Below are positions 1 to 64,000 of a stretch of 64,000 bases of DNA, piece by piece. The stretch is from Methylocystis iwaonis (GTDB lineage Bacteria; Pseudomonadota; Alphaproteobacteria; Rhizobiales; Beijerinckiaceae): NCBI RefSeq assembly GCF_027925385.1, contig NZ_AP027144.1, positions 1-64,000 on the forward strand, read 5' to 3'. Position 1 is the first letter of the stretch. Every line of letters begins with the position of its first letter. The notes below the pieces were generated by a model that saw nothing but the letters and a program-made list of their open reading frames with translations, searched no databases and was not told where the DNA came from. A program made the translations under genes and the position numbers.

Positions 1-36
1 ATGCGTTGAAGTTCTACGGCGGTCATGGGACTACCT

Positions 37-74
37 TTGCAAAACCTCTACCTTTTGCAATACGCGTAGCGCTC
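37..74 (-). repeat. Putative recombination site, copy 1
   Basis: Read on the minus strand this 38-bp segment carries a 24-bp near-palindrome (positions 37-60) with arms TTGCAAAA and TTTTGCAA around a GGTAGAG centre. It matches 30614-30651 at 34 of 38 positions by eye, in the same orientation relative to the neighbouring resolvase remnant and cargo gene. Its place just after the cargo gene suggests a serine-recombinase crossover site marking the end of a cassette; that role is inferred. Confidence 0.6.
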
Positions 75-108
75 GATACGGAACGCACGGGGTTGGACGC
101 TGCGCTGG

Positions 109-741
109 TCACTTGCCCAGCATAGAAGGGGGGGAGAGCGGCGGCTCAGGAAAAAGCTGCTCTATCACAGGATTGCCACTCATCATGGCAATCCACCGGC
201 GACTCATGAAGGAGCCTTGCTCAGCTCTCATTGCGGCGTATTCCTCGAACCCGCCGGGAAACTGGATTGCGGCATTTATCTTCGACATTTCCGCGGCGAA
301 CTCTTGGAGTTGATAGGCAGTAAAACGCACCGTTATAAGTTGTTTTTTGCGCGCCCGGGTGGTGGTGATCTGCTCTGGCGCGCTCTTGTCATAATCCCAC
401 ATTCCATGAATGAGAGCGTCTCTGAAATCCTTGTAATGCCGTATTTTCACAAGCTGTTGTTGCAGGATGGCTTTTCGGTCGCCCGTTGCGGCGCTAACGA
501 CGTAGCTTTCCCATAGCGTCAGAATTTTTGTGAACTGCAACTCGTGCAGCTCTTTTGGAGGCTGCGAACCGTCGGCAAAACACAGCACAGTTTGCGAAAA
601 AATTTCGTGTTCGAGAAAGCCCCATTGGGCAACTATATTTCCGATGAAATAGAATTCTCGTTCGGAAAGCTCCGGTTGAAAGCGGAGCGGCAACCGCGCA
701 TCGGAAATGCCGCCGCTGCTATCGTCTGGCGCATCCGTCAT
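109..741 (-). CDS. HEPN-like protein of unknown function
   Basis: This 210-residue soluble protein has no signal peptide or membrane segment. The stretch RDALIHGMW near residue 108 fits the R-x4-H motif of HEPN-fold proteins, a superfamily containing many RNase toxins and phage-defence effectors; the match is by eye only. Its ATG overlaps the stop of the upstream resolvase (ATGA), so it is translationally coupled to that gene. A putative recombination site lies just past its end, so it looks like cassette cargo. It might be a defence or toxin protein, but no partner antitoxin is apparent. Confidence 0.6.
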   Translation of the reverse strand: MTDAPDDSSGGISDARLPLRFQPELSEREFYFIGNIVAQWGFLEHEIFSQTVLCFADGSQPPKELHELQFTKILTLWESYVVSAATGDRKAILQQQLVKIRHYKDFRDALIHGMWDYDKSAPEQITTTRARKKQLITVRFTAYQLQEFAAEMSKINAAIQFPGGFEEYAAMRAEQGSFMSRRWIAMMSGNPVIEQLFPEPPLSPPSMLGK

Positions 742-1288
742 GGTGTGAGCCTCGAAATCGTGCTGCGGTCAACGTTGAAGCGCCGCGCCAAGTCGGCCTG
801 CGTCGCGGTACCTTCGGCAAGGGCCGCAAGCGCCTCCTCCCGCTGATGGCGGGTGAGTTTGCGCGGTCGGCCCATATGGACGCCGCGCGCCTTGGCGCGC
901 TCGCGCCCCTCGCCAGTGCGGGCGGTGATTAAGTCGCGCTCGAACTCCGCGAGGTCGCCCAAGACGGTGAGCATAAGCCGCCCGTGCGGGGTCGTGGTAT
1001 CGGCCCATGCATCATGTAGGGAACGGAACCCGGCCCCGGCCTTCCCCGCGGCGTCGAGGATGTTCAAGAGGTCGCGCGTTGAGCGCGCCAGCCTGTCGAG
1101 GCGGGTCACAAGCAAGGTGTCACCCTCGGCCAGCGCCTTGATGGCGCGCGACAGCTCGCGGCGGTCGCTCTTTGCGCCGCTCTCCGTCTCGCGGAAAACC
1201 TTTCGGCCCTGGCAGCGCGCAACGCCTTCACTTGGGCGACAACGCTCTGGCCGTCGGTCGAGACTCGCGCATAGCCGAAAATCGTCAT
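738..1288 (-). pseudogene. Serine resolvase/invertase, frameshifted
   Basis: The N-terminus (MTIFGYARVSTDGQ, with the nucleophilic Ser) is in one frame and the rest of the catalytic domain (VTRLDRLARSTRDLL, EFERDLI) plus the C-terminal helix-turn-helix in another. The join falls near 1199-1204, where a run expected to read GAAAAGG reads GAAAGG, so loss of one A explains the shift. As written the enzyme is not made whole, unless this is a sequencing error. TTGCAAAAG half-sites lie upstream at 1312-1341, consistent with a res region. The last 45 codons are nearly identical to the fragment at 29402-29539. Confidence 0.85.
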
Positions 1289-1431
1289 GCCGGAATCGTA
1301 GCTTTGCGCGAGACTTTTGCAACAAACTTTTGCACATCGGAAGCCCCTGAAAAACAAGGGCGCGGCCGTTGTTGCGAAAGTCTTCCTATTAGAAAACTCC
1401 GCGTAGTAACACAGATTCAAATAACTAGTTG

Positions 1432-1968
1432 CTATATAACTTTTGTACACGTGACTTTATATGTCTCATACCCACACATTCCGCCGTGTGTTTGGTAAGT
1501 TCTTGTTTTCTTGAATTCTGCGCATCGCTCGGAGGCCCAAGCATCGACATCTTCACCGCATGACAAAAATGTGGAGCCGTTTGGGCAATTTCCGTCGCGC
1601 CTCGTTTCCCCTTGACACACTACGTACTCTACTGACGCTGACGCTCGACCAACGGGAGAAAATAGGGAAGCGCCTATTAGGCCCAACGCAATAGTAAGAA
1701 ATATTCCGCCAATCATCATCTCTCTATTAGACTTAATTTTAAGCTGCTCAAGAACGATTTTGTATTTCAAATCATCAGGAAGGCCAGAAACATCAATATG
1801 CAGATACTCTGCTAAGGCCTCAACGGCATCTAGCCTTTGTGCTTCAGGAACAGATTGAATTACTTTAAGGCGCTCACTCAACCTAGCACGGTACCATAGT
1901 AACGCTACCGCTATGGCAAAAGCGATTAGACCTAGCTCCGTTTTTATACCTAAAATTGCGTCCCACAT
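1432..1968 (-). CDS. Two-TM membrane protein with Cys-rich tail
   Basis: This 178-residue protein is not recognised. It has a membrane segment near residues 12-27, a soluble loop of about 55 residues, a second segment near 84-105 and a C-terminal tail of about 70 residues with six or seven cysteines, including CPNGSTFLSCG and MCGYETYKVTC. Cys spacing suggests disulfides, which would place the tail in the periplasm. Its base composition is lower in G+C than the plasmid backbone, which suggests transfer. It lies between the two recombinase loci and is probably cargo. Confidence 0.6.
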   Translation of the reverse strand: MWDAILGIKTELGLIAFAIAVALLWYRARLSERLKVIQSVPEAQRLDAVEALAEYLHIDVSGLPDDLKYKIVLEQLKIKSNREMMIGGIFLTIALGLIGASLFSPVGRASASVEYVVCQGETRRDGNCPNGSTFLSCGEDVDAWASERCAEFKKTRTYQTHGGMCGYETYKVTCTKVI

Positions 1969-2093
1969 GGTCTCATCCTAAAAACATCGCTTGCTATGTC
2001 GCCTTTAAGAGCTTCGGCGACAACGCGATAGGCTCTCTTTTCGAGTCTCAAAACAGGTCTAAAGAGACCTCGCAGTTACCTTCTGGCTGCGGC

Positions 2094-2795
2094 TCATTTG
2101 GAAAGGTTATTCGCAGTCCGCGCAGCGGGCAAGTAGCGATAGAGCGTCGCGGGAGACACGCCAAGGCGGTCGGCAACCTCAGCGACGGTGATGTCGGGAT
2201 TGGCGAGAAGCGTCCTCGCAACGTCGAGATCGTCTTCGAGCAATTTGGCCGGTCGGCCGCCTGTGCGCCCCATACGCTTCGCAGCTCGAAGCCCCGCGCG
2301 GGTGCGCTCGCGGATGAGGGCACGCTCAAATTCCGCCAAGGCGCTGAACAGGTGAAACACCAAGACGCCTTGCGGCGTCGTCGTATCGAGGGCCTCCGTC
2401 AGGCTTCGAAACCCAATGCCTCGAACCCGCAAGCCCTCGATTGTCTCGATGAGTTGCTTCATCGACCGTGCCAAGCGGTCGAGCTTCCAGACGATGATGG
2501 TGTCACCACTGCGGGCATATTCGAGGGCGTCACGCAGGGCGGGGCGGTCGGCGACAGCTCCCGACATCTGCTCAATGAAAATCTTCTCGCAGCCCGCCTC
2601 CTTGAGCGCGTCCTGCTGCAAGGCGAGGTTCTGGTCGAGCGTCGAAACGCGAGCGTAGCCGATGCGGTATCCGGCTCGGTGAATTTCGCCGTCCTTCCTC
2701 GTCCAAGGATGGCGCGTCGGCTTGTTGCTCGGAGGCGGGTTGCGCTTCTTTCGGGTTGCGGCCTTCTTCGTTGTCGCACTCGGTTTCGAGGCCAT
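2094..2795 (-). CDS. Serine resolvase/invertase family recombinase
   Basis: This intact 233-residue small serine recombinase has a basic leader of about 42 residues, then the resolvase domain (RIGYARVSTLDQN with the catalytic Ser, KLDRLARS, EFERALIRERT) and a C-terminal helix-turn-helix (VAEVADRLGVSPATLYRYL). Such enzymes act as tetramers that cut, rotate and rejoin DNA at paired sites, resolving multimers or moving cassettes. A cluster of TCTCAAAA-type palindromes lies directly upstream and is the likely res site. The basic leader is longer than in Tn3 resolvase (about 185 residues in all) and may not all be translated. Confidence 0.9.
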   Translation of the reverse strand: MASKPSATTKKAATRKKRNPPPSNKPTRHPWTRKDGEIHRAGYRIGYARVSTLDQNLALQQDALKEAGCEKIFIEQMSGAVADRPALRDALEYARSGDTIIVWKLDRLARSMKQLIETIEGLRVRGIGFRSLTEALDTTTPQGVLVFHLFSALAEFERALIRERTRAGLRAAKRMGRTGGRPAKLLEDDLDVARTLLANPDITVAEVADRLGVSPATLYRYLPAARTANNLSK

Positions 2796-2830
2796 AATCT
2801 GCTCTCTCCAATCTCACCCGTATGGTGAGC

Positions 2831-2938
2831 TTTTGAGAGACAGGAATCAAGAATGAGTTTTGAGAGGTAATTTCGTCGGTTTCGGGGGGTGGTGCGTGCG
2901 CCCGCGACGGTCTCTCAAAAACGACTGTTTTCGAGAGA
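2831..2938. promoter_or_regulatory. Putative res site upstream of resolvase
   Basis: The 588-bp gap between the resolvase and the next gene holds repeated resolvase-type half-sites: TTTTGAGAGA at 2831-2840, GTTTTGAGAG at 2857-2866, and a 28-bp imperfect palindrome at 2911-2938 with arms TCTCTCAAAAAC and GTTTTCGAGAGA. Three spaced sites next to a resolvase gene is the classic res arrangement, and the palindrome would be the crossover subsite. The rest of the gap (2939-3384) shows no gene I can support. Confidence 0.55.
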
Positions 2939-3384
2939 GGGCGGGCTGCACCCTTCTCAGAGAGAGCCTGTGTAGCCGCGACGCTTGAGCGCGGCCCGGC
3001 ATATGCAACCGCACCGGCGCTGGTATGAGGGGCCGCCCGTTAAGGGCGGCACTTTGTCGAGACTTGCGGGCACTCTCTATTGAGTTTCCCGCCAGGCGGC
3101 GCAGCCAAACGAGTTTCGTGAACGCTATCGATCCGGGAGCTTTGGCTGTCCGGGGTCTTTCAGCGCACGTCCAAGCGAAAGCTAAGTCTGATGGGCAAAG
3201 CCTCCACGCTTTGTTGGTAGCCCCGGATTTCTAAACTTGGCTTGCTGGCCTGCTAACGGTTTTCGTGACATCATCTTTTCGAATTCAGACTCGGCTAAGA
3301 CGATGGTCGAGCCCACACGAACTGGGTCTCGTCACATTCAATCATGTCTCTCAAGAAATTCTCCAAAATCCGATGGAGTAAGCC

Positions 3385-4794
3385 ATGCGATCGGCTCTGC
3401 CCTGCCTTTCTCTTCTATGCTTTGCCGCTTCTCTGAGTGAAATCCAAGCCGACGAAAGCATTTGCTCAGCTCCGCTACGCCACGCCCTGATGACTGTAAG
3501 ATCATCGGGCGCAAGTGCAGGCTCGAACGCTGCATCGGTAGCCTGGCAGTGCAGCTTTAAATTTTCGAACCATGACGAAGCCATCAACAGCGGTGTTGAT
3601 GTAGGGACGGTCGTTTACGGTGTCCCTCTCAAAGTAGGCGGAAAATTCGACAGGAAACAAGCGGATCAATGGAAAGAACAGAATTGCTCGAAAAACACCC
3701 AAAATGCGTCATTCGAGGGGGCGAGCTATGATTACTTGAGGGAAGTTGCACCGGGAGCAATGAGCGCCTTCGTCACTTGTATACAAGCCCACGCGAGTAC
3801 CAGCGCCCTGAATTGCTCTCTAACCAGAGAGCCTACTGCGCTTACCGTAAAATGGCGGAGATCAGACGGAGAGTCTCCCGCAGCTGCTCCTAAAATCCAT
3901 CGTGTCATGGTTACAAATGGGAGTTGTCAGCCGGGCTTTGGCCCGGGAACCGTTGTAAGTGATGGCGGCATCGGCACACCGTGCACTACAGTAGATAAGA
4001 AAGACCTTTTGATAATGATAGAAACCAGCCGAGGTTTATGTACGACCGTCGCACCTTATCCAAAAAAAGTATTTACTATTGCGGGAAAGCTATCGCTAGA
4101 TGGTGATAGGTCAATCACCTCTGATGTCGTTGAATTTCGCCAAGGCCACGTTATCACTAATGGACATAGCCTTACTGTCACTGCCAATGAGCTCAACATA
4201 TCGGGGACGACTGAAATTATTTCGTTTGACAAGAACGGATCAGCTCGACCGCCGGGAACGCCAGGCGAGTCCGGCGGCACTCTGCTCCTAAAATTTTCCC
4301 ATCTTACCGCAGACAATGATCTCCGCATCGACCTTACAGGCCAAGATGGTGTTGCTGGAGCACCCGGAGCGAACGGCGTACAAGGACCACCCGGCGGCAA
4401 TGCACGCGGTCGTGGCTTGCAAGGGATTCGTGGTTGTGGAGGCGGAAATGACGCAACACCAGGCGGCCAAGGCACCCCAGGAAAGGATGGATCAGCTGGC
4501 GGGAATGGCGGAAATGGGGGAGTCGTCGTAGTTGAACGAACCGGTGCCGATAAGGACGACTCGGAACTGTCTCGGCTTATTATAGTCGGTAAAGAGGGGC
4601 ACACCTTTCCAGGCAAAGGCGGCGCGGGTGGTGCTCGCGGTATCGGCGGACCTGGTGGCCCGGGGGGCCAAGGGGGTGGCGGCCATGATGGATGTGGTGG
4701 CCGTCCTGGAGCAGGTCCCGGTCCTAAGGGGGCGGACGGTGGGAAAGGAACCGATGGCCTCGACGGTAAACCAGGGACCATAACAATCGAATGA
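3385..4794 (+). CDS. Secreted collagen-like repeat protein
   Basis: This 469-residue protein starts with a signal peptide (about residues 1-22, ending near IQADES). A cysteine-containing N-terminal region follows (to about 210), then a beta-rich stretch, and from about residue 290 a glycine-rich C-terminal region with Gly-X-Y runs such as GQDGVAGAPGANG, GGPGGPGGQG and GADGGKGTDGLDG. Bacterial collagen-like proteins form triple-helical surface or secreted stalks used in adhesion. The repeat is interrupted by non-collagenous segments, so it may fold as a Gly-rich beta structure instead. A purine-rich GGAG precedes the ATG. Confidence 0.75.
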   Translation: MRSALPCLSLLCFAASLSEIQADESICSAPLRHALMTVRSSGASAGSNAASVAWQCSFKFSNHDEAINSGVDVGTVVYGVPLKVGGKFDRKQADQWKEQNCSKNTQNASFEGASYDYLREVAPGAMSAFVTCIQAHASTSALNCSLTREPTALTVKWRRSDGESPAAAPKIHRVMVTNGSCQPGFGPGTVVSDGGIGTPCTTVDKKDLLIMIETSRGLCTTVAPYPKKVFTIAGKLSLDGDRSITSDVVEFRQGHVITNGHSLTVTANELNISGTTEIISFDKNGSARPPGTPGESGGTLLLKFSHLTADNDLRIDLTGQDGVAGAPGANGVQGPPGGNARGRGLQGIRGCGGGNDATPGGQGTPGKDGSAGGNGGNGGVVVVERTGADKDDSELSRLIIVGKEGHTFPGKGGAGGARGIGGPGGPGGQGGGGHDGCGGRPGAGPGPKGADGGKGTDGLDGKPGTITIE

Positions 4795-4905
4795 GCCAAG
4801 GAACACCGCAGGAAAAACGGCAGGACTCCGATAAACCCCCTTATGGAACTTCGCTCCTCCTCCTAAAGAGCGGCATTCGCATAACCGGGCAATATGGAAC
4901 TCGCG

Positions 4906-4932
4906 AAGCCCGTCTTCTCCGGCGGGCTTTTC
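4906..4932 (+). terminator. Rho-independent terminator
   Basis: AAGCCCG and CGGGCTT form a stem with a 10-nt loop followed by TTTTCG, about 110 bp after the collagen-like gene. Stem length is modest, so strength is uncertain. Confidence 0.5.
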
Positions 4933-5074
4933 GATTTCGGCGCGTCTCTCAAAACGGTGCGTTTTTTCGGGCGAAATTCACGTTGCGCAATTCTTGAGTT
5001 TTGCACAGCTCTGAGCCCTACGCGAGGGACCCGTAAGGCAGACATCGCATCGGTCATCGTGTAAAAATCCCAGC

Positions 5075-5980
5075 ATGCCAGACTGGGACAAATACAGAAT
5101 CCGCCAAGGTGAAGAGGTCGAGATAACGACCGTCCGGCATATCGCGCATGTACCGACAGCAAAGCGCATAATTGAGGATGGCCGGATCAAGTCTGGGCTT
5201 ATTTACGACAAGAGCCTGCTCAATCGGTCTCGTATCAGCGTGGTCTGGCTTTCGGCGAATACGTGGGCCAATGGCTCCATGTACGGGACCGTCGCCTTCG
5301 AGATTCCTTGGGCCGACATTGTTAACGGTCAAAATATCTATTGGGTAGAGGCCGTCACAGACTACAACCCAACGGCGTTTCGCTTCTTACTGAGCAAGCG
5401 CGATGTAAAATCGCCGCATGCCCAGCCTTATGACCCAGCGCGGGACAACGGCCCGCTTCGTTACCGTGACGGTCGATGGTTCCGCGCGGGCAACCTCACG
5501 TCCGAGTTCATGATCGAGGAAGATATATCTCTCGACCAGAGTACCGCGCTCGATTTCGTCAATCACCACCCAAGGTATTGCAGCTCCGATGGCAGTGCCT
5601 GCGAAGACGTCAGGCAACCGCCGTCGCCGCAGAAGACCGCGGCGCGGATGCTCGCGCATGTCCTTGCGAAAGACCACCACGAAATCGACCGGCTTTGGAA
5701 GCCTCCGGGCGTCAAGGCGGTCTTCACCCCCCTAGAGATCGGGTATAGCGGACTCTGGCTTAGTCTCGCGACCAGAAGGACAGAATTCGGAGGTGCACTA
5801 CGCAATCCAAAATCCTGCACACGCGTCGTGATGGGTGCGCTCGCGTTATACGGCCTCAATCAGGTCGAAGCGGCCCGCAATCTGCTTTCGCTTATCAATT
5901 CCGAAGATCATTTTGAGCGTGCTCTGCTGAAAGCCATCAGACGGCACTTCCGCGAACCGAGATGGAAGCCGGACTGGTGA
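5075..5980 (+). CDS. Possible ADP-ribosyltransferase-fold protein
   Basis: This 301-residue cytoplasmic protein is not clearly assignable. Residues 18-70 (VRHIAHVPTAKRIIEDGRIKS) resemble the opening of DarT/DUF4433-like enzymes, where a His near the first strand binds NAD and is followed by a helix and a short GxIxS-like turn. Residues 139-150 (LTSEFMIEEDISL) resemble the strand carrying the catalytic Glu in that fold. The C-terminal 100 residues are helical and unassigned. If correct it could be a base- or protein-modifying toxin; no macrodomain antitoxin lies beside it. A TCTCTCAAAAC half-site of the upstream resolvase type lies at 4946-4956, before the gene. Confidence 0.55.
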   Translation: MPDWDKYRIRQGEEVEITTVRHIAHVPTAKRIIEDGRIKSGLIYDKSLLNRSRISVVWLSANTWANGSMYGTVAFEIPWADIVNGQNIYWVEAVTDYNPTAFRFLLSKRDVKSPHAQPYDPARDNGPLRYRDGRWFRAGNLTSEFMIEEDISLDQSTALDFVNHHPRYCSSDGSACEDVRQPPSPQKTAARMLAHVLAKDHHEIDRLWKPPGVKAVFTPLEIGYSGLWLSLATRRTEFGGALRNPKSCTRVVMGALALYGLNQVEAARNLLSLINSEDHFERALLKAIRRHFREPRWKPDW

Positions 5981-6139
5981 TGGCATGCTCACAAGCCTAC
6001 GCATTTTTGTCCCAAGGTCCGAATCAAGATAGCTGCGCTAGTCGCAGACGCGAGCGATCTATGGCTGGTTGGGTGGGTTGCGTCCGTGGAGCTCACCTAT
6101 ACGGCGGCCGGCGGCCAAGCGGACCGGGGAGATCACCGT

Positions 6140-6442
6140 ATGCAGGATTTGAAGTGGAGGCGAACATCCTTCAAGCGCCTGGATGGCTCGGTCGACATCA
6201 TGATCGACGATTGGAGCCTATCCGACGGCGGCCTTTCCATTGCACGCCTGTATCGGATCAATGGCGGCCCACAGGACGGTCAATGGGCGTGGTTCGTCCA
6301 GGTCTTCCCTGATGGGGTACCGGGGAATGGCGGGACCAGCTTCGCGGCAACAGGGACGGCGGCGAGGGAGGCTTGCGAACGCCTCCTGCCGGAGCCGATA
6401 CGGGGGCGGCTACAAAGGGCTGATGACGCTGGAGGGGGCTAG
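6140..6442 (+). CDS. Hypothetical protein
   Basis: This roughly 100-residue soluble protein is not recognised. The ATG at 6140 is chosen over the upstream one at 6086 because GGGGAGA sits 8 nt before it. The sequence is well structured (LKWRRTSFKRLDGSVDIMIDD, then YRINGGPQDGQWAWFVQVFPDG and a helical tail with AREACERLLPE). It looks like a small single-domain protein, and composition and codon use support a real gene. No link to neighbours is evident. Confidence 0.55.
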   Translation: MQDLKWRRTSFKRLDGSVDIMIDDWSLSDGGLSIARLYRINGGPQDGQWAWFVQVFPDGVPGNGGTSFAATGTAAREACERLLPEPIRGRLQRADDAGGG

Positions 6443-7111
6443 GTCATTTGATTGTCGCGTGTGGCCATATGATTTGTCGCGCTACACCAGCCCGCCAAGG
6501 GAGCCCCGCGACAGGGAACCCCCTGCCGCGTGACCGAGGAACGGCTATCGAATTTGGGGCGGGACGCGGTTGGCGAGTGGGGGAACAGCTCGGGATCGGC
6601 GAGATCCCGGCCGGGGAACGGCCAAGACACTGGCTGTCCATCGGGGATCCTGTCGAGGCTGGGGGTGGGCCCGGGCCAGCGTAGGCCGCCAGCCTTCGGA
6701 GGCGGCGCGGGCCCGCTAGAAGGCGGCGTAGCGGCCGCCGGCGGCGATCAGCTGCGGATGGGGGCTTGTCGCAAATTCGTAACGAGATCGCGGAAATCCC
6801 AGGGAGTGGCCAATTTTCAGGGATTATTAACTATTTGAAGTCCGAAACAGAGCGCCCGCCGCAGCCTTGTGAAAAGGGTGCCGCGTTTGCCGCTTCGGCG
6901 CAATTGACGAAAAGATAACGTAAGCAAAGTCAACTCGCAACGGCTCCGGTCGCCACGGCGACGAGTGCGTTGCGCGTCGCCGTTCGCGAGCGGTCGGCCG
7001 GGAGCCGGCGTTAATTTATGCCTATTCACATGCTATAAGCGACATAGCGCATGGCAAATGAGCGAGAATCAGCGATTGATGGGGAGCGGCACAATAGTTG
7101 AAGGCTTGGAT
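6443..7111. other. Non-coding, GC-rich stretch
   Basis: I see no supportable gene in these 669 bases. There is a degenerate direct repeat near 6446-6481 (two ATTTGATTGTCGCG-like units). Long frames here have skewed Gly/Arg composition typical of shadow frames. The right end holds the probable promoter of the next regulator, with CTATAAG at about 7032. Confidence 0.5.
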
Positions 7112-7702
7112 ATGGCGAAGAAGTCGCGAGGAGCGGGAAGTCCGCCAGCGAAAGAAGAGCGCAAGGATAGGGGCTACCGGCCGAAAGGACGCGATTACCA
7201 GAAAGAGCGGCAGGAACTGCTACAAAGCTCGGTCGTGAAAAATATCGCAGATCATATCATTCTCGCGACGGAAGCGTCGGGGATGAGGAAGAGCGATTTC
7301 TCGACGTTGGTTCTGGGCATTTCGTATACGCAATTTCGTGAGATCAAGAGGCGTGTGGGAAACCCGACGCTGCAAACGCTGGAAAAGATCGCGTCTGCGC
7401 TAAAAATCACTCTGCCGGAGTTGTTTGAGCCCCCGCCTGCGGTGAAGCGGCGGCAGGCGCCCGCAAATCGCTATGAAGACCATCTGGACGCGCTCGGAGA
7501 AGTGATCTTTGAGCACTGGGAGCGCTCTGGAATGACGAAGCTGGATTTCGCACGGCAAATTAAGCTGTCGCAGCCGCAATTTTATAAGATTCAGAACGGA
7601 ACTGCGCCGGTGCTTCTTTTGACGCTGGTGCGGGTGGCCGAACAATTGGGGATCAGCGTTGCGGAACTGCTCGGGGAAGAGCGGCCGAAGCGCAAAGCGT
7701 GA
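7112..7702 (+). CDS. Double helix-turn-helix (XRE-type) regulator
   Basis: This transcriptional regulator of about 196 residues carries two Cro/C1-type helix-turn-helix domains in tandem. The first runs about residues 43-95 (MRKSDFSTLVLGISYTQF, then LQTLEKIASALKITLPELF). The second runs about 125-185 (MTKLDFARQIKLSQPQFYKI, then LVRVAEQLGISVAELLG). The ATG at 7112 is preferred because GAAGG precedes it; upstream in-frame ATGs at 7058 and 7079 lack a ribosome site. Two copies in one chain suggest it binds a direct or inverted repeat as one unit. It faces the leftward operon that starts near 10832 and may regulate plasmid genes. Confidence 0.8.
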   Translation: MAKKSRGAGSPPAKEERKDRGYRPKGRDYQKERQELLQSSVVKNIADHIILATEASGMRKSDFSTLVLGISYTQFREIKRRVGNPTLQTLEKIASALKITLPELFEPPPAVKRRQAPANRYEDHLDALGEVIFEHWERSGMTKLDFARQIKLSQPQFYKIQNGTAPVLLLTLVRVAEQLGISVAELLGEERPKRKA

Positions 7703-7762
7703 TGGGGAGGGGGCAGGCGCGGGTGGGGGCCTGCGCCGCTCGGCGAGTTGCCATAGGGCCGG

Positions 7763-8032
7763 TCAACAGGGCGCCAGGCGCTTGGCGAGCGCCTCGCACT
7801 TACGGGCCTGTTTCGCGAGCTTGGCTGGCTGCTCTGCCAGCAGTTTGGCAAGGGCGGGCTGTACCCAGGCCGGAATTGCTCGCTCTTGCCGCACCCATTT
7901 ACGAACGAGGCTGACATCGAGGCTTTCGCGGGCGCCCTGCGGATGCAACGGGCCAAGCATTCGAGCAAGGGCGGTTTGCCACTCGGCTCCGGCGAGTAGC
8001 TCGCCGGCGGCGGCGAGGGTCTCGGGGGTCAT
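7763..8032 (-). CDS. Small plasmid protein, HTH-like
   Basis: This 89-residue protein begins MTPETLAAAGELLAGAEWQTALARMLG. It is followed by a segment (SLVRKWVRQERAIPAWVQPALAKLL) that resembles the recognition helix of small HTH proteins common on alphaproteobacterial plasmids. It lacks any export signal. It is the last gene of the leftward group running from 10832. The role is probably DNA binding; the target is unknown. Confidence 0.6.
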   Translation of the reverse strand: MTPETLAAAGELLAGAEWQTALARMLGPLHPQGARESLDVSLVRKWVRQERAIPAWVQPALAKLLAEQPAKLAKQARKCEALAKRLAPC

Positions 8033-8093
8033 GGCGCACGTTCTCCGGAAAGGCGGCGGACGGCCTTAGTCGGCGTCCTTGGATTTGGCTTGG

Positions 8094-8423
8094 TCAATGA
8101 GTTTCAATGTTAAGCTTTCGCTCGACGACTCGCAGTCGTTCGTCGATTTCGCTGATGAGTACGCCGTGACCGACAGCCGAAGAGTGATATTCGACCACGG
8201 CGCGACGTAGACCTACAATTTGGTCGGATAGGCGCTTTTCCTGATCCCCCATACGTTTTTCGATCGTCATTAGGTCGGACGCTACATCGGCGCGAAGGGA
8301 GTGAACTTCAGAGCGCACATCGGCGATTTCCGAGCGCAAGTCCGCGATGTCATCCTTCGTCGCCATCCGTTCGCGCATGTCGCGCAAAAGGTGCAGGATC
8401 AAGTTTTCGGGTTCGTCGGCCAT
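8094..8423 (-). CDS. Coiled-coil protein
   Basis: This 109-residue protein is dominated by heptad patterns (DDIADLRSEIADVRSEVHSLRADVASDL and KRMGDQEKRLSDQIVGLRR), predicting a long coiled coil and hence a dimer or trimer. Proteins of this pattern occur beside phage and plasmid genes with unknown roles. It has no signal peptide. It is encoded on the minus strand between the broken gene at 8547-8889 and the small HTH-like gene at 7763. Confidence 0.65.
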   Translation of the reverse strand: MADEPENLILHLLRDMRERMATKDDIADLRSEIADVRSEVHSLRADVASDLMTIEKRMGDQEKRLSDQIVGLRRAVVEYHSSAVGHGVLISEIDERLRVVERKLNIETH

Positions 8424-8546
8424 TTCAAACCTCTGTGGGCGTGAGGCGCGCCACGGTCCCTATGTAGCGGGACAGCGGCGCTTTTGTCAAATTGCGAGTC
8501 GGGCGTCGATGTTCCGATAAAGCCCGGGCGCGGGCGTGTTCGTCGG

Positions 8547-8889
8547 TTAGCGGTAGACGCCATCGGACCCGCGCCGCGCCTCGATGGTGTGGCGGGGGTC
8601 GTACCGCAGGGCTGCGATAGGACCGGCGCGGCGGGTTGCAGCGGCGGCGGCGGCTTTGACGGCGGCGGAGGCCATTTCGGCAAGGCGTTTGGCGGCGATC
8701 GCGATGACGTCGGGCTCCACGCCGTAGCGGCGCAGGGCGGCGGCGGCGCCGCCCGGCTGCTGGCGCGAGGCGAGGGCGGCGAGCGGGGCGTTGTTCCGCG
8801 ATCGGGGCGGCCTCCTGCTCCTTCCACGCGCGGGCCATGGCGATTTTGCGGGGGACTCCCTCGCCAACAAGTTTTTTGGCGCGTCGCAT
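8547..8889 (-). pseudogene. Small plasmid protein, frameshifted
   Basis: The likely start MRRAKKLVGEGVPRKIAMARAWKEQEAAPIAEQ is in one frame. The continuation APLAALASRQQPGGAAAALRR, then VEPDVIAIAAKRLAEM, is in the next. Removing one base near 8790 joins them into a coherent protein of about 113 residues ending GSDGVYR. The gene is therefore either disabled or the sequence has a one-base error in a G/C-rich run. Its function is unknown; it lies between the DUF3560 gene and the coiled-coil gene. Confidence 0.6.
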
Positions 8890-8958
8890 GACGGCGCTGC
8901 GGTCAAATTTCGGCTGTTTCGTCGATGGGCCTTTCTCGGGGAGTTGGGATGATCTGCG

Positions 8959-9840
8959 TTAGGCGAGGGGGAGGGGCTCCAAAGAGCCTTCTGAAAAGAT
9001 GTCGCTGTAGGGGCGCCCGTTGAATTCGTATTGGACGCGGTAGCCGCGCCGGGTCACTCGCGTAACGACGCCTTCGAATGTCGCGGCGAGGCGCATGGCG
9101 ATGACCTTCTGACCGGCCTTGAATTTGGGCTCGGGGATATCCTCCGGGGAGCCTTTGGCGACAAGCGTGGCCCACGATTTGTCTATGGTCTCCGTGAAAC
9201 CCCGGCCGGTATAATTGACGGTGAAAGTCTTCGGGTTGGCGCTAACAACGACGCCTTCGCCAAAGATCGGGTCCTTGATCGTGTCGCCGACGCCAATAGC
9301 GGCGGCGTTCGCGTCGCGCTCGATCTGGCGGCGGGTCTCGGCGTCGCCATTGACGCGGACGGGTGCGAGCGTCTCGGCGAGTCGGCGCAGGCTCTCGGCC
9401 TCCGCGAGGGCCTGTCCCGCGTCCATGAAAGCCTTGTCGGCGCGCTCGATGAGCTTGCGGTGTCGGCGCGCGGAGTGGTGGCCGATTTTTACGGGCTCTC
9501 CAAGCGCGAGAAATTCCCGCTCATGCGGCGCGATGCGGTTGCGCGCCGTCTGCGCGCGTTTGTCGGCCGCGTCGGCGCGCTTCAAAAGGCGTTGCCGGCG
9601 CCGCTCTTGGCGGTCCTGCCGATAAGCGCGCAACGCCTCACCCGCTAGGGGCTCGAATGCGTCGTCTGCGATCTCGAGTTCGCCGGCGCCGAGGCGCGCG
9701 CGCTCGATGACCGGCGCAGCGCGCGCCATGTCCTCCACGCGGAAAAGGTAGCCCATTTGGTCGCGTGACCAAAGGCCGCCAGCAGCTCGCAATTCGCGGC
9801 GGACGGGGTAGGTTTTGCCTGTGACCAGATAAGCGCGCAT
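8959..9840 (-). CDS. DUF3560-domain protein
   Basis: This protein of about 293 residues is taken to start at the ATG at 9840; the longer frame would run back into the upstream gene. After a short N-terminal module (MRAYLVTGKTYPVRRELRAAG, which recurs in plasmid proteins) comes a DUF3560 region at about residues 83-155 with the characteristic KIGHHSARRHRK motif and long helices. The C-terminus (about 185-290) has two small beta-barrel-like segments (GDTIKDPIFGEGVVV and GQKVIAMRLAATFEGVV). DUF3560 proteins are frequent on conjugative plasmids near DUF932 genes; their activity is not known to me. Confidence 0.8.
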   Translation of the reverse strand: MRAYLVTGKTYPVRRELRAAGGLWSRDQMGYLFRVEDMARAAPVIERARLGAGELEIADDAFEPLAGEALRAYRQDRQERRRQRLLKRADAADKRAQTARNRIAPHEREFLALGEPVKIGHHSARRHRKLIERADKAFMDAGQALAEAESLRRLAETLAPVRVNGDAETRRQIERDANAAAIGVGDTIKDPIFGEGVVVSANPKTFTVNYTGRGFTETIDKSWATLVAKGSPEDIPEPKFKAGQKVIAMRLAATFEGVVTRVTRRGYRVQYEFNGRPYSDIFSEGSLEPLPLA

Positions 9841-9935
9841 GGGTCGGCCCTGAGAAAACGTGCGGGGAGCGGCCGGCGCCGCTTTGCGGCGCCGGAGTTT
9901 TTTGGCGCGCCCCGCGAAGGGCGCACCCTTGTCGG

Positions 9936-10832
9936 TTAGGCGGCGGATTTGAGAAGTTGCGCCATCCGTTCGCCCAAAACCCAAAGGGCCTTGTTGAGCT
10001 TCACGTCTTGGTCGATGCCGTTGATTTCGCGCGTAGTGACCATGCGGCCACGGCGTCGGCGTCCGCGTTCGTCCGTGGTCGCGGGGGCGCGAGCGGAGAG
10101 GCCCCCACGAATGACGTTTTCTTGTATGACGTTAAAGGTGGTCCACAAATCGCCTGCGGTGTCGTCTGCGCGACGGGGCGCAAGCAACTGCGCGGGCTGA
10201 ATGGGGGTCGCGACCTTACCCTCAGCGTCGGCAAAGCGAAGTATATGCGCGCTTTCCGCAAGAGCGGCCTTCGCCTCGTAGGGCAGTTTCACATTGCCCC
10301 AGTCCTGCGGGGCGGCAAGGATGTTTTCAGCCTCGCCGAGAACACGATAGGTGCCCTCGATAACCTTGCCGATAGCGTCGCCGCTATGCCTGACCTTCAC
10401 GCTGTCTATGGTGGCGGTCTGCGCGACAAGCGAGTTTTTGCAGCGGATGCGGAACAAGCCGGCCATGAGGTCGTAAGCGCTCGTTCCGTCGTTCGCGTTC
10501 TTGAGGATGATCTCGCAAATGGTGTCGCCAACCTGATAGGCGCGGGCGTCGTCGAGGCGGCGCAAGCGGATGATATGTTTCGTGAAGTCGTACTTGCTAT
10601 CGTCGCGCGAGCGAGACTGACGAACGGCGACGGGGGCGAAGCCTTCTTTTTGCAGACCTCGCAAAACTTCGATTGTGGGAATAGGGGCGAAGCGTTCCGA
10701 ACGGCTGGCGTGTGCCTCAACGGCGAAGATAGAAGGCGCGGCGCGGCGCATTTCGTCGTCGGTGAGAGCGCGAGCGGAACCGTCGAAAGCGGCAGTGCGG
10801 GGAGCATAGATAGTGTGGTTCATAGCAAACAT
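9936..10832 (-). CDS. DUF932 (DUF945) plasmid protein
   Basis: This 298-residue protein has the DUF932 pattern: an N-terminal PTIEVLRGLQKEGFAPV segment, YDFTKHIIRLRR, and the central LFRIRCKNSLV and SVKVRHSG motifs. Family members are carried by phages and conjugative plasmids, often in the region that enters recipients first. Start 10832 (MFAMNH) is chosen because GGAGAG lies 4-5 nt upstream, matching the ssb start context at 48815. A strong sigma70-like promoter, conserved with that of ssb, lies about 40-65 bp upstream. It heads the leftward operon. Confidence 0.85.
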   Translation of the reverse strand: MFAMNHTIYAPRTAAFDGSARALTDDEMRRAAPSIFAVEAHASRSERFAPIPTIEVLRGLQKEGFAPVAVRQSRSRDDSKYDFTKHIIRLRRLDDARAYQVGDTICEIILKNANDGTSAYDLMAGLFRIRCKNSLVAQTATIDSVKVRHSGDAIGKVIEGTYRVLGEAENILAAPQDWGNVKLPYEAKAALAESAHILRFADAEGKVATPIQPAQLLAPRRADDTAGDLWTTFNVIQENVIRGGLSARAPATTDERGRRRRGRMVTTREINGIDQDVKLNKALWVLGERMAQLLKSAA

Positions 10833-10868
10833 TTTTCTCTCCATTTGTTTAGCAATCTTATGTCCCTT

Positions 10869-10897
10869 AATATAGGGCCATTCTATTCTTTCGTCAA
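10869..10897 (-). promoter_or_regulatory. Sigma70-like promoter of DUF932 operon
   Basis: On the minus strand TTGACG (10892-10897) and TATATT (10869-10874) are separated by exactly 17 bp. The same boxes and spacing recur at 48865-48893 before ssb, although the spacer sequence has diverged, which argues for selection on the promoter. Confidence 0.8.
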
Positions 10898-10910
10898 TTT
10901 AAAAAGGCAG

Positions 10911-11299
10911 CCAATGTGATTTTACGTTTTGTTTTTATTTGTGTTCCGCGCTCCGATGTTCCTTGTTCGACGCGCCGCAGGCGTGGCGAAAAGCAGACGT
11001 TCCTCGTCCCGACGCCTTTGGCGTCAACGCCGCGCGCAGCGCGAGTCACCCGCAAGGGGCGTCGCTTGCGACGCAGCGCATTTACGCGCTTGACTGCGCG
11101 AGCACGGCGTTATGCTGATGGGTCGAGACGAGAACGAAAAAATATGTGCGCCGAAGGCGCACGCCGCTTAGAATCGGCGTCGCGCTTTGCGCGACCACAT
11201 AGGATGATGCGCGATGGGATCGTTACCCGAAGGGCGGAGACCCGCAGGGGCTCCGGGAGCGCCGACGGCGCGAGTAGAGCCCGGCCCGGAGGGCGCGCC
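10911..11299. repeat. Hairpin-rich long direct repeat, copy A
   Basis: This 389-bp segment is nearly identical to 48908-49267. It contains a string of small perfect hairpins with 6-7 bp GC stems and 2-3 nt loops: 11011-11025 (GACGCC/GGCGTC), 11059-11074 (GCGTCGC/GCGACGC), 11146-11162 (GTGCGCC/GGCGCAC) and 11179-11195 (GTCGCGC/GCGCGAC). The last lies in about 30 bp missing from copy B. Differences from copy B within hairpins fall in loops (TTT versus TTC, GAA versus GAG), so the stems are kept. No convincing open reading frame spans it. Confidence 0.9.
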
Positions 11300-11326
11300 C
11301 TTAAACGACGGAGAAGGAGGCGGCGA

Positions 11327-11950
11327 ATGATACGACGGCAACGACGCGGATGGATGCTTTTGTTTATTGGGCTGACGACGTTTCTGCCGATTGAGCTTCG
11401 AGCGGAGGCGGGGCGTCACGTGTCGATTTACTACGCGCCCGAAACGAATTTGGAAGAGATTGACGTGAACATTTTGAACCAGGCGTCACCCGGTTCGACG
11501 ATAAATTTTGCTGCATTCGTGTTAAGCGATTATCGCGTCATCAACGCCTTGCGAGAAGCGGCGGACAAAGGGGTAAAGGTTCGCGTCTATTTGGACCCTC
11601 GGGAACTGCAACAGCTCCATTTGTTCGATAAGCACCCATTGACTCGCCTGTCACGCACCCAAAATGTTTCGATCCGCGTGAAATCCACTGACGGGGGACT
11701 GATGCACCTGAAAGGGTACACCATCGGCGACGTAATTTTGCGAACGGGTTCGGCAAATGACTCGGTGTCTGGTCTGGCGCGACAGGACAATGATTTGGTG
11801 CTGGTAACTGAGCGGGAGGCAGCGCAGAGTTTCAATCAGAAATTCGAGCTGATGTGGGCGCGACCGTCAAATCAAAGGTTTGAGACGTTTTACGAGTCCC
11901 TGGCGGCCAGCGGCGAGACGGGGAGAGAAGCGAAAGACGCCGGCCGATAG
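11327..11950 (+). CDS. Exported phospholipase D-family nuclease
   Basis: This 207-residue protein starts at 11327, where AAGGAGG precedes the ATG by 6 nt. An N-terminal hydrophobic signal (about residues 9-26) is followed by one PLD-family module. That module has a HxK motif at about 127-129 (MHLKGYTIGD) and the following GSAND, as in the small Nuc endonuclease of conjugative plasmids such as pKM101. Single-HKD enzymes dimerise to form the active site. Export to the periplasm next to transfer genes fits a role in processing stray DNA or in entry. It begins directly after repeat A. Confidence 0.85.
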   Translation: MIRRQRRGWMLLFIGLTTFLPIELRAEAGRHVSIYYAPETNLEEIDVNILNQASPGSTINFAAFVLSDYRVINALREAADKGVKVRVYLDPRELQQLHLFDKHPLTRLSRTQNVSIRVKSTDGGLMHLKGYTIGDVILRTGSANDSVSGLARQDNDLVLVTEREAAQSFNQKFELMWARPSNQRFETFYESLAASGETGREAKDAGR

Positions 11951-11961
11951 GCCGGCGTCTT
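11934..11961 (+). terminator. Bidirectional terminator
   Basis: A perfect 12-bp stem (AAGACGCCGGCC / GGCCGGCGTCTT) with a GATA loop overlaps the nuclease stop codon and sits between two convergent genes. T-rich sequence follows on the plus strand. Confidence 0.85.
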
Positions 11962-12850
11962 AAGACTTTTCTTTCGCCATCACGCGCCATATTTCGGCGT
12001 AGTCGTCGCTCGTCCTTGGGCATTGAATGTCGCTTTCAATGTGTGGGTTGGCTATGGCGAATTGTTTCGCGCCGGTGAGGCCGACAGGATCGGGGTCGGC
12101 AAAGATGGTGACGCGCCGGGTCGCGGGTGGGAGTCTAACAAGCGAGTATCGCTCTGCGCCCAACGTGGCCCAGCTCGGAAGGTTATGAATGAGCATTGCA
12201 GCCCATGCGGTTTCGAAGCCTTCGGCAAGGCCAATGTGTTCGGCGACGGGAGCGAGGCGCAAAGCGCCGGCGCCAAGCGGGCCGACGGATCTCCGCGGTT
12301 CTAAGACGTCGGCTTTCGAGCGCCCTGTAGGGTCGAGAAAAGTGATTTGAACCGCGGTGAGTTCGCGAGCGACGTTCTGGACAGCGGCGATCAGACAGGG
12401 GAACGCTCGATCGCGATCGTATTTATAGGACCGAAGGAATCGGATGGATGAGGGCGGCGCGAAGTCAAACCCGCGCGAGCGAAGATAGGTCTCGGCGGGG
12501 GTTCCCGGCGTGGGAATGGCGGCGCGCCAGAGCTTGAGAGCCCAAGCGCTGGTGGTTCGCTTCGGCGCCACCACAGGCGTCGGTGGAGACTTCTCGTAAG
12601 GAAGAGGGAGCCCACTGGCGGTAAGTCGCGCGATTTCAGCTAGGACGTCGGAAGGGCGGCAGCCCGCAAAGCAATGAACCACGAGGCCCTTGTCGCCATC
12701 AGAGACGCCGAGAGACGGTTTGAGGTCTCGGCGGCCTTTACCGTGGGACGGGACGGGGCAATGGCAAATGTACCCGCCTCCGGTAGGTCGGCCGCGCAAA
12801 TATTTGGCGACGGTGGCTGCTGTGAGCTTCACAACAGCGAGCCGTTCCAC
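11960..12850 (-). CDS. Primase-like Toprim protein with CHC2 zinc finger
   Basis: This 296-residue protein has an N-terminal zinc-binding motif (C29-x-C31, H36, HCFAGC at 59-64) like DnaG-type CHC2 fingers. A linker follows, then a C-terminal Toprim domain with the acidic motif LAEGFETAWAA and the DxD motif IFADPDPVG. Such proteins are plasmid or phage primases or related DNA-priming enzymes used in lagging-strand or recipient complementary-strand synthesis. The helicase part of phage-type primases is absent. Its first codons overlap the upstream lipoprotein gene by 22 bp, so they are probably co-transcribed. Confidence 0.8.
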   Translation of the reverse strand: MERLAVVKLTAATVAKYLRGRPTGGGYICHCPVPSHGKGRRDLKPSLGVSDGDKGLVVHCFAGCRPSDVLAEIARLTASGLPLPYEKSPPTPVVAPKRTTSAWALKLWRAAIPTPGTPAETYLRSRGFDFAPPSSIRFLRSYKYDRDRAFPCLIAAVQNVARELTAVQITFLDPTGRSKADVLEPRRSVGPLGAGALRLAPVAEHIGLAEGFETAWAAMLIHNLPSWATLGAERYSLVRLPPATRRVTIFADPDPVGLTGAKQFAIANPHIESDIQCPRTSDDYAEIWRVMAKEKS

Positions 12851-13221
12851 TTGTTAGCGGCTTTGAAGAAGATGGCGACACGGCCGGATGGTTCGCGCTG
12901 CATCTCGTCGAAGGTTATGGAGAGAGTGCACGTTACTCCGGTTGGGATGGTGGCGCCCTGAATCATCGGAACTTGCGCGCCTTCGTTGCATTTCTCGATC
13001 TTTATGATGAAGGCTGCGCGCTTCCTTTTTTTGGCGGCGAGACACTCCGGCGATTGTTGCTGTTTGGTGGGGTCAACGAGAGACATGCACTCGTTTATCG
13101 GGCCTTCACTGTAGAGAGCGTCCGCTGCTTGCTGATCGGTTGGAATGTCGACGGAGGGCTTGCAGCCGGAAGCCGAGATTGCCAACGCAGCGAGATAAGC
13201 GAGGCGAAAGTGAGGCTTCAT
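12829..13221 (-). CDS. Small lipoprotein
   Basis: This 130-residue protein has a signal sequence with a lipobox (ISASGC, Cys at about residue 20), so it should be anchored in a membrane by lipidation. The mature part contains three or four further Cys residues and is not recognised. It belongs to the leftward run of exported proteins opposite the virB operon and could assist mating-pair formation or entry exclusion; neither is shown. Confidence 0.7.
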   Translation of the reverse strand: MKPHFRLAYLAALAISASGCKPSVDIPTDQQAADALYSEGPINECMSLVDPTKQQQSPECLAAKKRKRAAFIIKIEKCNEGAQVPMIQGATIPTGVTCTLSITFDEMQREPSGRVAIFFKAANKWNGSLL

Positions 13222-13264
13222 TTTCGGTCTTCCTTAGCGACGCGTGAGGGGTGGCGACAGTTGG

Positions 13265-13849
13265 CTATTTGAGGGGATTCTGCCTTGTGGTGAGGGCATT
13301 GGACATGATGGCGTGAGGGTGGGGCAAATCAGGCGCAGCCCATAGGCCGCGCTTCTCCTTTTTCGCGGTCAGTTCGGCGATGAGATAGGGTTGATAGACC
13401 GCCTTCCCGCTCGCGGCGAGGGCGGCGAAGCCGAAACCCTCGGTGGTTAGGATGGTGCCTAGATCAAGGGTATTTGCGCCGACGTGCGCCGCGCAGATCG
13501 CGAGGATCACGGGCGGAGTTCCGGTTTGCGCGAGCGCCGTACACGTGGGTTTGGTGTCGCGGGCGAGGGCGGCGAGATAAGCAAGGGAGGCTTCGCCGCA
13601 ATCAGTTTTCCGCCCTGCCTGATTTGTGAAAGCGGTGCCACGAATGCAGGATTGCACGCCGTACAGGCGAATGGTTTGTCCGTTCTGAACCCACGTGTCC
13701 CCTGTAATGAAGGTGACGCCTCTTTGGGGGATGTCAAAGACAGATGTAGTTTTCGGATGCGTGTTGGGGAGGGGCGTCGGCGTGAGGGCTGTTTGGGCGA
13801 TGGCAGCAGTGGCGATTAAGGAAGTGGCCACGACAAGGGCGTTTCGCAT
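13265..13849 (-). CDS. Exported SNase-like (thermonuclease fold) protein
   Basis: From the ATG at 13849 this is a 194-residue protein with a clear signal peptide (ALVVATSLIATAAIAQT). The mature part resembles staphylococcal-nuclease-like proteins found beside T4SS genes: GDTWVQNGQTIRLYGVQSC near residue 55 and AKKEKRGLWAAPD near 170. The Arg/Asp/Glu active-site set of true nucleases is not clearly present, since the usual GIDxPE reads GVQSCIR. It may bind DNA or have lost activity. Confidence 0.65.
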   Translation of the reverse strand: MRNALVVATSLIATAAIAQTALTPTPLPNTHPKTTSVFDIPQRGVTFITGDTWVQNGQTIRLYGVQSCIRGTAFTNQAGRKTDCGEASLAYLAALARDTKPTCTALAQTGTPPVILAICAAHVGANTLDLGTILTTEGFGFAALAASGKAVYQPYLIAELTAKKEKRGLWAAPDLPHPHAIMSNALTTRQNPLK

Positions 13850-13878
13850 AGGGGCTTCGCGCGTTATGAGGGAGCGAA

Positions 13879-14556
13879 TTAGGCGGAAAGGCTGACGGCG
13901 GGGGTGGTCGGCGCTGGCGTGGTTGGGAAGTCGCCGGGGCCGGACGGGCAACCGCCGTTGGAACCAGAGGAACCGGAGTCATTTTTGCAATTTGGGTCGG
14001 TCAGAGAGCGCGCGTTTTTCGCCATGTCGCAAATCGTCGTGCCGTTACTGTCTTGAAATCCCGAGCAGTGCCCTGAGTTTAGCATCTTTTGGCAGTTACC
14101 AGTCCCGAGCTGGATGCAAGAGGCGACAAAGCCCGCGTCGACTTTTTGACCGTCGAATGTACCCATGGACATTAGTTGGCTGACGGTGCCGGAATTGTAG
14201 CCGTCGTTCGTTAGTTTTGCCCATGTGTCAGCCTGAAACTGTAATGATTGGCATCCAAATTGCTCACGGGTCATGCCGTTCGCATATTTCTTTATATTTG
14301 AATTGTTGAGCTGAAAAATGCCGGTGCAACAGGACTCGTTATAGATTCCCTTGTTTCCGCCGGATTCGAAACGACCGAGGCCGCCGAGCGAGCAAGAGGT
14401 GCTTTTGAGCTCGTCTCGTAACGATGAATTGTTGACCGCGTTTGTGATTTCCTGCGCGGAATAGTTCGTCTTCTCGCAATACTGCGCGGCATAGACGGTT
14501 GTGCTAAACGCGCTAATGAAGTTGATTGCCAGGCGACGAAAATGGCGCTTGTGCAT
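13879..14556 (-). CDS. Exported lysozyme-like protein
   Basis: This 225-residue protein has an N-terminal signal (about residues 9-23), a Cys-rich body and a Pro/Ser/Gly-rich tail. GRFESGGNKG, followed by CCTGIFQLNNSN, matches the catalytic Glu and the Gx(F/L)Q motif of lytic transglycosylase/lysozyme folds, so it may cut peptidoglycan for the transfer apparatus alongside VirB1. Eleven or more Cys residues suggest disulfides. Overall similarity to VirB1 at 16503 is low, so it is not a recent duplicate. Confidence 0.65.
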   Translation of the reverse strand: MHKRHFRRLAINFISAFSTTVYAAQYCEKTNYSAQEITNAVNNSSLRDELKSTSCSLGGLGRFESGGNKGIYNESCCTGIFQLNNSNIKKYANGMTREQFGCQSLQFQADTWAKLTNDGYNSGTVSQLMSMGTFDGQKVDAGFVASCIQLGTGNCQKMLNSGHCSGFQDSNGTTICDMAKNARSLTDPNCKNDSGSSGSNGGCPSGPGDFPTTPAPTTPAVSLSA

Positions 14557-14587
14557 TTAAGTTATCCTTTAGTCGGTACGCGTCGCT

Positions 14588-15142
14588 TCATTTCAGGGTA
14601 ATGGATCGCTGGCAGGCTGGGAGCATTTTGCCGCCGACTCTTGTTTGCAGTCGAAGGACGCCACGGTCGCGGTCGAACGCGACGAACGTATCGTCGTCGC
14701 GGTTTTGCGCAGGCAAGTCCGAGTCGTTATGATCGATATAACAGCCGGTCGCTTTCTGAATGTTGATGAGCTTGCCGTTTTTCAGGCGAGCGATTTTTAC
14801 ATCGCAAATCTCAGGCTCGATATTCGATGCGAAATTATTGGCGGCGCCTTCGCAAGAGCGGGTCGACGCGATCGAGACAATCAGCGTCTCGCCGTCGAGC
14901 GGAAAGTCTTTCGAGATGATGCTGAGTGCTGCGTTCTCGTTTGGAGCGAGGGTTTTTTGAAGGTCTTTGTCGGCGCGGACGAACGCGTTTTGACTTTGGA
15001 TTTCGCTGCGCCAGATGACGGCGAGCGGGTTCGTGGGCGGAAGCGAGCGCGCGTTGCTGTAAGACATCGGTTGCGAAGCTTGGGCAAGCGCAGAAACCGG
15101 AGCGGCAAATAGGAAGGCGACACAAGTTGAGGCGATGCACAT
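14588..15142 (-). CDS. Exported protein of unknown function
   Basis: The start at 15142 is chosen because GCAGGAGC lies just upstream and a signal peptide (CVAFLFAAPVSALAQA) follows. The 184-residue product is not recognised. It is alpha/beta-like with four Cys in the mature part. It is part of the leftward export-rich gene run next to the virB operon. Confidence 0.65.
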   Translation of the reverse strand: MCIASTCVAFLFAAPVSALAQASQPMSYSNARSLPPTNPLAVIWRSEIQSQNAFVRADKDLQKTLAPNENAALSIISKDFPLDGETLIVSIASTRSCEGAANNFASNIEPEICDVKIARLKNGKLINIQKATGCYIDHNDSDLPAQNRDDDTFVAFDRDRGVLRLQTRVGGKMLPACQRSITLK

Positions 15143-15337
15143 AGCGAAGCTCCTGCGAGAGTTTCGCGAGCGCCAGCCTTCGTCCTGAAGCGGTGTCAAG
15201 GCCGCGCGTAGCGCGCCCGAAGGGTTGCCTTGATCTCGCGCCGGGCGAGGGCAAGCTGCATGCTCTCGTCGGGCGAGATGAGCTGTATCGCGTGGAAACA
15301 TGATCGTCCTCCGAAATCGCGGCGTCTCCAGCGACGG

Positions 15338-15892
15338 CTACTTGGTTACGTCGAGTGCGGTTGTGAACGAGCATCTGGCGAACAGGTGGCCGTTCAACAC
15401 GGCGGATGTCGTCATTTGAGGCGTGCCGTCAATGACACGGAAGGTTGCTTGCGCGGCGTTCCAGCCGAAATCTGAAACAGTCGGTGAGGCGTTTTCGCGG
15501 TGGACAATGCAAATGTCGTTGATTTGGCGGGGGCCTGAGACGCGGCCATCAGAGAAGAATCGCATGGTGCGGGCCGGACAGGTCGAAATGGTCGCGCCGT
15601 TCTCGGAAGCGATGGGTGCGCAGGCGCGGACGGAATAGAAGACGCCAATTTCTTGGCGGGAGTCGGGACGAGCAATGCTGATGTGAGCCGCGAATGCCTT
15701 GCCGTCGCCCTCCGGGGACAGCTCGGGCTCGGAATAGAAAAACTTAGTCCAATGTAGATCCGCGTCGTTCTGGGGGAGGCGTTCAAAGCTCGTGTATGTG
15801 AACGGCACGGGGCCAACTTGCTCGGCGACGGCGGGGAGCGCGGCGGCAAGAAAAGCAGCGATAAAAATAGGCTGGCTGCGGAGCATGGGCAT
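15338..15892 (-). CDS. Exported protein of unknown function
   Basis: From the ATG at 15892 the 184-residue product has a signal peptide (FIAAFLAAALPAVAEQ) and a beta-rich mature region with four Cys. No family is recognised. Length, topology and position parallel the neighbour at 14588-15142, so both may serve the same envelope function. The frame continues upstream to 16246 but that part overlaps the membrane protein gene and is a shadow. Confidence 0.65.
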   Translation of the reverse strand: MPMLRSQPIFIAAFLAAALPAVAEQVGPVPFTYTSFERLPQNDADLHWTKFFYSEPELSPEGDGKAFAAHISIARPDSRQEIGVFYSVRACAPIASENGATISTCPARTMRFFSDGRVSGPRQINDICIVHRENASPTVSDFGWNAAQATFRVIDGTPQMTTSAVLNGHLFARCSFTTALDVTK

Positions 15893-15903
15893 TGGCGTAC
15901 CGC

Positions 15904-16314
15904 CTAATCGCGTGAAAAATCTCTTTGACTGCGGAACGCGCCCTCGTGAAGAAAGGAGGGAACGAACGCCAACAGGAATGAGAGAACGGCAAATCCGATT
16001 AGTTGTCCGATTCTCTCGGCCGGCCCACCCGGCAGGGGAGAGAACGCGGATACCGCAAAACAGAAGATGCCGATGGAATAGAACCCATGGACAAGGCCGA
16101 GCGCGATGGCGGTCGCTCTGGCAGAAGCGGATATAGCTGCTACTGCGACGGAAAGCATAATCGCTGTGCCGACGCCGATCGTGGCCGAGCGGAAAAAGAA
16201 CCCTGCTGCAGCCGCCGCGATAATGATCTCTAGGAATATAAGCCATGAACCGTCCAGAGAGCGGTCGAGTTCGGCCTGACGAATGGCCGCGCGGAAATCA
16301 TTGGTTCGCGACAT
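15904..16314 (-). CDS. Four-helix integral membrane protein
   Basis: The start at 16314 follows GAGGAGG. The 136-residue product has about four hydrophobic helices (IFLEIIIAAAAAGFFF, TAIMLSVAVAAISAS, ATAIALGLVHGFYSIGIFCF, LIGFAVLSFLLAFVPSF). It is the first gene leftward from the divergent region facing virB1. It is not recognised; an accessory of the mating channel or entry exclusion is conceivable from position. Confidence 0.65.
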   Translation of the reverse strand: MSRTNDFRAAIRQAELDRSLDGSWLIFLEIIIAAAAAGFFFRSATIGVGTAIMLSVAVAAISASARATAIALGLVHGFYSIGIFCFAVSAFSPLPGGPAERIGQLIGFAVLSFLLAFVPSFLHEGAFRSQRDFSRD

Positions 16315-16502
16315 AGCCTCCTCCTCGAAAAAGTTGAATCGCAATCTGCATTTAAGCCCGTATTTGGGTCGGTCGAACCCGCATCGACGACACTCAATAT
16401 GACCTGGGCGCAACAGAAGGTTTACCGCGGACACGGTCAACAGACAAGAGATTGCCGGACGAATAGTCTCGCGGTAGAACAGGGCTCTATTAAGAGGCCA
16501 CT

Positions 16503-17162
16503 ATGAAGCTCACTTATTTTTCGTGCGTTTGTGCCTGTTTGATTCTGTCCCCGGCCGCTGCGATCGCTGACAAAGCGCCTCGGAAGGTGGTTCGCGCAAT
16601 TGATCCGGGCCAGTGTATGCCCGGCCCTGACTCCGAGACGATCCGCGGACTCGTGAAGGGCGAGGCGAGCCAACAGGGCGTGGATGTGAAACTCGCGCTC
16701 GCAATCGTTGAGGCAGAGTCGTCGAGCGGGGTGAATCTCAACTCGGAGCGCGGCGCTCGCGGGCCGATGCAGGTGATACCGGAGACGGCGGTTCGTTACG
16801 GGGTGACGAACCTTTGCAACCCCAACGAAAACATCCGCGCAGGGGTCTCCTATTTAAAGGACCTGTCCGACGAATTTAACGCGAACGTCCTGCTAGTGGC
16901 GGCGGCGTACAACGCGGGGCCGGAGCGCGTTTACGAGGCCCGAGGGGTGCCGGCGATCTCTGAAACGGTTCGCTTCGTCGCATCAGTGACCAATGCGTAT
17001 TGGGGTTTCGGGACACATGTGTCTCGAAAGGGCGGTCGCGTCAAAACCGCGTCCGCAGCGATCGCGCCAACCGATGGCGCCGGAAAGGATGCGGGCGGCC
17101 TCACGTGGATTGGGGGGTCAGTCCTTTACGTCGAAGAAGGAGTTAAGAACGATGAAAAATAG
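16503..17162 (+). CDS. virB1: VirB1 lytic transglycosylase
   Basis: This 219-residue exported enzyme opens the peptidoglycan for T4SS assembly. It has a signal peptide (about 1-22) and an SLT domain at about 50-170 with the catalytic Glu in VEAESSSG, the GPMQVIPETA motif and AAYNAGPERV. A 45-residue tail follows. It is the first gene of the virB operon and overlaps virB2 by 11 bp, so it is translationally coupled. Confidence 0.93.
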   Translation: MKLTYFSCVCACLILSPAAAIADKAPRKVVRAIDPGQCMPGPDSETIRGLVKGEASQQGVDVKLALAIVEAESSSGVNLNSERGARGPMQVIPETAVRYGVTNLCNPNENIRAGVSYLKDLSDEFNANVLLVAAAYNAGPERVYEARGVPAISETVRFVASVTNAYWGFGTHVSRKGGRVKTASAAIAPTDGAGKDAGGLTWIGGSVLYVEEGVKNDEK

Positions 17163-17451
17163 AAAAGCGACGGCTGTCGCTCTTTTGGCGGTCGTCATCG
17201 CTTGCGCTACCGTCGATGTTGCAGCGGCTCAGCAATTTCAGCCGATTAACAACGCCGTCAACTCCGTTCTGCAATTTCTAACAGGGACATTCGCTACCAC
17301 GTCAGCGACGCTGGCTGTGGCGGCTGTTGGCTTCCTCGCGTTGACGTCGCGCATTCCGTGGTTTTGGGCGTTCGCCGTGGTTGTCGGCGTGGCGCTCATT
17401 TTCGGATCGTCGCAGATTGTGTCGACGCTCCAGGGCGGCCTCGGCGGCTGA
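17152..17451 (+). CDS. virB2: VirB2 major pilin
   Basis: This 99-residue pro-pilin has a long signal peptide (cut near AAAQQ, residue 27) and two hydrophobic helices (TSATLAVAAVGFLALTS and FWAFAVVVGVALIFGSSQIV), the standard VirB2/TrbC pattern. Mature subunits form the conjugative pilus. AAGGAG precedes the ATG. Its TGA overlaps the ATG of virB3 (TGATG). Confidence 0.92.
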   Translation: MKNRKATAVALLAVVIACATVDVAAAQQFQPINNAVNSVLQFLTGTFATTSATLAVAAVGFLALTSRIPWFWAFAVVVGVALIFGSSQIVSTLQGGLGG

Positions 17452-17750
17452 TGCAACTGGAGGAAGACACCCCTCCGCATCTCGATCCATTGGTGGGCGG
17501 CCTGACGAGGCCGCCCATGATGCTCGGCGTGCCGTTCAACCTGTTCGTCGTCGAAGTGTGCGTGATCGTGATGATAATGATTAACGCCAAGAATTTGTTG
17601 GTATTCTTGTTGTTGATCCCAATTCACGGCGCGGCTTACGCGTTGACGGTCCGAGACCCGCGTTTTCTCGACGTGGCGATCGTCAAATTCACCAAATGTC
17701 CGATCACGCGAAATCACACGTTTTGGGGCGGCGATTCCTATAGCCCATAA
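17451..17750 (+). CDS. virB3: VirB3 inner-membrane protein
   Basis: This 99-residue protein has the VirB3 pattern: a short N-terminus with LVGGLTRPPMMLGVPF, two adjacent membrane helices (about 27-60) and the conserved RDPRFLDV segment before the C-terminus. VirB3 works with VirB4 at the inner membrane base. The start is fixed by overlap with the virB2 stop. Confidence 0.92.
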   Translation: MQLEEDTPPHLDPLVGGLTRPPMMLGVPFNLFVVEVCVIVMIMINAKNLLVFLLLIPIHGAAYALTVRDPRFLDVAIVKFTKCPITRNHTFWGGDSYSP

Positions 17751-17752
17751 AT

Positions 17753-20182
17753 TTGAGGCCGTTCGTGCAACAGTGGCTCAAACGATCAATAAAATTTGGT
17801 TCTCGCGCTTCGTTGGAAATTCCTGTCGCGCGTCATTTACCGTTTTTGAGACACGCTGACGCTCGGACGATCGTGACGAAAGACGGTCATTTCGTCAGTG
17901 TCGTGAAAATGGGTGGCTTTTGTTTTCAGACCGCAGACCAAGCCGAAATCGACATGCGGTTGACAGCCCGTAACACTGTTATCCGGGCAATGAACGACTC
18001 TCGTTTTGCGGTGTATTCGCACATCGTACGGCGAGAGGTGTCCCCGACGATCGGGGGGCGGGTCGACAACTGGTTTGCCCGCGAGCTGGATCGGCGGTTC
18101 ATGGCGAGCCTCGCCGATAAGCGGATGTTTGTGAACGATCTCTATTTCACGGTGATCCGGCGCGGGTTTCAGGGCCGCGTGGGGTTGGCTGAGAGCATTG
18201 GAAAATATTTCCGCAAGAGCTTGGGCGCGGATGAGGCCGAGTTCCGGCGTGAGGCGATGCAGGAATTGCGTGATGTCGTCTCGAACCTCGAAAAGGAATT
18301 TAGGCGCTATCAACCCCGCGTTTTGAAAGCAGTTCGCCGAGGCGATGGGGTGTTCTCCGAGCCCTGCGAGTTCTTCATTCAACTTGTCAACGGGGGCATA
18401 CCCCAGCCGGTGGCGTTACCGCGGATGGGATTGGATCAGTACTTAGCCCCAAAGCGCGTGACGTTCGGGAAGAAAGCATTCGAGGTACGCGGGGCCTCTG
18501 AGGATGAAACCCGCTTCGGCGCGATGTTGTCGATCAAGGAATATCCGCCCTATTCGGGAGCAGGAATGATCGACGGGCTTCTTCGGATACCGGCTGAACT
18601 GATTGTCACGCAATCGTTCTCGCTCGCGGATCGGGCGCCGGTGTTGTCGCTGGTCAAGAAGGTCGAGCGTCAAATCAGCGCCTCCGACGAGGCAGGAACG
18701 GAAGTCGAGGAAGCGATAGCGACTGCACGAAACGAGCTTCTGACGAACCGGACAGTGCTTGGTGAGCATCATTTAACCGTCCAATGTCTGGGTCGCTCGC
18801 TTAAGGAGTTGGATCGCTGTTTGCAGGCGGCGAACGAAGAATTGCAGAGCATGGGTACGATCGTCGTTCGCGAGGACATGAATGGGGAACCCTGCTTCTG
18901 GGCGCAGCTCCCAGGCAATTTTGGCTATATCGCACGTAGGGCGCTGATCTCGTCCCGAAATTTCTGCGGGTTCGCAAGCCTGCATAATTTCGCGGTCGGG
19001 AAGGCGGACGGAAATCGTTGGGGTCCGGCGATTGCGATTTTGGAGACGACGAGCCAGACGCCTTACTACTTCAATTTTCATAGGCGGCAGGTCGGGTCGT
19101 TCACCGTCGTAGGTCCTACGGGCTCGGGTAAAACCGTCGCGCTCGGGTTTTTGCTGTGCGAGGCCATGCGTATTTCGCCGCGCCCGCGCGTGGCGTTCTT
19201 TGATAAGGATCGGGGCGCAGACCCGCTCATTCGAGCATTGGGCGGCCGGTATGAAGCGCTGATCCCCGGGCGTCCAACGGGGTTCAATCCGCTGCACGTT
19301 CCAGATACTCCCGTGGATAGGGCCTTCCTAAACGCGCTCCTACAATTTCTTGTGAGGCCGCGCGACGGGGGCGATTTGAGCGCGGAACAGCAAAAGATCG
19401 TAGAAAGCGCGGTCGAACAGGTTTTTGAGATACCGGTTCGTGAGCGGCGGTTCGATGAAGTGCCGGACCTGCTCCGAGGTCGCGAGCGGGCGAGCCACGA
19501 TGATCTGGCCTCGCGGTTTCAGGTGTGGCTCAAGAGCCGAGGGTGGCTTTTCAACAACGCCACTGATGTCTGGGACGCCTCGAGCGGCATATTCGGATTC
19601 GATATGACGCTCGTACTCGACGACGCGGACATAAGGACAGCGGCGCTCGCTTACATCTTTCACCGGATAGAGTCGATGATGGACGGAACACCGCTCATCA
19701 TGGTCATCGACGAAGGGTGGAAAATTCTGGACGATCGGAAATTCGCGACGTTTTTGAACGACAAACTCAAGACAATCCGAAAGCTGAACGGCATTATCGG
19801 CTTTGGAACGCAGTCGGCGCGAGACATTGTAACGGCGGAGAAGGGACACACTGTGCTCGAACAAACGCTGACGAACCTATTTTTCCCCAACCCAAGAGCC
19901 GATGAAGAAAGTCATCGGGTTCGGTTTGGCCTCTCCCACCAAGAATTTAAGTGGGTGAAGGACACATCTCCCGAGTCCCGCCAGTTTCTCATTAAGCACG
20001 ACCACGATTCTGTGATCGCAAAGCTCGATCTGTCTTCGATGCAGGATTTCGTGAAAGTGCTGTCAGGGAACGTCGAGACCGTCGCGGAATGCGAGGAATT
20101 GAGAGAACGGCTCGGGGATGCGCCCGAGAAATGGCTTCCTGTGTTCTGCGGTTGGGAGAAGGAGAGTCGCCATGCGCGGTAA
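17753..20182 (+). CDS. virB4: VirB4 ATPase
   Basis: This 809-residue T4SS ATPase energises pilus and channel assembly at the inner membrane. Walker A (GPTGSGKT) is at about residues 454-461 and Walker B (IMVIDEGWKIL) at about 645, followed by the GFGTQSARD motif. The start codon is TTG two bases after the virB3 stop; no ATG lies near, so TTG is likely real. The end overlaps the next gene by 11 bp. Confidence 0.95.
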   Translation: MRPFVQQWLKRSIKFGSRASLEIPVARHLPFLRHADARTIVTKDGHFVSVVKMGGFCFQTADQAEIDMRLTARNTVIRAMNDSRFAVYSHIVRREVSPTIGGRVDNWFARELDRRFMASLADKRMFVNDLYFTVIRRGFQGRVGLAESIGKYFRKSLGADEAEFRREAMQELRDVVSNLEKEFRRYQPRVLKAVRRGDGVFSEPCEFFIQLVNGGIPQPVALPRMGLDQYLAPKRVTFGKKAFEVRGASEDETRFGAMLSIKEYPPYSGAGMIDGLLRIPAELIVTQSFSLADRAPVLSLVKKVERQISASDEAGTEVEEAIATARNELLTNRTVLGEHHLTVQCLGRSLKELDRCLQAANEELQSMGTIVVREDMNGEPCFWAQLPGNFGYIARRALISSRNFCGFASLHNFAVGKADGNRWGPAIAILETTSQTPYYFNFHRRQVGSFTVVGPTGSGKTVALGFLLCEAMRISPRPRVAFFDKDRGADPLIRALGGRYEALIPGRPTGFNPLHVPDTPVDRAFLNALLQFLVRPRDGGDLSAEQQKIVESAVEQVFEIPVRERRFDEVPDLLRGRERASHDDLASRFQVWLKSRGWLFNNATDVWDASSGIFGFDMTLVLDDADIRTAALAYIFHRIESMMDGTPLIMVIDEGWKILDDRKFATFLNDKLKTIRKLNGIIGFGTQSARDIVTAEKGHTVLEQTLTNLFFPNPRADEESHRVRFGLSHQEFKWVKDTSPESRQFLIKHDHDSVIAKLDLSSMQDFVKVLSGNVETVAECEELRERLGDAPEKWLPVFCGWEKESRHAR

Positions 20183-20918
20183 CGTGGCTTTCGCATTGGG
20201 ATGCCTGCTTTCGACGACGGCCTTGGCCGCCGTTCCGGTCGCGGACGCGCCGCGTGAGGGGACTGAAAAGTCCATTTCCGACTGCATGAAAAAGGCACGT
20301 CAATCCAAGGACGACACCCTGAAACCGTCGAAGGGAATTACGGGGAGCGTCAAGTCGCCGGGGACCGGCGCCGGGCAGACGCCGGGTGGAACGAAGGATG
20401 TCACGGGTACGACCGCAGACGCCGGCAACAAGGTCGCAAACCTCGATGTGAGCCCGATGATGGCCTATGGGCCACAGTCGGTTGGGGGATTGAGTGTGAA
20501 GTCGGCCGCGCAGTCGGTCGCGTCTTCCCAGGCCGTCTCCGGGGCGCTTAGCGACAGCGTAGGCGGGTTTCAGAGCGCCGGGGCGTCAGTCGGCGGGATC
20601 GACCCGATACAAGGGGCGTGGAATCACAATTCGGTCGCGAGAGTCGGTAACGGCTCACTTTGGAACCAAGCGATTCAGGTCACCGCTGTAGAGGCGGATT
20701 TGATGACGCAGCGCACGTTGCGCGGAGTGTATTCGCAGAACGCGGACTCCTCGGTGATGAGCTTCGACCCCATGCTGATGACCTTGGTCGGCGCCGCCGC
20801 GGCTTTAAGCGCGGATAATTCACAACAGTCAGTATTGTTGACACCGTCCTACAACGCGGTGTCGGCCAATTTGGGACAGGTTCAACGTCAAGCCGCGAAT
20901 GGAGGCGTCGTGAAATGA
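20172..20918 (+). CDS. Exported T4SS-associated protein
   Basis: The start at 20172 is set by GGAGAAGGAGAG upstream and the following signal peptide (FALGCLLSTTALAAVPVA). The 248-residue product is Ser/Gly/Ala-rich. It ends with SSVMSFDPMLMTLVGAAAAL, close to the MTFDPAKMTLVGN end of the next protein, VirB5. The two probably share a C-terminal packing motif, so this could be a VirB5-like minor pilus component or its partner. Insertion of such a gene between virB4 and virB5 is unlike the Agrobacterium or Brucella order. Confidence 0.75.
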   Translation: MRGNVAFALGCLLSTTALAAVPVADAPREGTEKSISDCMKKARQSKDDTLKPSKGITGSVKSPGTGAGQTPGGTKDVTGTTADAGNKVANLDVSPMMAYGPQSVGGLSVKSAAQSVASSQAVSGALSDSVGGFQSAGASVGGIDPIQGAWNHNSVARVGNGSLWNQAIQVTAVEADLMTQRTLRGVYSQNADSSVMSFDPMLMTLVGAAAALSADNSQQSVLLTPSYNAVSANLGQVQRQAANGGVVK

Positions 20919-21634
20919 AAAAGCTTGTGCTGATCGCGAGCGGCTTCGCGCTTTTCTCTGGCGGCGCATTTGCCCAAGTACCAGTTATCGACAATGCCAC
21001 ACTGACGCAGGCGACACAGACGGCGTCGAATACCGCAAGTATCATGCAAACAAACCAACAGATTTTGGACACTGTAAATCAGACGCTCCAGGCCGTGACA
21101 GGTAATCGCTCGACGGATTCGATTGCTCAGGCCGCTCTCGGGGGTGGGTTCTCGATGTCGGGCGCGCCGGACTTTTCGTCGATCCTCGGCGGCTCGGCGA
21201 TGGCGTGGGGCAATCTGGGGCAGTTCGGAAACCTCGCCTCGCAAATTATCAACGGTCTGAACCTCGTGAAAAGCCTGTCGGGGAACCTGTCCGGTCCATT
21301 GGACGGAACGGACATGGCCTATCAAGGCGCGGTGAACACGACAGGCGCGCTTATGGGGATGGTGTCGGGTGCGCAAACTGCGTCGAAGACGCGAAGCTCG
21401 TCATTCCAGAGTGCCGGCGGGCAGATCGGTTCTGCGGCGGATATTAAGGGCTCGATCGACCAGAACTCGCAATTGCAGGTACAGACCGGCCTGACAATTA
21501 ATGAGTTGATCGGCGTTGTGAACGGAACAAACGCCGCGCTCAACGCGCAACAAATGCAGGAACTGGCGGGAGCATCGAAGCTCGCAAACGTGATGACCTT
21601 CGATCCGGCAAAAATGACGTTGGTGGGGAACTAA
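20915..21634 (+). CDS. virB5: VirB5 minor pilin
   Basis: This 239-residue exported protein has a signal peptide (about 1-20), then VIDNATLTQATQTASNT and MQTNQQILDTVNQTLQAVTG, characteristic of VirB5/TraC tips, with long helices after. It should sit at the pilus tip. Its ATG overlaps the upstream stop (ATGA). Confidence 0.88.
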   Translation: MKKLVLIASGFALFSGGAFAQVPVIDNATLTQATQTASNTASIMQTNQQILDTVNQTLQAVTGNRSTDSIAQAALGGGFSMSGAPDFSSILGGSAMAWGNLGQFGNLASQIINGLNLVKSLSGNLSGPLDGTDMAYQGAVNTTGALMGMVSGAQTASKTRSSSFQSAGGQIGSAADIKGSIDQNSQLQVQTGLTINELIGVVNGTNAALNAQQMQELAGASKLANVMTFDPAKMTLVGN

Positions 21635-21792
21635 TGACTCGGATTGTGATGATCCTTCTCGGGTCCGTGGCGCTAGTCGCTTTGTCGGCTTGCGCGCACC
21701 AAGAGCTTACGGCTCCTTGTCGCTTTTCCGGGATCAATTTCGGGTCTGCATTTGCGAGCGATTGCGGTGAGGCGAGGCCCGTGAACCGATGA
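21634..21792 (+). CDS. VirB7-like small lipoprotein
   Basis: This 52-residue gene is easily missed because it is short. It starts inside the virB5 stop (TAATG) and its stop overlaps the virB6 start (ATGA), so it is locked into the operon. The product has a signal with lipobox LSAC (Cys at 20) and a tail with two Cys ending CGEARPVNR. VirB7 lipoproteins stabilise VirB9 in the outer-membrane core. Here it precedes virB6, rather than following it as in Brucella and Agrobacterium. An entry-exclusion lipoprotein is the alternative. Confidence 0.75.
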   Translation: MTRIVMILLGSVALVALSACAHQELTAPCRFSGINFGSAFASDCGEARPVNR

Positions 21793-22853
21793 ACGACATC
21801 ATTGGGAAGTTCTTCGCCGCGATTGATACGCAGGCGTTGACCGTAGTGCAGTCACTCTATGAAACGTTGGCGACAGCGCTTGAACCCATATTTTTTCTGG
21901 GGCTGACCGTCTACATAGCGATGTGGGGCTATCAGATGATGTTCGGGCGTGCGCCGTTGCACGCCTGGACGATCCTATGGAATGTTGCGAGAGCGATGCT
22001 GATCTATACGCTCGCGTTCAAATGGGCGGAATATTCGGCAATCGTATCTGATGTCTTGACGAAGGCGCCCGACTCGTTCGCGACGGCTGTGTGCAACGCG
22101 ATGGGTGGAACGAATTGCGGTTCGCCGGAAGCGTCGGTCTCAAACGGGCTTACAACGCTCTGGATGGCAGCTCTCGACGCCGCGAAGAAGATCATGGCGG
22201 GAGGTGGAACGTTCTCGTCGGTCGGGTTGGCCATTGTGGCGGGTCTTCTTTTGGTGGTCACGCTCGTATTCTTGGCGATAGCATGCTCGCTGGTGTTGCT
22301 CGGCAAATTGGCGCTGTTTGTGGTACTTGGACTTGCGCCGTTCTTCGTGGCGATGGCGCTTTTTGACGCTTCGTCCTTCTTGTTTAATGGATGGATGAGG
22401 GAGGCGATAAAGCACGCGCTCGTGCCAGTTATCGTTTACGGAATGGTCGGCTTTTTCATTAAGCTCGGCCAGAATGCGATCAACAATCTTTCGACGATTA
22501 CCGATTTTACGAGCGCGATGACGGTGGTAGCTCCCTTCGTGCTCCTCATGTTCATTGGCTGGTTCGTCCTGCCCCAATCAATCGCAATCGCCGCCTCGAT
22601 CGTGGGCGGACACGCTCTGCGCGATCCCCTAACGCCAATGGTGCAAGGCCGGATGGTGAGCGCGGGAGAGCGTGGTTGGAATAACTTTACGGGCGGGTTT
22701 GCGGCTGCAAGGAACGCTTTGGCGCTGCGTTTGGCGAATGCGCGAGCCGCAGGCATGTCTCAAGGCACGAATACGATGTTTGACGGCGGGAGCGGTGGCG
22801 CGAGCGCGGTCGGTCGACAAATTCAGGCGGCGTTGCGCAACGTGAGGCGCTAG
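21789..22853 (+). CDS. virB6: VirB6 polytopic membrane protein
   Basis: This 354-residue protein has about six membrane helices (for example FFLGLTVYIAMWGYQMMFG, LLLVVTLVFLAIACSLVLLGKLALFVVLG, VVAPFVLLMFIGWFVLPQS) and a hydrophilic Gly-rich tail. It matches VirB6/TrbL, which forms part of the inner-membrane channel. Four-base coupling joins it to the VirB7-like gene. Confidence 0.92.
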   Translation: MNDIIGKFFAAIDTQALTVVQSLYETLATALEPIFFLGLTVYIAMWGYQMMFGRAPLHAWTILWNVARAMLIYTLAFKWAEYSAIVSDVLTKAPDSFATAVCNAMGGTNCGSPEASVSNGLTTLWMAALDAAKKIMAGGGTFSSVGLAIVAGLLLVVTLVFLAIACSLVLLGKLALFVVLGLAPFFVAMALFDASSFLFNGWMREAIKHALVPVIVYGMVGFFIKLGQNAINNLSTITDFTSAMTVVAPFVLLMFIGWFVLPQSIAIAASIVGGHALRDPLTPMVQGRMVSAGERGWNNFTGGFAAARNALALRLANARAAGMSQGTNTMFDGGSGGASAVGRQIQAALRNVRR

Positions 22854-22869
22854 GCGGAGCTTTTCATAG

Positions 22870-23625
22870 ATGCAAACCAATGAGCGACAGAACGGGTCTG
22901 ACGAAGATCCGGTTGGGAAGTCTTACTATCGCGACGGCGAGCGGTGGGAGCAGGAAGTCTACCGGAAGGTAACGCTGTCACGCGACGTGTGGCGAATTGT
23001 GGCGGTATGCCTTGGCGCGGGAGTCGCCGTCGCTCTCGGCGTGCTCTGGGAGCTGGTCCCGTTGAAATCGACTGAGGTTGTCGTCCTCGAAGTCGATAAG
23101 ACGACGGGCTTCACACAGGTCGCCCGGCCGCTCGAAGAAGGGGGACCGATCTCTGAACGCGATGCGGTGACGCAGGCTTTCATCGTGCGTTATATCCGGG
23201 CGCGCGAGACCTATGATCCGCCCGCGCTGCGAGACAATTTCGAGCTTGCCTCTTTGCTGTCGTGCTGTGCGGCGGCAAAAGAGTTGCAGGAGCTATATTC
23301 GGGTTCAAACCCGAAAAACCCTGTGAAACTTTGGGGTATTCAGACTCGCGTGAGCGTGTACGTCAAGTCTGTGAATTTCCTCACGGACCAATGGAAGACT
23401 GATCCACGGACGCCGGGGACCGCCGCGGTGCGGTTTGAAACGACGCGGCGCGGTGAGCATGGCGACAGCGTCACCGAGCATTGGTTCGCCAACGTCAGAT
23501 TTCGTTACACGGCCGAGCCGCTCAAGAACGAGTTGCGATATGACAACCCGCTTGGCTTTCAGGTCATTGAATATCGCAAGGACCAAGAAAGCGTAGCGCC
23601 GACCGTCGCGGGAGGCGTCCGGTGA
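22870..23625 (+). CDS. virB8: VirB8 assembly factor
   Basis: This 251-residue bitopic protein has a cytoplasmic N-terminus, one membrane helix near residues 41-60 and a periplasmic NTF2-like domain with FIVRYIRARETYD and the conserved NPLGFQV near the C-terminus. It nucleates the T4SS core. Its stop overlaps the GTG start of virB9. Confidence 0.93.
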   Translation: MQTNERQNGSDEDPVGKSYYRDGERWEQEVYRKVTLSRDVWRIVAVCLGAGVAVALGVLWELVPLKSTEVVVLEVDKTTGFTQVARPLEEGGPISERDAVTQAFIVRYIRARETYDPPALRDNFELASLLSCCAAAKELQELYSGSNPKNPVKLWGIQTRVSVYVKSVNFLTDQWKTDPRTPGTAAVRFETTRRGEHGDSVTEHWFANVRFRYTAEPLKNELRYDNPLGFQVIEYRKDQESVAPTVAGGVR

Positions 23626-24473
23626 GAGAAAGCGCGAGATTTGCGGTGGCGGTTTGTGCAATGGCCGTAGCGTCTTCCGCGATGGCGGAACGAGCGCCGC
23701 GCCCAGTGCCGGCGGACTACAGGATTAGGACCGTGCCGTTCGAGAAAGATAACGTCGTGATGCTTTATGGCACCATGGGCGTCTCGACGATGATCGTTTT
23801 CGGTGAGGATGAACGGATCGCAACGGTAGCGATGGGCGACACGCTGGCATGGCAGGCGGTGCCCGACCAGTCCAAACGCTTTTTGTTCCTCAAGCCGTTA
23901 GATCGGGACGCGGCCACGAACATGAACGTCGTCACAAACAAGAGGATTTATAACTTCGTCCTTAAGCCCGGAACGATCGGGGGCGAGAGGGCGGTTTACA
24001 AACTGCGTTTCACCTATCCCGATGAAGAGAGCAGCGCTCGCCTTCTCAATCAAGCAAGGGAGATGGCGGCGTGGCCGAATTTGAAAGGACTGACGTGGGA
24101 GAACATGAACCTCGACTACGTCTACAAAGGCAGAGAGATTACCAAGCCCGCAAACGTCTTCGACGATGGCGTGAAAACCTTTTTCTATTTCGAGGGTGAC
24201 GTACCCGCGATCTTTCAAGTCAACTCAGACATGACCGAAACGCTCGTAAATTACCGTCGCGAAGGAAGGTGGATCGTGGTGGATAAGGTCGCGGGGCAAT
24301 GGACCTTGCGTCATGGCGATGAATCCACCTGCGTGTTCAATTTGCGAGGTCGCAAAGAGGAAATGCCGCGCGTCGATGTGACGGACGTTCAACCGACGCT
24401 GCAAGCGCAACACGCGCCAACCGAAAATGTATTCGAGCGGGTGCTTTCGACGTTGGCCGCCTCGCAACAATAA
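23622..24473 (+). CDS. virB9: VirB9 outer-membrane core protein
   Basis: This 283-residue exported protein has a GTG start overlapping the virB8 stop, a signal peptide (about 1-22) and VirB9 motifs: an N-terminal RIRTVPFEKDNVVMLYG segment and a C-terminal region with NYRREGRWIVVDKVAGQWTLR. With VirB7 and VirB10 it builds the outer-membrane ring. Confidence 0.93.
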   Translation: MRESARFAVAVCAMAVASSAMAERAPRPVPADYRIRTVPFEKDNVVMLYGTMGVSTMIVFGEDERIATVAMGDTLAWQAVPDQSKRFLFLKPLDRDAATNMNVVTNKRIYNFVLKPGTIGGERAVYKLRFTYPDEESSARLLNQAREMAAWPNLKGLTWENMNLDYVYKGREITKPANVFDDGVKTFFYFEGDVPAIFQVNSDMTETLVNYRREGRWIVVDKVAGQWTLRHGDESTCVFNLRGRKEEMPRVDVTDVQPTLQAQHAPTENVFERVLSTLAASQQ

Positions 24474-24482
24474 GGGTTGAAC

Positions 24483-25847
24483 ATGCCGAACGATGATTTC
24501 GAGCTCGAAGGCCGGCTTGCGGAAACAGTCACGCGACGCGGGGCAAATCCGAACTTGATGGTAGGGGCGGCGGCCTTGGGCGCCGCTGCACTTTTCCTCG
24601 GGGTAGCAGCTTACACTTCGAACGCGAAAAAGCCGAAGAAGCCGCCCGAGTCGGCGGAGGTATTTAACACGGCGAAGATGGAACCGGGTATCAGCTTCGA
24701 TAAGCCCGCGCCGAAAGAGGAAAACAAGCTCACGCTGCCACCGGCAACACCCGTGGCCGCCCCGGTCTCCCAGGGGCCGGTAATCGTCCCAGCGGACCAG
24801 GCGGTGGTTGACGACTCAGCGGCGCGTGAAGCGGCAGAACTCGAGAAGCGTCGTAGGGAAGAAGAAGCGAGAAGGCTGGCGCGTTTGCGATCCCCGATGC
24901 TCATTGTGGATCAAAAGGACGCTTCGGCGGCGGCCGCCGAAGGCGGCACTGTGAGAGTCCAGGCGCAGGACGAAGAAAAAGACGAAAATCGACGGTTTCA
25001 GCAAAACGTCGCCGGTCAAGAGGTCGAGGTCGCGCGGGCGCGTAAGAACCATCGTATTGATGCGCTGGTGCCGCAAGGGACGTTTATTCGGGCGTCTCTG
25101 GAAACGGCCATCCAAAGCGATTTGCCCGGCATGGTCCGCGCGATCACGAGCGAGGACGTGTATTCCTTTGACGGCCGGCGTGTGTTGCTCCCGAAGGGGA
25201 CAATGTTGACGGGCGAATATCGCTCGGCAATCGCGCGAGGGCAAACGCGCGTCTTCATCGTGTGGACACGCGTTCTCCGGGCGGATGGGGTTTCGCTCAT
25301 GCTCGGATCGAACGGCGCCGATGATCTGGGACGTGCCGGGATGGCAGGCGAGGTCGACAACCATTACTTCGAACGCTTCGGGTCAGCGACGCTTATGACC
25401 GTCGTGGGTGGTATCGCCCAAATGGCGGGCTCAATCGGCCAATACATGGGCGGCTTGAACAATCAGGGTCAGGGTTATGTGCTTGATCCCATCACTGGGC
25501 AACTGACGGCGCTCTACAATCAAAATGCTCAAATGCTTCAATATGGCGCTCAAATTGGCGGGCAAACGATAGCGCGGACCCTCACGCAACTGGCGCAAGA
25601 GGCGCTTAAAGACTCGATCGGGATCAAGCCGACGATCTACATAGATCAGGGCGCTAAGGTCATCGTGTTCGTGAAGCGAGACTTGGATTTTTCGGGTCTG
25701 TACCAGGACCCTGTGAAAGAGGCGCTCTATGAATTACAACATCCCAATCGGGACAAAGGACGACGCGCGGGAGTCGCTGTGGGTGACGCTACCTCGCTAC
25801 CTGCGCCAGGCGGCGGAACCTATCCGCGAATGGTTACAAAACCCTGA
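24483..25847 (+). CDS. virB10: VirB10 core/energy-sensing protein
   Basis: The ATG at 24483 is preferred over TTG at 24477 because AAGGG is better spaced. The 454-residue protein has an inner-membrane helix at about 23-43, a Pro-rich stretch at about 60-110 and the C-terminal beta-barrel domain (RIDALVPQGTFIRASLETAI, LPKGTMLTGEY). VirB10 spans both membranes. The last 38 residues (after FVKRDLDFSGLYQ) lie over virB11 in another frame and do not look like the family, so the C-terminus may be extended by a past frameshift. Confidence 0.93.
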   Translation: MPNDDFELEGRLAETVTRRGANPNLMVGAAALGAAALFLGVAAYTSNAKKPKKPPESAEVFNTAKMEPGISFDKPAPKEENKLTLPPATPVAAPVSQGPVIVPADQAVVDDSAAREAAELEKRRREEEARRLARLRSPMLIVDQKDASAAAAEGGTVRVQAQDEEKDENRRFQQNVAGQEVEVARARKNHRIDALVPQGTFIRASLETAIQSDLPGMVRAITSEDVYSFDGRRVLLPKGTMLTGEYRSAIARGQTRVFIVWTRVLRADGVSLMLGSNGADDLGRAGMAGEVDNHYFERFGSATLMTVVGGIAQMAGSIGQYMGGLNNQGQGYVLDPITGQLTALYNQNAQMLQYGAQIGGQTIARTLTQLAQEALKDSIGIKPTIYIDQGAKVIVFVKRDLDFSGLYQDPVKEALYELQHPNRDKGRRAGVAVGDATSLPAPGGGTYPRMVTKP

Positions 25848-26790
25848 TGTCGTCGAGATATGCGTCAATAGACCGGGCGAGGTCTGGGTTGAGGCGCTTG
25901 GCGTGCCGCATATGCAACGCTTTGAGGTTGAAGCGCTGACGCAAGATGTTGTTCGCCGGATAGCTGAGCATGTGGCGGGCAACACAAATCAAAGCGTCAA
26001 TGAGACGACGCCTTTGTTGTCGGCCGGGATGCCGCATGGCGAGCGGTTTCAAGGCGTACTGACTCCAGCGACGCCCCACGGGGGCGGATTCTCCATTCGC
26101 AAGCAGGTTATTTCTGATTTGACGCTTGAGCATTATGAGACGCTCGGCGGATTCGATAATGTGCGGGTTCGGGGCGCTGAGAACGCCGACAAAGGTTTCC
26201 TCTCCGAGGAAGAGAGGGAGCTGTCGACGCTCTTGAAGGTCAATACGCCAACGGGGATGAGAAATGCGCTCTCCTTCGCCGTGAAGAACCATTTCACGGC
26301 GATTATTTCGGGGGGAACGTCGTCTGGAAAGACCACGTTCCTGAATGCCCTGCTCAAGGAGATCCCCGAGACGGAACGGGTCATTTCGATAGAGGACACG
26401 GCCGAACTGAAACCGCCGCAACCGAATTGGCTATCGCTGATCGCATCCAAGGGCGGGCAGGGGCTCGCGAATGTGACAGTCCAAAGCTTGCTTGAGGCGA
26501 GCCTACGCTTGCGGCCGGATCGGCTGTTTGTCGGGGAGATTCGTGGGGCTGAAGCCTATACCTTCTTGCAGGCGGTCAACACGGGCCATCCAGGCTCTTT
26601 GACGACGCTTCATGCGAATAGCACGGAAGGCGCGTTCGAGCGGTTGGCGCTTGCAACATTGGAAGCCGGCCGCGGGCTAACGAAGGCTGAAATCGACCGA
26701 TACACGCGCTTTGTCGTTCCGGTCGTCGTGCAACTGAGCCGCAGGCCACGTCGTGGTGTAGCGGAAATCTACTTCAATCGCTTCGTTTAG
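25729..26790 (+). CDS. virB11: VirB11 hexameric ATPase
   Basis: This 353-residue traffic ATPase has Walker A (GGTSSGKTT) at about 195-203, the Asp box (VISIEDTAELK), the RLRPDRLFVGEIRG Walker B region and the His box (GHPGSLTTLHAN). It switches the machine between pilus assembly and DNA transfer. AAAGAGG precedes the ATG. It overlaps virB10 by 119 bp in a different frame, far more than the 4-base couplings elsewhere in the operon. Confidence 0.95.
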   Translation: MNYNIPIGTKDDARESLWVTLPRYLRQAAEPIREWLQNPDVVEICVNRPGEVWVEALGVPHMQRFEVEALTQDVVRRIAEHVAGNTNQSVNETTPLLSAGMPHGERFQGVLTPATPHGGGFSIRKQVISDLTLEHYETLGGFDNVRVRGAENADKGFLSEEERELSTLLKVNTPTGMRNALSFAVKNHFTAIISGGTSSGKTTFLNALLKEIPETERVISIEDTAELKPPQPNWLSLIASKGGQGLANVTVQSLLEASLRLRPDRLFVGEIRGAEAYTFLQAVNTGHPGSLTTLHANSTEGAFERLALATLEAGRGLTKAEIDRYTRFVVPVVVQLSRRPRRGVAEIYFNRFV

Positions 26791-26806
26791 AAAGAGGGAC
26801 TGAGAA

Positions 26807-29233
26807 ATGCGCGGCGCGATGGCTGCGAAAATTCTCGGCGCGATGTTCGCGGCCGTCATTGCGGCCTCGGCCGCGCTCTGGCTCTGGGAGCTGGCTTTCG
26901 TCGTGGCGATCGGACTGCATACGCATAAATGGGCGGCGCTCAATCTTTTCTTCAGCCGCGCGGAGTTTTTGTTGCCGCTCTCGGTGGCGCTCGCGAGATG
27001 GCATGAGCCCGCCGTGTGGAGCCTGATTTGGAAGGCCAGCTTCTTCTGGTTTTTGGGCATGGTGCTGATCGCGGCCGGGATTGCGCAAGCGGTGGCGCAC
27101 ATGCGGGGCGTGGCTGCGCCAACGGATGGGGCTCGGCTCGCCGGTAGAGATGATCTGAGAAAGGCGGGGCTGCTCGGTGCGCCCAAGGGTTACAGCGTTT
27201 TCCTTGGGCGATTCGGTGGGGAGGATGTACGTTACGCCGGCGACTCGCACATTTTTGTGAACGGCCCGTCGCGTTCCGGCAAGGGCTACAATTTCGTCTT
27301 CACGAACGCGCTTGAATGGCGCGGCTCGCTGATCGCGATGGATATCAAGAAGGAAATTTTGGAGAAGACCGGCGCGGCGCGCGTGGCGATGGGCCAGCGT
27401 CTTTTCGTTTTCAGTCCTGGCTCGGTTGAGTCGCACAGGTGGAATCCGCTCGATTGCGTGGGCGAATGGCCGTCGCGCGCGACCGACGTGATGAACATCG
27501 CAAAGAGCATGATCGAGACGCCGGTCAACGCGGATGCGTATTGGGTCGAGACTGCGCATGGATTGTTCGGTGGATTGCTCGCCTATGTGCTGGAAAGCCG
27601 CACGGCGGAAGGAAAGCGGACGCTACAATCTGTCCTAAAACTGTTTAGCACGGGCGCGTCTTTGGGGCGCCGCTTCGCGGAAATTATCGTGAACGAACCC
27701 GAGTTGCATCCTTTCATCGTCGACAAATTCCGCCAACATCTCGGCCGCGACGAAGAGCAAAGGCTATCTTTTGAATCTCATATCGTCACGTCGCTTGAAC
27801 CTTGGAACAATGAGCTGGTCGCGGCCGCGACGAGCTGCTCCGACTTTGACGTAGCAGAGTTTCGGCGGAAGCCGTTTACGGTTCTGCTGTGCAGCCCGCC
27901 CGGCAATTTGCGGTCCGTTATGTCCGTCGTCCGGCTCTTTGTGGAGATGGTGCACGACGTTCTGCTGCGACATCTCCCCCGCGCGGATGAGCCTTATAAG
28001 GTGCTGCTGCTGCTCGACGAGTTCTACCAGTTTAAGAAACAAAGCGAGATTGTTGACCGCACGCCTCTCGTCGCCGGATACGGTTTTCAAATCGCGATGG
28101 TGTCGCAAAGCATCGCCTCGCTCGATGTCACCTACGGGAAGTCCACGCGCGAAATGCTGCTGGGAAACATGGACGTGAAGCTGTTCGTGGCGATCGGCGA
28201 TGAGTTGACGGCCGATTATGTCTCTCGCGCGCTCGGGAAGCATTATGTGCTGCGTGAGGGATGGGGCGAGTCTAATTCGGCTTCGCCGGGTGGATGGGGA
28301 GGGATGCGGCAGAGCCGTTCGATTCAACGCCGATGGGAGCCGGTTCCGCTGATTTCACCTGACGCTTTGGGGCGTCTGGACAATGGCAAGATGGTCTTGC
28401 TGTTGCGCGGTCAGTGGGGTTCGGTACTCGAGAAGGCTAATTTTTATCGCGACGCGCAGTACCTACAGGCGGTGAAGGCGGCGCAGCCTTTCGAGCGCCT
28501 CGTATCGGCCCCGAATGTGCTTGGCGATAAGACGCTCAATGACGATGAGCCCGACGAAGAGCGCGCGGGTAGGCGGCCGGGGCGGGTGGCGATCGGCCGC
28601 CGTCATTGGCCGGAGATTCAGGCGGTGCGCGATCTGGCCTCTCGCGCGTTTGTCGATCCGACGATGTTCAATGAGAAATTCGTGGATGCGATGGAACAAG
28701 TGTCAAATCAGCCGATGGCGGAAGTGGCGGCGACGTTGCGCCAGTCGCCCGAAAAGCTCGGGACGTTGAAAATCGGTCGAGGGATGTTCGCAAGGCGCAG
28801 CGTCGAAGACGTGCTCCTTGACCTGCGCAAGGCGGCGATCGCGGCGAAGCGGTCGCTGAATGATGATAGGGCACAGTTGGTGCCTGTGGACGGGGCGCCG
28901 GTGGTGGACGCGGCGGACGCGGTGTCGGCGGCGGAAGCGGGGCCGGTGACTGGTGAGGCGCCTGCGATGACGTATGGGGGCAGCGAGATGCCCGTCGCCG
29001 CCCAGGGCGACGACCCCGATTCCGCGACGTTGGAAAGGGAGGCGGAATTAAACCTTGGGGCCGTGGTCTCGGGCGTCGAGCGGTTGAAAGCGAATGGTGA
29101 GGTCGTGTCGGCCGCGTTGAAAGCGCGATTTGGCGAGGAAATCGAGGGCCTCTCGTTAAGTATGGGGATGTTCCTCGATACGCCGGACGATCTTTGGAAG
29201 CATATTCAGAAGCAACGAGGCGCGGCGGCATGA
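26807..29233 (+). CDS. virD4: VirD4 coupling protein
   Basis: This 808-residue protein has two N-terminal membrane helices (about 10-38 and 78-96). The FtsK/VirD4 ATPase domain has Walker A GPSRSGKG at about 153-160, Walker B VLLLLDEFYQF and the MVSQSI motif. It docks the relaxosome to the VirB channel. About 230 residues beyond the ATPase core form an Ala/Glu-rich extension ending near DTPDDLWKHIQKQ. That part is not a VirD4 feature I recognise and may recognise substrates. Confidence 0.93.
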   Translation: MRGAMAAKILGAMFAAVIAASAALWLWELAFVVAIGLHTHKWAALNLFFSRAEFLLPLSVALARWHEPAVWSLIWKASFFWFLGMVLIAAGIAQAVAHMRGVAAPTDGARLAGRDDLRKAGLLGAPKGYSVFLGRFGGEDVRYAGDSHIFVNGPSRSGKGYNFVFTNALEWRGSLIAMDIKKEILEKTGAARVAMGQRLFVFSPGSVESHRWNPLDCVGEWPSRATDVMNIAKSMIETPVNADAYWVETAHGLFGGLLAYVLESRTAEGKRTLQSVLKLFSTGASLGRRFAEIIVNEPELHPFIVDKFRQHLGRDEEQRLSFESHIVTSLEPWNNELVAAATSCSDFDVAEFRRKPFTVLLCSPPGNLRSVMSVVRLFVEMVHDVLLRHLPRADEPYKVLLLLDEFYQFKKQSEIVDRTPLVAGYGFQIAMVSQSIASLDVTYGKSTREMLLGNMDVKLFVAIGDELTADYVSRALGKHYVLREGWGESNSASPGGWGGMRQSRSIQRRWEPVPLISPDALGRLDNGKMVLLLRGQWGSVLEKANFYRDAQYLQAVKAAQPFERLVSAPNVLGDKTLNDDEPDEERAGRRPGRVAIGRRHWPEIQAVRDLASRAFVDPTMFNEKFVDAMEQVSNQPMAEVAATLRQSPEKLGTLKIGRGMFARRSVEDVLLDLRKAAIAAKRSLNDDRAQLVPVDGAPVVDAADAVSAAEAGPVTGEAPAMTYGGSEMPVAAQGDDPDSATLEREAELNLGAVVSGVERLKANGEVVSAALKARFGEEIEGLSLSMGMFLDTPDDLWKHIQKQRGAAA

Positions 29234-29401
29234 GATAGGGTCGCGGATCGGTGGCGACTTTGGTAGTGAATTCCGCGTTATATTTCGGCGAGGGACCGGC
29301 CTTCGGTAGTGGGTCCGTTTGCATTTCGCCAATGCGTCATAAGCGGCCGTAAATCGATGACAGGTTAGCGCCACGAGCGGACATTCGCCCGATAGTTCCA
29401 T

Positions 29402-29539
29402 ATGGGCCGCCCGCGCAAGCTCACCCGCCATCAGCGCGAGGAGGCTCTTGCAGCCCTTGCCAAAGGGACGGCGACGCAGGCAGACTTGGCCCGCCGTTTC
29501 AACGTCAACGGCAGCACAATTTCGAGGCTTGAACCTTGA
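29402..29539 (+). pseudogene. Resolvase C-terminal fragment
   Basis: These 45 codons encode only the hinge and helix-turn-helix of a serine resolvase (MGRPRKLTRHQREEALAALA to STISRLEP). They differ from the end of the resolvase at 738-1288 at about four residues. The catalytic domain is missing; upstream sequence (29234-29401) holds no matching coding segment. The stop overlaps the next ATG (TGATG), preserving the same coupling to a downstream cargo gene seen at 738-741. It might be translated as a free DNA-binding peptide, but decay is more likely. Confidence 0.85.
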
Positions 29540-30300
29540 TGGACAGCGAAGAGCTCGACTCAGCCGTTGAGGCTCATCAACGCAAGCTTATAGAGGCCGC
29601 CGGAACGCTCATGGCCGTGCAGCGGGTGTGTGGCGATAAGGTGCGGGAGCAAACAAAAAGCGCCTACAGGCGGTTGACTGATGCTCACCTGCTAGTGACA
29701 GGAGTACTTGGAGCTGCGTTGCTACGGATCAATGGGATTGTAAAGCCTAGCACCAATAATAGCCAGGAGCGCAATGCTTTGTTTGCGGCATTTGTTATCG
29801 GGGCTCCTACCTGCGAGAATACAATTAAGGAGGGAAGGTATTTGCAAGCTAGTTGTCTGTTGCGGCAAGAGATGGAACTGCTCACGCAGCTCAAGGCGGT
29901 GAGAGCTGGACAGCGCGAAGAGAAACGACGCTCACCCAATATCTCGGCGCTCAAAGACAGCGGCTTTGGGGAATCGCTAGCGCGGCTGTATGACGAGCTG
30001 TCCGCTGCCGCGCATGCTTCGAAGCACCATATCGTCAGTTCCGTGACCGCGTATGAAGTTTCTGGCGATGATCTCCCCGGCCCAACCAGCGGGACACGTT
30101 ACTTCCCTGAGTTTGACGAGGGTTGCGCCCGTCGCTCCTTCAGTTTGCATTTGTTACTGACCGTTGGGATCATTGAAGAGTTCGGTATTGCTCTTCGTGA
30201 AAACGGTGATGGCGAGGGGTTGAGCGAATGTGAGATCGAGGCCATCAATTTGGCTTTGGATTTAATGAAGGCAGAGGGGATGATTGAGATTAGTGTCTAG
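29539..30300 (+). CDS. Helical cargo protein of unknown function
   Basis: This 253-residue soluble, mostly helical protein is not firmly recognised. LLRQEMELLTQLKAV, followed by LYDELSAAAHASKHH, resembles the R-E/Y-H pattern in DUF5677-like and some HEPN-related proteins, by eye only. ATG at 29539 is chosen rather than TTG at 29536. It is coupled to the resolvase fragment and sits before a copy of the 38-bp site, so it is cassette cargo, probably defence or stress related. Confidence 0.6.
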   Translation: MDSEELDSAVEAHQRKLIEAAGTLMAVQRVCGDKVREQTKSAYRRLTDAHLLVTGVLGAALLRINGIVKPSTNNSQERNALFAAFVIGAPTCENTIKEGRYLQASCLLRQEMELLTQLKAVRAGQREEKRRSPNISALKDSGFGESLARLYDELSAAAHASKHHIVSSVTAYEVSGDDLPGPTSGTRYFPEFDEGCARRSFSLHLLLTVGIIEEFGIALRENGDGEGLSECEIEAINLALDLMKAEGMIEISV

Positions 30301-30332
30301 AGCGTTTCCATGAAAGCTTGGAGCTTGAGTTA

Positions 30333-30611
30333 ATGCATACAAGTAACGCACTCTTCTGCTTATTTTTAGCAGCTCTCGTCGTAACCGCGTCAGCGCAGGT
30401 TATGAACTATCTCTGCATCGATTCTTGCCAACGAACGACCAAACGGAAATTTGCACTCTTCTTGGGGCTTATCGCCGTCGTTCTGTCCGGAGTGTCCGGT
30501 TATAAGCTAGCCGTCGATTGGAGTGAGTTGCCAAAATCCCCCGAAGGTTTGCGATCTGGCGAGCTTTGGAACGACGGCGGCATTCCAGCCATCGTGCCGA
30601 AAGTTCCATAA
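30333..30611 (+). CDS. Small two-TM membrane protein
   Basis: This 92-residue protein starts at the ATG at 30333. It has two hydrophobic helices (ALFCLFLAALVVTASAQVMNYL and ALFLGLIAVVLSGVSGYKLAV) separated by a Cys/Arg/Lys loop. It follows the cargo gene by 32 bp in the same direction. Function unknown; it might be the membrane partner of the upstream gene. Confidence 0.55.
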   Translation: MHTSNALFCLFLAALVVTASAQVMNYLCIDSCQRTTKRKFALFLGLIAVVLSGVSGYKLAVDWSELPKSPEGLRSGELWNDGGIPAIVPKVP

Positions 30612-30922
30612 TGAGCGTTACGTGTCTTGCAAAAGGTAGAGCTTTTGCAAGAGCGAAATTTGTCTCGGATCTGAATGACGGCTTTGGTTCACTTTTTCAC
30701 GTTCACGAACGGCGAGGTTGCGCCAGCTGCGGACTCAGGCTCGGCTATGATTATCGGACATTGAGCATCGGCAAACTCGAGGAAGCTGGCGGTCCCACTG
30801 CGATCACGCAAGCGGACCGCGACTCGCTCAACGGTCGCTGCTACCACCCCTCCTTTACAGATAGTTGCGCCGCCAATATTGTCGCGACAGACGATACAGC
30901 TGGGGCTGACCAATGCTCCTGA
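30611..30922 (+). CDS. Doubtful small Cys-containing protein
   Basis: This 103-codon frame starts in the stop of the membrane protein gene and ends just before the ABC-3C effector. It contains CASCGLRLGYDY and three more Cys, but its first 14 codons are the recombination site, which makes the start suspect. An opposing frame at 30689-30913 is about as plausible. It could be an N-terminally rebuilt component of the following defence operon. Confidence 0.3.
   Translation: MSVTCLAKGRAFARAKFVSDLNDGFGSLFHVHERRGCASCGLRLGYDYRTLSIGKLEEAGGPTAITQADRDSLNGRCYHPSFTDSCAANIVATDDTAGADQCS
30614..30651 (+). repeat. Putative recombination site, copy 2
   Basis: A 24-bp near-perfect palindrome (30628-30651, arms TTGCAAAAG and CTTTTGCAA) preceded by 14 conserved bases matches 37-74 at 34 of 38 positions. 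Both copies lie just past cargo genes that are coupled to nearly identical resolvase 3-prime ends. It overlaps the start of the doubtful reading frame at 30611. Confidence 0.65.
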
Positions 30923-30931
30923 GTGGGGCGG

Positions 30932-31577
30932 ATGATGGCAGAAGTAGTCAGTAAGTTCAATGCGACTGGGTCAATGGTGGGTTACCTTTACCAATGCCGG
31001 GAGGCGTTACTTCTCGGGATTGAGGAAACGAAGAGCTTTCCGAATCTATATCTGTCTATCGAGCGATTTGACGATGTAGCTTTCGAGAAAGGCGGCACAC
31101 CAAATGTACTGTTGCAGCTCAAACATCACGCTAAGCCTGGCAACCTGACCGATGCCAGCCCCGACCTTTGGAAGACGCTTCGGATTTGGAGCGAGCAGGT
31201 CGCCGCCAATCCCCAGCTTCCAGTTGAACGGCGGTTTGTAATCATCACTACAGGCACGGCCGGCGAGAATAGCGTCGCGGCGAAGCTGCGAGTCCCGCGC
31301 GAAAAGAAGACAGATGAGGCGGATGCACTCAAAGCACTTGAGAAGACGGCGAAGGAATCGACCAACGAGGACACCAAGGAAGCGCGCGCGGCATTTCTCG
31401 CTCTCTCGCCGGAGAGTCGCGCAAACCTCATCAGCGCAATTCAGGTCAGGGACAACTCGCCCAACATCACAGACGTTCGCGCTGAGATCGAAGACCGCCT
31501 AGCGTTCGCCGCTCCGCTTGAGCACATTCCGCACTTGGTCGACCATCTCGAAGGGTGGTGGTTCGCCCAGGTAGTGC
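30932..31577 (+). pseudogene. ABC-3C nuclease-like effector, 5-prime part (IS66-split)
   Basis: This is the N-terminal 215 codons of an effector interrupted by IS66 at 31577/31578. NATGSMVGYLYQCREALLLGIEE, then RFDDVAFEKGGTPNVLLQLKHH at about 45-66, fit a PD-(D/E)xK-like core (Asp, then Q-x-K) as in DUF4297/Cap4-type nuclease domains. A long acidic helical segment follows. Removing the IS and one 8-bp duplicate joins this in frame to 34147-34700, giving about 399 residues. As it stands only a fused truncated chain could be made, so the effector is presumed inactive. Confidence 0.8.
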
Positions 31578-31605
31578 GTAAGCGTGATCGGACGACCGCG
31601 TGTCG

Positions 31606-33180
31606 CTATGCGGCGACAGCTTGCGACGTTCCACGCCGCCATTTCCACGGAAGGAGGTCGTCGATCCGGTTGATCGGGTGATCGGCGATGCGAGCGATGA
31701 CGTCGGCGAGCCAGGCTTCCGGATCGACGTCATTGAAGCGCGCGGTTTCGATCAGTGTATACATGATCGCCGCTCTTCGCCCACCCTCGTCGGAGCCGGC
31801 GAAGAGATAGTTTTTTCTGCCCAATGTGAGTGGTCTGATGGCGCGTTCGGCGGCGTTGTTCGTCATCTCGAGACGCCCGTCATCCACGTAGCGGGTCAAG
31901 GCCGTCCAGCGAGAGGTCGCATAGCGGATGGCCTTCGCGAAGTCGCTCTTGCCGCTGATTTTGACCAGCGTCGCGTCGAGGAGCGCGCGTAGCTCTTCCA
32001 GAATGGGATTCGCCCGCTCGCGGCGCGCGGCGACGCGCTCGGCCGGCGGTCTGCCTTTGACGCCGGCTTCGATGGTGAAGAGCCGCGCGATCATTTCGAG
32101 CGCCTCGGCCGCCGCCGGTGATTTCGTTTCGATATGCACGTCGTAAATTTTGCGCCTCGCATGCGCCCAGCAGGCGACCTCCTTCAGCGGCGCCGGCGCG
32201 TCGGTTTTCGGATCGGCCTCGTAAAGGCCGCCGAAGCCCGTATAGCCGTCGGCATGGAGATGGCCGCGGCAGCCCTTCAGCAAGGCATGGGCGTGTTCGG
32301 AGGTGCGGTCCGGCGAGTAGAGGTAGAAGGCGGCCGGCGGCGCCGTCGACCCATAGGGCCGTTCATCGCGCACCGCGGTCCACAATCGGCCGGTCTTCGT
32401 CCTGCCGCGCCCCGGATCGAGCACGGGAACCGTCGTATCGTCCGCGTGAATGGCGGAGCCTGCGCGCACATGACGCGCGATGCGCTGAGCCAACGGCTCT
32501 AGCAGCGCCGCCATATGCCCGACCCAGCCGGCCATGACCGAGCGGTCGATCGTCACACCCTCGCGGGCGTAAATGCCGGACTGGCGATGCAGGGGAAGAT
32601 GATCGCAATATTTGGAGACGATCACATGAGCGAGCAACGCCGGCCCCGGCCGTCCCTTCTCGATCGGCAGCGTCGGCATGGGCGCCTGAACGATCGTCTC
32701 GCAGGCGCGGCAGCTCATCTTCGGCCGTACATGCACCACGCGCTTGAAGTGCGAGGCGACGTATTCCAGCACGTCCCGCTTGTCGGCGCCTACCGGTCCG
32801 AATTTGTTCCCGCCGCAGGTCGGGCAGACGCAGGGCGCGTCGTGGACGATCGTCTCGACCGGGAGATGATCGGGCAGAGGAACGCGAACGGACGGCTTCT
32901 TCTTCGGCGTCGATGACGAAGCGCCGCTCTCGGCCGCTTCGCTCCGCGCCTTCCGCTCAGCGTCGCTCTCCTCCATGTCGCCGATCAGCAGTTCGAGCTG
33001 TTCGATATCGCGGTCGAGCTTTTCCGACGAACGCCCAAAGCGCGCGCGCCGCAATACGGCGAGCTGCATTTTCAGCTTCTCGATCAGCAGCGTTTTGGCG
33101 TGAACTTCTGCGGCGAGCGCCTCCGCGAAACGCCGCAGTTCGGCGGGGTCCTCGGGCAAATCAGCAGCGGCGCGCGACAT
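31606..33180 (-). CDS. tnpC: IS66 transposase TnpC
   Basis: This 524-residue DDE transposase has an N-terminal coiled coil (about 25-60), a zinc finger (CVCPTCGG and CRACE), the catalytic Asp in [11 protein letters not shown], a second in [10 protein letters not shown] and the Glu in [11 protein letters not shown]. The start at 33180 is chosen because the longer frame reads back toward tnpB. It looks full length and active. Confidence 0.95.
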
Positions 33181-33232
33181 GATTTCGTCTATCACGAAAC
33201 AGGTGACGGCGCAGCTCGAGAATGCCTGATTT

Positions 33233-33589
33233 CTACAGGAAGGCCGGGCGTTCCGGCGCTTCTGGCGCAACCGTCCGCCGCCAGTCGATCCCTTCGATCA
33301 GCAAGGCCAGTTGCGCCGCCGTCAATTGCAACGCGCCCTCGACGATCGGCGGCCAGACGAACTTTCCCTTCTCCAGCCGCTTGGCGAAAAGACACAGGCC
33401 CGACCCGTCCCAGGTCAAAATCTTCACGTAGTCGCCGCGCTTGCTGCGGAACACGAAGGCCGCGCCAGAAAAAGGATCGTTGCGTAGAACCTGCGCCACG
33501 TCGGCGGCGAGCCCGTCGAAGCCGCGCCGCATGTCGACGGGCTTCAGCGCCAGATAGACCTTCATCCTCGGCGCGAACTGAAGCATCAA
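33233..33589 (-). CDS. tnpB: IS66 accessory protein TnpB
   Basis: This 118-residue protein is typical of IS66 Orf2: [48 protein letters not shown] and FVWPP. It is required with TnpA and TnpC for IS66 transposition. Its start overlaps the tnpA stop by four bases. Confidence 0.95.
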
Positions 33590-34059
33590 AGATCACCCAG
33601 CGCAGACAACACGCGGCGCAGAGCTTCCGCATCCACGTCGGCGTCGAGCGACAAGCGCGCGCCATTCGGCAGGCTGACTTCCATGGCGCCGCGCCGCACG
33701 CTCTTGCGCGCCCCACGCGCCGGCGTGGCGACATTCTTCGCGACCGGCGCCGACGACGGCGCCAGAGCCGGGCTCACCGGGGCCGGTTTCAACTCCAGCA
33801 ACTCGACGGGAACGAAGGTTTGCGCGGCCAGCTCCGGCGACAGTCTCGCAGTCGCCGTCTCGTTTTGCGGCGCGCGCCGACGATCCAGCCAGCCTTCGCG
33901 CGAACGCCGCAGCCATTTGAAAATCAGATTGGCGTTCAATCCGCGCCGTCGCGCAACCGCCGCTACGGACGCGCCAGGCGCCAACGCCTCCGCGACAATC
34001 CGCTGCCGTTCTTCAAGGCTCCACGTGCGCCGCTTGACGCCATCCTTCGCCGCCGACAT
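33586..34059 (-). CDS. tnpA: IS66 accessory protein TnpA
   Basis: This 157-residue protein has an N-terminal helix-turn-helix (RRTWSLEERQRIVAEALAPGASVAAVARR, then LNANLIFKWLR). A Pro/Ala linker and a short C-terminal beta segment (MEVSLPNGARLSLDADVD) follow, as in IS66 Orf1. It probably binds the element ends. Confidence 0.94.
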   Translation of the reverse strand: MSAAKDGVKRRTWSLEERQRIVAEALAPGASVAAVARRRGLNANLIFKWLRRSREGWLDRRRAPQNETATARLSPELAAQTFVPVELLELKPAPVSPALAPSSAPVAKNVATPARGARKSVRRGAMEVSLPNGARLSLDADVDAEALRRVLSALGDL

Positions 34060-34146
34060 TTGGTGTCCACCTGTTCGATGGTGGACACCTAACCCACTCC
34101 ATATGCCTCCCGGTAGGCGGTCGTCAGATCACGCTTACGGTAGTGC

Positions 34147-34700
34147 TCTCTCTCAGCGCTCCGGATACTCCAGCCATCTCCCTTCTCGCCCTCCGGCTGA
34201 AGATCGATGAGATCGCGACCGCGTACAAAACCGGCCAGCTCCTTCTGAATGACGAAGCCGCTCAAATCTCGGAGGCCGATCTTATAGCGTCTGACGCGCG
34301 CATCTTCGTCAAACAGATGCGCCGGATCGGTCTTCAGGATGACGTCGTCGAGTACGCCAAGCGAGACTACTATCGGGCAACCGCTCAGCGCTCGGCCTGG
34401 GCGCGCGAGAACGTCCTACTCGACGGCGAATCTCACCGTTACGATGAGGAACTCGTCGATCGGTGGAGACGGGAGCGACTGGCGAGGGAGGCCGGCGCTT
34501 CGCTGGCATCCGACAACGAAAAGTGCACCTTCGGCAGAGAGCTGTTCCACTGGGCAAACCGAACTCAGATGCCCTTTCGTAATCGTCACGAGATGTGGCT
34601 GTGTTCGGGCTCCTATCAGATCCTCGCCGATGTGCTGGCCGTCGGCTGGCACCCTGACCACCAGTCGCTCTTCGCTCCGGCGCAGGAGAAGGCGGCATGA
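34147..34700 (+). pseudogene. ABC-3C effector, 3-prime part (IS66-split)
   Basis: This segment continues the frame of 30932-31577 after IS66 removal (VVL|SLSAPDTPAISLLALRL across the join). It contributes about 184 C-terminal residues, including LLLNDEAAQISEADL, RDYYRATAQRSAWARENVL, and ELFHWANRTQMPFRNRHEMWLCSGSYQILAD. These match the C-terminal domain that links effectors to ABC-3C ATPases. A GTG inside the duplication could restart translation, making this domain alone. It overlaps the next gene by ATGA. Confidence 0.8.
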
Positions 34701-35203
34701 GCCTCGCGCCCTGGGCAAAGCGAACTCCCGAGGAAGCGAACCTCTTCAATCCTGCTCTCCTCGGACTGCTCGCATCAGAGTTCATCAAGGAGTTTTCGAA
34801 AGCGAAGGGCGCGCCGTGCCCGTTCGCATTGCCCTTTTGCGCGTTGCCCATTGCGCTTCACTGCAAGACGCGAGCCAGTCTGCCAGCGACGACTGTGACT
34901 TCTTTGTACACCTGGCGCGAACGCAATCCTGAGGCTCTGGTCGGCTACGCGGACCGCGCGAAATCGCTTCGACCCGCAGTCCAAGAAGCAATCCGCTTTT
35001 GCATGGATCGAGGCGCGCTTGAAGTGGCGTCAGACGGCGGACTCAAGCTCGGGAAGGTGCCGGTATCGGCTACAAAGAAATTCGAATTCACGCTCACGCG
35101 CGACGCTCAGGAATGCATTAGCGCTGCGAGGCTGCTTGGCCGCTGGTTCGCAAAGGCAGGAACGACATCGACCATTCTCGCGGCCTGGGGAATCAAGCCA
35201 TGA
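34697..35203 (+). CDS. ABC-3C middle component
   Basis: This 168-residue protein is sandwiched between the effector and the ATPase with four-base overlaps on both sides. WAKRTPEEANLFNPALLGLLASEFIKEF, then FALPFCALPIALHC, is typical of the small middle-component proteins of ABC-three-component systems, which are proposed to bridge the ATPase and effector. The direct evidence is operon position plus general resemblance. Confidence 0.75.
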   Translation: MSLAPWAKRTPEEANLFNPALLGLLASEFIKEFSKAKGAPCPFALPFCALPIALHCKTRASLPATTVTSLYTWRERNPEALVGYADRAKSLRPAVQEAIRFCMDRGALEVASDGGLKLGKVPVSATKKFEFTLTRDAQECISAARLLGRWFAKAGTTSTILAAWGIKP

Positions 35204-37140
35204 GCATGACGATCAAGCAGATTGTTCTCTATTCTCACACCGGGGAGCAACGGCCACTTCTTTTCAAGAGCAGCTGTCTCAACGTCATTACGGGCGATTC
35301 CAAGACGGGCAAGTCGGCCATCATCGACATCATCGACTATTGCCTTGGTCGCGGTAGCTGCAACGTGGCCGAAGGGGTTATCCGACGTAGCGTTTCCTGG
35401 TTTGGACTTGAGGTTGAGAACGACGGCAGCGCGCTCTTCATCGCGCGGAAGAACCCCGGACCAGGGACCGATGCCGGTTCGGAAATCTATGTCCGACGCG
35501 GCTCGTTTGATGCTCCGCCGGAGTTCGCCGACCTCGCTCGAAATCTGAGTGAAGGCGAGTTGGTCAGCCTGCTTACGCGTTTCATCGGTATCTCGGAAAA
35601 CGAGCACCGACCGCAGAGCGGAACGCGCCTGCCACTAGAGGCGACGATCAGGCATGCGCTGTTCCTCTGCTTTCAAAAGCAGGACGAAATCGACAACCGC
35701 GACCGACTTTTCCACCGGCAGGGCGATCAATTTATCCCCCAGGCCATTAAGGACACGTTTCCCTACTTCCTAGGCGCGGTCGACGAGGAGCACTTCCTCA
35801 AACAGCACGAGTTGGACACCGCCAGGGAAGCGCTGCGAGAGCTAGAGCAGCGAGCCTCGCGCCAGCAAGAGCAGCGGAATATCGACCTCGGGCGGGCACG
35901 CAGGTTCGTCAATGATGGAAAGCGCGTTGGCATCGTGCCGCAGGACTTCGAGCCGGCGCAAGTCGACGCCACCATTCGAGTACTCACCGCAGCCAGCCAG
36001 GTCGAACTTAGCAACGCCGCAGCGCTTCCAGATTTCGGAGACACCATAAACCGACTGCGCGACGAGCAATCGACGCTGCGGGAAACCCTCTATCGAGTAA
36101 CTGAAGACGCGCGGACCGCTCGCCTGCTGTTCTCAGAACGGAGCGCTTTCAGCCGGGAAGTCAGCGAACAACGTTCGCGCCTAAGCTCCATTGGTCTATA
36201 TCGCAACGAGGCCGATGAGCGTGAGGTCTGCCCGGTCTGTGATTCGCCGCTCACTGTGCCCACACCAGGCACAAGCCACATTCGCGCAGCGCTTGCCAAC
36301 GTCTCCACCCAATTGCAAGCCGTGGAGATCGAGCAGCCGCATTTGCAACGGCACATCGAGGAGCTGGAAGCGAAAAAGCTCCAGCTTGAGAAGGAACTCG
36401 TTGACGCCCAAACGGCGCTCGTGCGCGCCATCGCGGAAGATGAACGGGCGCGAGCCCAGCACGATGCGCTGCTAGAACGCGCGCGCGTCGTCGGCCGTAT
36501 CGGCACGTATCTTGATGGTCTTCACCCGGACCAGACCGAGCAAGACCTGACGCCGCTCATCGAAGCTGCACGCCGGCGCGTCGAAGGGCTCGAAGCCGCA
36601 ATTAATGCAGATGACGCCGCTCAACGCCTCGACACCTACTTGAACATCATCAGCAAGCAGATGTCGGAATTTGCGAAAGGGCTCGATCTTGAACACAGCG
36701 GTAGCGAGCTGCGGCTCGACCTCAAGAAACTGACAGTTGTTGCCGACACCGAGGACGGTCCTATCCCGCTCAACCGAATGGGCAGCGGTGAGAATTGGGT
36801 CGGCTATCACGTGCTGACCTATCTGGCGCTGCATTGGTGGTTCCGCCGCCGCAAGCGCCCGGTGCCAGGTATCTTGATTTTCGATCAGCCGTCGCAGGCC
36901 CACTACCCAGCGGATCGCGATCAAGAAGGCAGCCTAGATCCGCTGGAAGACAAAGATCGGCATGCGGTACAGGCGTTGTTTGAACTGATGCACGCGGCCT
37001 GTTCGGAGATGGAGGATCTGCAACTCATTGTTCTCGACCACGCCCACCTGACCGATCCTTGGTTCGAAGATGCGATTGTAGAAGAGTGGCGGCGCGGCCG
37101 ATTCCTGGTCCCGCCTCATTGGGATTCGCGCCCGAACTAG
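35200..37140 (+). CDS. DUF3732 SMC/Rad50-like ABC ATPase
   Basis: This 646-residue ATPase has Walker A GDSKTGKS at about residues 32-39, a Q-loop-like FLCFQKQDEID near 165, long coiled coils with a Rad50-style hook (CPVCDSPL near 345), and a C-terminal half with the signature region RMGSGENWVGYH and Walker B ILIFDQPSQAHYP. DUF3732 ATPases are the hallmark of ABC-3C loci, predicted anti-phage or anti-plasmid systems in which the ATPase senses nucleoprotein and licenses an effector. The ATPase and middle component look intact while the effector is split. Confidence 0.88.
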   Translation: MSMTIKQIVLYSHTGEQRPLLFKSSCLNVITGDSKTGKSAIIDIIDYCLGRGSCNVAEGVIRRSVSWFGLEVENDGSALFIARKNPGPGTDAGSEIYVRRGSFDAPPEFADLARNLSEGELVSLLTRFIGISENEHRPQSGTRLPLEATIRHALFLCFQKQDEIDNRDRLFHRQGDQFIPQAIKDTFPYFLGAVDEEHFLKQHELDTAREALRELEQRASRQQEQRNIDLGRARRFVNDGKRVGIVPQDFEPAQVDATIRVLTAASQVELSNAAALPDFGDTINRLRDEQSTLRETLYRVTEDARTARLLFSERSAFSREVSEQRSRLSSIGLYRNEADEREVCPVCDSPLTVPTPGTSHIRAALANVSTQLQAVEIEQPHLQRHIEELEAKKLQLEKELVDAQTALVRAIAEDERARAQHDALLERARVVGRIGTYLDGLHPDQTEQDLTPLIEAARRRVEGLEAAINADDAAQRLDTYLNIISKQMSEFAKGLDLEHSGSELRLDLKKLTVVADTEDGPIPLNRMGSGENWVGYHVLTYLALHWWFRRRKRPVPGILIFDQPSQAHYPADRDQEGSLDPLEDKDRHAVQALFELMHAACSEMEDLQLIVLDHAHLTDPWFEDAIVEEWRRGRFLVPPHWDSRPN

Positions 37141-37345
37141 AAGCTTGGCCTTAGGGCTTCGCTCCCGGCGCGCTTCGAGGCGACAAACTAGTCGCATTTC
37201 AAGCTATGCGGCAGAGATCCATCTTGTGTGCCGGCCAAAAGCGGACCTTACGAGGGTCTCAGATGGGTCAGGAGCGAGCGGCCTTTCGCGAGGGGCTGCT
37301 TCGCGCCAATGGCAGAAACCGGATGCAGTCGTGCGAGCCGCTCTC

Positions 37346-37600
37346 TCATTGAGTATCGCTAGTCACGCACCAATCCAGCGTGTCACATTTGTCGCACAGA
37401 TCGCAGGTGTCACACGCTATGCACGCATCGTTTATGAAGCAGCCGTACTTCTGAACATTGTCTACCCCATGAGCTTTGATCTCCTCCCACTTTTCGATGA
37501 ATTTTTTTGAGAAGGTAATGTTGTATCCGTGTTGTTTCTGGAGAGATTTCAGGATTTCCTCGATATTGGGAAGCGATCCCGGGTCTGTCTTCTGTGCCAT
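37346..37600 (-). CDS. Cys-rich RiPP precursor candidate
   Basis: This 84-residue peptide begins 4 bp after the radical SAM gene stop, with AGGTAGGAAA before its ATG. Residues 1-50 form a charged helical leader (NIEEILKSLQKQHGYNITFSKKF). The C-terminal core has seven Cys at 54, 60, 63, 66, 69, 72 and 78, five of them in perfect C-x-x steps (DACIACDTCDLCDKCDTLDWC). Leader plus Cys-dense core beside a SPASM enzyme is the usual layout of thioether or otherwise crosslinked RiPPs. It also could bind metal unmodified. No known precursor family is recognised. Confidence 0.75.
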   Translation of the reverse strand: MAQKTDPGSLPNIEEILKSLQKQHGYNITFSKKFIEKWEEIKAHGVDNVQKYGCFINDACIACDTCDLCDKCDTLDWCVTSDTQ

Positions 37601-37604
37601 TTTC

Positions 37605-38741
37605 CTACCTCGCTAGCATCAGGTCCGTACTCGCGACGGACTCTGCAACCATCAGCATTATGCGTTGAATATGACCCGGCGCACTTGGCGGCTTTGTCGG
37701 ATCACCGTTGGCGTTGTGATTGATTGCCATGCATGATCCCCCGCAGGATCCCTGAATGGCGCATCTCGAACACCACGGGCTTTGCACGACCGAACTGCTC
37801 AAGAAGGAACCGCATCCCTGCTTTGCCGTCCTCCGATTCGCCTCGATGAAATACGACCGACGAGCTTGATCGATGCCTCGGAAGACATTTCCTATCTTCA
37901 CAGAGTCGCTTTTCTTGAAGTATCCCGGGTACCGGTGACACGGGTATATGTCGCCAAGCGCGTCCACGAAAACAAACGTGGTGGCAGCACCGCACCCGAA
38001 TTTTCCGGAAGAGGCGCAGGCTGCCTCCAGATCTTTCACTGGATCTTGGTAGAGTCCCTTGATCGCGAGGTCGATCCCATTCATTCGGCAATGTAAGTAT
38101 AGTGCGGCGACCTTGAGCCACTGGTCCTCGAAAGTGCGGAATACGTCCTCCGTCCAGTTGTCCTCAGCTACAATGCTCATCGCTATCCGCGTGATTCCCA
38201 GATCAACAATCTCTTTGATGCTGTTAAAGAGGATCGGCACATTGTCGACACCAACTGTGACTCTGGCCTTGAAATTTGGTGCCCGTTTGAGGCGGTCCAG
38301 ATTGTCGTAAATATCGGCAAACGATCCCTTCCCATTGTGGTGCAGGCGATGTTTGTCGTGAGCCATCTGACCACCGTCTAGACTCAACAGCGTGCTGATC
38401 TTGTAACGCTGACAGATGTCGAGCATTCGACCATCAAACCGAGTGCCGTTTGTTGTCATGGAAAACGAGACACACCGCCCTTTTCGACGGCCGCGTTCCG
38501 TAGCTTCCTCAGCGAGGCGGACTATTGAACCCGGGAACAAAGTCGGTTCGCCGCCAAACAAATTGATATGCCAATTACCTTCGTCGTCGTCGTTGTTCTC
38601 GAGGATGTCGAGGGCTTTTGAGGTGATACGGTCACTGATACCTATCGGCTCCTTCTCTCGAAAGTAGCAATAGGAGCACGCGAGGTTGCACGCGTCAGTT
38701 ATCTGAAGTGACAAGGCCTTGATAGAGGGCAGGCTGTTCAT
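37605..38741 (-). CDS. Radical SAM/SPASM peptide maturase
   Basis: This enzyme of about 378 residues has the radical SAM cluster motif CNLACSYC at 18-25. The GGEP motif (NLFGGEPTLF) follows, and a C-terminal SPASM region has auxiliary-cluster Cys: FGCGAATTF, GDIYPCHR and PWCSRCAIQGSCGGSC. Such proteins install crosslinks or epimerise residues in ribosomal peptides. The start at 38741 is chosen because GGGGGACG precedes it and the family begins close to the first strand. No transporter or protease gene follows, so export and leader removal would need other genes. Confidence 0.88.
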   Translation of the reverse strand: MNSLPSIKALSLQITDACNLACSYCYFREKEPIGISDRITSKALDILENNDDDEGNWHINLFGGEPTLFPGSIVRLAEEATERGRRKGRCVSFSMTTNGTRFDGRMLDICQRYKISTLLSLDGGQMAHDKHRLHHNGKGSFADIYDNLDRLKRAPNFKARVTVGVDNVPILFNSIKEIVDLGITRIAMSIVAEDNWTEDVFRTFEDQWLKVAALYLHCRMNGIDLAIKGLYQDPVKDLEAACASSGKFGCGAATTFVFVDALGDIYPCHRYPGYFKKSDSVKIGNVFRGIDQARRSYFIEANRRTAKQGCGSFLSSSVVQSPWCSRCAIQGSCGGSCMAINHNANGDPTKPPSAPGHIQRIMLMVAESVASTDLMLAR

Positions 38742-39062
38742 TTCAAGACGTCCCCCTACAGAGGCTCGACGAAACCTATCATTTGCGCTCTTCCGTAACA
38801 ACATTTGGAACAGGCGACTTTCTCCGCCCCGGCTTGCGTCCGAATTGGCTTAGGTCGCTTCCCCGCCTGTTGACAATCAAGGTGAGCTGAGACCTCGAAC
38901 GTCCGCTTCGGGTCAAAAGGGGAAATTCAAACTGACCCACTACCCGGCCTTGTTGAAGGCGGCAAACCGCGGTTTGGATTGGATGTGGGGCGAGAAATAA
39001 TCTCGTCGTACCGTAGGGCGGTGGCTGCGGTAGTCGAAAACCGCCAGTGGCTCTAAAACAAA
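38742..39062. other. Intergenic region upstream of RiPP operon
   Basis: No gene is supported here. The segment should contain the promoter of the leftward radical SAM operon; a clear -35/-10 pair was not resolved. Confidence 0.4.
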
Positions 39063-39083
39063 TAAGCCGGGCGACGCCCGGCT
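39063..39083 (-). terminator. Terminator after relaxase gene
   Basis: AAGCCGGGC and GCCCGGCTT form a perfect stem with a short GAC loop, 19 bp beyond the relaxase stop. T-rich sequence follows on the plus strand (TTTTC), with a weaker tract on the minus strand, so it may work in both directions. Confidence 0.75.
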
Positions 39084-39101
39084 TTTCTGCTTTCAGCGCA
39101 A

Positions 39102-42100
39102 TTACTCGCGGTGGCGTGGTTTCTCGCTTTGGCGCTCGGTCTCACGCTGTTTCTCGCGTTCGAGATTTGCGCGGTCCTGTTGCGCCTGCTTGTCCTTCGC
39201 TTGTTGGTCTTCGGTTAGAACCTTGGACTGTTCTGCGCGGAGCTCGCGAACTCTCTCTGTCGCGTTGGGGTTGGCGGGAATTTCCCTGCGAGGATTTTCG
39301 TCGGCGGCGCGATCGGCGTCACGGGCGGCGGCGGCTTCGGACGACGCGACGGGGTTGGGTTTGTGCGACTCCGTGGCCTGGCGAGCCTCTTGGGTTTCGC
39401 GTTTCGCCTCCTGATCGAGTCGCTCGCGCACCTGGTCCAGGGCGATGACGCGCTCGGCGTCCGTGCGGCCGGGGCCTTTTTCGTCGGCGCGCACGGGGGC
39501 GGTCTCAGACTCGCGCTCTTTTTCTTTCGGCGCATTCTGGTTGGCTGCGCCGGTGGGCGCGTCGGCCGGCGTCTGGACGGCGGAGGTCTGTTTGGCCTCG
39601 GCTGGCTTGCCCTGGGACTCGGCCGAGGCGGGCGCGGTCTCTTTGGCGGGTTCCTTTTCCTTCATGCCTTCGCGCATCGCGGGGCGTTGTGCCTCGATGT
39701 CGGCGCGGGCCTTCTCGATACGGTCTTGAAGCTCGGGATTTGTGATTTTGAATCCGTGCTCGGCGGCGAGCTGAACAACGGTCTCTTTGTATTTTTCGTT
39801 GCCGGTGATGTTGATTGTTTCCCACTTCGAAGCAGCGACGCGCAGAGCGGCAAGCACCGTCTCTTTGTGGTTCCAATCGTTGACGTCGAGCTGCTTTCCC
39901 TTGTCCACGAAGGCGAGGGCGACGCGCTGGCCAGTGTCGTCATGGCGGCTGTAGTGGATTTCACTACCTTTGCGCTCGTGGGTAATCTGCGGCGTTGTCT
40001 CGATCGGCGCGGGCTGGACGTACTTGTCGCCGGCCATTTCGACGGGCTTGGCTTCAAGCCGCTTCTGGGCCTCGATCGCCTTTTGAGCAGCGTCGAGGAT
40101 GGTGGTGCGTTGTTCCTCGAAGGCTTGCTTTTTGTCGGGCTCAACCATGGAGCTGATATTGTCGAGGCGCTTGCGCATATCGTCGAGGGCGTAGGTCATC
40201 GTTTCTGCGGTTCTCATCTGGCCTCCGTCTTTGATCGTTCGGCTTTCCATGTGGCTGACGGCTCGCTCCGCACGCTGCTTGAGCCGATGTAGATCGGCGT
40301 GCGGGATAGGCTGTCGTTCGGCGGCAACGCGCGCCGGAACGGCAAACATCGTATCAGGATTTATATTTGCGCGTTTTACCTCTGCAAGTCGCTCGCGCGA
40401 AACGTCGAGGTAGACGAGCTGCCCGCCATTGTGGGCGGCGAGGGTTTCGGCGGCGGCGCGGTCGGCTGTGAACATTACGGTCGCGTGCGCGGGTGCGTTC
40501 TTTGGCTCTGCCCGGTAGAGGCGCAACGCGCCCTCGCGCAAAGGCGGCATGGCAGCCGTAGCGGCGAGGCTCTGATTGACGGCGCCCCATTCGCGCGCCA
40601 CGCGGCTCGCGTGGGCGCGGCCTTCGTCTCGGGTGGGGCGGTGGATGGCCCGCTCCTTCACGGCTTCCACGCGGCGCCGGACCGACTCCGGGGCAGTTCC
40701 ACGCTCGACCATGCGAATGTCCTTGAGCTTGTAGGCCGGTACATTCGCTTCATCGAAGCGGCTGGTTGCCTCCATGGGGATTTGTCGCTCTCGCGCCTCT
40801 TCGGCGAGGGTCTCGCGCCAACGGCGGAAGTCGACAATGTTCGGGTGGAGCCGCTCGCCGCGCTCGTTCTCCATGCGGATGGCGGCGTGAACGTGAATGT
40901 GCTCCCGGTTCGTGTGCAGAACGAAGATGTATTCATGACCGGCAAACTCTTTCGCGAGCGTCGCGCGCGTAGCGTCGAGGAAGGCGTCCTTGTCCGTGCT
41001 GGGCTTGGCGCTGAAAACGACATGGGCGAAATCGCGTGGCTCGTTCGAGCGCATCTGGCGGCGCCAGGATGTTGCCATCTCGAGATTGGGATTGAAGTTG
41101 TCGCTCGGTGATTTGCCGGAACGCCGCTCGTAGCGCTGGAAGGCTTCTTCTTTTAAGTCCTGCTTGCTGGAGGTCTCCGCGTCCAGCTCCCCGGCCCGAG
41201 TTAGTCGGGCGAGCTGTCGGGTTGCTCCTTCAATGCCATGCGCCCAGCCTTGGACTTCAATCTTCGCGTCGCGGTCAAAGGCGGTCTCGATGCGGTCGTA
41301 TAGCCCCTCGGTAGATTTCTTGTTGGGATAAAAGCGATCGGCCTTGCCGTTCTCGTTGCGCTGCGATCCGGCCGCAAGCGCGACAACATGAACATGGGTC
41401 TGGTCGCCGCGAGTCTCCGCGCGCCATGCGAAGACATGGCCGCGCAGCGCCTCATGAAGAGACTCGCGAATGGTCTCATTCGTCAACGGCTCGTCGAAAG
41501 CGGCTGTGAAAGCGAGCGAGTCTTTCGACGGCTCGCGCCCGCTGGACTCCGCGCCCCATTCGGAGGCGAGGGCGGAAATGTCCTCGGCCCCTTTGAGGAT
41601 TATCCCGTCGTGACGCTCGGCGGCGAGTTCCCCTTTGTCGGTCTGGTAGCTCATCAACGCATGAGCCCGCGCCCGGCCGGCGCCGAAACTTGCGAGTTTG
41701 ACGACGGCGGCCTGTGATCCTCCTGCGAGCGCGGATTTCACAACAACAGAGGACCGCTCCGGCCCCTGCGAAGCGGCGGGGCGGGCCTTGGCAGTCGGCG
41801 CTACTGGCTTCGACCGAACGGCGGGCGCTGCGTCGCCTCCGCCACCTCCCCCACCTCGGCGCCGCCGTTTACGCAGCCCTTCGTCTTCGATCTGGCGCGT
41901 ATCTTGGGATGCCGGCGCGGTGGGCGCACGGTCTGGCGTCTCCGTTGTGAAGGGCGAGGGCGCCGCCCGCGTGACGCTCGGAGTTTGCTTCTCGGGTCGC
42001 GGTGCCCGCGCCGGTTGGCCGGCGTCGCCAATCTCGAACGACGGGGCCGCGCCAGCGAACGCCGCAGCGCTCGCGAAGTCGCTCCCGCGACGCCGCGCTC

Positions 42101-42173
42101 TCAACCTCTCCAGCTCGGCCTGCATTTCGCCCAAGCCCAGTCCAATGTCCGACAGAGGAAGCCCGCCAGTCAT
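39102..42173 (-). CDS. MOBP-type relaxase with LPD7 domain
   Basis: This 1023-residue protein starts at 42173, overlapping the accessory gene stop (ATGA). After a low-complexity N-terminus comes a relaxase-like region with a candidate Tyr (ALMSYQTDKG, Y176) and HxH (THVHVVAL, 260-262). A second HxHxH region (REHIHVHAAIRM, 425-429) preceded by HEYIFVLH follows. An LPD7-like domain lies near 740-830 (GSEIHYSRHDDTGQRVALAFVD), then a charged tail. It should nick oriT, stay on the 5-prime end and pilot the strand into the recipient. Two metal-binding-like modules in one chain are unusual. Confidence 0.9.
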   Translation of the reverse strand: MTGGLPLSDIGLGLGEMQAELERLRARRRGSDFASAAAFAGAAPSFEIGDAGQPARAPRPEKQTPSVTRAAPSPFTTETPDRAPTAPASQDTRQIEDEGLRKRRRRGGGGGGGDAAPAVRSKPVAPTAKARPAASQGPERSSVVVKSALAGGSQAAVVKLASFGAGRARAHALMSYQTDKGELAAERHDGIILKGAEDISALASEWGAESSGREPSKDSLAFTAAFDEPLTNETIRESLHEALRGHVFAWRAETRGDQTHVHVVALAAGSQRNENGKADRFYPNKKSTEGLYDRIETAFDRDAKIEVQGWAHGIEGATRQLARLTRAGELDAETSSKQDLKEEAFQRYERRSGKSPSDNFNPNLEMATSWRRQMRSNEPRDFAHVVFSAKPSTDKDAFLDATRATLAKEFAGHEYIFVLHTNREHIHVHAAIRMENERGERLHPNIVDFRRWRETLAEEARERQIPMEATSRFDEANVPAYKLKDIRMVERGTAPESVRRRVEAVKERAIHRPTRDEGRAHASRVAREWGAVNQSLAATAAMPPLREGALRLYRAEPKNAPAHATVMFTADRAAAETLAAHNGGQLVYLDVSRERLAEVKRANINPDTMFAVPARVAAERQPIPHADLHRLKQRAERAVSHMESRTIKDGGQMRTAETMTYALDDMRKRLDNISSMVEPDKKQAFEEQRTTILDAAQKAIEAQKRLEAKPVEMAGDKYVQPAPIETTPQITHERKGSEIHYSRHDDTGQRVALAFVDKGKQLDVNDWNHKETVLAALRVAASKWETINITGNEKYKETVVQLAAEHGFKITNPELQDRIEKARADIEAQRPAMREGMKEKEPAKETAPASAESQGKPAEAKQTSAVQTPADAPTGAANQNAPKEKERESETAPVRADEKGPGRTDAERVIALDQVRERLDQEAKRETQEARQATESHKPNPVASSEAAAARDADRAADENPRREIPANPNATERVRELRAEQSKVLTEDQQAKDKQAQQDRANLEREKQRETERQSEKPRHRE

Positions 42174-42568
42174 TCCGCCGTCCGCGAGATGGCGCGCGCG
42201 GCGCGTTCCTGCGACCGGGCGCAGAGGGAGCGATAAAGGGCGGTCAGTTCCATGATGAGCCCGCGCGCGGTGGCAAGCCATTCCGCCACATCGTCGCTTC
42301 CGATGACGTGTCCAGCGTTCATGTGCCGGACGGCCTGATTGAGATTTGTGCCAAGGGCGCGAAGCTGTCGGGTGAGTGCAACGATTTCTGCGCGGGCGTC
42401 GCCTTCGAACGTCGGCCCCATAAAGACGGCCTGCCTCACAAAGCGTCGCATGACCTCGCTCGGCGAGAGGTTCACCTGTGCACAAAACCCCTTGAACGCG
42501 TCGTGCTCTTCCGCCGTGAGGCGCACCTGAAGGAGGGCGGTTTTCGGCCGCTTCGCGCCTTGATCCAT
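42170..42568 (-). CDS. Relaxosome accessory protein (TraJ/MobC-like)
   Basis: The start at 42568 is chosen after CGGAGA; the 132-residue product has an N-terminal ribbon-helix-helix (TALLQVRLTAEEHDAFKGFCAQVNLSPSEVMRRFV). A MobC-like helical tail follows (LRALGTNLNQAVRHMN). Such proteins bind the oriT inverted repeat and recruit the relaxase. It starts about 75 bp from the oriT palindrome and is coupled to the relaxase gene. Confidence 0.9.
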   Translation of the reverse strand: MDQGAKRPKTALLQVRLTAEEHDAFKGFCAQVNLSPSEVMRRFVRQAVFMGPTFEGDARAEIVALTRQLRALGTNLNQAVRHMNAGHVIGSDDVAEWLATARGLIMELTALYRSLCARSQERAARAISRTAE

Positions 42569-42643
42569 CCGGGTCTCCGTTTCGCGTCCGGTCCCGCTAG
42601 GGACTGCCGGACGCGACGCAAGCCCGCCCGGCGAGGGCACACC

Positions 42644-42699
42644 GCGCTTTTGTAATACAAAAGCGCTTTCCTGCCTTGTCTAAACTAACCTACACTAAC
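42644..42699 (+). other. oriT: Putative oriT (palindrome, nick site, direct repeats)
   Basis: A perfect inverted repeat with 11-bp arms (GCGCTTTTGTA / TACAAAAGCGC, 42644-42666) is followed at once by TTTCCTGC (42667-42674), close to the IncP-type nick motif ATCCTG|C. A 10-bp direct repeat (CTAAACTAAC, CTACACTAAC, 42680-42699) follows. Flanking relaxase/accessory genes leftward and TraK/L/M-like genes rightward match the RP4 layout. The predicted cut is after G42673 on the plus strand. The rest of 42700-43398 shows no supportable gene. Confidence 0.8.
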
Positions 42700-43398
42700 T
42701 CGTCAATTCCATTTCCGCTTCGAATGAAACTCCGGGAGGCGCACGCAAGCATTCGGAATGGAACTCAACAGGGCGCGGACACGAACATTTTGGCCGGTCC
42801 ATGCGACGTATGACGGTGGTTCGTGGCCATGTGTTGTGATGATGTTAGGATAGCATTGTTGATATGCGAGCTCATTTCAATGCGATAGATGGGCAGCTAT
42901 GAGGCGCTAGGATGAGCTGTTCATTGACAAGCCGATAAACCAACCATGTGCCACTTACGCGGCGGCCTGTAGGACAGTGCTTGCGCTTCTAATGCCTCTC
43001 TATATGTATTAGACTGCCATTCCGATTTGATTGCCGTCGAACGATGACAGGGACTTATTGCGATGACGAAAGGCGTTAATGGTCTGATAACCGGTTGTCG
43101 TATGGCTAGAACGATGTCTCTCCTAGTGCCGGGTAGCGGGGGAATTGCTCCGCCATCCTTGTGCTCACAACTTCCAAACAATGTTGGTATTGCAGGAATC
43201 TTAAGGGGAGTTTCTGCGACGGCTTTCAACGCTCATCGTCTGTCTCATGGCACTCAATTGCGAATTTCAGCGGGAAGTCTAGGCGCGCTGGTCGAGCTAA
43301 TCGAGTCTGCCTCTGAGGCACAAGAAGGCGCGTTGTCTGTCTGTCGAAAAGCTCGAAGGCGGCTTGGGCATAGGCCGTAAGGAAGGAGGGCGATTGCG

Positions 43399-43854
43399 AT
43401 GGTGGAGCGGGATGACGGGCGTCAAACGGGAAGCGGACGGCGAGAGACCTATCAGGCTGATGACCTGACGAAGATGGCGGAAAAGCTAGAGGCTCTCCCT
43501 GACGCCGGAGGTCGGAGAGAGCTATCACGGGCGAATGCTGTGAAGTTTTTGGAGCCGCAAATCGAAGCCCTTCGGAAGAAGGGCTACACAACGAAGGAAA
43601 TTTGCGAGTCTCTCACTGAGGTAGGTTTGAAGATCACGCCTGCGCAGCTCTGGAAACTAATGCCGGTGGGGAAATCGACTGCAAGGGGAGTGAGCGGCGC
43701 GGCGGGGTCGGCGTCTAAGGCGGGCTCTGGTGCGGAGCGCAGAAGCCAGACGGGAGGATCGAAGACCGCAGTAAAAGGGGACAAGGGGAAATCGAATGCG
43801 GCAGCGCGGGAGCCGCAAGGGTTTTCTGTGAAGCCGGATCGTCTTGAGATTTAG
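43399..43854 (+). CDS. TraK-like oriT-region protein
   Basis: This 151-residue basic protein has a helical N-terminal domain (ANAVKFLEPQIEALRKKGYTTKEICESL, then VGLKITPAQLWKLM), typical of TraK/MobC-side DNA-binding proteins. A Ser/Gly/Lys-rich tail follows. AAGGAGGG lies before the ATG. Position between oriT and a ParA-like gene is that of traK in RP4, whose product wraps oriT. It is the first gene of a three-gene operon. Confidence 0.75.
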   Translation: MVERDDGRQTGSGRRETYQADDLTKMAEKLEALPDAGGRRELSRANAVKFLEPQIEALRKKGYTTKEICESLTEVGLKITPAQLWKLMPVGKSTARGVSGAAGSASKAGSGAERRSQTGGSKTAVKGDKGKSNAAAREPQGFSVKPDRLEI

Positions 43855-43862
43855 GAGGTCGC

Positions 43863-44609
43863 ATGTCTGAGCGAATCTATATCGTGGGTGGTTCAAAGGG
43901 CGGTGTCGGAAAGTCGATGGTGTCGCTATCGCTGGTCGATTATCTGCTACAGAGGGACAAGAAGGTTCTTCTGGTCGAAACGGATAACAGCAACCCCGAC
44001 GTTCACAAGGCGCTGCAAGGGGTGGTTGAAAGTCAGATTATTGATCTCGATGAGGCGAGCGGTTGGGTATCGCTCGTCAATGTCTGCGACCAAAAAAAAG
44101 GCCATGTCGTGGTGGTCAACACGGCGGCCCGGAATAATAGGGGCGTTTCGAAATTCGGCGCGACGCTAAACGATACTCTGGCCGAATTGGGCCGGGAGCT
44201 GATGACGTTTTGGGTCATCAATCGCCAGCGGGACAGTCTGGAATTGCTGGCCGATTATCAGATGGCTATCCAGAGTACAAAGCTGAACGTGCTGATGAAC
44301 GGCTATTTTGGGGATGAGGCCAAGTTCGAGCTTTACAATTCGTCAAAGATCAAAGCGGCAATCGAAAACGATCTGAAAGGCAAGTCACGCCTGTTCCCCG
44401 AGCTGGCGGATCGGGTTGCCGACGATCTCTATTCGAAGCGACTGAGCATCGAGGCTGCGTCGAAGGAAATGCCAATCGGGAACCGAGCTGAACTAGGCCG
44501 CTGGCGCCGTCTCGTCGCGGCGCTGTTCGACGATCTCTTAAGCGAGCCGGAAACCGTGAAGGCGAGAAGCGCACGGCCGAAGGCGAGTGAGGCGAGCGCG
44601 GAGTCGTGA
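43863..44609 (+). CDS. TraL-like ParA-family NTPase
   Basis: This 248-residue P-loop protein has the deviant Walker A GGSKGGVGKS at about residues 9-18, a VETDNSNPD switch and VVVNTAARNN. It resembles CobQ/ParA NTPases of the TraL type rather than partition ParA, because no parB follows and it sits in the oriT operon. Its biochemical role in transfer is not established. AGGAGG precedes the ATG. Confidence 0.8.
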   Translation: MSERIYIVGGSKGGVGKSMVSLSLVDYLLQRDKKVLLVETDNSNPDVHKALQGVVESQIIDLDEASGWVSLVNVCDQKKGHVVVVNTAARNNRGVSKFGATLNDTLAELGRELMTFWVINRQRDSLELLADYQMAIQSTKLNVLMNGYFGDEAKFELYNSSKIKAAIENDLKGKSRLFPELADRVADDLYSKRLSIEAASKEMPIGNRAELGRWRRLVAALFDDLLSEPETVKARSARPKASEASAES

Positions 44610-44657
44610 GGCTGCTTCTACATACGGGGGAAGCCGTCGAACGCGGGGCAACGTGAA

Positions 44658-45068
44658 ATGGACGAAGAGGTTGTATCGAATTTCGAAAAGCTGTTTCGGC
44701 GGGCGGCGACCTCGCGGGAGCGGGAGCAGCTCCGCCACATGCAGCAAACCTTGGGCCTGTACGAAAGCGACGCCCTATGGCTGATCGTGCTTGCGCTGCA
44801 ATACTACGAGAGCCTTTACCTGCAATATCCGAAAGCAATCGGACAGGCGGCCTCGGAAATTCTTGACGATGTAAAGAAGGTTTCGGATCGCGTCATTCGT
44901 GCGAGCGCGGAATCGGCTAAGGCGGATTTGGCGAAGGCGGTGGCTAGTGTCGCGCGCGATGTGGCGCGCGACACGGCGCGCCGACAAATGACTCAGTGGC
45001 TCGTGGTCGGCATGTTCGCCGGCGCCGGGCTTCTCGGGATCGGAATATTCATCGGCGCGCGGTTGTGA
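44658..45068 (+). CDS. TraM-like membrane protein
   Basis: This 136-residue protein has a helical cytoplasmic region (REREQLRHMQQTLGLYESDALWLIVLALQYYESLY, then amphipathic coils) and one C-terminal membrane helix (WLVVGMFAGAGLLGIGIFIGARL). In RP4 the third gene of the traKLM operon encodes a similar tail-anchored protein. It ends the operon before paired terminators. Confidence 0.75.
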   Translation: MDEEVVSNFEKLFRRAATSREREQLRHMQQTLGLYESDALWLIVLALQYYESLYLQYPKAIGQAASEILDDVKKVSDRVIRASAESAKADLAKAVASVARDVARDTARRQMTQWLVVGMFAGAGLLGIGIFIGARL

Positions 45069-45084
45069 AGGTAGGAGAGACGGA

Positions 45085-45136
45085 AAGCCCGCTCACGCGG
45101 GCTTGCTTTATTGATCGGCGGGCCTATCGGCCCGCC
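45085..45136. terminator. Paired convergent terminators
   Basis: Two perfect 8-bp hairpins, AAGCCCGC/GCGGGCTT (45085-45104) and GGCGGGCC/GGCCCGCC (45117-45136), lie between the convergent traM-like and vapC genes. Confidence 0.8.
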
Positions 45137-45137
45137 A

Positions 45138-45539
45138 TTATTTCGGCGTGACGCACAAGTCTGTCTGCGCGAAGTCGGCGCCCGTGTAGATCAAAGACGC
45201 GCGGTAGGCTTTCGCACAGGCGTACGCATAGCAATCTCCAAGGTTGAGGCCTGCCGGGTGGCGGCTACCGCCATATTGTTCGAAGGCCCGAAGGGCGGCG
45301 GTGGTCATACTGTCAGTAATGTGAATGACTCTGATGCCTGCCTCGTCCAGCAAGGCGCGGATGATGGTCTCGGCGTCTGCGGCTGCCATCTGGCGGACGT
45401 TCATGAGGCGGGCGGCCGTCTCGTAGACCGCGAGCGGCGACGTGTATGGCGCCTTAGCGGCCGCGATCCGCTGCGCGATGTCGGGACCGTTTTCCTCGGC
45501 CAAAAGGATTGCGAGAAAAGCTGATGCGTCGATCATCAT
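45138..45539 (-). CDS. vapC: VapC toxin (PIN-domain RNase)
   Basis: This 133-residue PIN protein has the first catalytic Asp in MMIDASAFLAILL, a Glu in AVYETAARL and the later acidic pair in LNLGDCYAYACA and TGADF. VapC toxins cut tRNA or rRNA and stop translation. The start at 45539 overlaps the vapB stop (ATGA), the usual antitoxin-toxin coupling. It probably stabilises the plasmid. Confidence 0.92.
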   Translation of the reverse strand: MMIDASAFLAILLAEENGPDIAQRIAAAKAPYTSPLAVYETAARLMNVRQMAAADAETIIRALLDEAGIRVIHITDSMTTAALRAFEQYGGSRHPAGLNLGDCYAYACAKAYRASLIYTGADFAQTDLCVTPK

Positions 45540-45787
45540 TTTTTGTCGGCCCACATGGCGTCGAAAAATTCTTTGTCGGTCTGATGCGTTTGCGACTCTC
45601 GAACCGGATGCGCCGCCACGCGCGCGATGAGCGGTTGCAACCTTTCCCAAAGCGGGATTTTGGCGCGTTCGCGTTCGAGCTCGTTAAGGCAGGCTTCGCG
45701 GATCGCGTCGACAATGGGCTTGCGCTTTGCCTTTGCGAGGCGTCGAATGATTTCGTCGGTCTCGGGGTCTTTGATGCTGTAGGCCAT
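45536..45787 (-). CDS. vapB: VapB antitoxin
   Basis: This 83-residue protein has an N-terminal ribbon-helix-helix-like region (MAYSIKDPETDEIIRRLAKAKRKPIVDAIREA) and a C-terminal segment that would clamp the toxin. It should repress its own operon at the palindrome just upstream. Confidence 0.9.
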   Translation of the reverse strand: MAYSIKDPETDEIIRRLAKAKRKPIVDAIREACLNELERERAKIPLWERLQPLIARVAAHPVRESQTHQTDKEFFDAMWADKK

Positions 45788-45813
45788 GAGGGGCGGATAC
45801 CTCGCTAAAGATA

Positions 45814-45826
45814 TACGGATACCGTA
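45814..45826. promoter_or_regulatory. Putative VapB operator
   Basis: The perfect 13-bp palindrome TACGG-ATA-CCGTA lies 27 bp before the vapB start, within the expected promoter. Confidence 0.55.
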
Positions 45827-45917
45827 AATCAGCTATAAGCAGGCCGCCCGCATCGCGGAGAGAGAACAACGTTCGCGGCGGGCCGGCGGCGGGGAGAAAT
45901 GGCCGGCGCCCAGTTCG

Positions 45918-46370
45918 CTAATCCTTGCAAATCGCCGGATGGACGCGCTGCAAATCCAGCGTGAGCGTGCCGACGCGGGTAGATAGGATTTTCAGGCCGG
46001 GGTGGGTCTCCTCCATACTGACCAAACGCGGGATGATGATCGGTCGATGTACCATCAAGATCCGCGCGACGGCCTCGATCGTAAGGAAAGGAGAGCGGGC
46101 GGCGTCGCCTGTGGAGTCATTTCCGAGGATCAGCGCGCGGCCGGCGACGGGCGTACCTTCGCGCCCGGCGACGGTGAACATGCCGGTGACGGGCTTAGTC
46201 AGGCCATCGTCGTCAACATAGGCGGTGTGCCGCTTGTCGATCTGATGGAGCGCCAGGTAATCGGCGCCGACGAAGAATCGGGCTGTATCGAAGATGGTCG
46301 CGGGCTCGATCTGCACGGGCCGGATTGTCGCGGCGCTAGGGTCGAGCAAATAGGCTGCAATGGTGCTCAT
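45918..46370 (-). CDS. Conserved plasmid protein (DUF3846-like)
   Basis: This 150-residue soluble protein begins MSTIAAYLLDPSAATIRPVQI and contains FFVGADYLALHQI and GRALILGNDSTGDAA, resembling the DUF3846 type found near DUF932 and ParB-like genes on plasmids and phages. Function unknown. It is downstream of the ssb/ParB-like genes on the same strand and may be in their operon. Confidence 0.65.
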   Translation of the reverse strand: MSTIAAYLLDPSAATIRPVQIEPATIFDTARFFVGADYLALHQIDKRHTAYVDDDGLTKPVTGMFTVAGREGTPVAGRALILGNDSTGDAARSPFLTIEAVARILMVHRPIIIPRLVSMEETHPGLKILSTRVGTLTLDLQRVHPAICKD

Positions 46371-46430
46371 GGTTCGTGGTCCTCGGATGACGGGAGGGAA
46401 AGGGGCTGTCGTTGCAGCCCCTATCGGGGG

Positions 46431-48401
46431 TCACTCGGCCGCGAGCGGAAAGGGCTCGTCGTTGGCGCGTTCGTCATCCGCTTCTGCCTCGTCGTCGCCC
46501 TCGATGTCATTGGCTGGCGCCAGCGTCGTTTTGAGCGGGCCGGGAAGCCAGCGCGCATCTTTCATTTTCTCAACGAAGAGAGAAACGGCGTCGGCCTTTT
46601 GAACGTCGAGGATGTTCTTGGCTTCCCATTCCTCGCGGCCCGCCTCGCGCAGAGCGTCGGCCATGTATTTTTTGGAAACGCGCTTGCCGAAGTCCTTTGA
46701 CGGCCGCCAATAATCGGCCATGTCGAAGTCGATCGCTTGGGCGATCTGATCCGTGTAAGGCCGCTTGGCCGCGTCGATCTGTGCGGCGAGAAGGTAGGCC
46801 ATGAGATTTGAAAGCTCCTGCGGCTTCGCGTCGAGACACCACGCCCAAAGGTCAGCGGCGCGGCTTGGGAGCTTCGCCCGCCAGTCGGCGGCGAGGGCGT
46901 CGAGCGTCTCGAACGGTTTGGCGTTGGCCGGGTCGTCGGCTTTGAGGGTGCGGACGGGCACGCCCGCCCGCAAGCCAAGCGAGGAAGCGTAGGACTGGTG
47001 GTAGAAGGCGTCGAGAGCGAGATTGTGAACCAAGGCGGCGAGCGCGACGTCGGGGCGTTTCGCGAGTTCACAGGCGAGCGCGGCGCTGCGGGTCGTCGTA
47101 AGGTCGAAAACGAGAGCGTCGGTCAGATTGGCGGCGGGCGCTTCGTCGGCGGCGGCGCCAGTCGAGCCATTGGCAAGGCGGGCGGCCTCTTTCCGGTCGC
47201 CCGGTTTCACAACGCCCCGCTCGATCCGGAGCGCGCCGCTGTAGTCGATTGTAACGATGACGCCCGCCGTCGCCATTTCGGCCGAGTCGTAGGCGGTGTA
47301 TCGGTCCATGATCGCCGCGCGCTCGTCTTCGAGGTCGTCGCGTTCTTTGAAAAGCCTGTTTTCCGCGGCGTCGTCCTCGATGCTCTCAGCGTCGATTTCG
47401 ATTTCTTGCAAGCGGGCGTCGATGACGTCGATCCGCTTCGCGTCTTCGGGCGAAGGGTCCGTCTCTTTGGGATAGATACGGCTCAATCCGCCGCTGTGGT
47501 AATTATACTCTGTCGCGGTCTCCACCCACTTCCAACCCTCGCCGCGCATGGCCTCGGCTTCCTGTTCCAGCTTTGCGGCGGCAAGGCGATGAAGCAAGGT
47601 GCGATCGGTGAGGCGGATGCGGCTTTCGTCGTCATCAAAGAGGTCACGTAGCACGACGCCGCCCAGCTGCTCATAGACTTCGACGGTCACGAAACGCGCC
47701 ATTTTATCGCTGGCCAGCGCGGCTTCGGGACTCAGGGCGGCGCGCAGCTCGTCGGGGTCGCGCTGCCACTCTTGCGCGTCGAACCATGCGGCCTCTTGAG
47801 CCGCGTGGTCATCGGTAAGCGCAAGCGCTTGAAGCTGCTCAAGCGTAATGGCGTCCTTGCGAAGCTCGGCCAATAGGTTCGGCGACACGTTCGCGAGCTT
47901 GAGGCGGCGACGGACGGTCATATGAGAAACGCCGTGACGGTCGGCAATGGCTTCCGGCGTCAAGCCTTCTTCTCGTGCGAGGCGGCCGTATGCTTCGATT
48001 GCATCGGCGGGGTGCATATTCTCCCGCGAGGTATTCTCGATCAGCGAGACTTCGGTGGCGCTGGCGGCGGTCTCGTCAATCTCGCGGACGCGAACGAGAA
48101 AGTCAGCGGTAACAGGAACGCCATCAACGCTCGCCTTCTTCGATTTAAGGAGATTGAGCGCCTTGAGCCGGCGATTTCCAGCCGTGACGAAGTAGCAGTT
48201 TTTGGGGGCCTTCTCGCCGGGGCGCGGGCGGCGGACGGTGAGATTCTGCAAGAGGCCCATGGTCTGGATGGTGGCGGCGAGTCCTTCAATTCCTGCGTCG
48301 CTCTCATAGCGGCGCACGTTCTCGGGGTCGGCGCGAAGCTGGCTGAGCCGGATCGCCGAGACAGGTTCCTTGGTCGATTCGGACTGATTCTTGGTCGTCA
48401 T
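46431..48401 (-). CDS. Large ParB-like nuclease-family protein
   Basis: This 656-residue protein starts at 48401 after GGAGAGAG. The N-terminal ParB/Srx domain has GNRR at 75-78 and ENTSREN at 122-128. A KorB-like helix-turn-helix follows (about 147-170, EAIADRHGVSHMTVRRRLKL), then a long helical C-terminus of unknown fold. Such long ParB-like proteins are carried by alphaproteobacterial plasmids and the first-entering regions of F-type plasmids. It lacks a ParA partner, so partition is doubtful; control or nuclease functions are possible. Confidence 0.88.
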   Translation of the reverse strand: MTTKNQSESTKEPVSAIRLSQLRADPENVRRYESDAGIEGLAATIQTMGLLQNLTVRRPRPGEKAPKNCYFVTAGNRRLKALNLLKSKKASVDGVPVTADFLVRVREIDETAASATEVSLIENTSRENMHPADAIEAYGRLAREEGLTPEAIADRHGVSHMTVRRRLKLANVSPNLLAELRKDAITLEQLQALALTDDHAAQEAAWFDAQEWQRDPDELRAALSPEAALASDKMARFVTVEVYEQLGGVVLRDLFDDDESRIRLTDRTLLHRLAAAKLEQEAEAMRGEGWKWVETATEYNYHSGGLSRIYPKETDPSPEDAKRIDVIDARLQEIEIDAESIEDDAAENRLFKERDDLEDERAAIMDRYTAYDSAEMATAGVIVTIDYSGALRIERGVVKPGDRKEAARLANGSTGAAADEAPAANLTDALVFDLTTTRSAALACELAKRPDVALAALVHNLALDAFYHQSYASSLGLRAGVPVRTLKADDPANAKPFETLDALAADWRAKLPSRAADLWAWCLDAKPQELSNLMAYLLAAQIDAAKRPYTDQIAQAIDFDMADYWRPSKDFGKRVSKKYMADALREAGREEWEAKNILDVQKADAVSLFVEKMKDARWLPGPLKTTLAPANDIEGDDEAEADDERANDEPFPLAAE

Positions 48402-48476
48402 GGCTCTCTCTCCAAAGGTCCAATGAATGCTTGCGGGGAGCAAGCGAGCGCCCGGTGACGCCCGCTGTGTTGATCG

Positions 48477-48815
48477 TTACGACTGTTCGTCGTCGCTCGC
48501 CTTGGGTGAGAGGAGGTCGAAATTGTTCACGATTATGTCGGTCGTGTAATGCTTCACGCCGTCCTTGCTGTAAGAGCCTTCGGCAATCCGACACTCGGCG
48601 TAAATGGGGTCGCCTTTCTTGACGTTGGCGACGACGAAATTGGCTATTTTCTCATTGAGAAAAGTCAGCGTAACCCAATCTGTTTCTTCGCGACGCTCGC
48701 CGCGAGAGTCTTTCCAAGAGCGGTTCGTTGCGACGGATAATTTGACGACCTTGCCAACGGTTCGCGGTTCTGCGCCGGTGTGACCACGAACGATAAAAAG
48801 GTTAGTAGAACGCAT
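48477..48815 (-). CDS. ssb: Plasmid single-stranded DNA-binding protein
   Basis: This 112-residue OB-fold SSB has VGKVVKLSVATNRSWKD, then DWVTLTFLNEKIANFV and YAECRIAEGSY. It lacks the Gln/Pro-rich linker and acidic DDDIPF tip of chromosomal SSB, ending KASDDEQS, so it may not recruit the usual partner proteins. It heads an operon with the ParB-like gene. Plasmid SSBs coat the incoming strand and damp the SOS response. Confidence 0.88.
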   Translation of the reverse strand: MRSTNLFIVRGHTGAEPRTVGKVVKLSVATNRSWKDSRGERREETDWVTLTFLNEKIANFVVANVKKGDPIYAECRIAEGSYSKDGVKHYTTDIIVNNFDLLSPKASDDEQS

Positions 48816-48864
48816 TTTCTCTCTCCATTTTTGAAAGATGTCTCATTGCCTCGTTACGTCCCTC

Positions 48865-48893
48865 AATATAGGGTCACTCTATTCCATCGTCAA
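48865..48893 (-). promoter_or_regulatory. Sigma70-like promoter of ssb operon
   Basis: On the minus strand TTGACG (48888-48893) and TATATT (48865-48870) are 17 bp apart, the same boxes and spacing as at 10869-10897. It ends close to copy B of the long repeat. Confidence 0.8.
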
Positions 48894-48907
48894 TGTAAAA
48901 AATGCGG

Positions 48908-49267
48908 CCAATGTGATTTTTCCTTTTGTTTTTATTTGTGTTCCGCGCTCGGATGTTCCTTGTTCGACGCGCCGCAGGCGTGGCGAAAAGCAGACGTTCC
49001 TCGTCCCGACGCCTTCGGCGTCAACGCCGCGCGCAGCGCGAGTCACCCGCAAGGGGCGTCGCTTGCGACGCAGTGCGTTTACGCGCTTGACCGCGCGAGT
49101 ACGGCGTTATGCTGACGGGTCGAGACGAGAACGAAAAAATATGTGCGCCGAGGGCGCACGCCGCTTAGAATGCTTGCGCGATGGGATCGTTACCCGAAGG
49201 GCGGAGACCCGCAGGGGGCTCCGGGAGCGCCGACGGCGCGAGTAGAGCCCGGCCCGGAGGGCGCGCC
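48908..49267. repeat. Hairpin-rich long direct repeat, copy B
   Basis: This 360-bp segment is nearly identical to 10911-11299 but lacks about 30 bp holding one extra hairpin. It keeps the small GC stems with changes in loops. It lies between the ssb promoter (leftward) and a secreted small protein (rightward), just as copy A lies between the DUF932 promoter and a secreted nuclease. The surrounding promoter segment (to 48816) is also related, more weakly. Confidence 0.9.
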
Positions 49268-49327
49268 AAACCGTTGGCGAGCGGATAAAAGCTGATATAG
49301 TGTTTGTCGATGGCGAAGGAGGCCACG

Positions 49328-49603
49328 ATGCGAAAGATGCTTAAAAGATATTATGTCTGCAGTTTTCTTGTGGGATTGGTCGGGCTGTCGTCCCCTGCTT
49401 CTGCGCAGGACGCTTCCTTTGGTTGTAAGGTGTTTATGTGCGTGGCGTCGGGTAATTGGCAAAGCATCGAATATTGCGTGCCTTACGTGACAACTGCGAT
49501 CGCTCAAGCGCAGCTCGGGATACCTTGGCCTGTATGCACGGAGGCGCTGACCGGCGCGGTATCCCAAGGGCTACAGAGCGGCAATTCCCAGAACGGGGGG
49601 TAG
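49328..49603 (+). CDS. Small exported Cys protein (TrbM-like?)
   Basis: The start at 49328 follows AAGGAGG. The 91-residue product has a signal peptide (VCSFLVGLVGLSSPASAQD) and a mature part with FGCKVFMCVASG, then YCVPYVTTAI, a Cys pattern reminiscent of TrbM proteins of conjugative systems. It would act in the periplasm. A TTGGCG/TATAGT pair near 49272-49300 could be its promoter. Confidence 0.65.
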   Translation: MRKMLKRYYVCSFLVGLVGLSSPASAQDASFGCKVFMCVASGNWQSIEYCVPYVTTAIAQAQLGIPWPVCTEALTGAVSQGLQSGNSQNGG

Positions 49604-49605
49604 AG

Positions 49606-50031
49606 TTAGCCTTCTGAGGGGCCGTTAGCGCCAAGCAAGATGAACTGGTCGGCAATCAGTTCGCCGGAAAGCCTACCACGGGCAATTACAAGCTGACCGG
49701 GAGCAGCATATTTCTGGACATACCGTCGTGTGGAGTGATGAACGACGGCGACATGATTTTCTGCTGGCGCCTCGACGATGTCGCCGGCACGATCGCGGCG
49801 TAGATAGTTCGATCGCAAGCCCACACGAATTTTCCCCGGGAGGATAGCGATGTCGAAAATTGTTCCGAGGATTTGAAACTCTGCGAAGGCGTTGCCGGCA
49901 TTTTGGAGAGAAGATCTCTGATGATCCATGAGACGAATTAGCCCTTGCGTAGAACCAGACGTACTATATCCTGACGCTATTAAATCGTCAATGCGAGAAC
50001 AGGCGTCGCGTATGAGCGGTACCGCAGACAA
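49606..50031 (-). CDS. Hypothetical protein
   Basis: This 141-residue protein is not recognised. It has no signal or membrane segment. ILGTIFDIAILPGKIRVGLRSNYLRRD and YAAPGQLVIARGRLSGELI look like a small beta-barrel. Its stop is 3 bp from the convergent stop of the exported protein. Confidence 0.5.
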   Translation of the reverse strand: MSAVPLIRDACSRIDDLIASGYSTSGSTQGLIRLMDHQRSSLQNAGNAFAEFQILGTIFDIAILPGKIRVGLRSNYLRRDRAGDIVEAPAENHVAVVHHSTRRYVQKYAAPGQLVIARGRLSGELIADQFILLGANGPSEG

Positions 50032-50228
50032 GCGGCGAAGGCCAGCTTTTCAGATTTCAGACTGTTGAGTGGGTGCGCGTCCGCGCGGATGGTGCCGTGG
50101 AAAAAATCGGTTTGCCTCGCGTTCTGTGGTTGGAAAGGACTCGGGATGAGGAATCGCATCAGGTTGTTAGATCAGGACCGGCCAAACGAATTTCTAGAGG
50201 TCTAAGTGTTGGAAGCCGGGCGGGATGA
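50016..50228 (+). pseudogene. Possible truncated plasmid gene
   Basis: This open frame reads like a real protein (FRFQTVEWVRVRADG, then VEKIGLPRVLWLERTRDEE) but has no good start codon; the first is GTG at 50073. It may be the 3-prime end of a gene cut by the segment to its left, or a 51-residue gene with the GTG. Confidence 0.4.
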
Positions 50229-50364
50229 ATTGTTGTTGGCGGTGCCGAACACGATTGTTCATTTCAGGTTACGGCGTCGGGGTGACATGTTTGAAGGGAG
50301 CCTCGGCGGTCGGGCGTTCGCGTTTTCGAGTGACCATGGAAAAGTGGCAAAAACGAGAGGATAG
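50206..50364 (+). CDS. Small hypothetical protein
   Basis: This 52-residue frame begins with GTG after AGAGG and ends 2 bp before the lipoprotein gene. The product (NTIVHFRLRRRGDMFEGSLGG, then RAFAFSSDHGK) is compact and well composed. It overlaps the preceding fragment. Confidence 0.45.
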   Translation: MLEAGRDELLLAVPNTIVHFRLRRRGDMFEGSLGGRAFAFSSDHGKVAKTRG

Positions 50365-50366
50365 AA

Positions 50367-50690
50367 ATGAGGAAGGTATTTTTGGGATTTATGGTTTTTG
50401 CTGTCGCGGCGGGCGGGCTGGCGGGGTGTCAGTCTGCGCAACAGTCGGCGGCAAACGCGGAGATGACATGCGAAGCGGCCGGCTTACGGCCGGGGACGCG
50501 ACGTTTCGAGCGGTGCGCGAACGTGAATTACGCGCAGAACCGGGCGCAAGCGAGTCAAACGGAAGCGGCGGTTGCGACGGCGGCGGCGGCTGGGGTGCTC
50601 GGTGGCGCGCTGGTCGGTGCGGCGGCGTCGCGCCCGGTTTACTACGGCCCCGCGTACTACCCTGTGTATCGGGCTCCGTACTGGTGGTGA
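50367..50690 (+). CDS. Small lipoprotein
   Basis: This 107-residue protein has a lipobox (AGGLAGC, Cys near residue 21), a Gln/Ala-rich region with three Cys, a hydrophobic Ala/Gly segment (VATAAAAGVLGGALVGAAAS) and a Tyr/Pro-rich tail ending YRAPYWW. It resembles envelope glycine-zipper lipoproteins. AGAGGA precedes the ATG. Confidence 0.7.
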   Translation: MRKVFLGFMVFAVAAGGLAGCQSAQQSAANAEMTCEAAGLRPGTRRFERCANVNYAQNRAQASQTEAAVATAAAAGVLGGALVGAAASRPVYYGPAYYPVYRAPYWW

Positions 50691-50759
50691 CGCAGTTACG
50701 CGCCGCGCACCCGCGCGGCGCGTTGGGCGGGGGTAATTCGAAGGCAAGGTCGATGGCGC

Positions 50760-51023
50760 ATGGGTTATAGGGTGGTAAAGGTTGACGGGACGTGGTGCGT
50801 CGTAGCGGTGGTGTCGCGCGAGGCGTCGCAGGAGGCGGCGGAGGCTGCGTTGCTGGAATTTGCAGCATTGGGTCGGGCCTCGGGCAGGGTGCGGCAGGCA
50901 GCGCGTGAATTGTCGCCGGAGCGGATGAAGAGTTTCCTGGGGCGGCTGCCGGAGAAGGGCAAAAGAACCCCTGAAAGCATAGAGGCGTGGCTGCGGTCCC
51001 TGCCCTCGAGTTCGAAACACTGA
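50760..51023 (+). CDS. Small hypothetical protein
   Basis: This 87-residue protein starts MGYRVVKVDGTWCVVAVV (a beta hairpin) followed by amphipathic helices. Not recognised. It precedes the IHF/HU-like gene by 14 bp on the same strand and may be co-transcribed. Confidence 0.55.
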   Translation: MGYRVVKVDGTWCVVAVVSREASQEAAEAALLEFAALGRASGRVRQAARELSPERMKSFLGRLPEKGKRTPESIEAWLRSLPSSSKH

Positions 51024-51037
51024 GAGCGGGCTGTCCT

Positions 51038-51353
51038 ATGAGCGATCAGGAAGGCTGTGAAAAGCAAATCCGGACATTGACGCGGTCGGCTTTGGCGAGG
51101 GCCATCTACCGGGAATGCCCAGGGCTGTCGCGGCGCGCGGCGCGCAGGATCTGTGATGAGGTTTTCGAAGAGATTATTGCGTGTCTCGATGAGAGCGGGT
51201 CGGTTCGTCTTCGTCAGTTTGGGAGTTTCATCGTTCGGAAGAAGCGCGCGCGTGTAGGCCGGAATTACGGGCGTGGGGTGTGAGATTACCGCTCGAAGGA
51301 CGGTCTCTTTCAAGCCGTCGCCGGTGATGGTGGGCTTTGTGAATAAGGTAAGG
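51038..51353 (+). pseudogene. IHF/HU-family DNA-bending protein, frameshifted
   Basis: MSDQEGCEKQIRTLTRSALARAIY, then SRRAARRICDEVFEEIIACL and VRLRQFGSFIVRKKRARVGRN, match IHF-alpha/HU. The frame then hits a stop at 51281-51283 just after the arm. Dropping one G from the GGGG run near 51266-51270 restores the missing end (TARRTVSFKPS). Either the gene is broken, or the homopolymer is miscounted. A truncated chain without the last strand would fold poorly. Confidence 0.75.
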
Positions 51354-51519
51354 CGGCGCGACCGCGGCGGGGATTACAGCGACGACGACGGGACGAAGAC
51401 GCTCAAAAGTGAGAACCCGCCGCGGGACGACTCTGCGGGTCTTTTTGCGCCTGAAATTCCGACGACTGACAGCAGCGTTGGCGGGGAACGCGGCCAAGCG
51501 AGTGATGGGGGGTGCTCTA

Positions 51520-52191
51520 CTAAGCCGCCCGCGAAGGTTCGATTAGCGCCGGATCATCGTCGCCGACGCCTGAGCGGTTCACCCGCGGCGATACGATCCA
51601 TTCCTGCAGCGCATCCTCAGGCGGCGGCTGGAGAAGCTCCGCTGGATTCTCGCCCGCCATCCATGCCCCTGCGTCGCACCAAGCGAGAATGACGGGCATG
51701 CGGTCATGAAAGGCCCGCATCCACTCGTTCGCGGACCCTACGATGACAGTCGCGGACTCGAGAGGCTCTTTCGTCTCAGGATCGCGCCAGCACTCCCATA
51801 GGCCTGCAAAGGCCAGCGGGCGGCCGTCTCGCGCCGAAAAATAGTGGGGCGTCTTCGCGCCTGGTTTGCCGGTCCACTCGTAGAAGCCCGAGGCGGGGAT
51901 AATGCAGCGGCGCGACTTGAACGCCGAGCGGAACATGGGCTTTTCCGCCACAGTCTCGGCGCGGGCGTTGAAGGTCGAGGGCAGCTCCCCCAGCGGTTTC
52001 TTCCACCACGACGGGACCAGGCCCCAACGCATCGGGACCAGCTCCCGGCCGGCCTTGCCCAGCCGTAGGACGTCAATCGGCGTGGTAGGCGCGATGTTGT
52101 AGCGCGGCCGCAGATTGCGCGCCGGGCCGACGACGCTCAGGAAGCGCTCGACCTCCGCCCATGTGTAGGATTGCGTGAACCGTCCGCACAT
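51520..52191 (-). CDS. SRAP/YedK-type abasic-site protein
   Basis: This 223-residue protein begins MCGRF, with Cys2 as the catalytic residue that crosslinks to abasic sites in single-stranded DNA. NIAPTTPIDVLR, FNARAETVAEKPMF, FYEWTG and HDRMPVIL carry the remaining conserved active-site residues. HMCES/YedK proteins shield ssDNA damage. The function suits incoming conjugative DNA. The longer frame upstream of 52191 is not part of the family. Confidence 0.92.
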   Translation of the reverse strand: MCGRFTQSYTWAEVERFLSVVGPARNLRPRYNIAPTTPIDVLRLGKAGRELVPMRWGLVPSWWKKPLGELPSTFNARAETVAEKPMFRSAFKSRRCIIPASGFYEWTGKPGAKTPHYFSARDGRPLAFAGLWECWRDPETKEPLESATVIVGSANEWMRAFHDRMPVILAWCDAGAWMAGENPAELLQPPPEDALQEWIVSPRVNRSGVGDDDPALIEPSRAA

Positions 52192-52590
52192 GGCCGGAAG
52201 ATACCGCACTGGCGGGGAACGCGGCAACGCCCCAGGGGCTTTTTGCGCCTGATAATCCGATGCCTGAATGCCATGTTGGCCGGCTGTCGCGCGATGAAAC
52301 CCGGAACCTTCCAGCGCATGTCGCCCGTGCCATTGCCGGCGATTCGCTGCACAGCTTCGACGAGCTCGTGATCGAATATCCGCCCATAATCGCGGCCGGT
52401 CACGGCTCGCAGTTCGACATGGCCATCGTCGGTCTCCAGTGTCAATCAGCATTGAAATGGGACCCCAGCTCGGCGCCGAAAAGGGACCCCTTTTGCGAAG
52501 CGGTTCTGCGGTTATCGGCGTGACGGAGGGAGGGCGTAGCCCGACCGGAGTTACGCCGATAACCGCAGCGGCCTGAATGGGGCGACGGCG

Positions 52591-53322
52591 TCAGGCGCGG
52601 TTTTTGAAGCGCCAGCTTTCGTTGCCGGTTTCGACGATGTCGCAGTGATGGGTGAGGCGATCGAGCAGCGCGGTCGTCATCTTGGCGTCGACGAAGACGC
52701 TGGGCCATTCGCCGAAGGCGAGATTGGTGGTGACGATCACCGAGGTGCGCTCATAGAGCCGGCTGACGAGGTGGAACAGGAGCTGGCCGCCCGCCTGCGC
52801 GAAGGGCAGATAGCCGAGTTCGTCGAGAACAACGAAGTCCATGCGGGTGAGGTAGTCGGCGATGCGCCCCTGGCGTCCAGCGCGGGTCTCCGCCTCGAGG
52901 CGATTGACGAGATCGACCGTATTGAAGAAGCGCCCGCGCAGGCCGGCGCGAATGCAGCTTCGGGCAATGGCGATGGCGAGATGCGTCTTGCCAGTTCCTG
53001 TGCCGCCGACGAGAACAATGTTTCGCTGCTGACCGACGAAGGCCCCGCTGGCGAGATCGCGCACCAGGGTTTCGTTGACTGTCGCCCCGTCGAAGTCGAA
53101 GTCGTCGATGTCTTTCGCCAAGGGCAGCTTGGCGATCGTCATCTGATATTTGATCGAGCGGGCGTGCTTTTCGGCGATTTCGGCTTTGAGAAGGTCGCCC
53201 ACGATCTGCGGCGGCTCATGCTGCCGCTTGATGCCCGTCGCCATCACCTCGTCGTAAGCGCTCCTCATGCCATGGAGCTTGAGTTCTCCCATCAAATCGA
53301 AGATTTGCGTGCGTTCCATCAT
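52591..53322 (-). CDS. istB: IS21 helper ATPase IstB
   Basis: This 243-residue AAA+ ATPase has Walker [10 protein letters not shown] near residue 105 and [10 protein letters not shown] as Walker B. It supports IstA in target choice. Its start overlaps the istA stop (TGATG). Confidence 0.95.
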
Positions 53323-54821
53323 CAGCCCGAACTCCTCAGTTGGTCGTATCTTGCGCAATCGGCGAGAGGGGCGTGCCGGAGCGTCAGGGCGTCCGGCGTG
53401 AGGATGGTCAGCGGCGGGCCGGGATCGCGGCGACGCGCCAGAATGTTGAGAATGACGTCGGCGGAATGAACGCCCTGATCAGCCGCCTCGGTGCAGGCGG
53501 CTTCGACCGCTGGCAGTCCGTCGTCGAGAACGGCGGCGAGGATTTTCACCATCTGCCGATCGCCGTCGGCGGAGCCCGCGAGCTTGCGGCGGATCTTCTC
53601 CATGGCGGACGGCAGCACCCAGTCCTTGAACGGCGCGCCGTTCCTCAGGGCGCCCGGCTTCCTCGCCAGCACGGGCACGTAATGCCAAGGGTCATAGGCC
53701 GTCTCGTCTCGGCCAAAGCGCCTACGGTGTTCGGCGACGACAATCCCGTCCTGCCGAATGATGATGCGGTCGGCATAGGCCTGGACTTCGACGGGCCGGC
53801 CCACGGCGCTGGCCTTCACCGAGTATTTGTTGCTGTCGAAGCGGACCAGGCAGGTCTTCGACACCGCCGCGCTCACCGCATGGAAGCCGTCGAAGCGGCC
53901 CCGCAACGGCACGAGCTTTGGGCGCTCCTCCTCGAAGGCCTCCCAGATTGTTTTATCGGCAATCTCGGGATGGCGATGCGCTTTGGCGTAGGCGACGCAT
54001 TTGTCGAGCAGCCAGGCGTTCAACTCGTCGTAACTCTTAAACCTCAGACGCGGCGTGAAGAAGCGCTCGCGCACCAAGCCGACCTGGTTTTCGACCTGGC
54101 CTTTCTCCCAGCCAGACGCCGGCGTGCAGGCCACGGGCTCGACGAGGTAATGCCCGCACATCTGGAGGAAGCGGCGGTTGTATTGCCGCTCCTTGCCGAC
54201 GAAGATCGTCTCCACCGCCGTCTTCATGTTGTCGTAGATGCCGCGCGCGCAAGCGCCCTTGAAAAAGGCGAAGGCGCGATCGTGCGCGTCGAACACCATC
54301 TCTTGCGTCTCGCGCGGATAGGCGCGGACGAACGGCATGCGGCTATGGCAAAGCCGCATGTGGGCGACCTTCACGGTCACCGTCGCGCCGTTCAGCACGA
54401 CGACTTCGTGGCTCCAGTCGAACTGATAGGCCTCGCCCGGGGAAAAGGTCAGCGGCACATAGGCCTGGGCCAGGGCGGCGCCGCGTTCCTTGCGCCAGTT
54501 TTTCGCGTAGCGGCGGACAGCGTCGTAGCTTCCGTCATAGCCAATCCCGCGCAGCTCCTCGTAAAGCCGGACAAGCGTCAGCCGTTCCCGAGGCGCCTTT
54601 GCCTCGTTCTCCGATAGGAGCCCTTCCAGTTGCTCCCGCCAGGGGCCAATCTTGGGAAGCGGCTGCGTCTCGCGTTCGTAGCGGAACTCCGTCGCGTCCG
54701 ACCGAACGACCTTGCGCACCACCTTCCGCGACACGCGCAGCTCGCGACAGATCTCCTTGATCGGCTTCTTCTGGGAAAAATAGGCGCGCCGTATCTTCGC
54801 AATCGTTTCCACAACCAGCAT
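53322..54821 (-). CDS. istA: IS21 transposase IstA
   Basis: This 499-residue transposase has an N-terminal helix-turn-helix ([21 protein letters not shown]) and a DDE core ([36 protein letters not shown]). It is full length. Confidence 0.95.
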
Positions 54822-54933
54822 CCCAACCCCGGCCTCCCTCGAAAAAGGAGGCCAATGTGGACCCTCAGCCCCGGGGTCCCGATTGGATGCCGATCACCCC
54901 GAAAACGGGGTCCTTATTCCACGCCGATTCACA

Positions 54934-55237
54934 CGCTCGGCATTATTCGCGTAACCAACTGGTGACCTCGTTGGTCGTCTACGCCCAACAACAGGGCGTG
55001 ACGAGCTACACCGGCGTGGCAGAGAAGGCATGGTTCGAGCAAATTCAGAACTTTGGTTGGAAATGTCGCGCGCTTGGCCCTTGCAATGGCCTTGAGCCCA
55101 CGGCTCTGGTCGCCCTGCAGATCGAGATTGAAGACGATACGCTGGCCCGGCTGCAGGACGGTGGCGTCTATGCGCCGTGTCAATTCCGTACGCTGTATTC
55201 GAGGGATGTGCTGAATGGTTGGGAGATGGGGCAATGA
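54934..55237 (+). pseudogene. luxI-family AHL synthase, 3-prime fragment
   Basis: After the IS21 end the frame reads NQLVTSLVVYAQQQGVTSYTG, then VAEKAWFEQIQNFGWKCRALG and ALVALQIEIED, which matches the C-terminal half of acyl-homoserine-lactone synthases. The N-terminal half with the Arg/Phe/Trp active-site residues is absent and is not found left of the IS. Its stop overlaps the start of the dioxygenase gene, so the two formed an operon. Confidence 0.8.
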
Positions 55238-56226
55238 TCGCTTCCGAACTCTTGAAGAGGCCAGTCGCCGAACTCTCACCGCACCTCGAAGGACTACGCA
55301 GACATGGATATTGCTTAGCGCGCGACATTCTGCCGGCTCCGACCCTGACCGCCCTCTCCGAGGACATCGGCGATTGTTTCGAAAACACCCCGTTTTGTCT
55401 TGGTGGTTTCTACGGCGAGCGAACCAAGCGTTTCGGCTCGCTGCTAGCTCGGTCGACGCATGCGGAGGCACTCGTCTGCCACCCGTTGATGCTCGGTCTA
55501 GCGGCGTCAATCCTGGGGCCGTGGTGCGACACCATTCAGTTGAACCTGATGCAGGCGATCGAGTTACATCCAGGGGCGCTGCCACAATTTCCGCACCGAG
55601 ATCAGGACATGTGGCGCGGCCCTGTGGGTGCGGTCGAATATCTTGTCAACGTCATCTGGCCCTTGACGTCTTTTAAGGAGTCGAACGGGGCGACCATCAT
55701 CTGGCCCGATAGCCATGGTGTGCAGGCGCTCGAACCGACCCCTACTTACGCTCCAATCGTTGTCGAATGTGACCCGGGCTCGGCGATCATCTTCTTGGGC
55801 TCGACACTCCATGGGGCTGGTGGCAACCGCAGCCAAGACGTTCGCCGAGGTGTAATTGTCAGCTACTGCCTGGGTTGGCTGAAGCCGTATGAGAACCAAT
55901 GGTTGGTCTATCCCCCGCAAGTCGCCCGGAGATTCAGGCCCGAGTTGGCTCAACTGATAGGTTACGTACAACATCGTCCAAACCTCGGGAACTACGAGGG
56001 CCAGTCTCCGGAGGTGTTGTTGCAAGACAAGATTCCGGCCCATTTTTCTGCCGCCGACGCACTTCGTCCAGATCAGGCGGCGGCCGTGGCTGACTTCGTC
56101 GCACGTCAGAGGGCCGCGACGGCCTCTCGGCACGATGAACTGCGAGCTCATCAAGTCGAACCGCCGATGGAGTTTCCGACTGTGCGATCGGCGGATCCAT
56201 ACCAGGGATCTCAGGAATCCTATTGA
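55234..56226 (+). CDS. Phytanoyl-CoA dioxygenase-family oxygenase
   Basis: This 330-residue Fe(II)/2-oxoglutarate enzyme has the iron triad HxD at 121-123 (FPHRDQDMW) and distal His at 193 (TLHGAGG), with a candidate 2OG-binding Arg at 204-205. Family members hydroxylate small molecules or acyl chains. Start 55234 overlaps the luxI stop, so a substrate made by the LuxI enzyme, or a related acyl signal, is plausible. With luxI broken its expression and role are uncertain. Confidence 0.88.
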   Translation: MIASELLKRPVAELSPHLEGLRRHGYCLARDILPAPTLTALSEDIGDCFENTPFCLGGFYGERTKRFGSLLARSTHAEALVCHPLMLGLAASILGPWCDTIQLNLMQAIELHPGALPQFPHRDQDMWRGPVGAVEYLVNVIWPLTSFKESNGATIIWPDSHGVQALEPTPTYAPIVVECDPGSAIIFLGSTLHGAGGNRSQDVRRGVIVSYCLGWLKPYENQWLVYPPQVARRFRPELAQLIGYVQHRPNLGNYEGQSPEVLLQDKIPAHFSAADALRPDQAAAVADFVARQRAATASRHDELRAHQVEPPMEFPTVRSADPYQGSQESY

Positions 56227-56585
56227 AGGGCTTCGCTTTGACCAATGCTAGAAAGACGCGCACCTTTGTCAGCGCAATACACGCTCGAGCTCCGCCCGAC
56301 CTCGACCGTCGACATTCTGCAACCGCGATCCTCGAGGCCGGTCGACAGCCTGTAGATCCATAGCCCGCCGTCCGGATTGAGCATGCCTCGACGACAGTAG
56401 GGTCTTCGAGAAAGCTCGCTATGGCTGGTCCGAGCGCGGCGCGCACGCGTGCCGCCCTTGAGCCTGCGAATGGAGAAGAGGTGCTGATAAACCGCTGCGC
56501 TTCAGTCGATCGCGCGAAGGCAAATTTACGATAATTAGAAAAGGCAAGGAACCGGAGTAATCAAGAGTGTGAATATCTATGGCAT

Positions 56586-56624
56586 GCGGCGGATTTCCGG
56601 CCCATATCGCCGGAAATCCGCCGC
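56586..56624. terminator. Strong 16-bp hairpin
   Basis: Arms at 56586-56601 and 56609-56624 are perfectly complementary (GCGGCGGATTTCCGGC and its complement) with a 7-nt loop, between convergent genes. No long T-run follows, so it may instead be a repeat extragenic palindrome. The rest of 56227-56638 shows no gene. Confidence 0.65.
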
Positions 56625-56638
56625 TCTTGTCGTTTGCC

Positions 56639-57235
56639 TCACTTCGAAATATATAGCTGACTGATATTGGTGCCGATTTGGTCGAAGGTCGTGACGATCT
56701 GGCTCGATGATGTGAGGAAAAAGAATTTTGTGCTGTCGCTGGCGCATTGCTGAAGGAGCGGAGAAAGTGGCGTCCCGTCGGTACTGACCTCCACCGTATA
56801 GATCGTTATTCCGGCCGCCTTGATGTTGTTGCAGGTCATCGTCTGGCGCGCGTCGATTTGTGATTGTCTAGAATACCAACGATCCTGCGTATTGAGGCCA
56901 TCGCTGAGCAGGATGATAATCTGCTTGTAGGTGTAGTTCGGGTCCATCGCTGGTGCGGTAAACGGACCGCCGCCCGCGAGCGACATCCAGCCGAGCGCGA
57001 GGCCGATGGCCTGATTGGTATTGCCGTTGGGTTGCATCGCGTTGACCACGCTTTGCATCGTCGTCCAGTTGTAATTCAGACCCACCGCGGCTTGTGGGCA
57101 TGAGCTATATTGCTCAGCAGAAAACAACGTTGCGGGGTTCGCAGTCGTGGGCAAAACGACATTGGTGTCATAGTTGCCAGGATCGGGAGCCGCTTCGTCG
57201 CCCCGGTCCTGTACGCAGCCGTTCCATGTGTTGTG
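56639..57235 (-). pseudogene. tadG-like vWA protein, C-terminal fragment
   Basis: The frame runs from a transposon end at 57235 through DPHNTWNGCVQDRGDEA to the end. It shows the C-terminal part of a Tad pilus TadG with a von Willebrand A domain (IIILLSDGLNTQDRWY, ITIYTVEVSTDG, FFFLTSSSQI). The N-terminal portion is missing. It is chromosomal-type cargo unlike the plasmid genes and marks a rearranged segment. Confidence 0.8.
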
Positions 57236-58150
57236 GGGGTCATCGTGGAATCTTCCACAAAACGCACTCTAAGCCGCATCAAGGAAGTCGGCGCGGGGGC
57301 TTCGTAGGGGGCGGAAGGTGTTTTGAAGGGGCTCGGCCGGCCAGACGTAATCGCCGTTGAACGCAATGTGCTCCCACCCGAGCGGAGCGATGTGGGCAAC
57401 GAGTTCGTCGGGGACGGTTTCGCCGCGGGAACGCAGCTCGTCGACGGCTCGTCCGAGATAGACGGTGTTCCAGAGAACGATGGCGGCGACCGCGAGATTG
57501 AGGCCCGAGGCGCGGTAGCTTTGGTTCTCGAACGTCCGATCGCGGATCTCGCCAAGGCGATGAAAGAACACAGCCCTCTTGAGGGCATGATGCGCCTCGC
57601 CCTTGTTGAGGCCGGCGTTGGCGCGGCGGCGCAGCGCGGGGTCGCTGATCCAGTCGAGCGTGAACAGCGTGCGCTCCAGACGACCGATTTCCCGGAGTGC
57701 CTTGGCGAGCGCGTTTTGCCGCGGATAGGCGGCGAGCCGGCGCATGAGCGCCGAAGGCGCGACGGTTCCAGCCTTGATCGACGCGCCCGAGCGCAGGATT
57801 TCGTCCCAGTTGTCGCCGACGACACGCATGTCAACCGCGCCACCGATGATCGAAGTGAGCGCTTTGTATTCCGCGTGGGTGTCCAGGACATAGAGCCTTC
57901 TATCGGCGAGATCGCGGATGCGCGGCGCGAAGCGGAAGCTTAAGAGGCAGCACAGGCCGAACACGTGGTCGATGGCTCCGGCGGTGTCGGTATAGTGCTC
58001 GCGAATGTCGAGCGCGCTTTCATGATGCAGCAGGCCGTCGAGAATATGGGCCGCCTCGCTGGCGTTGGCGGCGATGACCTTGGTGTTGAACGGCGCGTAG
58101 CGATCGGAGACGTGGGTGTAGAACTTCACGCCCGGCTCCGAGCCGTATTT
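57236..58150 (-). mobile_element. Tn3-family remnant inserted in tadG
   Basis: A 38-bp Tn3-type end (57236-57273, starting GGGGTCATCG and ending CTCTAAG) borders tadG. The remnant holds only the 3-prime part of its tnpA, cut at 58150 by a second Tn3-family element. The other end of this remnant is not seen in the window. Confidence 0.85.
57269..58150 (-). pseudogene. Tn3-family transposase, C-terminal fragment
   Basis: The frame reads PKYGSEPGVKFYTHVSDRYAPF at the break, then the Tn3 DDE C-terminal region (LRRRANAGLNKGEAHHALKRAVFFHRLGEI, AAIVLWNTVYL, PLGWEHIAFNGDY). Its stop lies within the terminal repeat. The N-terminal two thirds are missing. It is a different lineage from the tnpA at 58919-61776, with moderate similarity. 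Confidence 0.88.
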
Positions 58151-58178
58151 GGGGTCGTTTGCGGGAGGGGGCGGAATC

Positions 58179-58793
58179 CTACGCTAAGCCGAGGACGCGC
58201 TTTCCGTAATCTCTGAGTTCGCCGTTGGGGCCGACATATCGATAGAGGGTTACACGCTCGATCCCGAGTTCCGCGCAAAGGGCGGAGACCGAGGTGTCGC
58301 GTTCGACCATGGCGGCCTGAGCCAGGCGGACCTGGGCTTTGGTGAGGGCAAATTTCCGGCCGCCCTTGCGGCCCCGCGCCCTCGCCGCGGCGAGGCCTGT
58401 CAGGGTCCGTTCACGGATCAGATCGCGTTCGAACTCAGCCAGAGTGGCGAAGATGCCGAAGATCATCCGACCAGAGGAAGTGGTCGTATCGATCTGCGCC
58501 CCTTTTCCGGTGAGCACTCTCAGACCGACGTCCCGATCCGACAGATCCTGAACGGTGTTGACCAGATGGGTCAGCGTTCGCCCGAGCCGGTCCAGCTTCC
58601 AAACGACAAGCACATCGCCCGCCCGCAACGCGCGCAGGCAAGCCTCGAGACCGGGCCGATTATCGCGGCTCCCGGACGCGCGATCCTCGTAAATCTGGTC
58701 TTCTAGAACGCCGGCGACACGCAGGGCGTCGTGCTGCAGGTCGAGCGACTGCGAGCCGTCGGCTTTCGAGACGCGGGCATATCCGATCAGCAT
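58179..58793 (-). CDS. tnpR: Tn3-family resolvase
   Basis: This 204-residue serine resolvase has MLIGYARVSKADGSQ (catalytic Ser), WKLDRLGRTL, EFERDLIRERT and a C-terminal helix-turn-helix (VSALCAELGIERVTLYRYV). It is intact; its stop codon is inside the left terminal repeat. It would resolve cointegrates at the adjacent res. Confidence 0.95.
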   Translation of the reverse strand: MLIGYARVSKADGSQSLDLQHDALRVAGVLEDQIYEDRASGSRDNRPGLEACLRALRAGDVLVVWKLDRLGRTLTHLVNTVQDLSDRDVGLRVLTGKGAQIDTTTSSGRMIFGIFATLAEFERDLIRERTLTGLAAARARGRKGGRKFALTKAQVRLAQAAMVERDTSVSALCAELGIERVTLYRYVGPNGELRDYGKRVLGLA

Positions 58794-58852
58794 GTTTCAC
58801 AAACGATGGTTTGGGGCGCCGGCGGCGCCCGAGCTGTTCTGGCGCCCAAATA

Positions 58853-58890
58853 TGTATCTTAAGACGTATCTTAAACAAGGCGTCTTAAAC
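58853..58890. promoter_or_regulatory. Transposon res site (partial)
   Basis: Between tnpR and tnpA there are three spaced half-sites of the form GTATCTTAA / GCGTCTTAA, as expected for resolvase binding. Both promoters should also lie in 58794-58918. Confidence 0.6.
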
Positions 58891-58918
58891 CGCGAGCAAA
58901 ATTGAAAAAGGAACACAC

Positions 58919-61776
58919 ATGCCGCGCCGGATCGTGCTGACGCCTCGGCAAAGAGAAGCGCTTCTGTGCCTGCCGACCGAGCCGGCGGAACTGCTCATCC
59001 ATTACACGCTCAGCGACGAGGATATCGCTCACATCAAACGGCGACGGCGGCCCCATAACAAATACGGTTTCACGCTGCAGCTTTGCGCGCTGCGCTATCC
59101 AGGGCGCATTCTGGCGCCGGGGGAACTGATCCCGAAAGAGGTTCTGGAGTTTATCGGAGCGCAGCTCGGCCTGCGCGCCGACGATCTCGCCGATTACGCC
59201 GTGCGCGAGGAGACACGCCACGAGCATCTTGCCGAGCTGCGCAGGATTTACGGATTCCGTTCCTTTTCAGGGCGCATCGCCCGCGACCTGCGAGACTGGC
59301 TTGGCCGCGAAGCCGAGCTCGCGGCGTCGAACGAGGACCTGGTTCGCCGGTTCGTGAACGAATGCCGCCAATCTCGCACGATCCTTCCTGCAATATCGAC
59401 GATCGAGCGCTTGTCCGTCGATGCGTTGGTCGAAAAGCCGAATAGCCGATCGGTTGAGCCCTGAGGTCCGGGAGCGATTGCTGCGTCTCCTCGAAGAGAC
59501 GGTCGATGAACGGGTGACGCGCTATGTCTGGCTTCGGCAATTCGAGCCCGGCGCCAATTCGTCAGCCGCCAATCGACTGCTCGACCGTCTGGAATACTTG
59601 GAAGGCCTCCCTCTGCCGGACGGCCTTTTGGTCGGCGTGCCAGTCCATCGGGTTACGCGTCTGCGCAGACAAGGGGAGCGCTATTATGCCGATGGCATGC
59701 GCGACCTGCCGATGGATAGACGGCTCGCGATTCTCGCCGTCTGTGCGGCGGAATGGCTGTCCATGCTCGCCGACGCCGTTGTCGAAACGCACGATCGCAT
59801 CGTCGGAAAGCTCTACGATCTTCAGAGCGGCTTTGCGAGGCAAAGGTCTCGGACGAAAAGAGCGCCATCCGCGACACGTTGAAAACCTTCGCAGAAATAG
59901 GCGGCGCCTTGGTTGGCGCGCAAGACGATGGCGCGTCGCTCGAAGAGGTCATCGCTGCGAAGCCGGGCTGGGAACGGTTCAGGTCTCTCGTCGCCACAGC
60001 GGTCGGGCTGAGCACGACGATGGCCGCCGAGCCGCTCGATCATGTGCTGGACGGCTATGCCCGCTTTCGCCGCTACGCTCCGAGAATGTTGGGCTTGTTG
60101 AAGATGGAGGCCGCGCCCGTCGCCGCGCCGCTCTTGGCGGCGGTGGACGTCTTGCGGAATGGGTCGAAACGCGAACGATCGACGGACTTCTTGCGCCGGG
60201 CTCAAAATGGCGCCGTCATCTGCGCGTCCAGCCCGACGGGGATTTCCGGCTGTGGGAGGTCGCCGTGCTGTTCCATCTCCGCGACGCCTTCCGATCCGGC
60301 GACATCTGGCTCGCGCGTTCACGCCGGTATGGCGACATCAAGCAAACCCTCGTCTCGACGCAAGCGGTCACGCAAGCTCGTCTCGTCGCGCCTTTGCGGC
60401 CCGAGGAATGGCTTTCAGACCGGCGATCACGGCTCGGAACGCGCCTGAAAGACCTCGGCCGCGCCGCTCGCGCCGGCGCAATTCCCGGCGGCGCCATTGA
60501 GAATGGCGTCCTCCATGTCGAAAGGCTCGAGGCCTCTTCCCCGGAGGGGGTGGATGATCTGGTCCTCGACTTCTACGGCCAAATGCCGCGCGCCCGAATC
60601 ACCGATCTCTTGTTGGAGGTGGACGCCAGCACCGCATTCTCCGAGGCGTTCAGGCATCTCCGGACCGGAGAGCCCTGCGCCGATCGGATCGGCTTGATGA
60701 ATGTCCTCCTGGCGGAAGGCGTCAATCTCGGTCTGCGGAAGATGGCCGAGGCCACCAACACTCATAGCCATTGGGAGTTGATCCGCTTGGCGCGTTGGCA
60801 TGTCGAAGGCGAGGCCTACGATCGCGCATTGGCCATGGTGGTTGAAGCTCAGGCCGGGCTTCCGATGGCCGCCTTTTGGGGGAGGGGCGCATCTGCTTCG
60901 AGCGATGGACAGTTCTTTGTCGCCTCTGAACAGGGCGAGGCCATGAACCTGGTCAATGCGAAATACGGCAACACGCCAGGGCTCAAGGCGTACAGCCATG
61001 TCTCGGATCAATATGCTCCGTTCGCGACCCAGGTGATCCCTGCCACCGCCAGCGAAGCGCCGTATATCCTCGACGGCCTGCTCATGAACGACGCGGGCCG
61101 AGCACTTCGCCGACACCGGCGGATTCACCGATCACGTTTTCGCGGCATGCGCGCTTCTCGGCTACAAGTTCGCCCCTCGCATTCGTGACCTTCCGTCGAA
61201 GAGGCTCTATGTCTTTGATCCCGCCGAGGCCCCGGCCGAACTGCGTCCGTTGATCGGCGGCAAAATCAATCAGGCGCTCATCGAGCGCAACTGGCCAGAC
61301 ATACTGCGCATCGCCGCCACCATCGCAGCAGGGACGGTCGCTCCCAGCCAGATATTGCGGAAGCTCGCGTCCTATTCCCGACAGAACGAGCTCTCATGCG
61401 CCTTGCGTGAAGTCGGCCGCGTCGAGCGAACCCTTTTCATGATCGACTGGATCATGGACGCCGACATTCGGCGACGAGCGCAAATTGGTCTGAACAAGGG
61501 CGAGGCTCACCACGCCTTGAAGCGAGCCGTCAACTTCCATCGGCGCGGCGAAATACGCGACCGCTCTGGCGAAGGCCAGCATTACCGCGTCGCCGGCATG
61601 AACCCCTCGCCGCCATCATCATCTTTTGGAACACGATGAAGCTCGGCGAAATCGTGGGCGCGAGAACGCGCGAGGGCGCGCCCGTGTCACCCGATCTCTT
61701 GGCCCACGTCTCGCCGCTCGGGTGGGAACACATCAATCTCACGGGCGAATATCGCTGGCCAAAAACCTTAGCGTAG
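58919..61776 (+). pseudogene. tnpA: Tn3-family transposase, multiply frameshifted
   Basis: A whole Tn3 transposase can be followed from the DUF4158-type N-terminus (MPRRIVLTPRQREALLCLPT) to the end (WEHINLTGEYRWPKTLA, stop in the terminal repeat). However, it crosses frames about five times, near 59430, 59830, 60150, 61100 and 61605. AAGGA precedes the start. The transposase cannot be functional as written, so the element would move only with help. So many shifts with perfect ends is unusual; local sequencing error should be excluded. Confidence 0.9.
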
Positions 61777-61970
61777 GATTCCGCCCCCTCCCGCAAACGA
61801 CCCCAAATACGCGGATCGGCCGTATCGCGAGGGACGAGCATCCGCGCAATTCATGCGGAGGAAGGTGGTGCGTCGCGGCGAGTTCCTAAGCCGAAAAAGG
61901 TCGTTCATTCGAATGATCGGTGGCTGGCTTCAGGCATAGGGAATGATCCGCTTGGCCGCTTCATCGCCTG

Positions 61971-62178
61971 TCCGCGCCCCTGGCCAAAAGTCGGGATACT
62001 AATCGTTCCTCCCCCGTAATGATTCTATGCACCGTGACGTAAACTCCTTCACGCCACACTACTGGCGTCTGATCGCGAAGCGCATCTAAACTGAAACCCT
62101 TCTCAACTACTTCCTGTAAAGCTTCCAATTGAGCGTTTAATGCATTGACGCGCTTCAGCGCGTATTCGATGCTTTGTC
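61971..62178 (-). pseudogene. Unassigned coding remnant
   Basis: The 582-bp gap 61805-62386 holds one stretch that reads like protein on the minus strand (IEYALKRVNALNAQLEALQE, then FSLDALRDQTPVVWREGVYV and a stop at 61971) but has no ATG. It is probably the tail of a truncated coiled-coil gene. Nothing else is evident in the gap beyond the expected promoter of the next gene. Confidence 0.35.
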
Positions 62179-62386
62179 GAGATCGATGGCGCTACACAAC
62201 TGAACGCCCTCGGATCACCTAAATCCGCCCGCAACTGATTTCAGCTTAGAGAACATCAAGATGAATATCGTCTACAGCTCCTCATAAGTACTCATCTCCC
62301 TTAAAAAAAAACTCCGCTGAACTAGCGTGCCGGCAGCTCAGCCGAACGCAGCGACATTGTCTTGCGCCTTGCACGGAGCGCAGAAA

Positions 62387-63403
62387 ATGATCCCCAATCT
62401 CTGTTCTTTCGTTGGTGACACGCCTCTCGTGGAGCTGGAAGTCCCTTTCCAAAATACGGCCATCAGGCTGTTCGCGAAGTTGGAAATGTTCAACCCCGGA
62501 GGCAGCGTCAAGGACCGGCCGGCATTGTTCATGATCCAGCAAGCGATAGCCGAAGGCAAAATCACCAAAGGTAGCCATTTGGTCGAGAGTTCGTCCGGGA
62601 ATCTCGCCATCGCGATTGCAATGATCGCACGGCAAATGAAGCTGGAGTTTACGGCCGTCATCGATCCCAACATCACGAAAAGCAACCGCGATCTGATCGA
62701 GACTTATGGCGCCAAAATCGAACTGGTCGAAGAGAAGGACGAAGAAGGCGGCTATTTGCGATCGCGAATTCGGCGCGTACGCCGACTTTTGGACGAACTG
62801 CCTAACGCCGTCTGGCTGAACCAGTACGCCAATCCAAACAACCGACGATCTCATTACGAAGGCGTCGGAGCGGAAATTGTACGAGACATGCCGATCGAGC
62901 CGACACACGCCTTTATCGGCGTCAGCACATGCGGAACGATCATGGGGGTGGCTCGTCGACTGCGGGAAGCGTGGCCGACCGTTCGTATCGTGGCTGTCGA
63001 TGTCGTCGGCTCTGTCATATTCGGCTCTCCAGGTGGAAAGAGACGGCTTCCGGGCATCGGCGCCAGCCGTGTTCCAGAACAACTCGACACGTGCGAGATC
63101 GATGAAGTCGTCTATGTGACCGATTGGGAGTCCATGCAGGGTTGCTATCGGCTCGTTCGCGAAGAGGGACTTCTCGCGGGCGGCTCCTCGGGCTCGATTA
63201 TCGCAGCAATCGAAAAAGCGGCCCCTCGCCTTCCGCGAGGCGCCGTCATCGTCACGATCATGCCAGATCGTGGCGAGCGTTATCTCGACACTGTCTACAG
63301 TCGTAACTGGCTACCTGAGAGCGAGCGTGTGCGGCAACCTCTCCGCGAGTCGCACAAAATCCTCGCCAAGATCTCCGAATTGCAAAGCGTCACCCGATCT
63401 TAG
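62387..63403 (+). CDS. sbnA: SbnA-like ACEGA synthase
   Basis: This 338-residue PLP enzyme of the cysteine-synthase fold has the PLP lysine K42 (NPGGSVKDRP), the SSSGNLAIAIA loop and GVSTCGTIMG for the phosphate. SbnA joins O-phosphoserine and glutamate to give N-(2-amino-2-carboxyethyl)-glutamate. ATG 62387 is chosen (GGAGCG upstream) over GTG 62327. The following sbnB gene completes 2,3-diaminopropionate synthesis, the precursor for siderophores such as staphyloferrin B or other natural products. Confidence 0.9.
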   Translation: MIPNLCSFVGDTPLVELEVPFQNTAIRLFAKLEMFNPGGSVKDRPALFMIQQAIAEGKITKGSHLVESSSGNLAIAIAMIARQMKLEFTAVIDPNITKSNRDLIETYGAKIELVEEKDEEGGYLRSRIRRVRRLLDELPNAVWLNQYANPNNRRSHYEGVGAEIVRDMPIEPTHAFIGVSTCGTIMGVARRLREAWPTVRIVAVDVVGSVIFGSPGGKRRLPGIGASRVPEQLDTCEIDEVVYVTDWESMQGCYRLVREEGLLAGGSSGSIIAAIEKAAPRLPRGAVIVTIMPDRGERYLDTVYSRNWLPESERVRQPLRESHKILAKISELQSVTRS

Positions 63404-63442
63404 CCGGCCAAAAATATCTTTCTCTTCCTGAGGTCTTCATCA

Positions 63443-64000
63443 ATGAGCGCTCTCGACATCGCCCGGCATGCGCCGGCGACCACTCATGCATTGCGTTTTC
63501 TCTCCCGCACCGACATCGCTTCTCTCGGGGGCGATCGTTCCGGGCTCTACATGCAAGCGGTGGAAGACGGTTTCCGACTTCATGCTGCGGGCGACTATGC
63601 TCAGCCGCTGAAGCCCTACTTGCGCAGCCCCCGTTCCTCCCATATCGCCGACCGCATCATCGCCATGCCCGCCTGGATCGGCGGCGACGATCCGATCGCG
63701 GGGCTCAAATGGATCGGATCGAAACACGACAACCCCTCGGCCCGGTCAATCGAACGAGCCAGCGCCGTCATCGTCCTGAACGATCCCAGCACGCATTTTC
63801 CGATTGCAATTCTGGAGGCGGGTCGGATCAGCGCTCTGCGCACCGCCGCCGTCACGGGCGTGGCCTGTCGTCACCTCGCCAAACCGATATTCCATCGAGT
63901 GGCGATCATCGGTTGCGGCCCCATCGGACGCACGCAGATCGAGATGTTCTGCGAGCAATTCCCACATGTTCGAGAGATCCGTCTTCACGACGTCCATGCA
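63443..64000 (+). CDS. sbnB: SbnB-like dehydrogenase (runs off window)
   Basis: This open frame from the ATG at 63443 continues past the end, giving 186 residues. It matches the ornithine-cyclodeaminase/SbnB family: LKWIGSKHDNP, then IVLNDPSTHFPIAILEAGRISALRTAA and the Rossmann motif AIIGCGPIGRTQ. SbnB oxidatively splits the SbnA product into L-2,3-diaminopropionate and 2-oxoglutarate. It lies 39 bp after sbnA and is presumably co-transcribed. Confidence 0.9.
   Translation, partial: MSALDIARHAPATTHALRFLSRTDIASLGGDRSGLYMQAVEDGFRLHAAGDYAQPLKPYLRSPRSSHIADRIIAMPAWIGGDDPIAGLKWIGSKHDNPSARSIERASAVIVLNDPSTHFPIAILEAGRISALRTAAVTGVACRHLAKPIFHRVAIIGCGPIGRTQIEMFCEQFPHVREIRLHDVHA

Follow-up and report, generated by a model that had tools for sequence, protein, structure and literature searches.

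A covarying fold in paired repeats of a Methylocystis iwaonis plasmid contig looks like a single-stranded DNA module common to Frpo-type, CUP-type and alphaproteobacterial plasmids

Two described systems come closest to the repeats reported here. In the Frpo (ssi) elements of F (IncF), the hallmark is a -35 and a -10 box paired in a stem of the folded single strand, and the Frpo of the original paper is reportedly 328 bp long. The CUP repeats, a name that the literature uses for IncN (R46/pKM101) and that we take to cover also the long repeats of R388 (IncW), are long repeats of one orientation before leading operons, with an ordinary promoter at the gene side. In work on F, Frpo1 and Frpo2 are given as 92% identical and placed 5' of ygeA/ygeB and of ssb respectively; without Frpo1/2 the downstream genes show no early rise, and loss of Frpo1 lowered F conjugation while loss of Frpo2 did not (PMC9849209). 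For R388, ArdK-repressed leading promoters are reported that rise after transfer (PMC3937220, PMC9723621), with ardC, ssb and other repressed genes among those rising (PMC3937220). Single-strand initiation sites of RSF1010, R6K and others are named in a further source (PMC7690428). Reported searches for Frpo-like elements have used BLAST (E 1e-6), first with the five sequences known and later with 13 putative ones besides, and a box consensus applied to four islands (PMC11541004, PMC12826799).

The window, i.e. the whole 64-kb stretch analysed here, is the first part of a 235,811-base contig of Methylocystis iwaonis (NZ_AP027144.1). As an earlier sequence-only reading had noticed, it holds two nearly identical direct repeats about 38 kb apart, with 354 of 370 aligned positions identical (in aligned blocks, 96% identity over 274 nt and 100% over 43 and over 53 nt). 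Copy 1 (10901-11299, +) contains two elements, here called A and B, plus spacer hairpins, and lies 5' of a leftward DUF932-DUF3560 operon; copy 2 (48898-49267, +) lies 5' of a leftward ssb-ParB-like operon and is without about 30 nt of copy 1, a stretch with one hairpin. At the level of BLAST these two are the only copies in the own genome, and the best plasmid match, NZ_CP107560 of Methylocystis sp. MJC1, has the same two repeats. The repeat has no match at E 1e-5 among phage records. On the whole, the repeats are genuine and biologically meaningful.

The leftward promoter described before each repeat is found as well. For copy 1 it spans 10869-10897 on the - strand (TTGACG at 10897-10892, a 17-nt spacer, TATATT at 10874-10869) with an imperfect dyad CCCTATATTAAGGG across the -10 box, and for copy 2 it spans 48865-48893 (-) with the same boxes and spacing and an imperfect dyad CCCTATATTGAGGG. 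Its linear promoter score is 10 of 12 in both window copies, and the promoters of R388 (11 of 12) and R46 (10 of 12) score alike, all of them outside the folds, while the same promoter scan shows no good linear sigma-70 promoter in the F and ColIb modules. Pfam confirms the two operons. The first codes for a DUF932 protein (PF06067; 9936-10844, -), 39% identical over 270 residues to the DUF932 protein of the F leading region, and a DUF3560 protein (PF12083; 8959-9984, -), which has a stretch of only 30 residues in common with that of R388. The second codes for an SSB (PF00436; 48477-48815, -), 32% identical over 102 residues to F SSB, and a ParB-like protein (46431-48443, -), 30% identical over 632 residues to its F leading-region counterpart. 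The AAGGAGG context to the right of both copies is also there; behind it stand a PLD-like protein gene (PF13091; 11327-11950, +) at copy 1 and, at copy 2, a small ORF (49328-49603, +) with no Pfam match and a start that looks by eye like a signal peptide.

A MOBP-type relaxase (PF03432 with LPD7; Pfam) is coded at 39102-42485 on the - strand. The + strand is the expected T-strand, because the folded strand (+; see below) is opposite to the relaxase gene, as the sequence-only reading had supposed in proposing that the repeats fold on the transferred strand. By position, the oriT would lie at 42640-43400, between the relaxase/mobC side and the rightward genes. Copy 2, on the + strand and with its ssb-ParB operon, is then about 6 kb away, and would thus have a leading-region operon downstream and its folded strand as the expected T-strand. 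Copy 1 has the expected strand too, yet, provided that the 235.8-kb contig is a complete circle, transfer would reach it about 204 kb after this putative oriT, which places it outside the leading region, on the lagging side. The notion of leading-region control elements would suit copy 2 and not copy 1.

Strings of GC hairpins are present as described, and the whole region folds more stably than all of 100 shuffles on both strands (z -3.3 on + and -4.0 on -); the folding energy of the repeat favours neither strand. The statement that differences between the copies fall in loops applies to 8 of the 11 substitutions from 10950 on, which are at unpaired positions, the other 3 being in predicted stems; 39% of the positions are unpaired.

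Comparison of the repeat with plasmids by BLAST shows two separate conserved islands, elements A and B. Element B lies at 11209-11299 (+) and 49176-49267 (+). It is 91-92 nt long and multibranched: several B sequences agree on a closing helix, a GGG-A-TC/GA-G-CCC helix around three hairpins, and a fourth hairpin. BLAST at E 0.01 finds B in 153 plasmid records, chiefly from Bradyrhizobium, Mesorhizobium, Sphingomonas, Roseomonas, Agrobacterium and Methylobacterium. Because one hairpin was misaligned in an initial MAFFT alignment of 13 B sequences, the seed model was taken from an alignment of 7 sequences, all from alphaproteobacterial plasmids. This covariance model, R1, gave 28 matches (27 distinct) at E<=1 in 87 sources, in which both partners vary at 19 of 24 pairs and 93.8% of the 617 cells are paired, against 27-48% when the alignment is slid. 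A second model, R2, built from these 28 matches with R388 in the training set and no F, ColIb or R46 sequence, recovered 73 matches from 64 sources at E<=0.01, with both partners varying at 22 of the 24 pairs and pairing kept in 94.7% of the 1666 cells, against 30-46% when slid; both sets of counts come from alignments fitted to the model and lean towards it. Most of the 73 sequences also have the same two A.G mismatches, one of which is seen in 67 of them and the other in 70. Thus B is a real covarying fold.

As for the strand, the minimum-energy fold of both window B copies has the expected branching on + and not on -, and G.T cells modestly outnumber A.C cells (39 against 22 of 1666), which favours + as the folded strand. 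B alone is no more stable than shuffles (z 0.42 and -0.03); because of this, and because both strands of the repeat fold, we dropped stability as evidence, and the signal of B comes from conservation and covariation, not from energy. GNA triloops show no excess in B (2 of 6 by strict stems). The end of the duplicated unit is at B or a few bases from it in the window, in F, in R388 (by eye) and in R46 (a 124-nt block holding B). Among genomes of the same order, 36 of 397 have B at E 0.01, and by covariance model 33 of 398 Pseudomonadota genomes have it at E 0.001, the own genome being included in both counts. Two genomes (G927 and G791) have clusters of three B in the same orientation. In addition, the own genome has a third, diverged B (L257, 9717-9804, -) on a small plasmid of 15,866 bases (contig C6 of G000), which codes for a TraG-type coupling protein and, on +, for a MobA/MobL relaxase, so that B is again opposite the relaxase.

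We then consider how B stands to the genes around it. In a first survey of 40 B loci of other genomes (40 of 50 non-own B places, 10 being left out), all 45 leading-type genes detected are coded opposite B (DUF736 13, ArdC 10, ParB-like 8, DUF2493 5, toprim 4, nuclease 2, DUF3560 2 and SSB 1). At least one such gene is found at 26 of the 40 loci and at 0 of 20 control windows, which were picked by hand at round positions on long contigs of 8 genomes, are not plasmid-matched, and show that the markers are not ubiquitous. A second survey, of 20 regions chosen among phylum-wide B places, has 33 of 34 genes opposite B and at least one gene at 15 of 20 loci, the controls again having none (0 of 20). 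Both surveys together give 78 of 79 leading-type genes opposite B over 60 loci, with 1 of 79 the other way and 19 of 60 loci having no leading-type gene by these queries. At seven loci an ardC match has B on its start side, at a distance of 198-291 bases, and B precedes ardC in R388 also. By crude ORF calling, the nearest left ORF runs leftward in only 24 of 36 B loci. Of 25 relaxases that share a contig with B and lie no more than 50 kb from it, 19 are opposite B (p 0.007) and 6 the other way, with 13 of 15 opposite where the E of B is at or below 0.001. This test took one B per contig, dropped contigs without relaxase, left out one pair 141 kb apart and kept three matches below the Pfam cut-off (G714, G438 and G380); a search for TrwC found relaxases in 3 of 45 genomes, none of them on the B contigs used. 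The sequence-only reading had named chromosomal scatter, with no link to oriT or ssb-type genes, as what would speak against it; such scatter is not what we find, because the relatives are linked to leading-type genes and to relaxases.

Element A (10957-11111, + and 48954-49108, +; boundaries by eye) consists of a box GTTCCTTGTTCGAC with a hairpin, a second hairpin GACG-TTCCT-CGTC, and a long stem with a GCNCAG/CGAGCA internal loop. It is a separable module which also occurs alone on other plasmids and in R388. By BLAST it has 18 plasmid records, among them R388 and small plasmids, a set distinct from that of B. Scanning the genomes for its pattern gave 61 stretches, with three loci (L017, L021 and L069) dropped as probable chance matches in coding sequence. 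GNA triloops, which are very stable in DNA, dominate the + strand of A in DNA folds of 65 copies, making up 105 of 160 triloops there and 8 of 153 on -; by strict 6-bp stems, 67 A copies have 19 GNA and 2 TNC among 48 triloops, and 24 other stretches have 25 GNA among 514. The two arms of the long stem pair at 72.5% of positions within sequences and 56.3% when shuffled between sequences, in an anchor-based count of 50 of the 67 sequences with 44 distinct arms, some of them clearly mis-anchored. In the main stem, GTCAA in the 5' arm often goes with TTGAC in the 3' arm. We tried A as a promoter and rejected it: TTGAC on the 3' arm is common, but a suitably spaced -10 box was not seen in the window. 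A as a leader RNA was likewise given up, the genes on its 3' side running in either direction.

Where A stands alone it often adjoins parA/rep genes or iterons of small mobilizable plasmids, as the RSF1010 single-strand initiation sites do in oriV, a likeness by position alone. By hand count, A is opposite the relaxase in 9 of 11 loci with a relaxase match and on the same strand in 2 (L038 and L043). The placing of lone A near par/rep genes, usually opposite the relaxase, would fit a start of the complementary strand. On mobilizable plasmids, A also lies alone about 500 bases from RepA genes (L011, L019 and L071) or 330-470 bases from a small HTH protein gene (L027, L036, L051, L052, L055 and L063), as if part of the replication region. 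In window 10958-11020 and relatives, the YYCYT in the first box changes together with the second hairpin's 5-nt loop so that the two remain identical copies (TTCCT/TTCCT, CCCCT/CCCCT and CCCTT/CCCTT in six plasmids), which simple pairing does not explain. In Acidocella KAb 2-4 (L064, A on the - strand), the stem interior appears by eye inverted and the arms palindromic, unlike the sister L035, an arrangement that resembles template switching or arm recombination.

It is of interest to look for B on the classic plasmids. In R388, R1 finds two sites, 24085-24216 (+) at E 6e-7 and 20079-20210 (+) at E 6.5e-7, inside the long repeats and 5' of ardC and of a second gene, presumably orf7. Both are on the T-strand, because the nic motif, in the sequence we assume for it, is on the + strand of the record. 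These B-bearing repeats are the ones that we identify, by their layout, with CUP repeats. In two intergenic stretches of R388 (23485-24216 and 19555-20246) a stem like the 3' part of A is seen by eye between B and the promoter. In F, the two sites found in the half of the plasmid searched are confident with R1 (E 3.8e-4 and 1.6e-3; in a scan of 14.5 kb, twelve others had E 1.1 or worse) and more so with R2 (E 2.1e-8 and 4.6e-7 in 250 kb). They lie on the T-strand, about 470 bases 5' of ssb in one case and of the gene preceding DUF932 in the other. Each is at the far end of the F repeat, which ends 8 bases past B. By position these repeats would be Frpo2, before ssb, and Frpo1, before the DUF932 operon, and the DUF932 gene would be ygeB, so the link to F that the sequence-only reading had drawn gains a common fold.

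R46 has one significant site (E 7.4e-4, R2) and two weak ones (E 0.1 and 0.2) just past CUP blocks, all on the T-strand; over 63 nt the weak sites match the significant one with 86% and 92% identity. The significant site (22080-22163, +) has stbC on one side and a rightward gene near oriT on the other, and is not 5' of a leftward CUP operon. ColIb-P9 (IncI1) has two weak matches in 20 kb on the T-strand (E 0.0079 and 0.017), 5' of ssb and of the gene at 35334. In control windows totalling 400 kb, the best B match has 23.8 bits (E 0.033); the ColIb sites (20.7 and 19.2 bits) and the two weak R46 sites (20.6 and 19.3 bits) score below it, and so rest on position and strand, not on score. For F, R46 and ColIb we assign the T-strand from the leading-region positions as we take them to be known, and all nine B sites of R388, F, R46 and ColIb-P9 are then on the assigned T-strand. 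In summary of position, B is at the far end of the leading-region repeats of F and R388, and, as more weakly shown, of R46 and ColIb-P9.

How should the window repeats be classified? With F they have in common a near-identical repeat ahead of each of two operons, DUF932 and ssb-ParB, with the B fold at the far end on the T-strand. However, paired -35/-10 boxes are not clearly present, an ordinary sigma-70-type promoter being placed between fold and operon, and similarity to F does not reach BLAST level (best piece 16 nt, E 0.017, copy 1 against two F regions); because of these two points we do not file the repeats as Frpo. The sequence-only reading knew of no hairpin-array promoter of this form, yet the CUP repeats of IncN and IncW have the same layout. 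The window repeats follow it, with two near-identical repeats of one orientation, each before a leading-type operon, and a predicted ordinary sigma-70-type promoter at the gene side. The tested features of layout and promoter thus agree. B lies beyond the repeat on the T-strand, strongly in R388 (2 of 2 copies) and weakly at two R46 CUP blocks, and the link of B to IncN is weak. Differences from CUP are the middle part (element A with box GTTCGAC), the operator (a dyad over -10 in the window, ArdK direct repeats in CUP), the host class and the place of copy 1 outside the leading region; in R46, moreover, B sits in a block of its own, apart from the CUP block. B therefore looks like a conserved ssDNA module common to Frpo-type (IncF), CUP-type (IncW, probably IncN) and alphaproteobacterial plasmids. 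A wider reading, to which we give somewhat less than even odds, makes B the common core of leading-region single-strand initiation in Proteobacteria: Frpo (IncF, IncI1), CUP (IncW, IncN) and the elements of many alphaproteobacterial plasmids and ICEs would be one family, the fold being recognised single-stranded via its two A.G mismatches, with the promoter swapped and the initiator fold kept. This is made less probable because the significant R46 site is not at a CUP operon and the ColIb sites score below the best control match.

What may the repeats do? The reading we favour, with moderate confidence, is that they are single-strand initiation modules on the transferred strand, priming beside an ordinary promoter for early expression of leading genes. 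The + strand would enter the recipient 5' end first, bringing the operon, the promoter, A and then B, and A and B would fold on it. B, at the 3' end of the module, would mark the start of a primer (or transcript) running leftward; the chain from B would copy A, the TTGACG-TATATT promoter and the operon into double strand early, and the promoter, free of repressor in a naive recipient, would express the DUF932/DUF3560 and ssb/ParB-like genes. B is common to modules with a linear promoter (window, R388, R46) and without a good one (F, ColIb). Since B is kept while the type of promoter differs, a role as initiator or loading site is more probable for it than that of the promoter, and therefore priming next to a normal promoter is favoured. 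The B fold presumably acts as DNA and its job would be initiation, perhaps by priming rather than direct transcription; the last two points, initiation and priming, are the less certain. Several results argue against this initiation-module reading: copy 1 would be on the lagging side of oriT; the 6 relaxases and the single leading-type gene that run the other way, and the loci lacking leading-type genes; the nearest left ORF, leftward in no more than the 24 of 36 loci given above; the low scores of the ColIb and two R46 sites; the significant R46 site beside stbC; the solitary A of R388, which is on the non-transferred strand, the same as the relaxase; and the reportedly unlowered conjugation of F on loss of Frpo2 (PMC9849209).

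Direct transcription in the Frpo sense is the strongest competitor, although we think it rather unlikely. Here the folded T-strand would form stem boxes from which RNA polymerase transcribes the operon, the linear promoter serving later. B is common to the F repeats that we identify as Frpo1/2, which are reported to be needed for early expression (PMC9849209), and the main stem of A, with GTCAA 5' and TTGAC 3', has the right geometry for a leftward run-off. Against this, copy 1 has no match with both boxes paired above 0.7, the paired match of copy 2 is weak (8 of 12, with a 19-nt spacer), and the strong window promoters are largely unpaired at -10; R388 and R46 likewise have their promoters outside the folds. 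The paired boxes that mark Frpo are thus absent from copy 1 and doubtful in copy 2, and the interpretation of the sequence-only reading is on the whole partly supported. The scan for paired boxes is itself a poor test, because on the known cases it gives one weak match at F ssb and fails on the other F copy and on both ColIb copies.

That the + strand is transcribed rightward, with B or A acting as a structured RNA (sRNA or leader), is improbable. Strand and covariation alone cannot separate RNA from DNA. However, the window has 0 Rfam 15 matches at gathering score, the best weak match inside the repeat being at E 0.21; there is no consistent downstream gene, the nearest right ORF at B loci being on + in 21 and on - in 17 by crude ORF calling; and no common promoter is seen by eye 5' of A in 70 rows, near-copies apart. 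The loops of A are dominated by GNA on the + strand while only 2 of 41 tetraloops are GNRA, and G.T takes up just the 39 pair cells given above for B. Nor would an RNA explain why B is tied to the strand that serves as template for leading-type genes.

Slightly less credible still is co-regulation in double strand only, with one repressor-controlled promoter common to both operons and the hairpins incidental or a recombination substrate. The promoter and the dyad over -10 are indeed common to both copies, and the repression by ArdK in R388, described in the work cited above, is a parallel; but this leaves unexplained the compensatory changes in B across 73 sequences, the recurring A.G mismatches, and the presence of B in F without BLAST-level similarity. 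A mobile or recombination element of the REP, attC or resolution-site type, moved between plasmids, is very improbable: the edges of A are sharp by eye among unrelated flanks, A stands alone on many plasmids, and a serine-recombinase gene lies within the examined stretch of 15 of 67 A copies, yet B is 5' of leading-type genes and on one strand. A by itself may have a role in recombination.

With initiation on the transferred strand as the preferred reading, a B-type shape probably helps to switch on the first genes in a new host cell. In our searches of the open-access literature, no paper connects Frpo with CUP through a fold that both share, so that, within that literature, the covarying fold linking the F Frpo repeats, the R388 CUP repeats and the alphaproteobacterial elements appears new. 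While F sequences miss window copy 1 by BLAST, the covariance model of B reaches the 33 Pseudomonadota genomes counted above. B thus offers one testable shape for plasmid start-up while still single-stranded; it could tell the transfer direction of unstudied plasmids, and it flags candidate early genes beside each B, being strand-locked to ArdC, SSB and ParB-like genes.

Two other features of the window may be recorded. A Tn3-type transposase (59524-61188) lies inside 58144-61811, which is flanked by 45-nt perfect inverted repeats (58144-58188 and 61767-61811). In addition, an inverted repeat pair of 147 nt (734-880 and 29397-29543), 86% complementary, is present with its two parts 28.5 kb apart.
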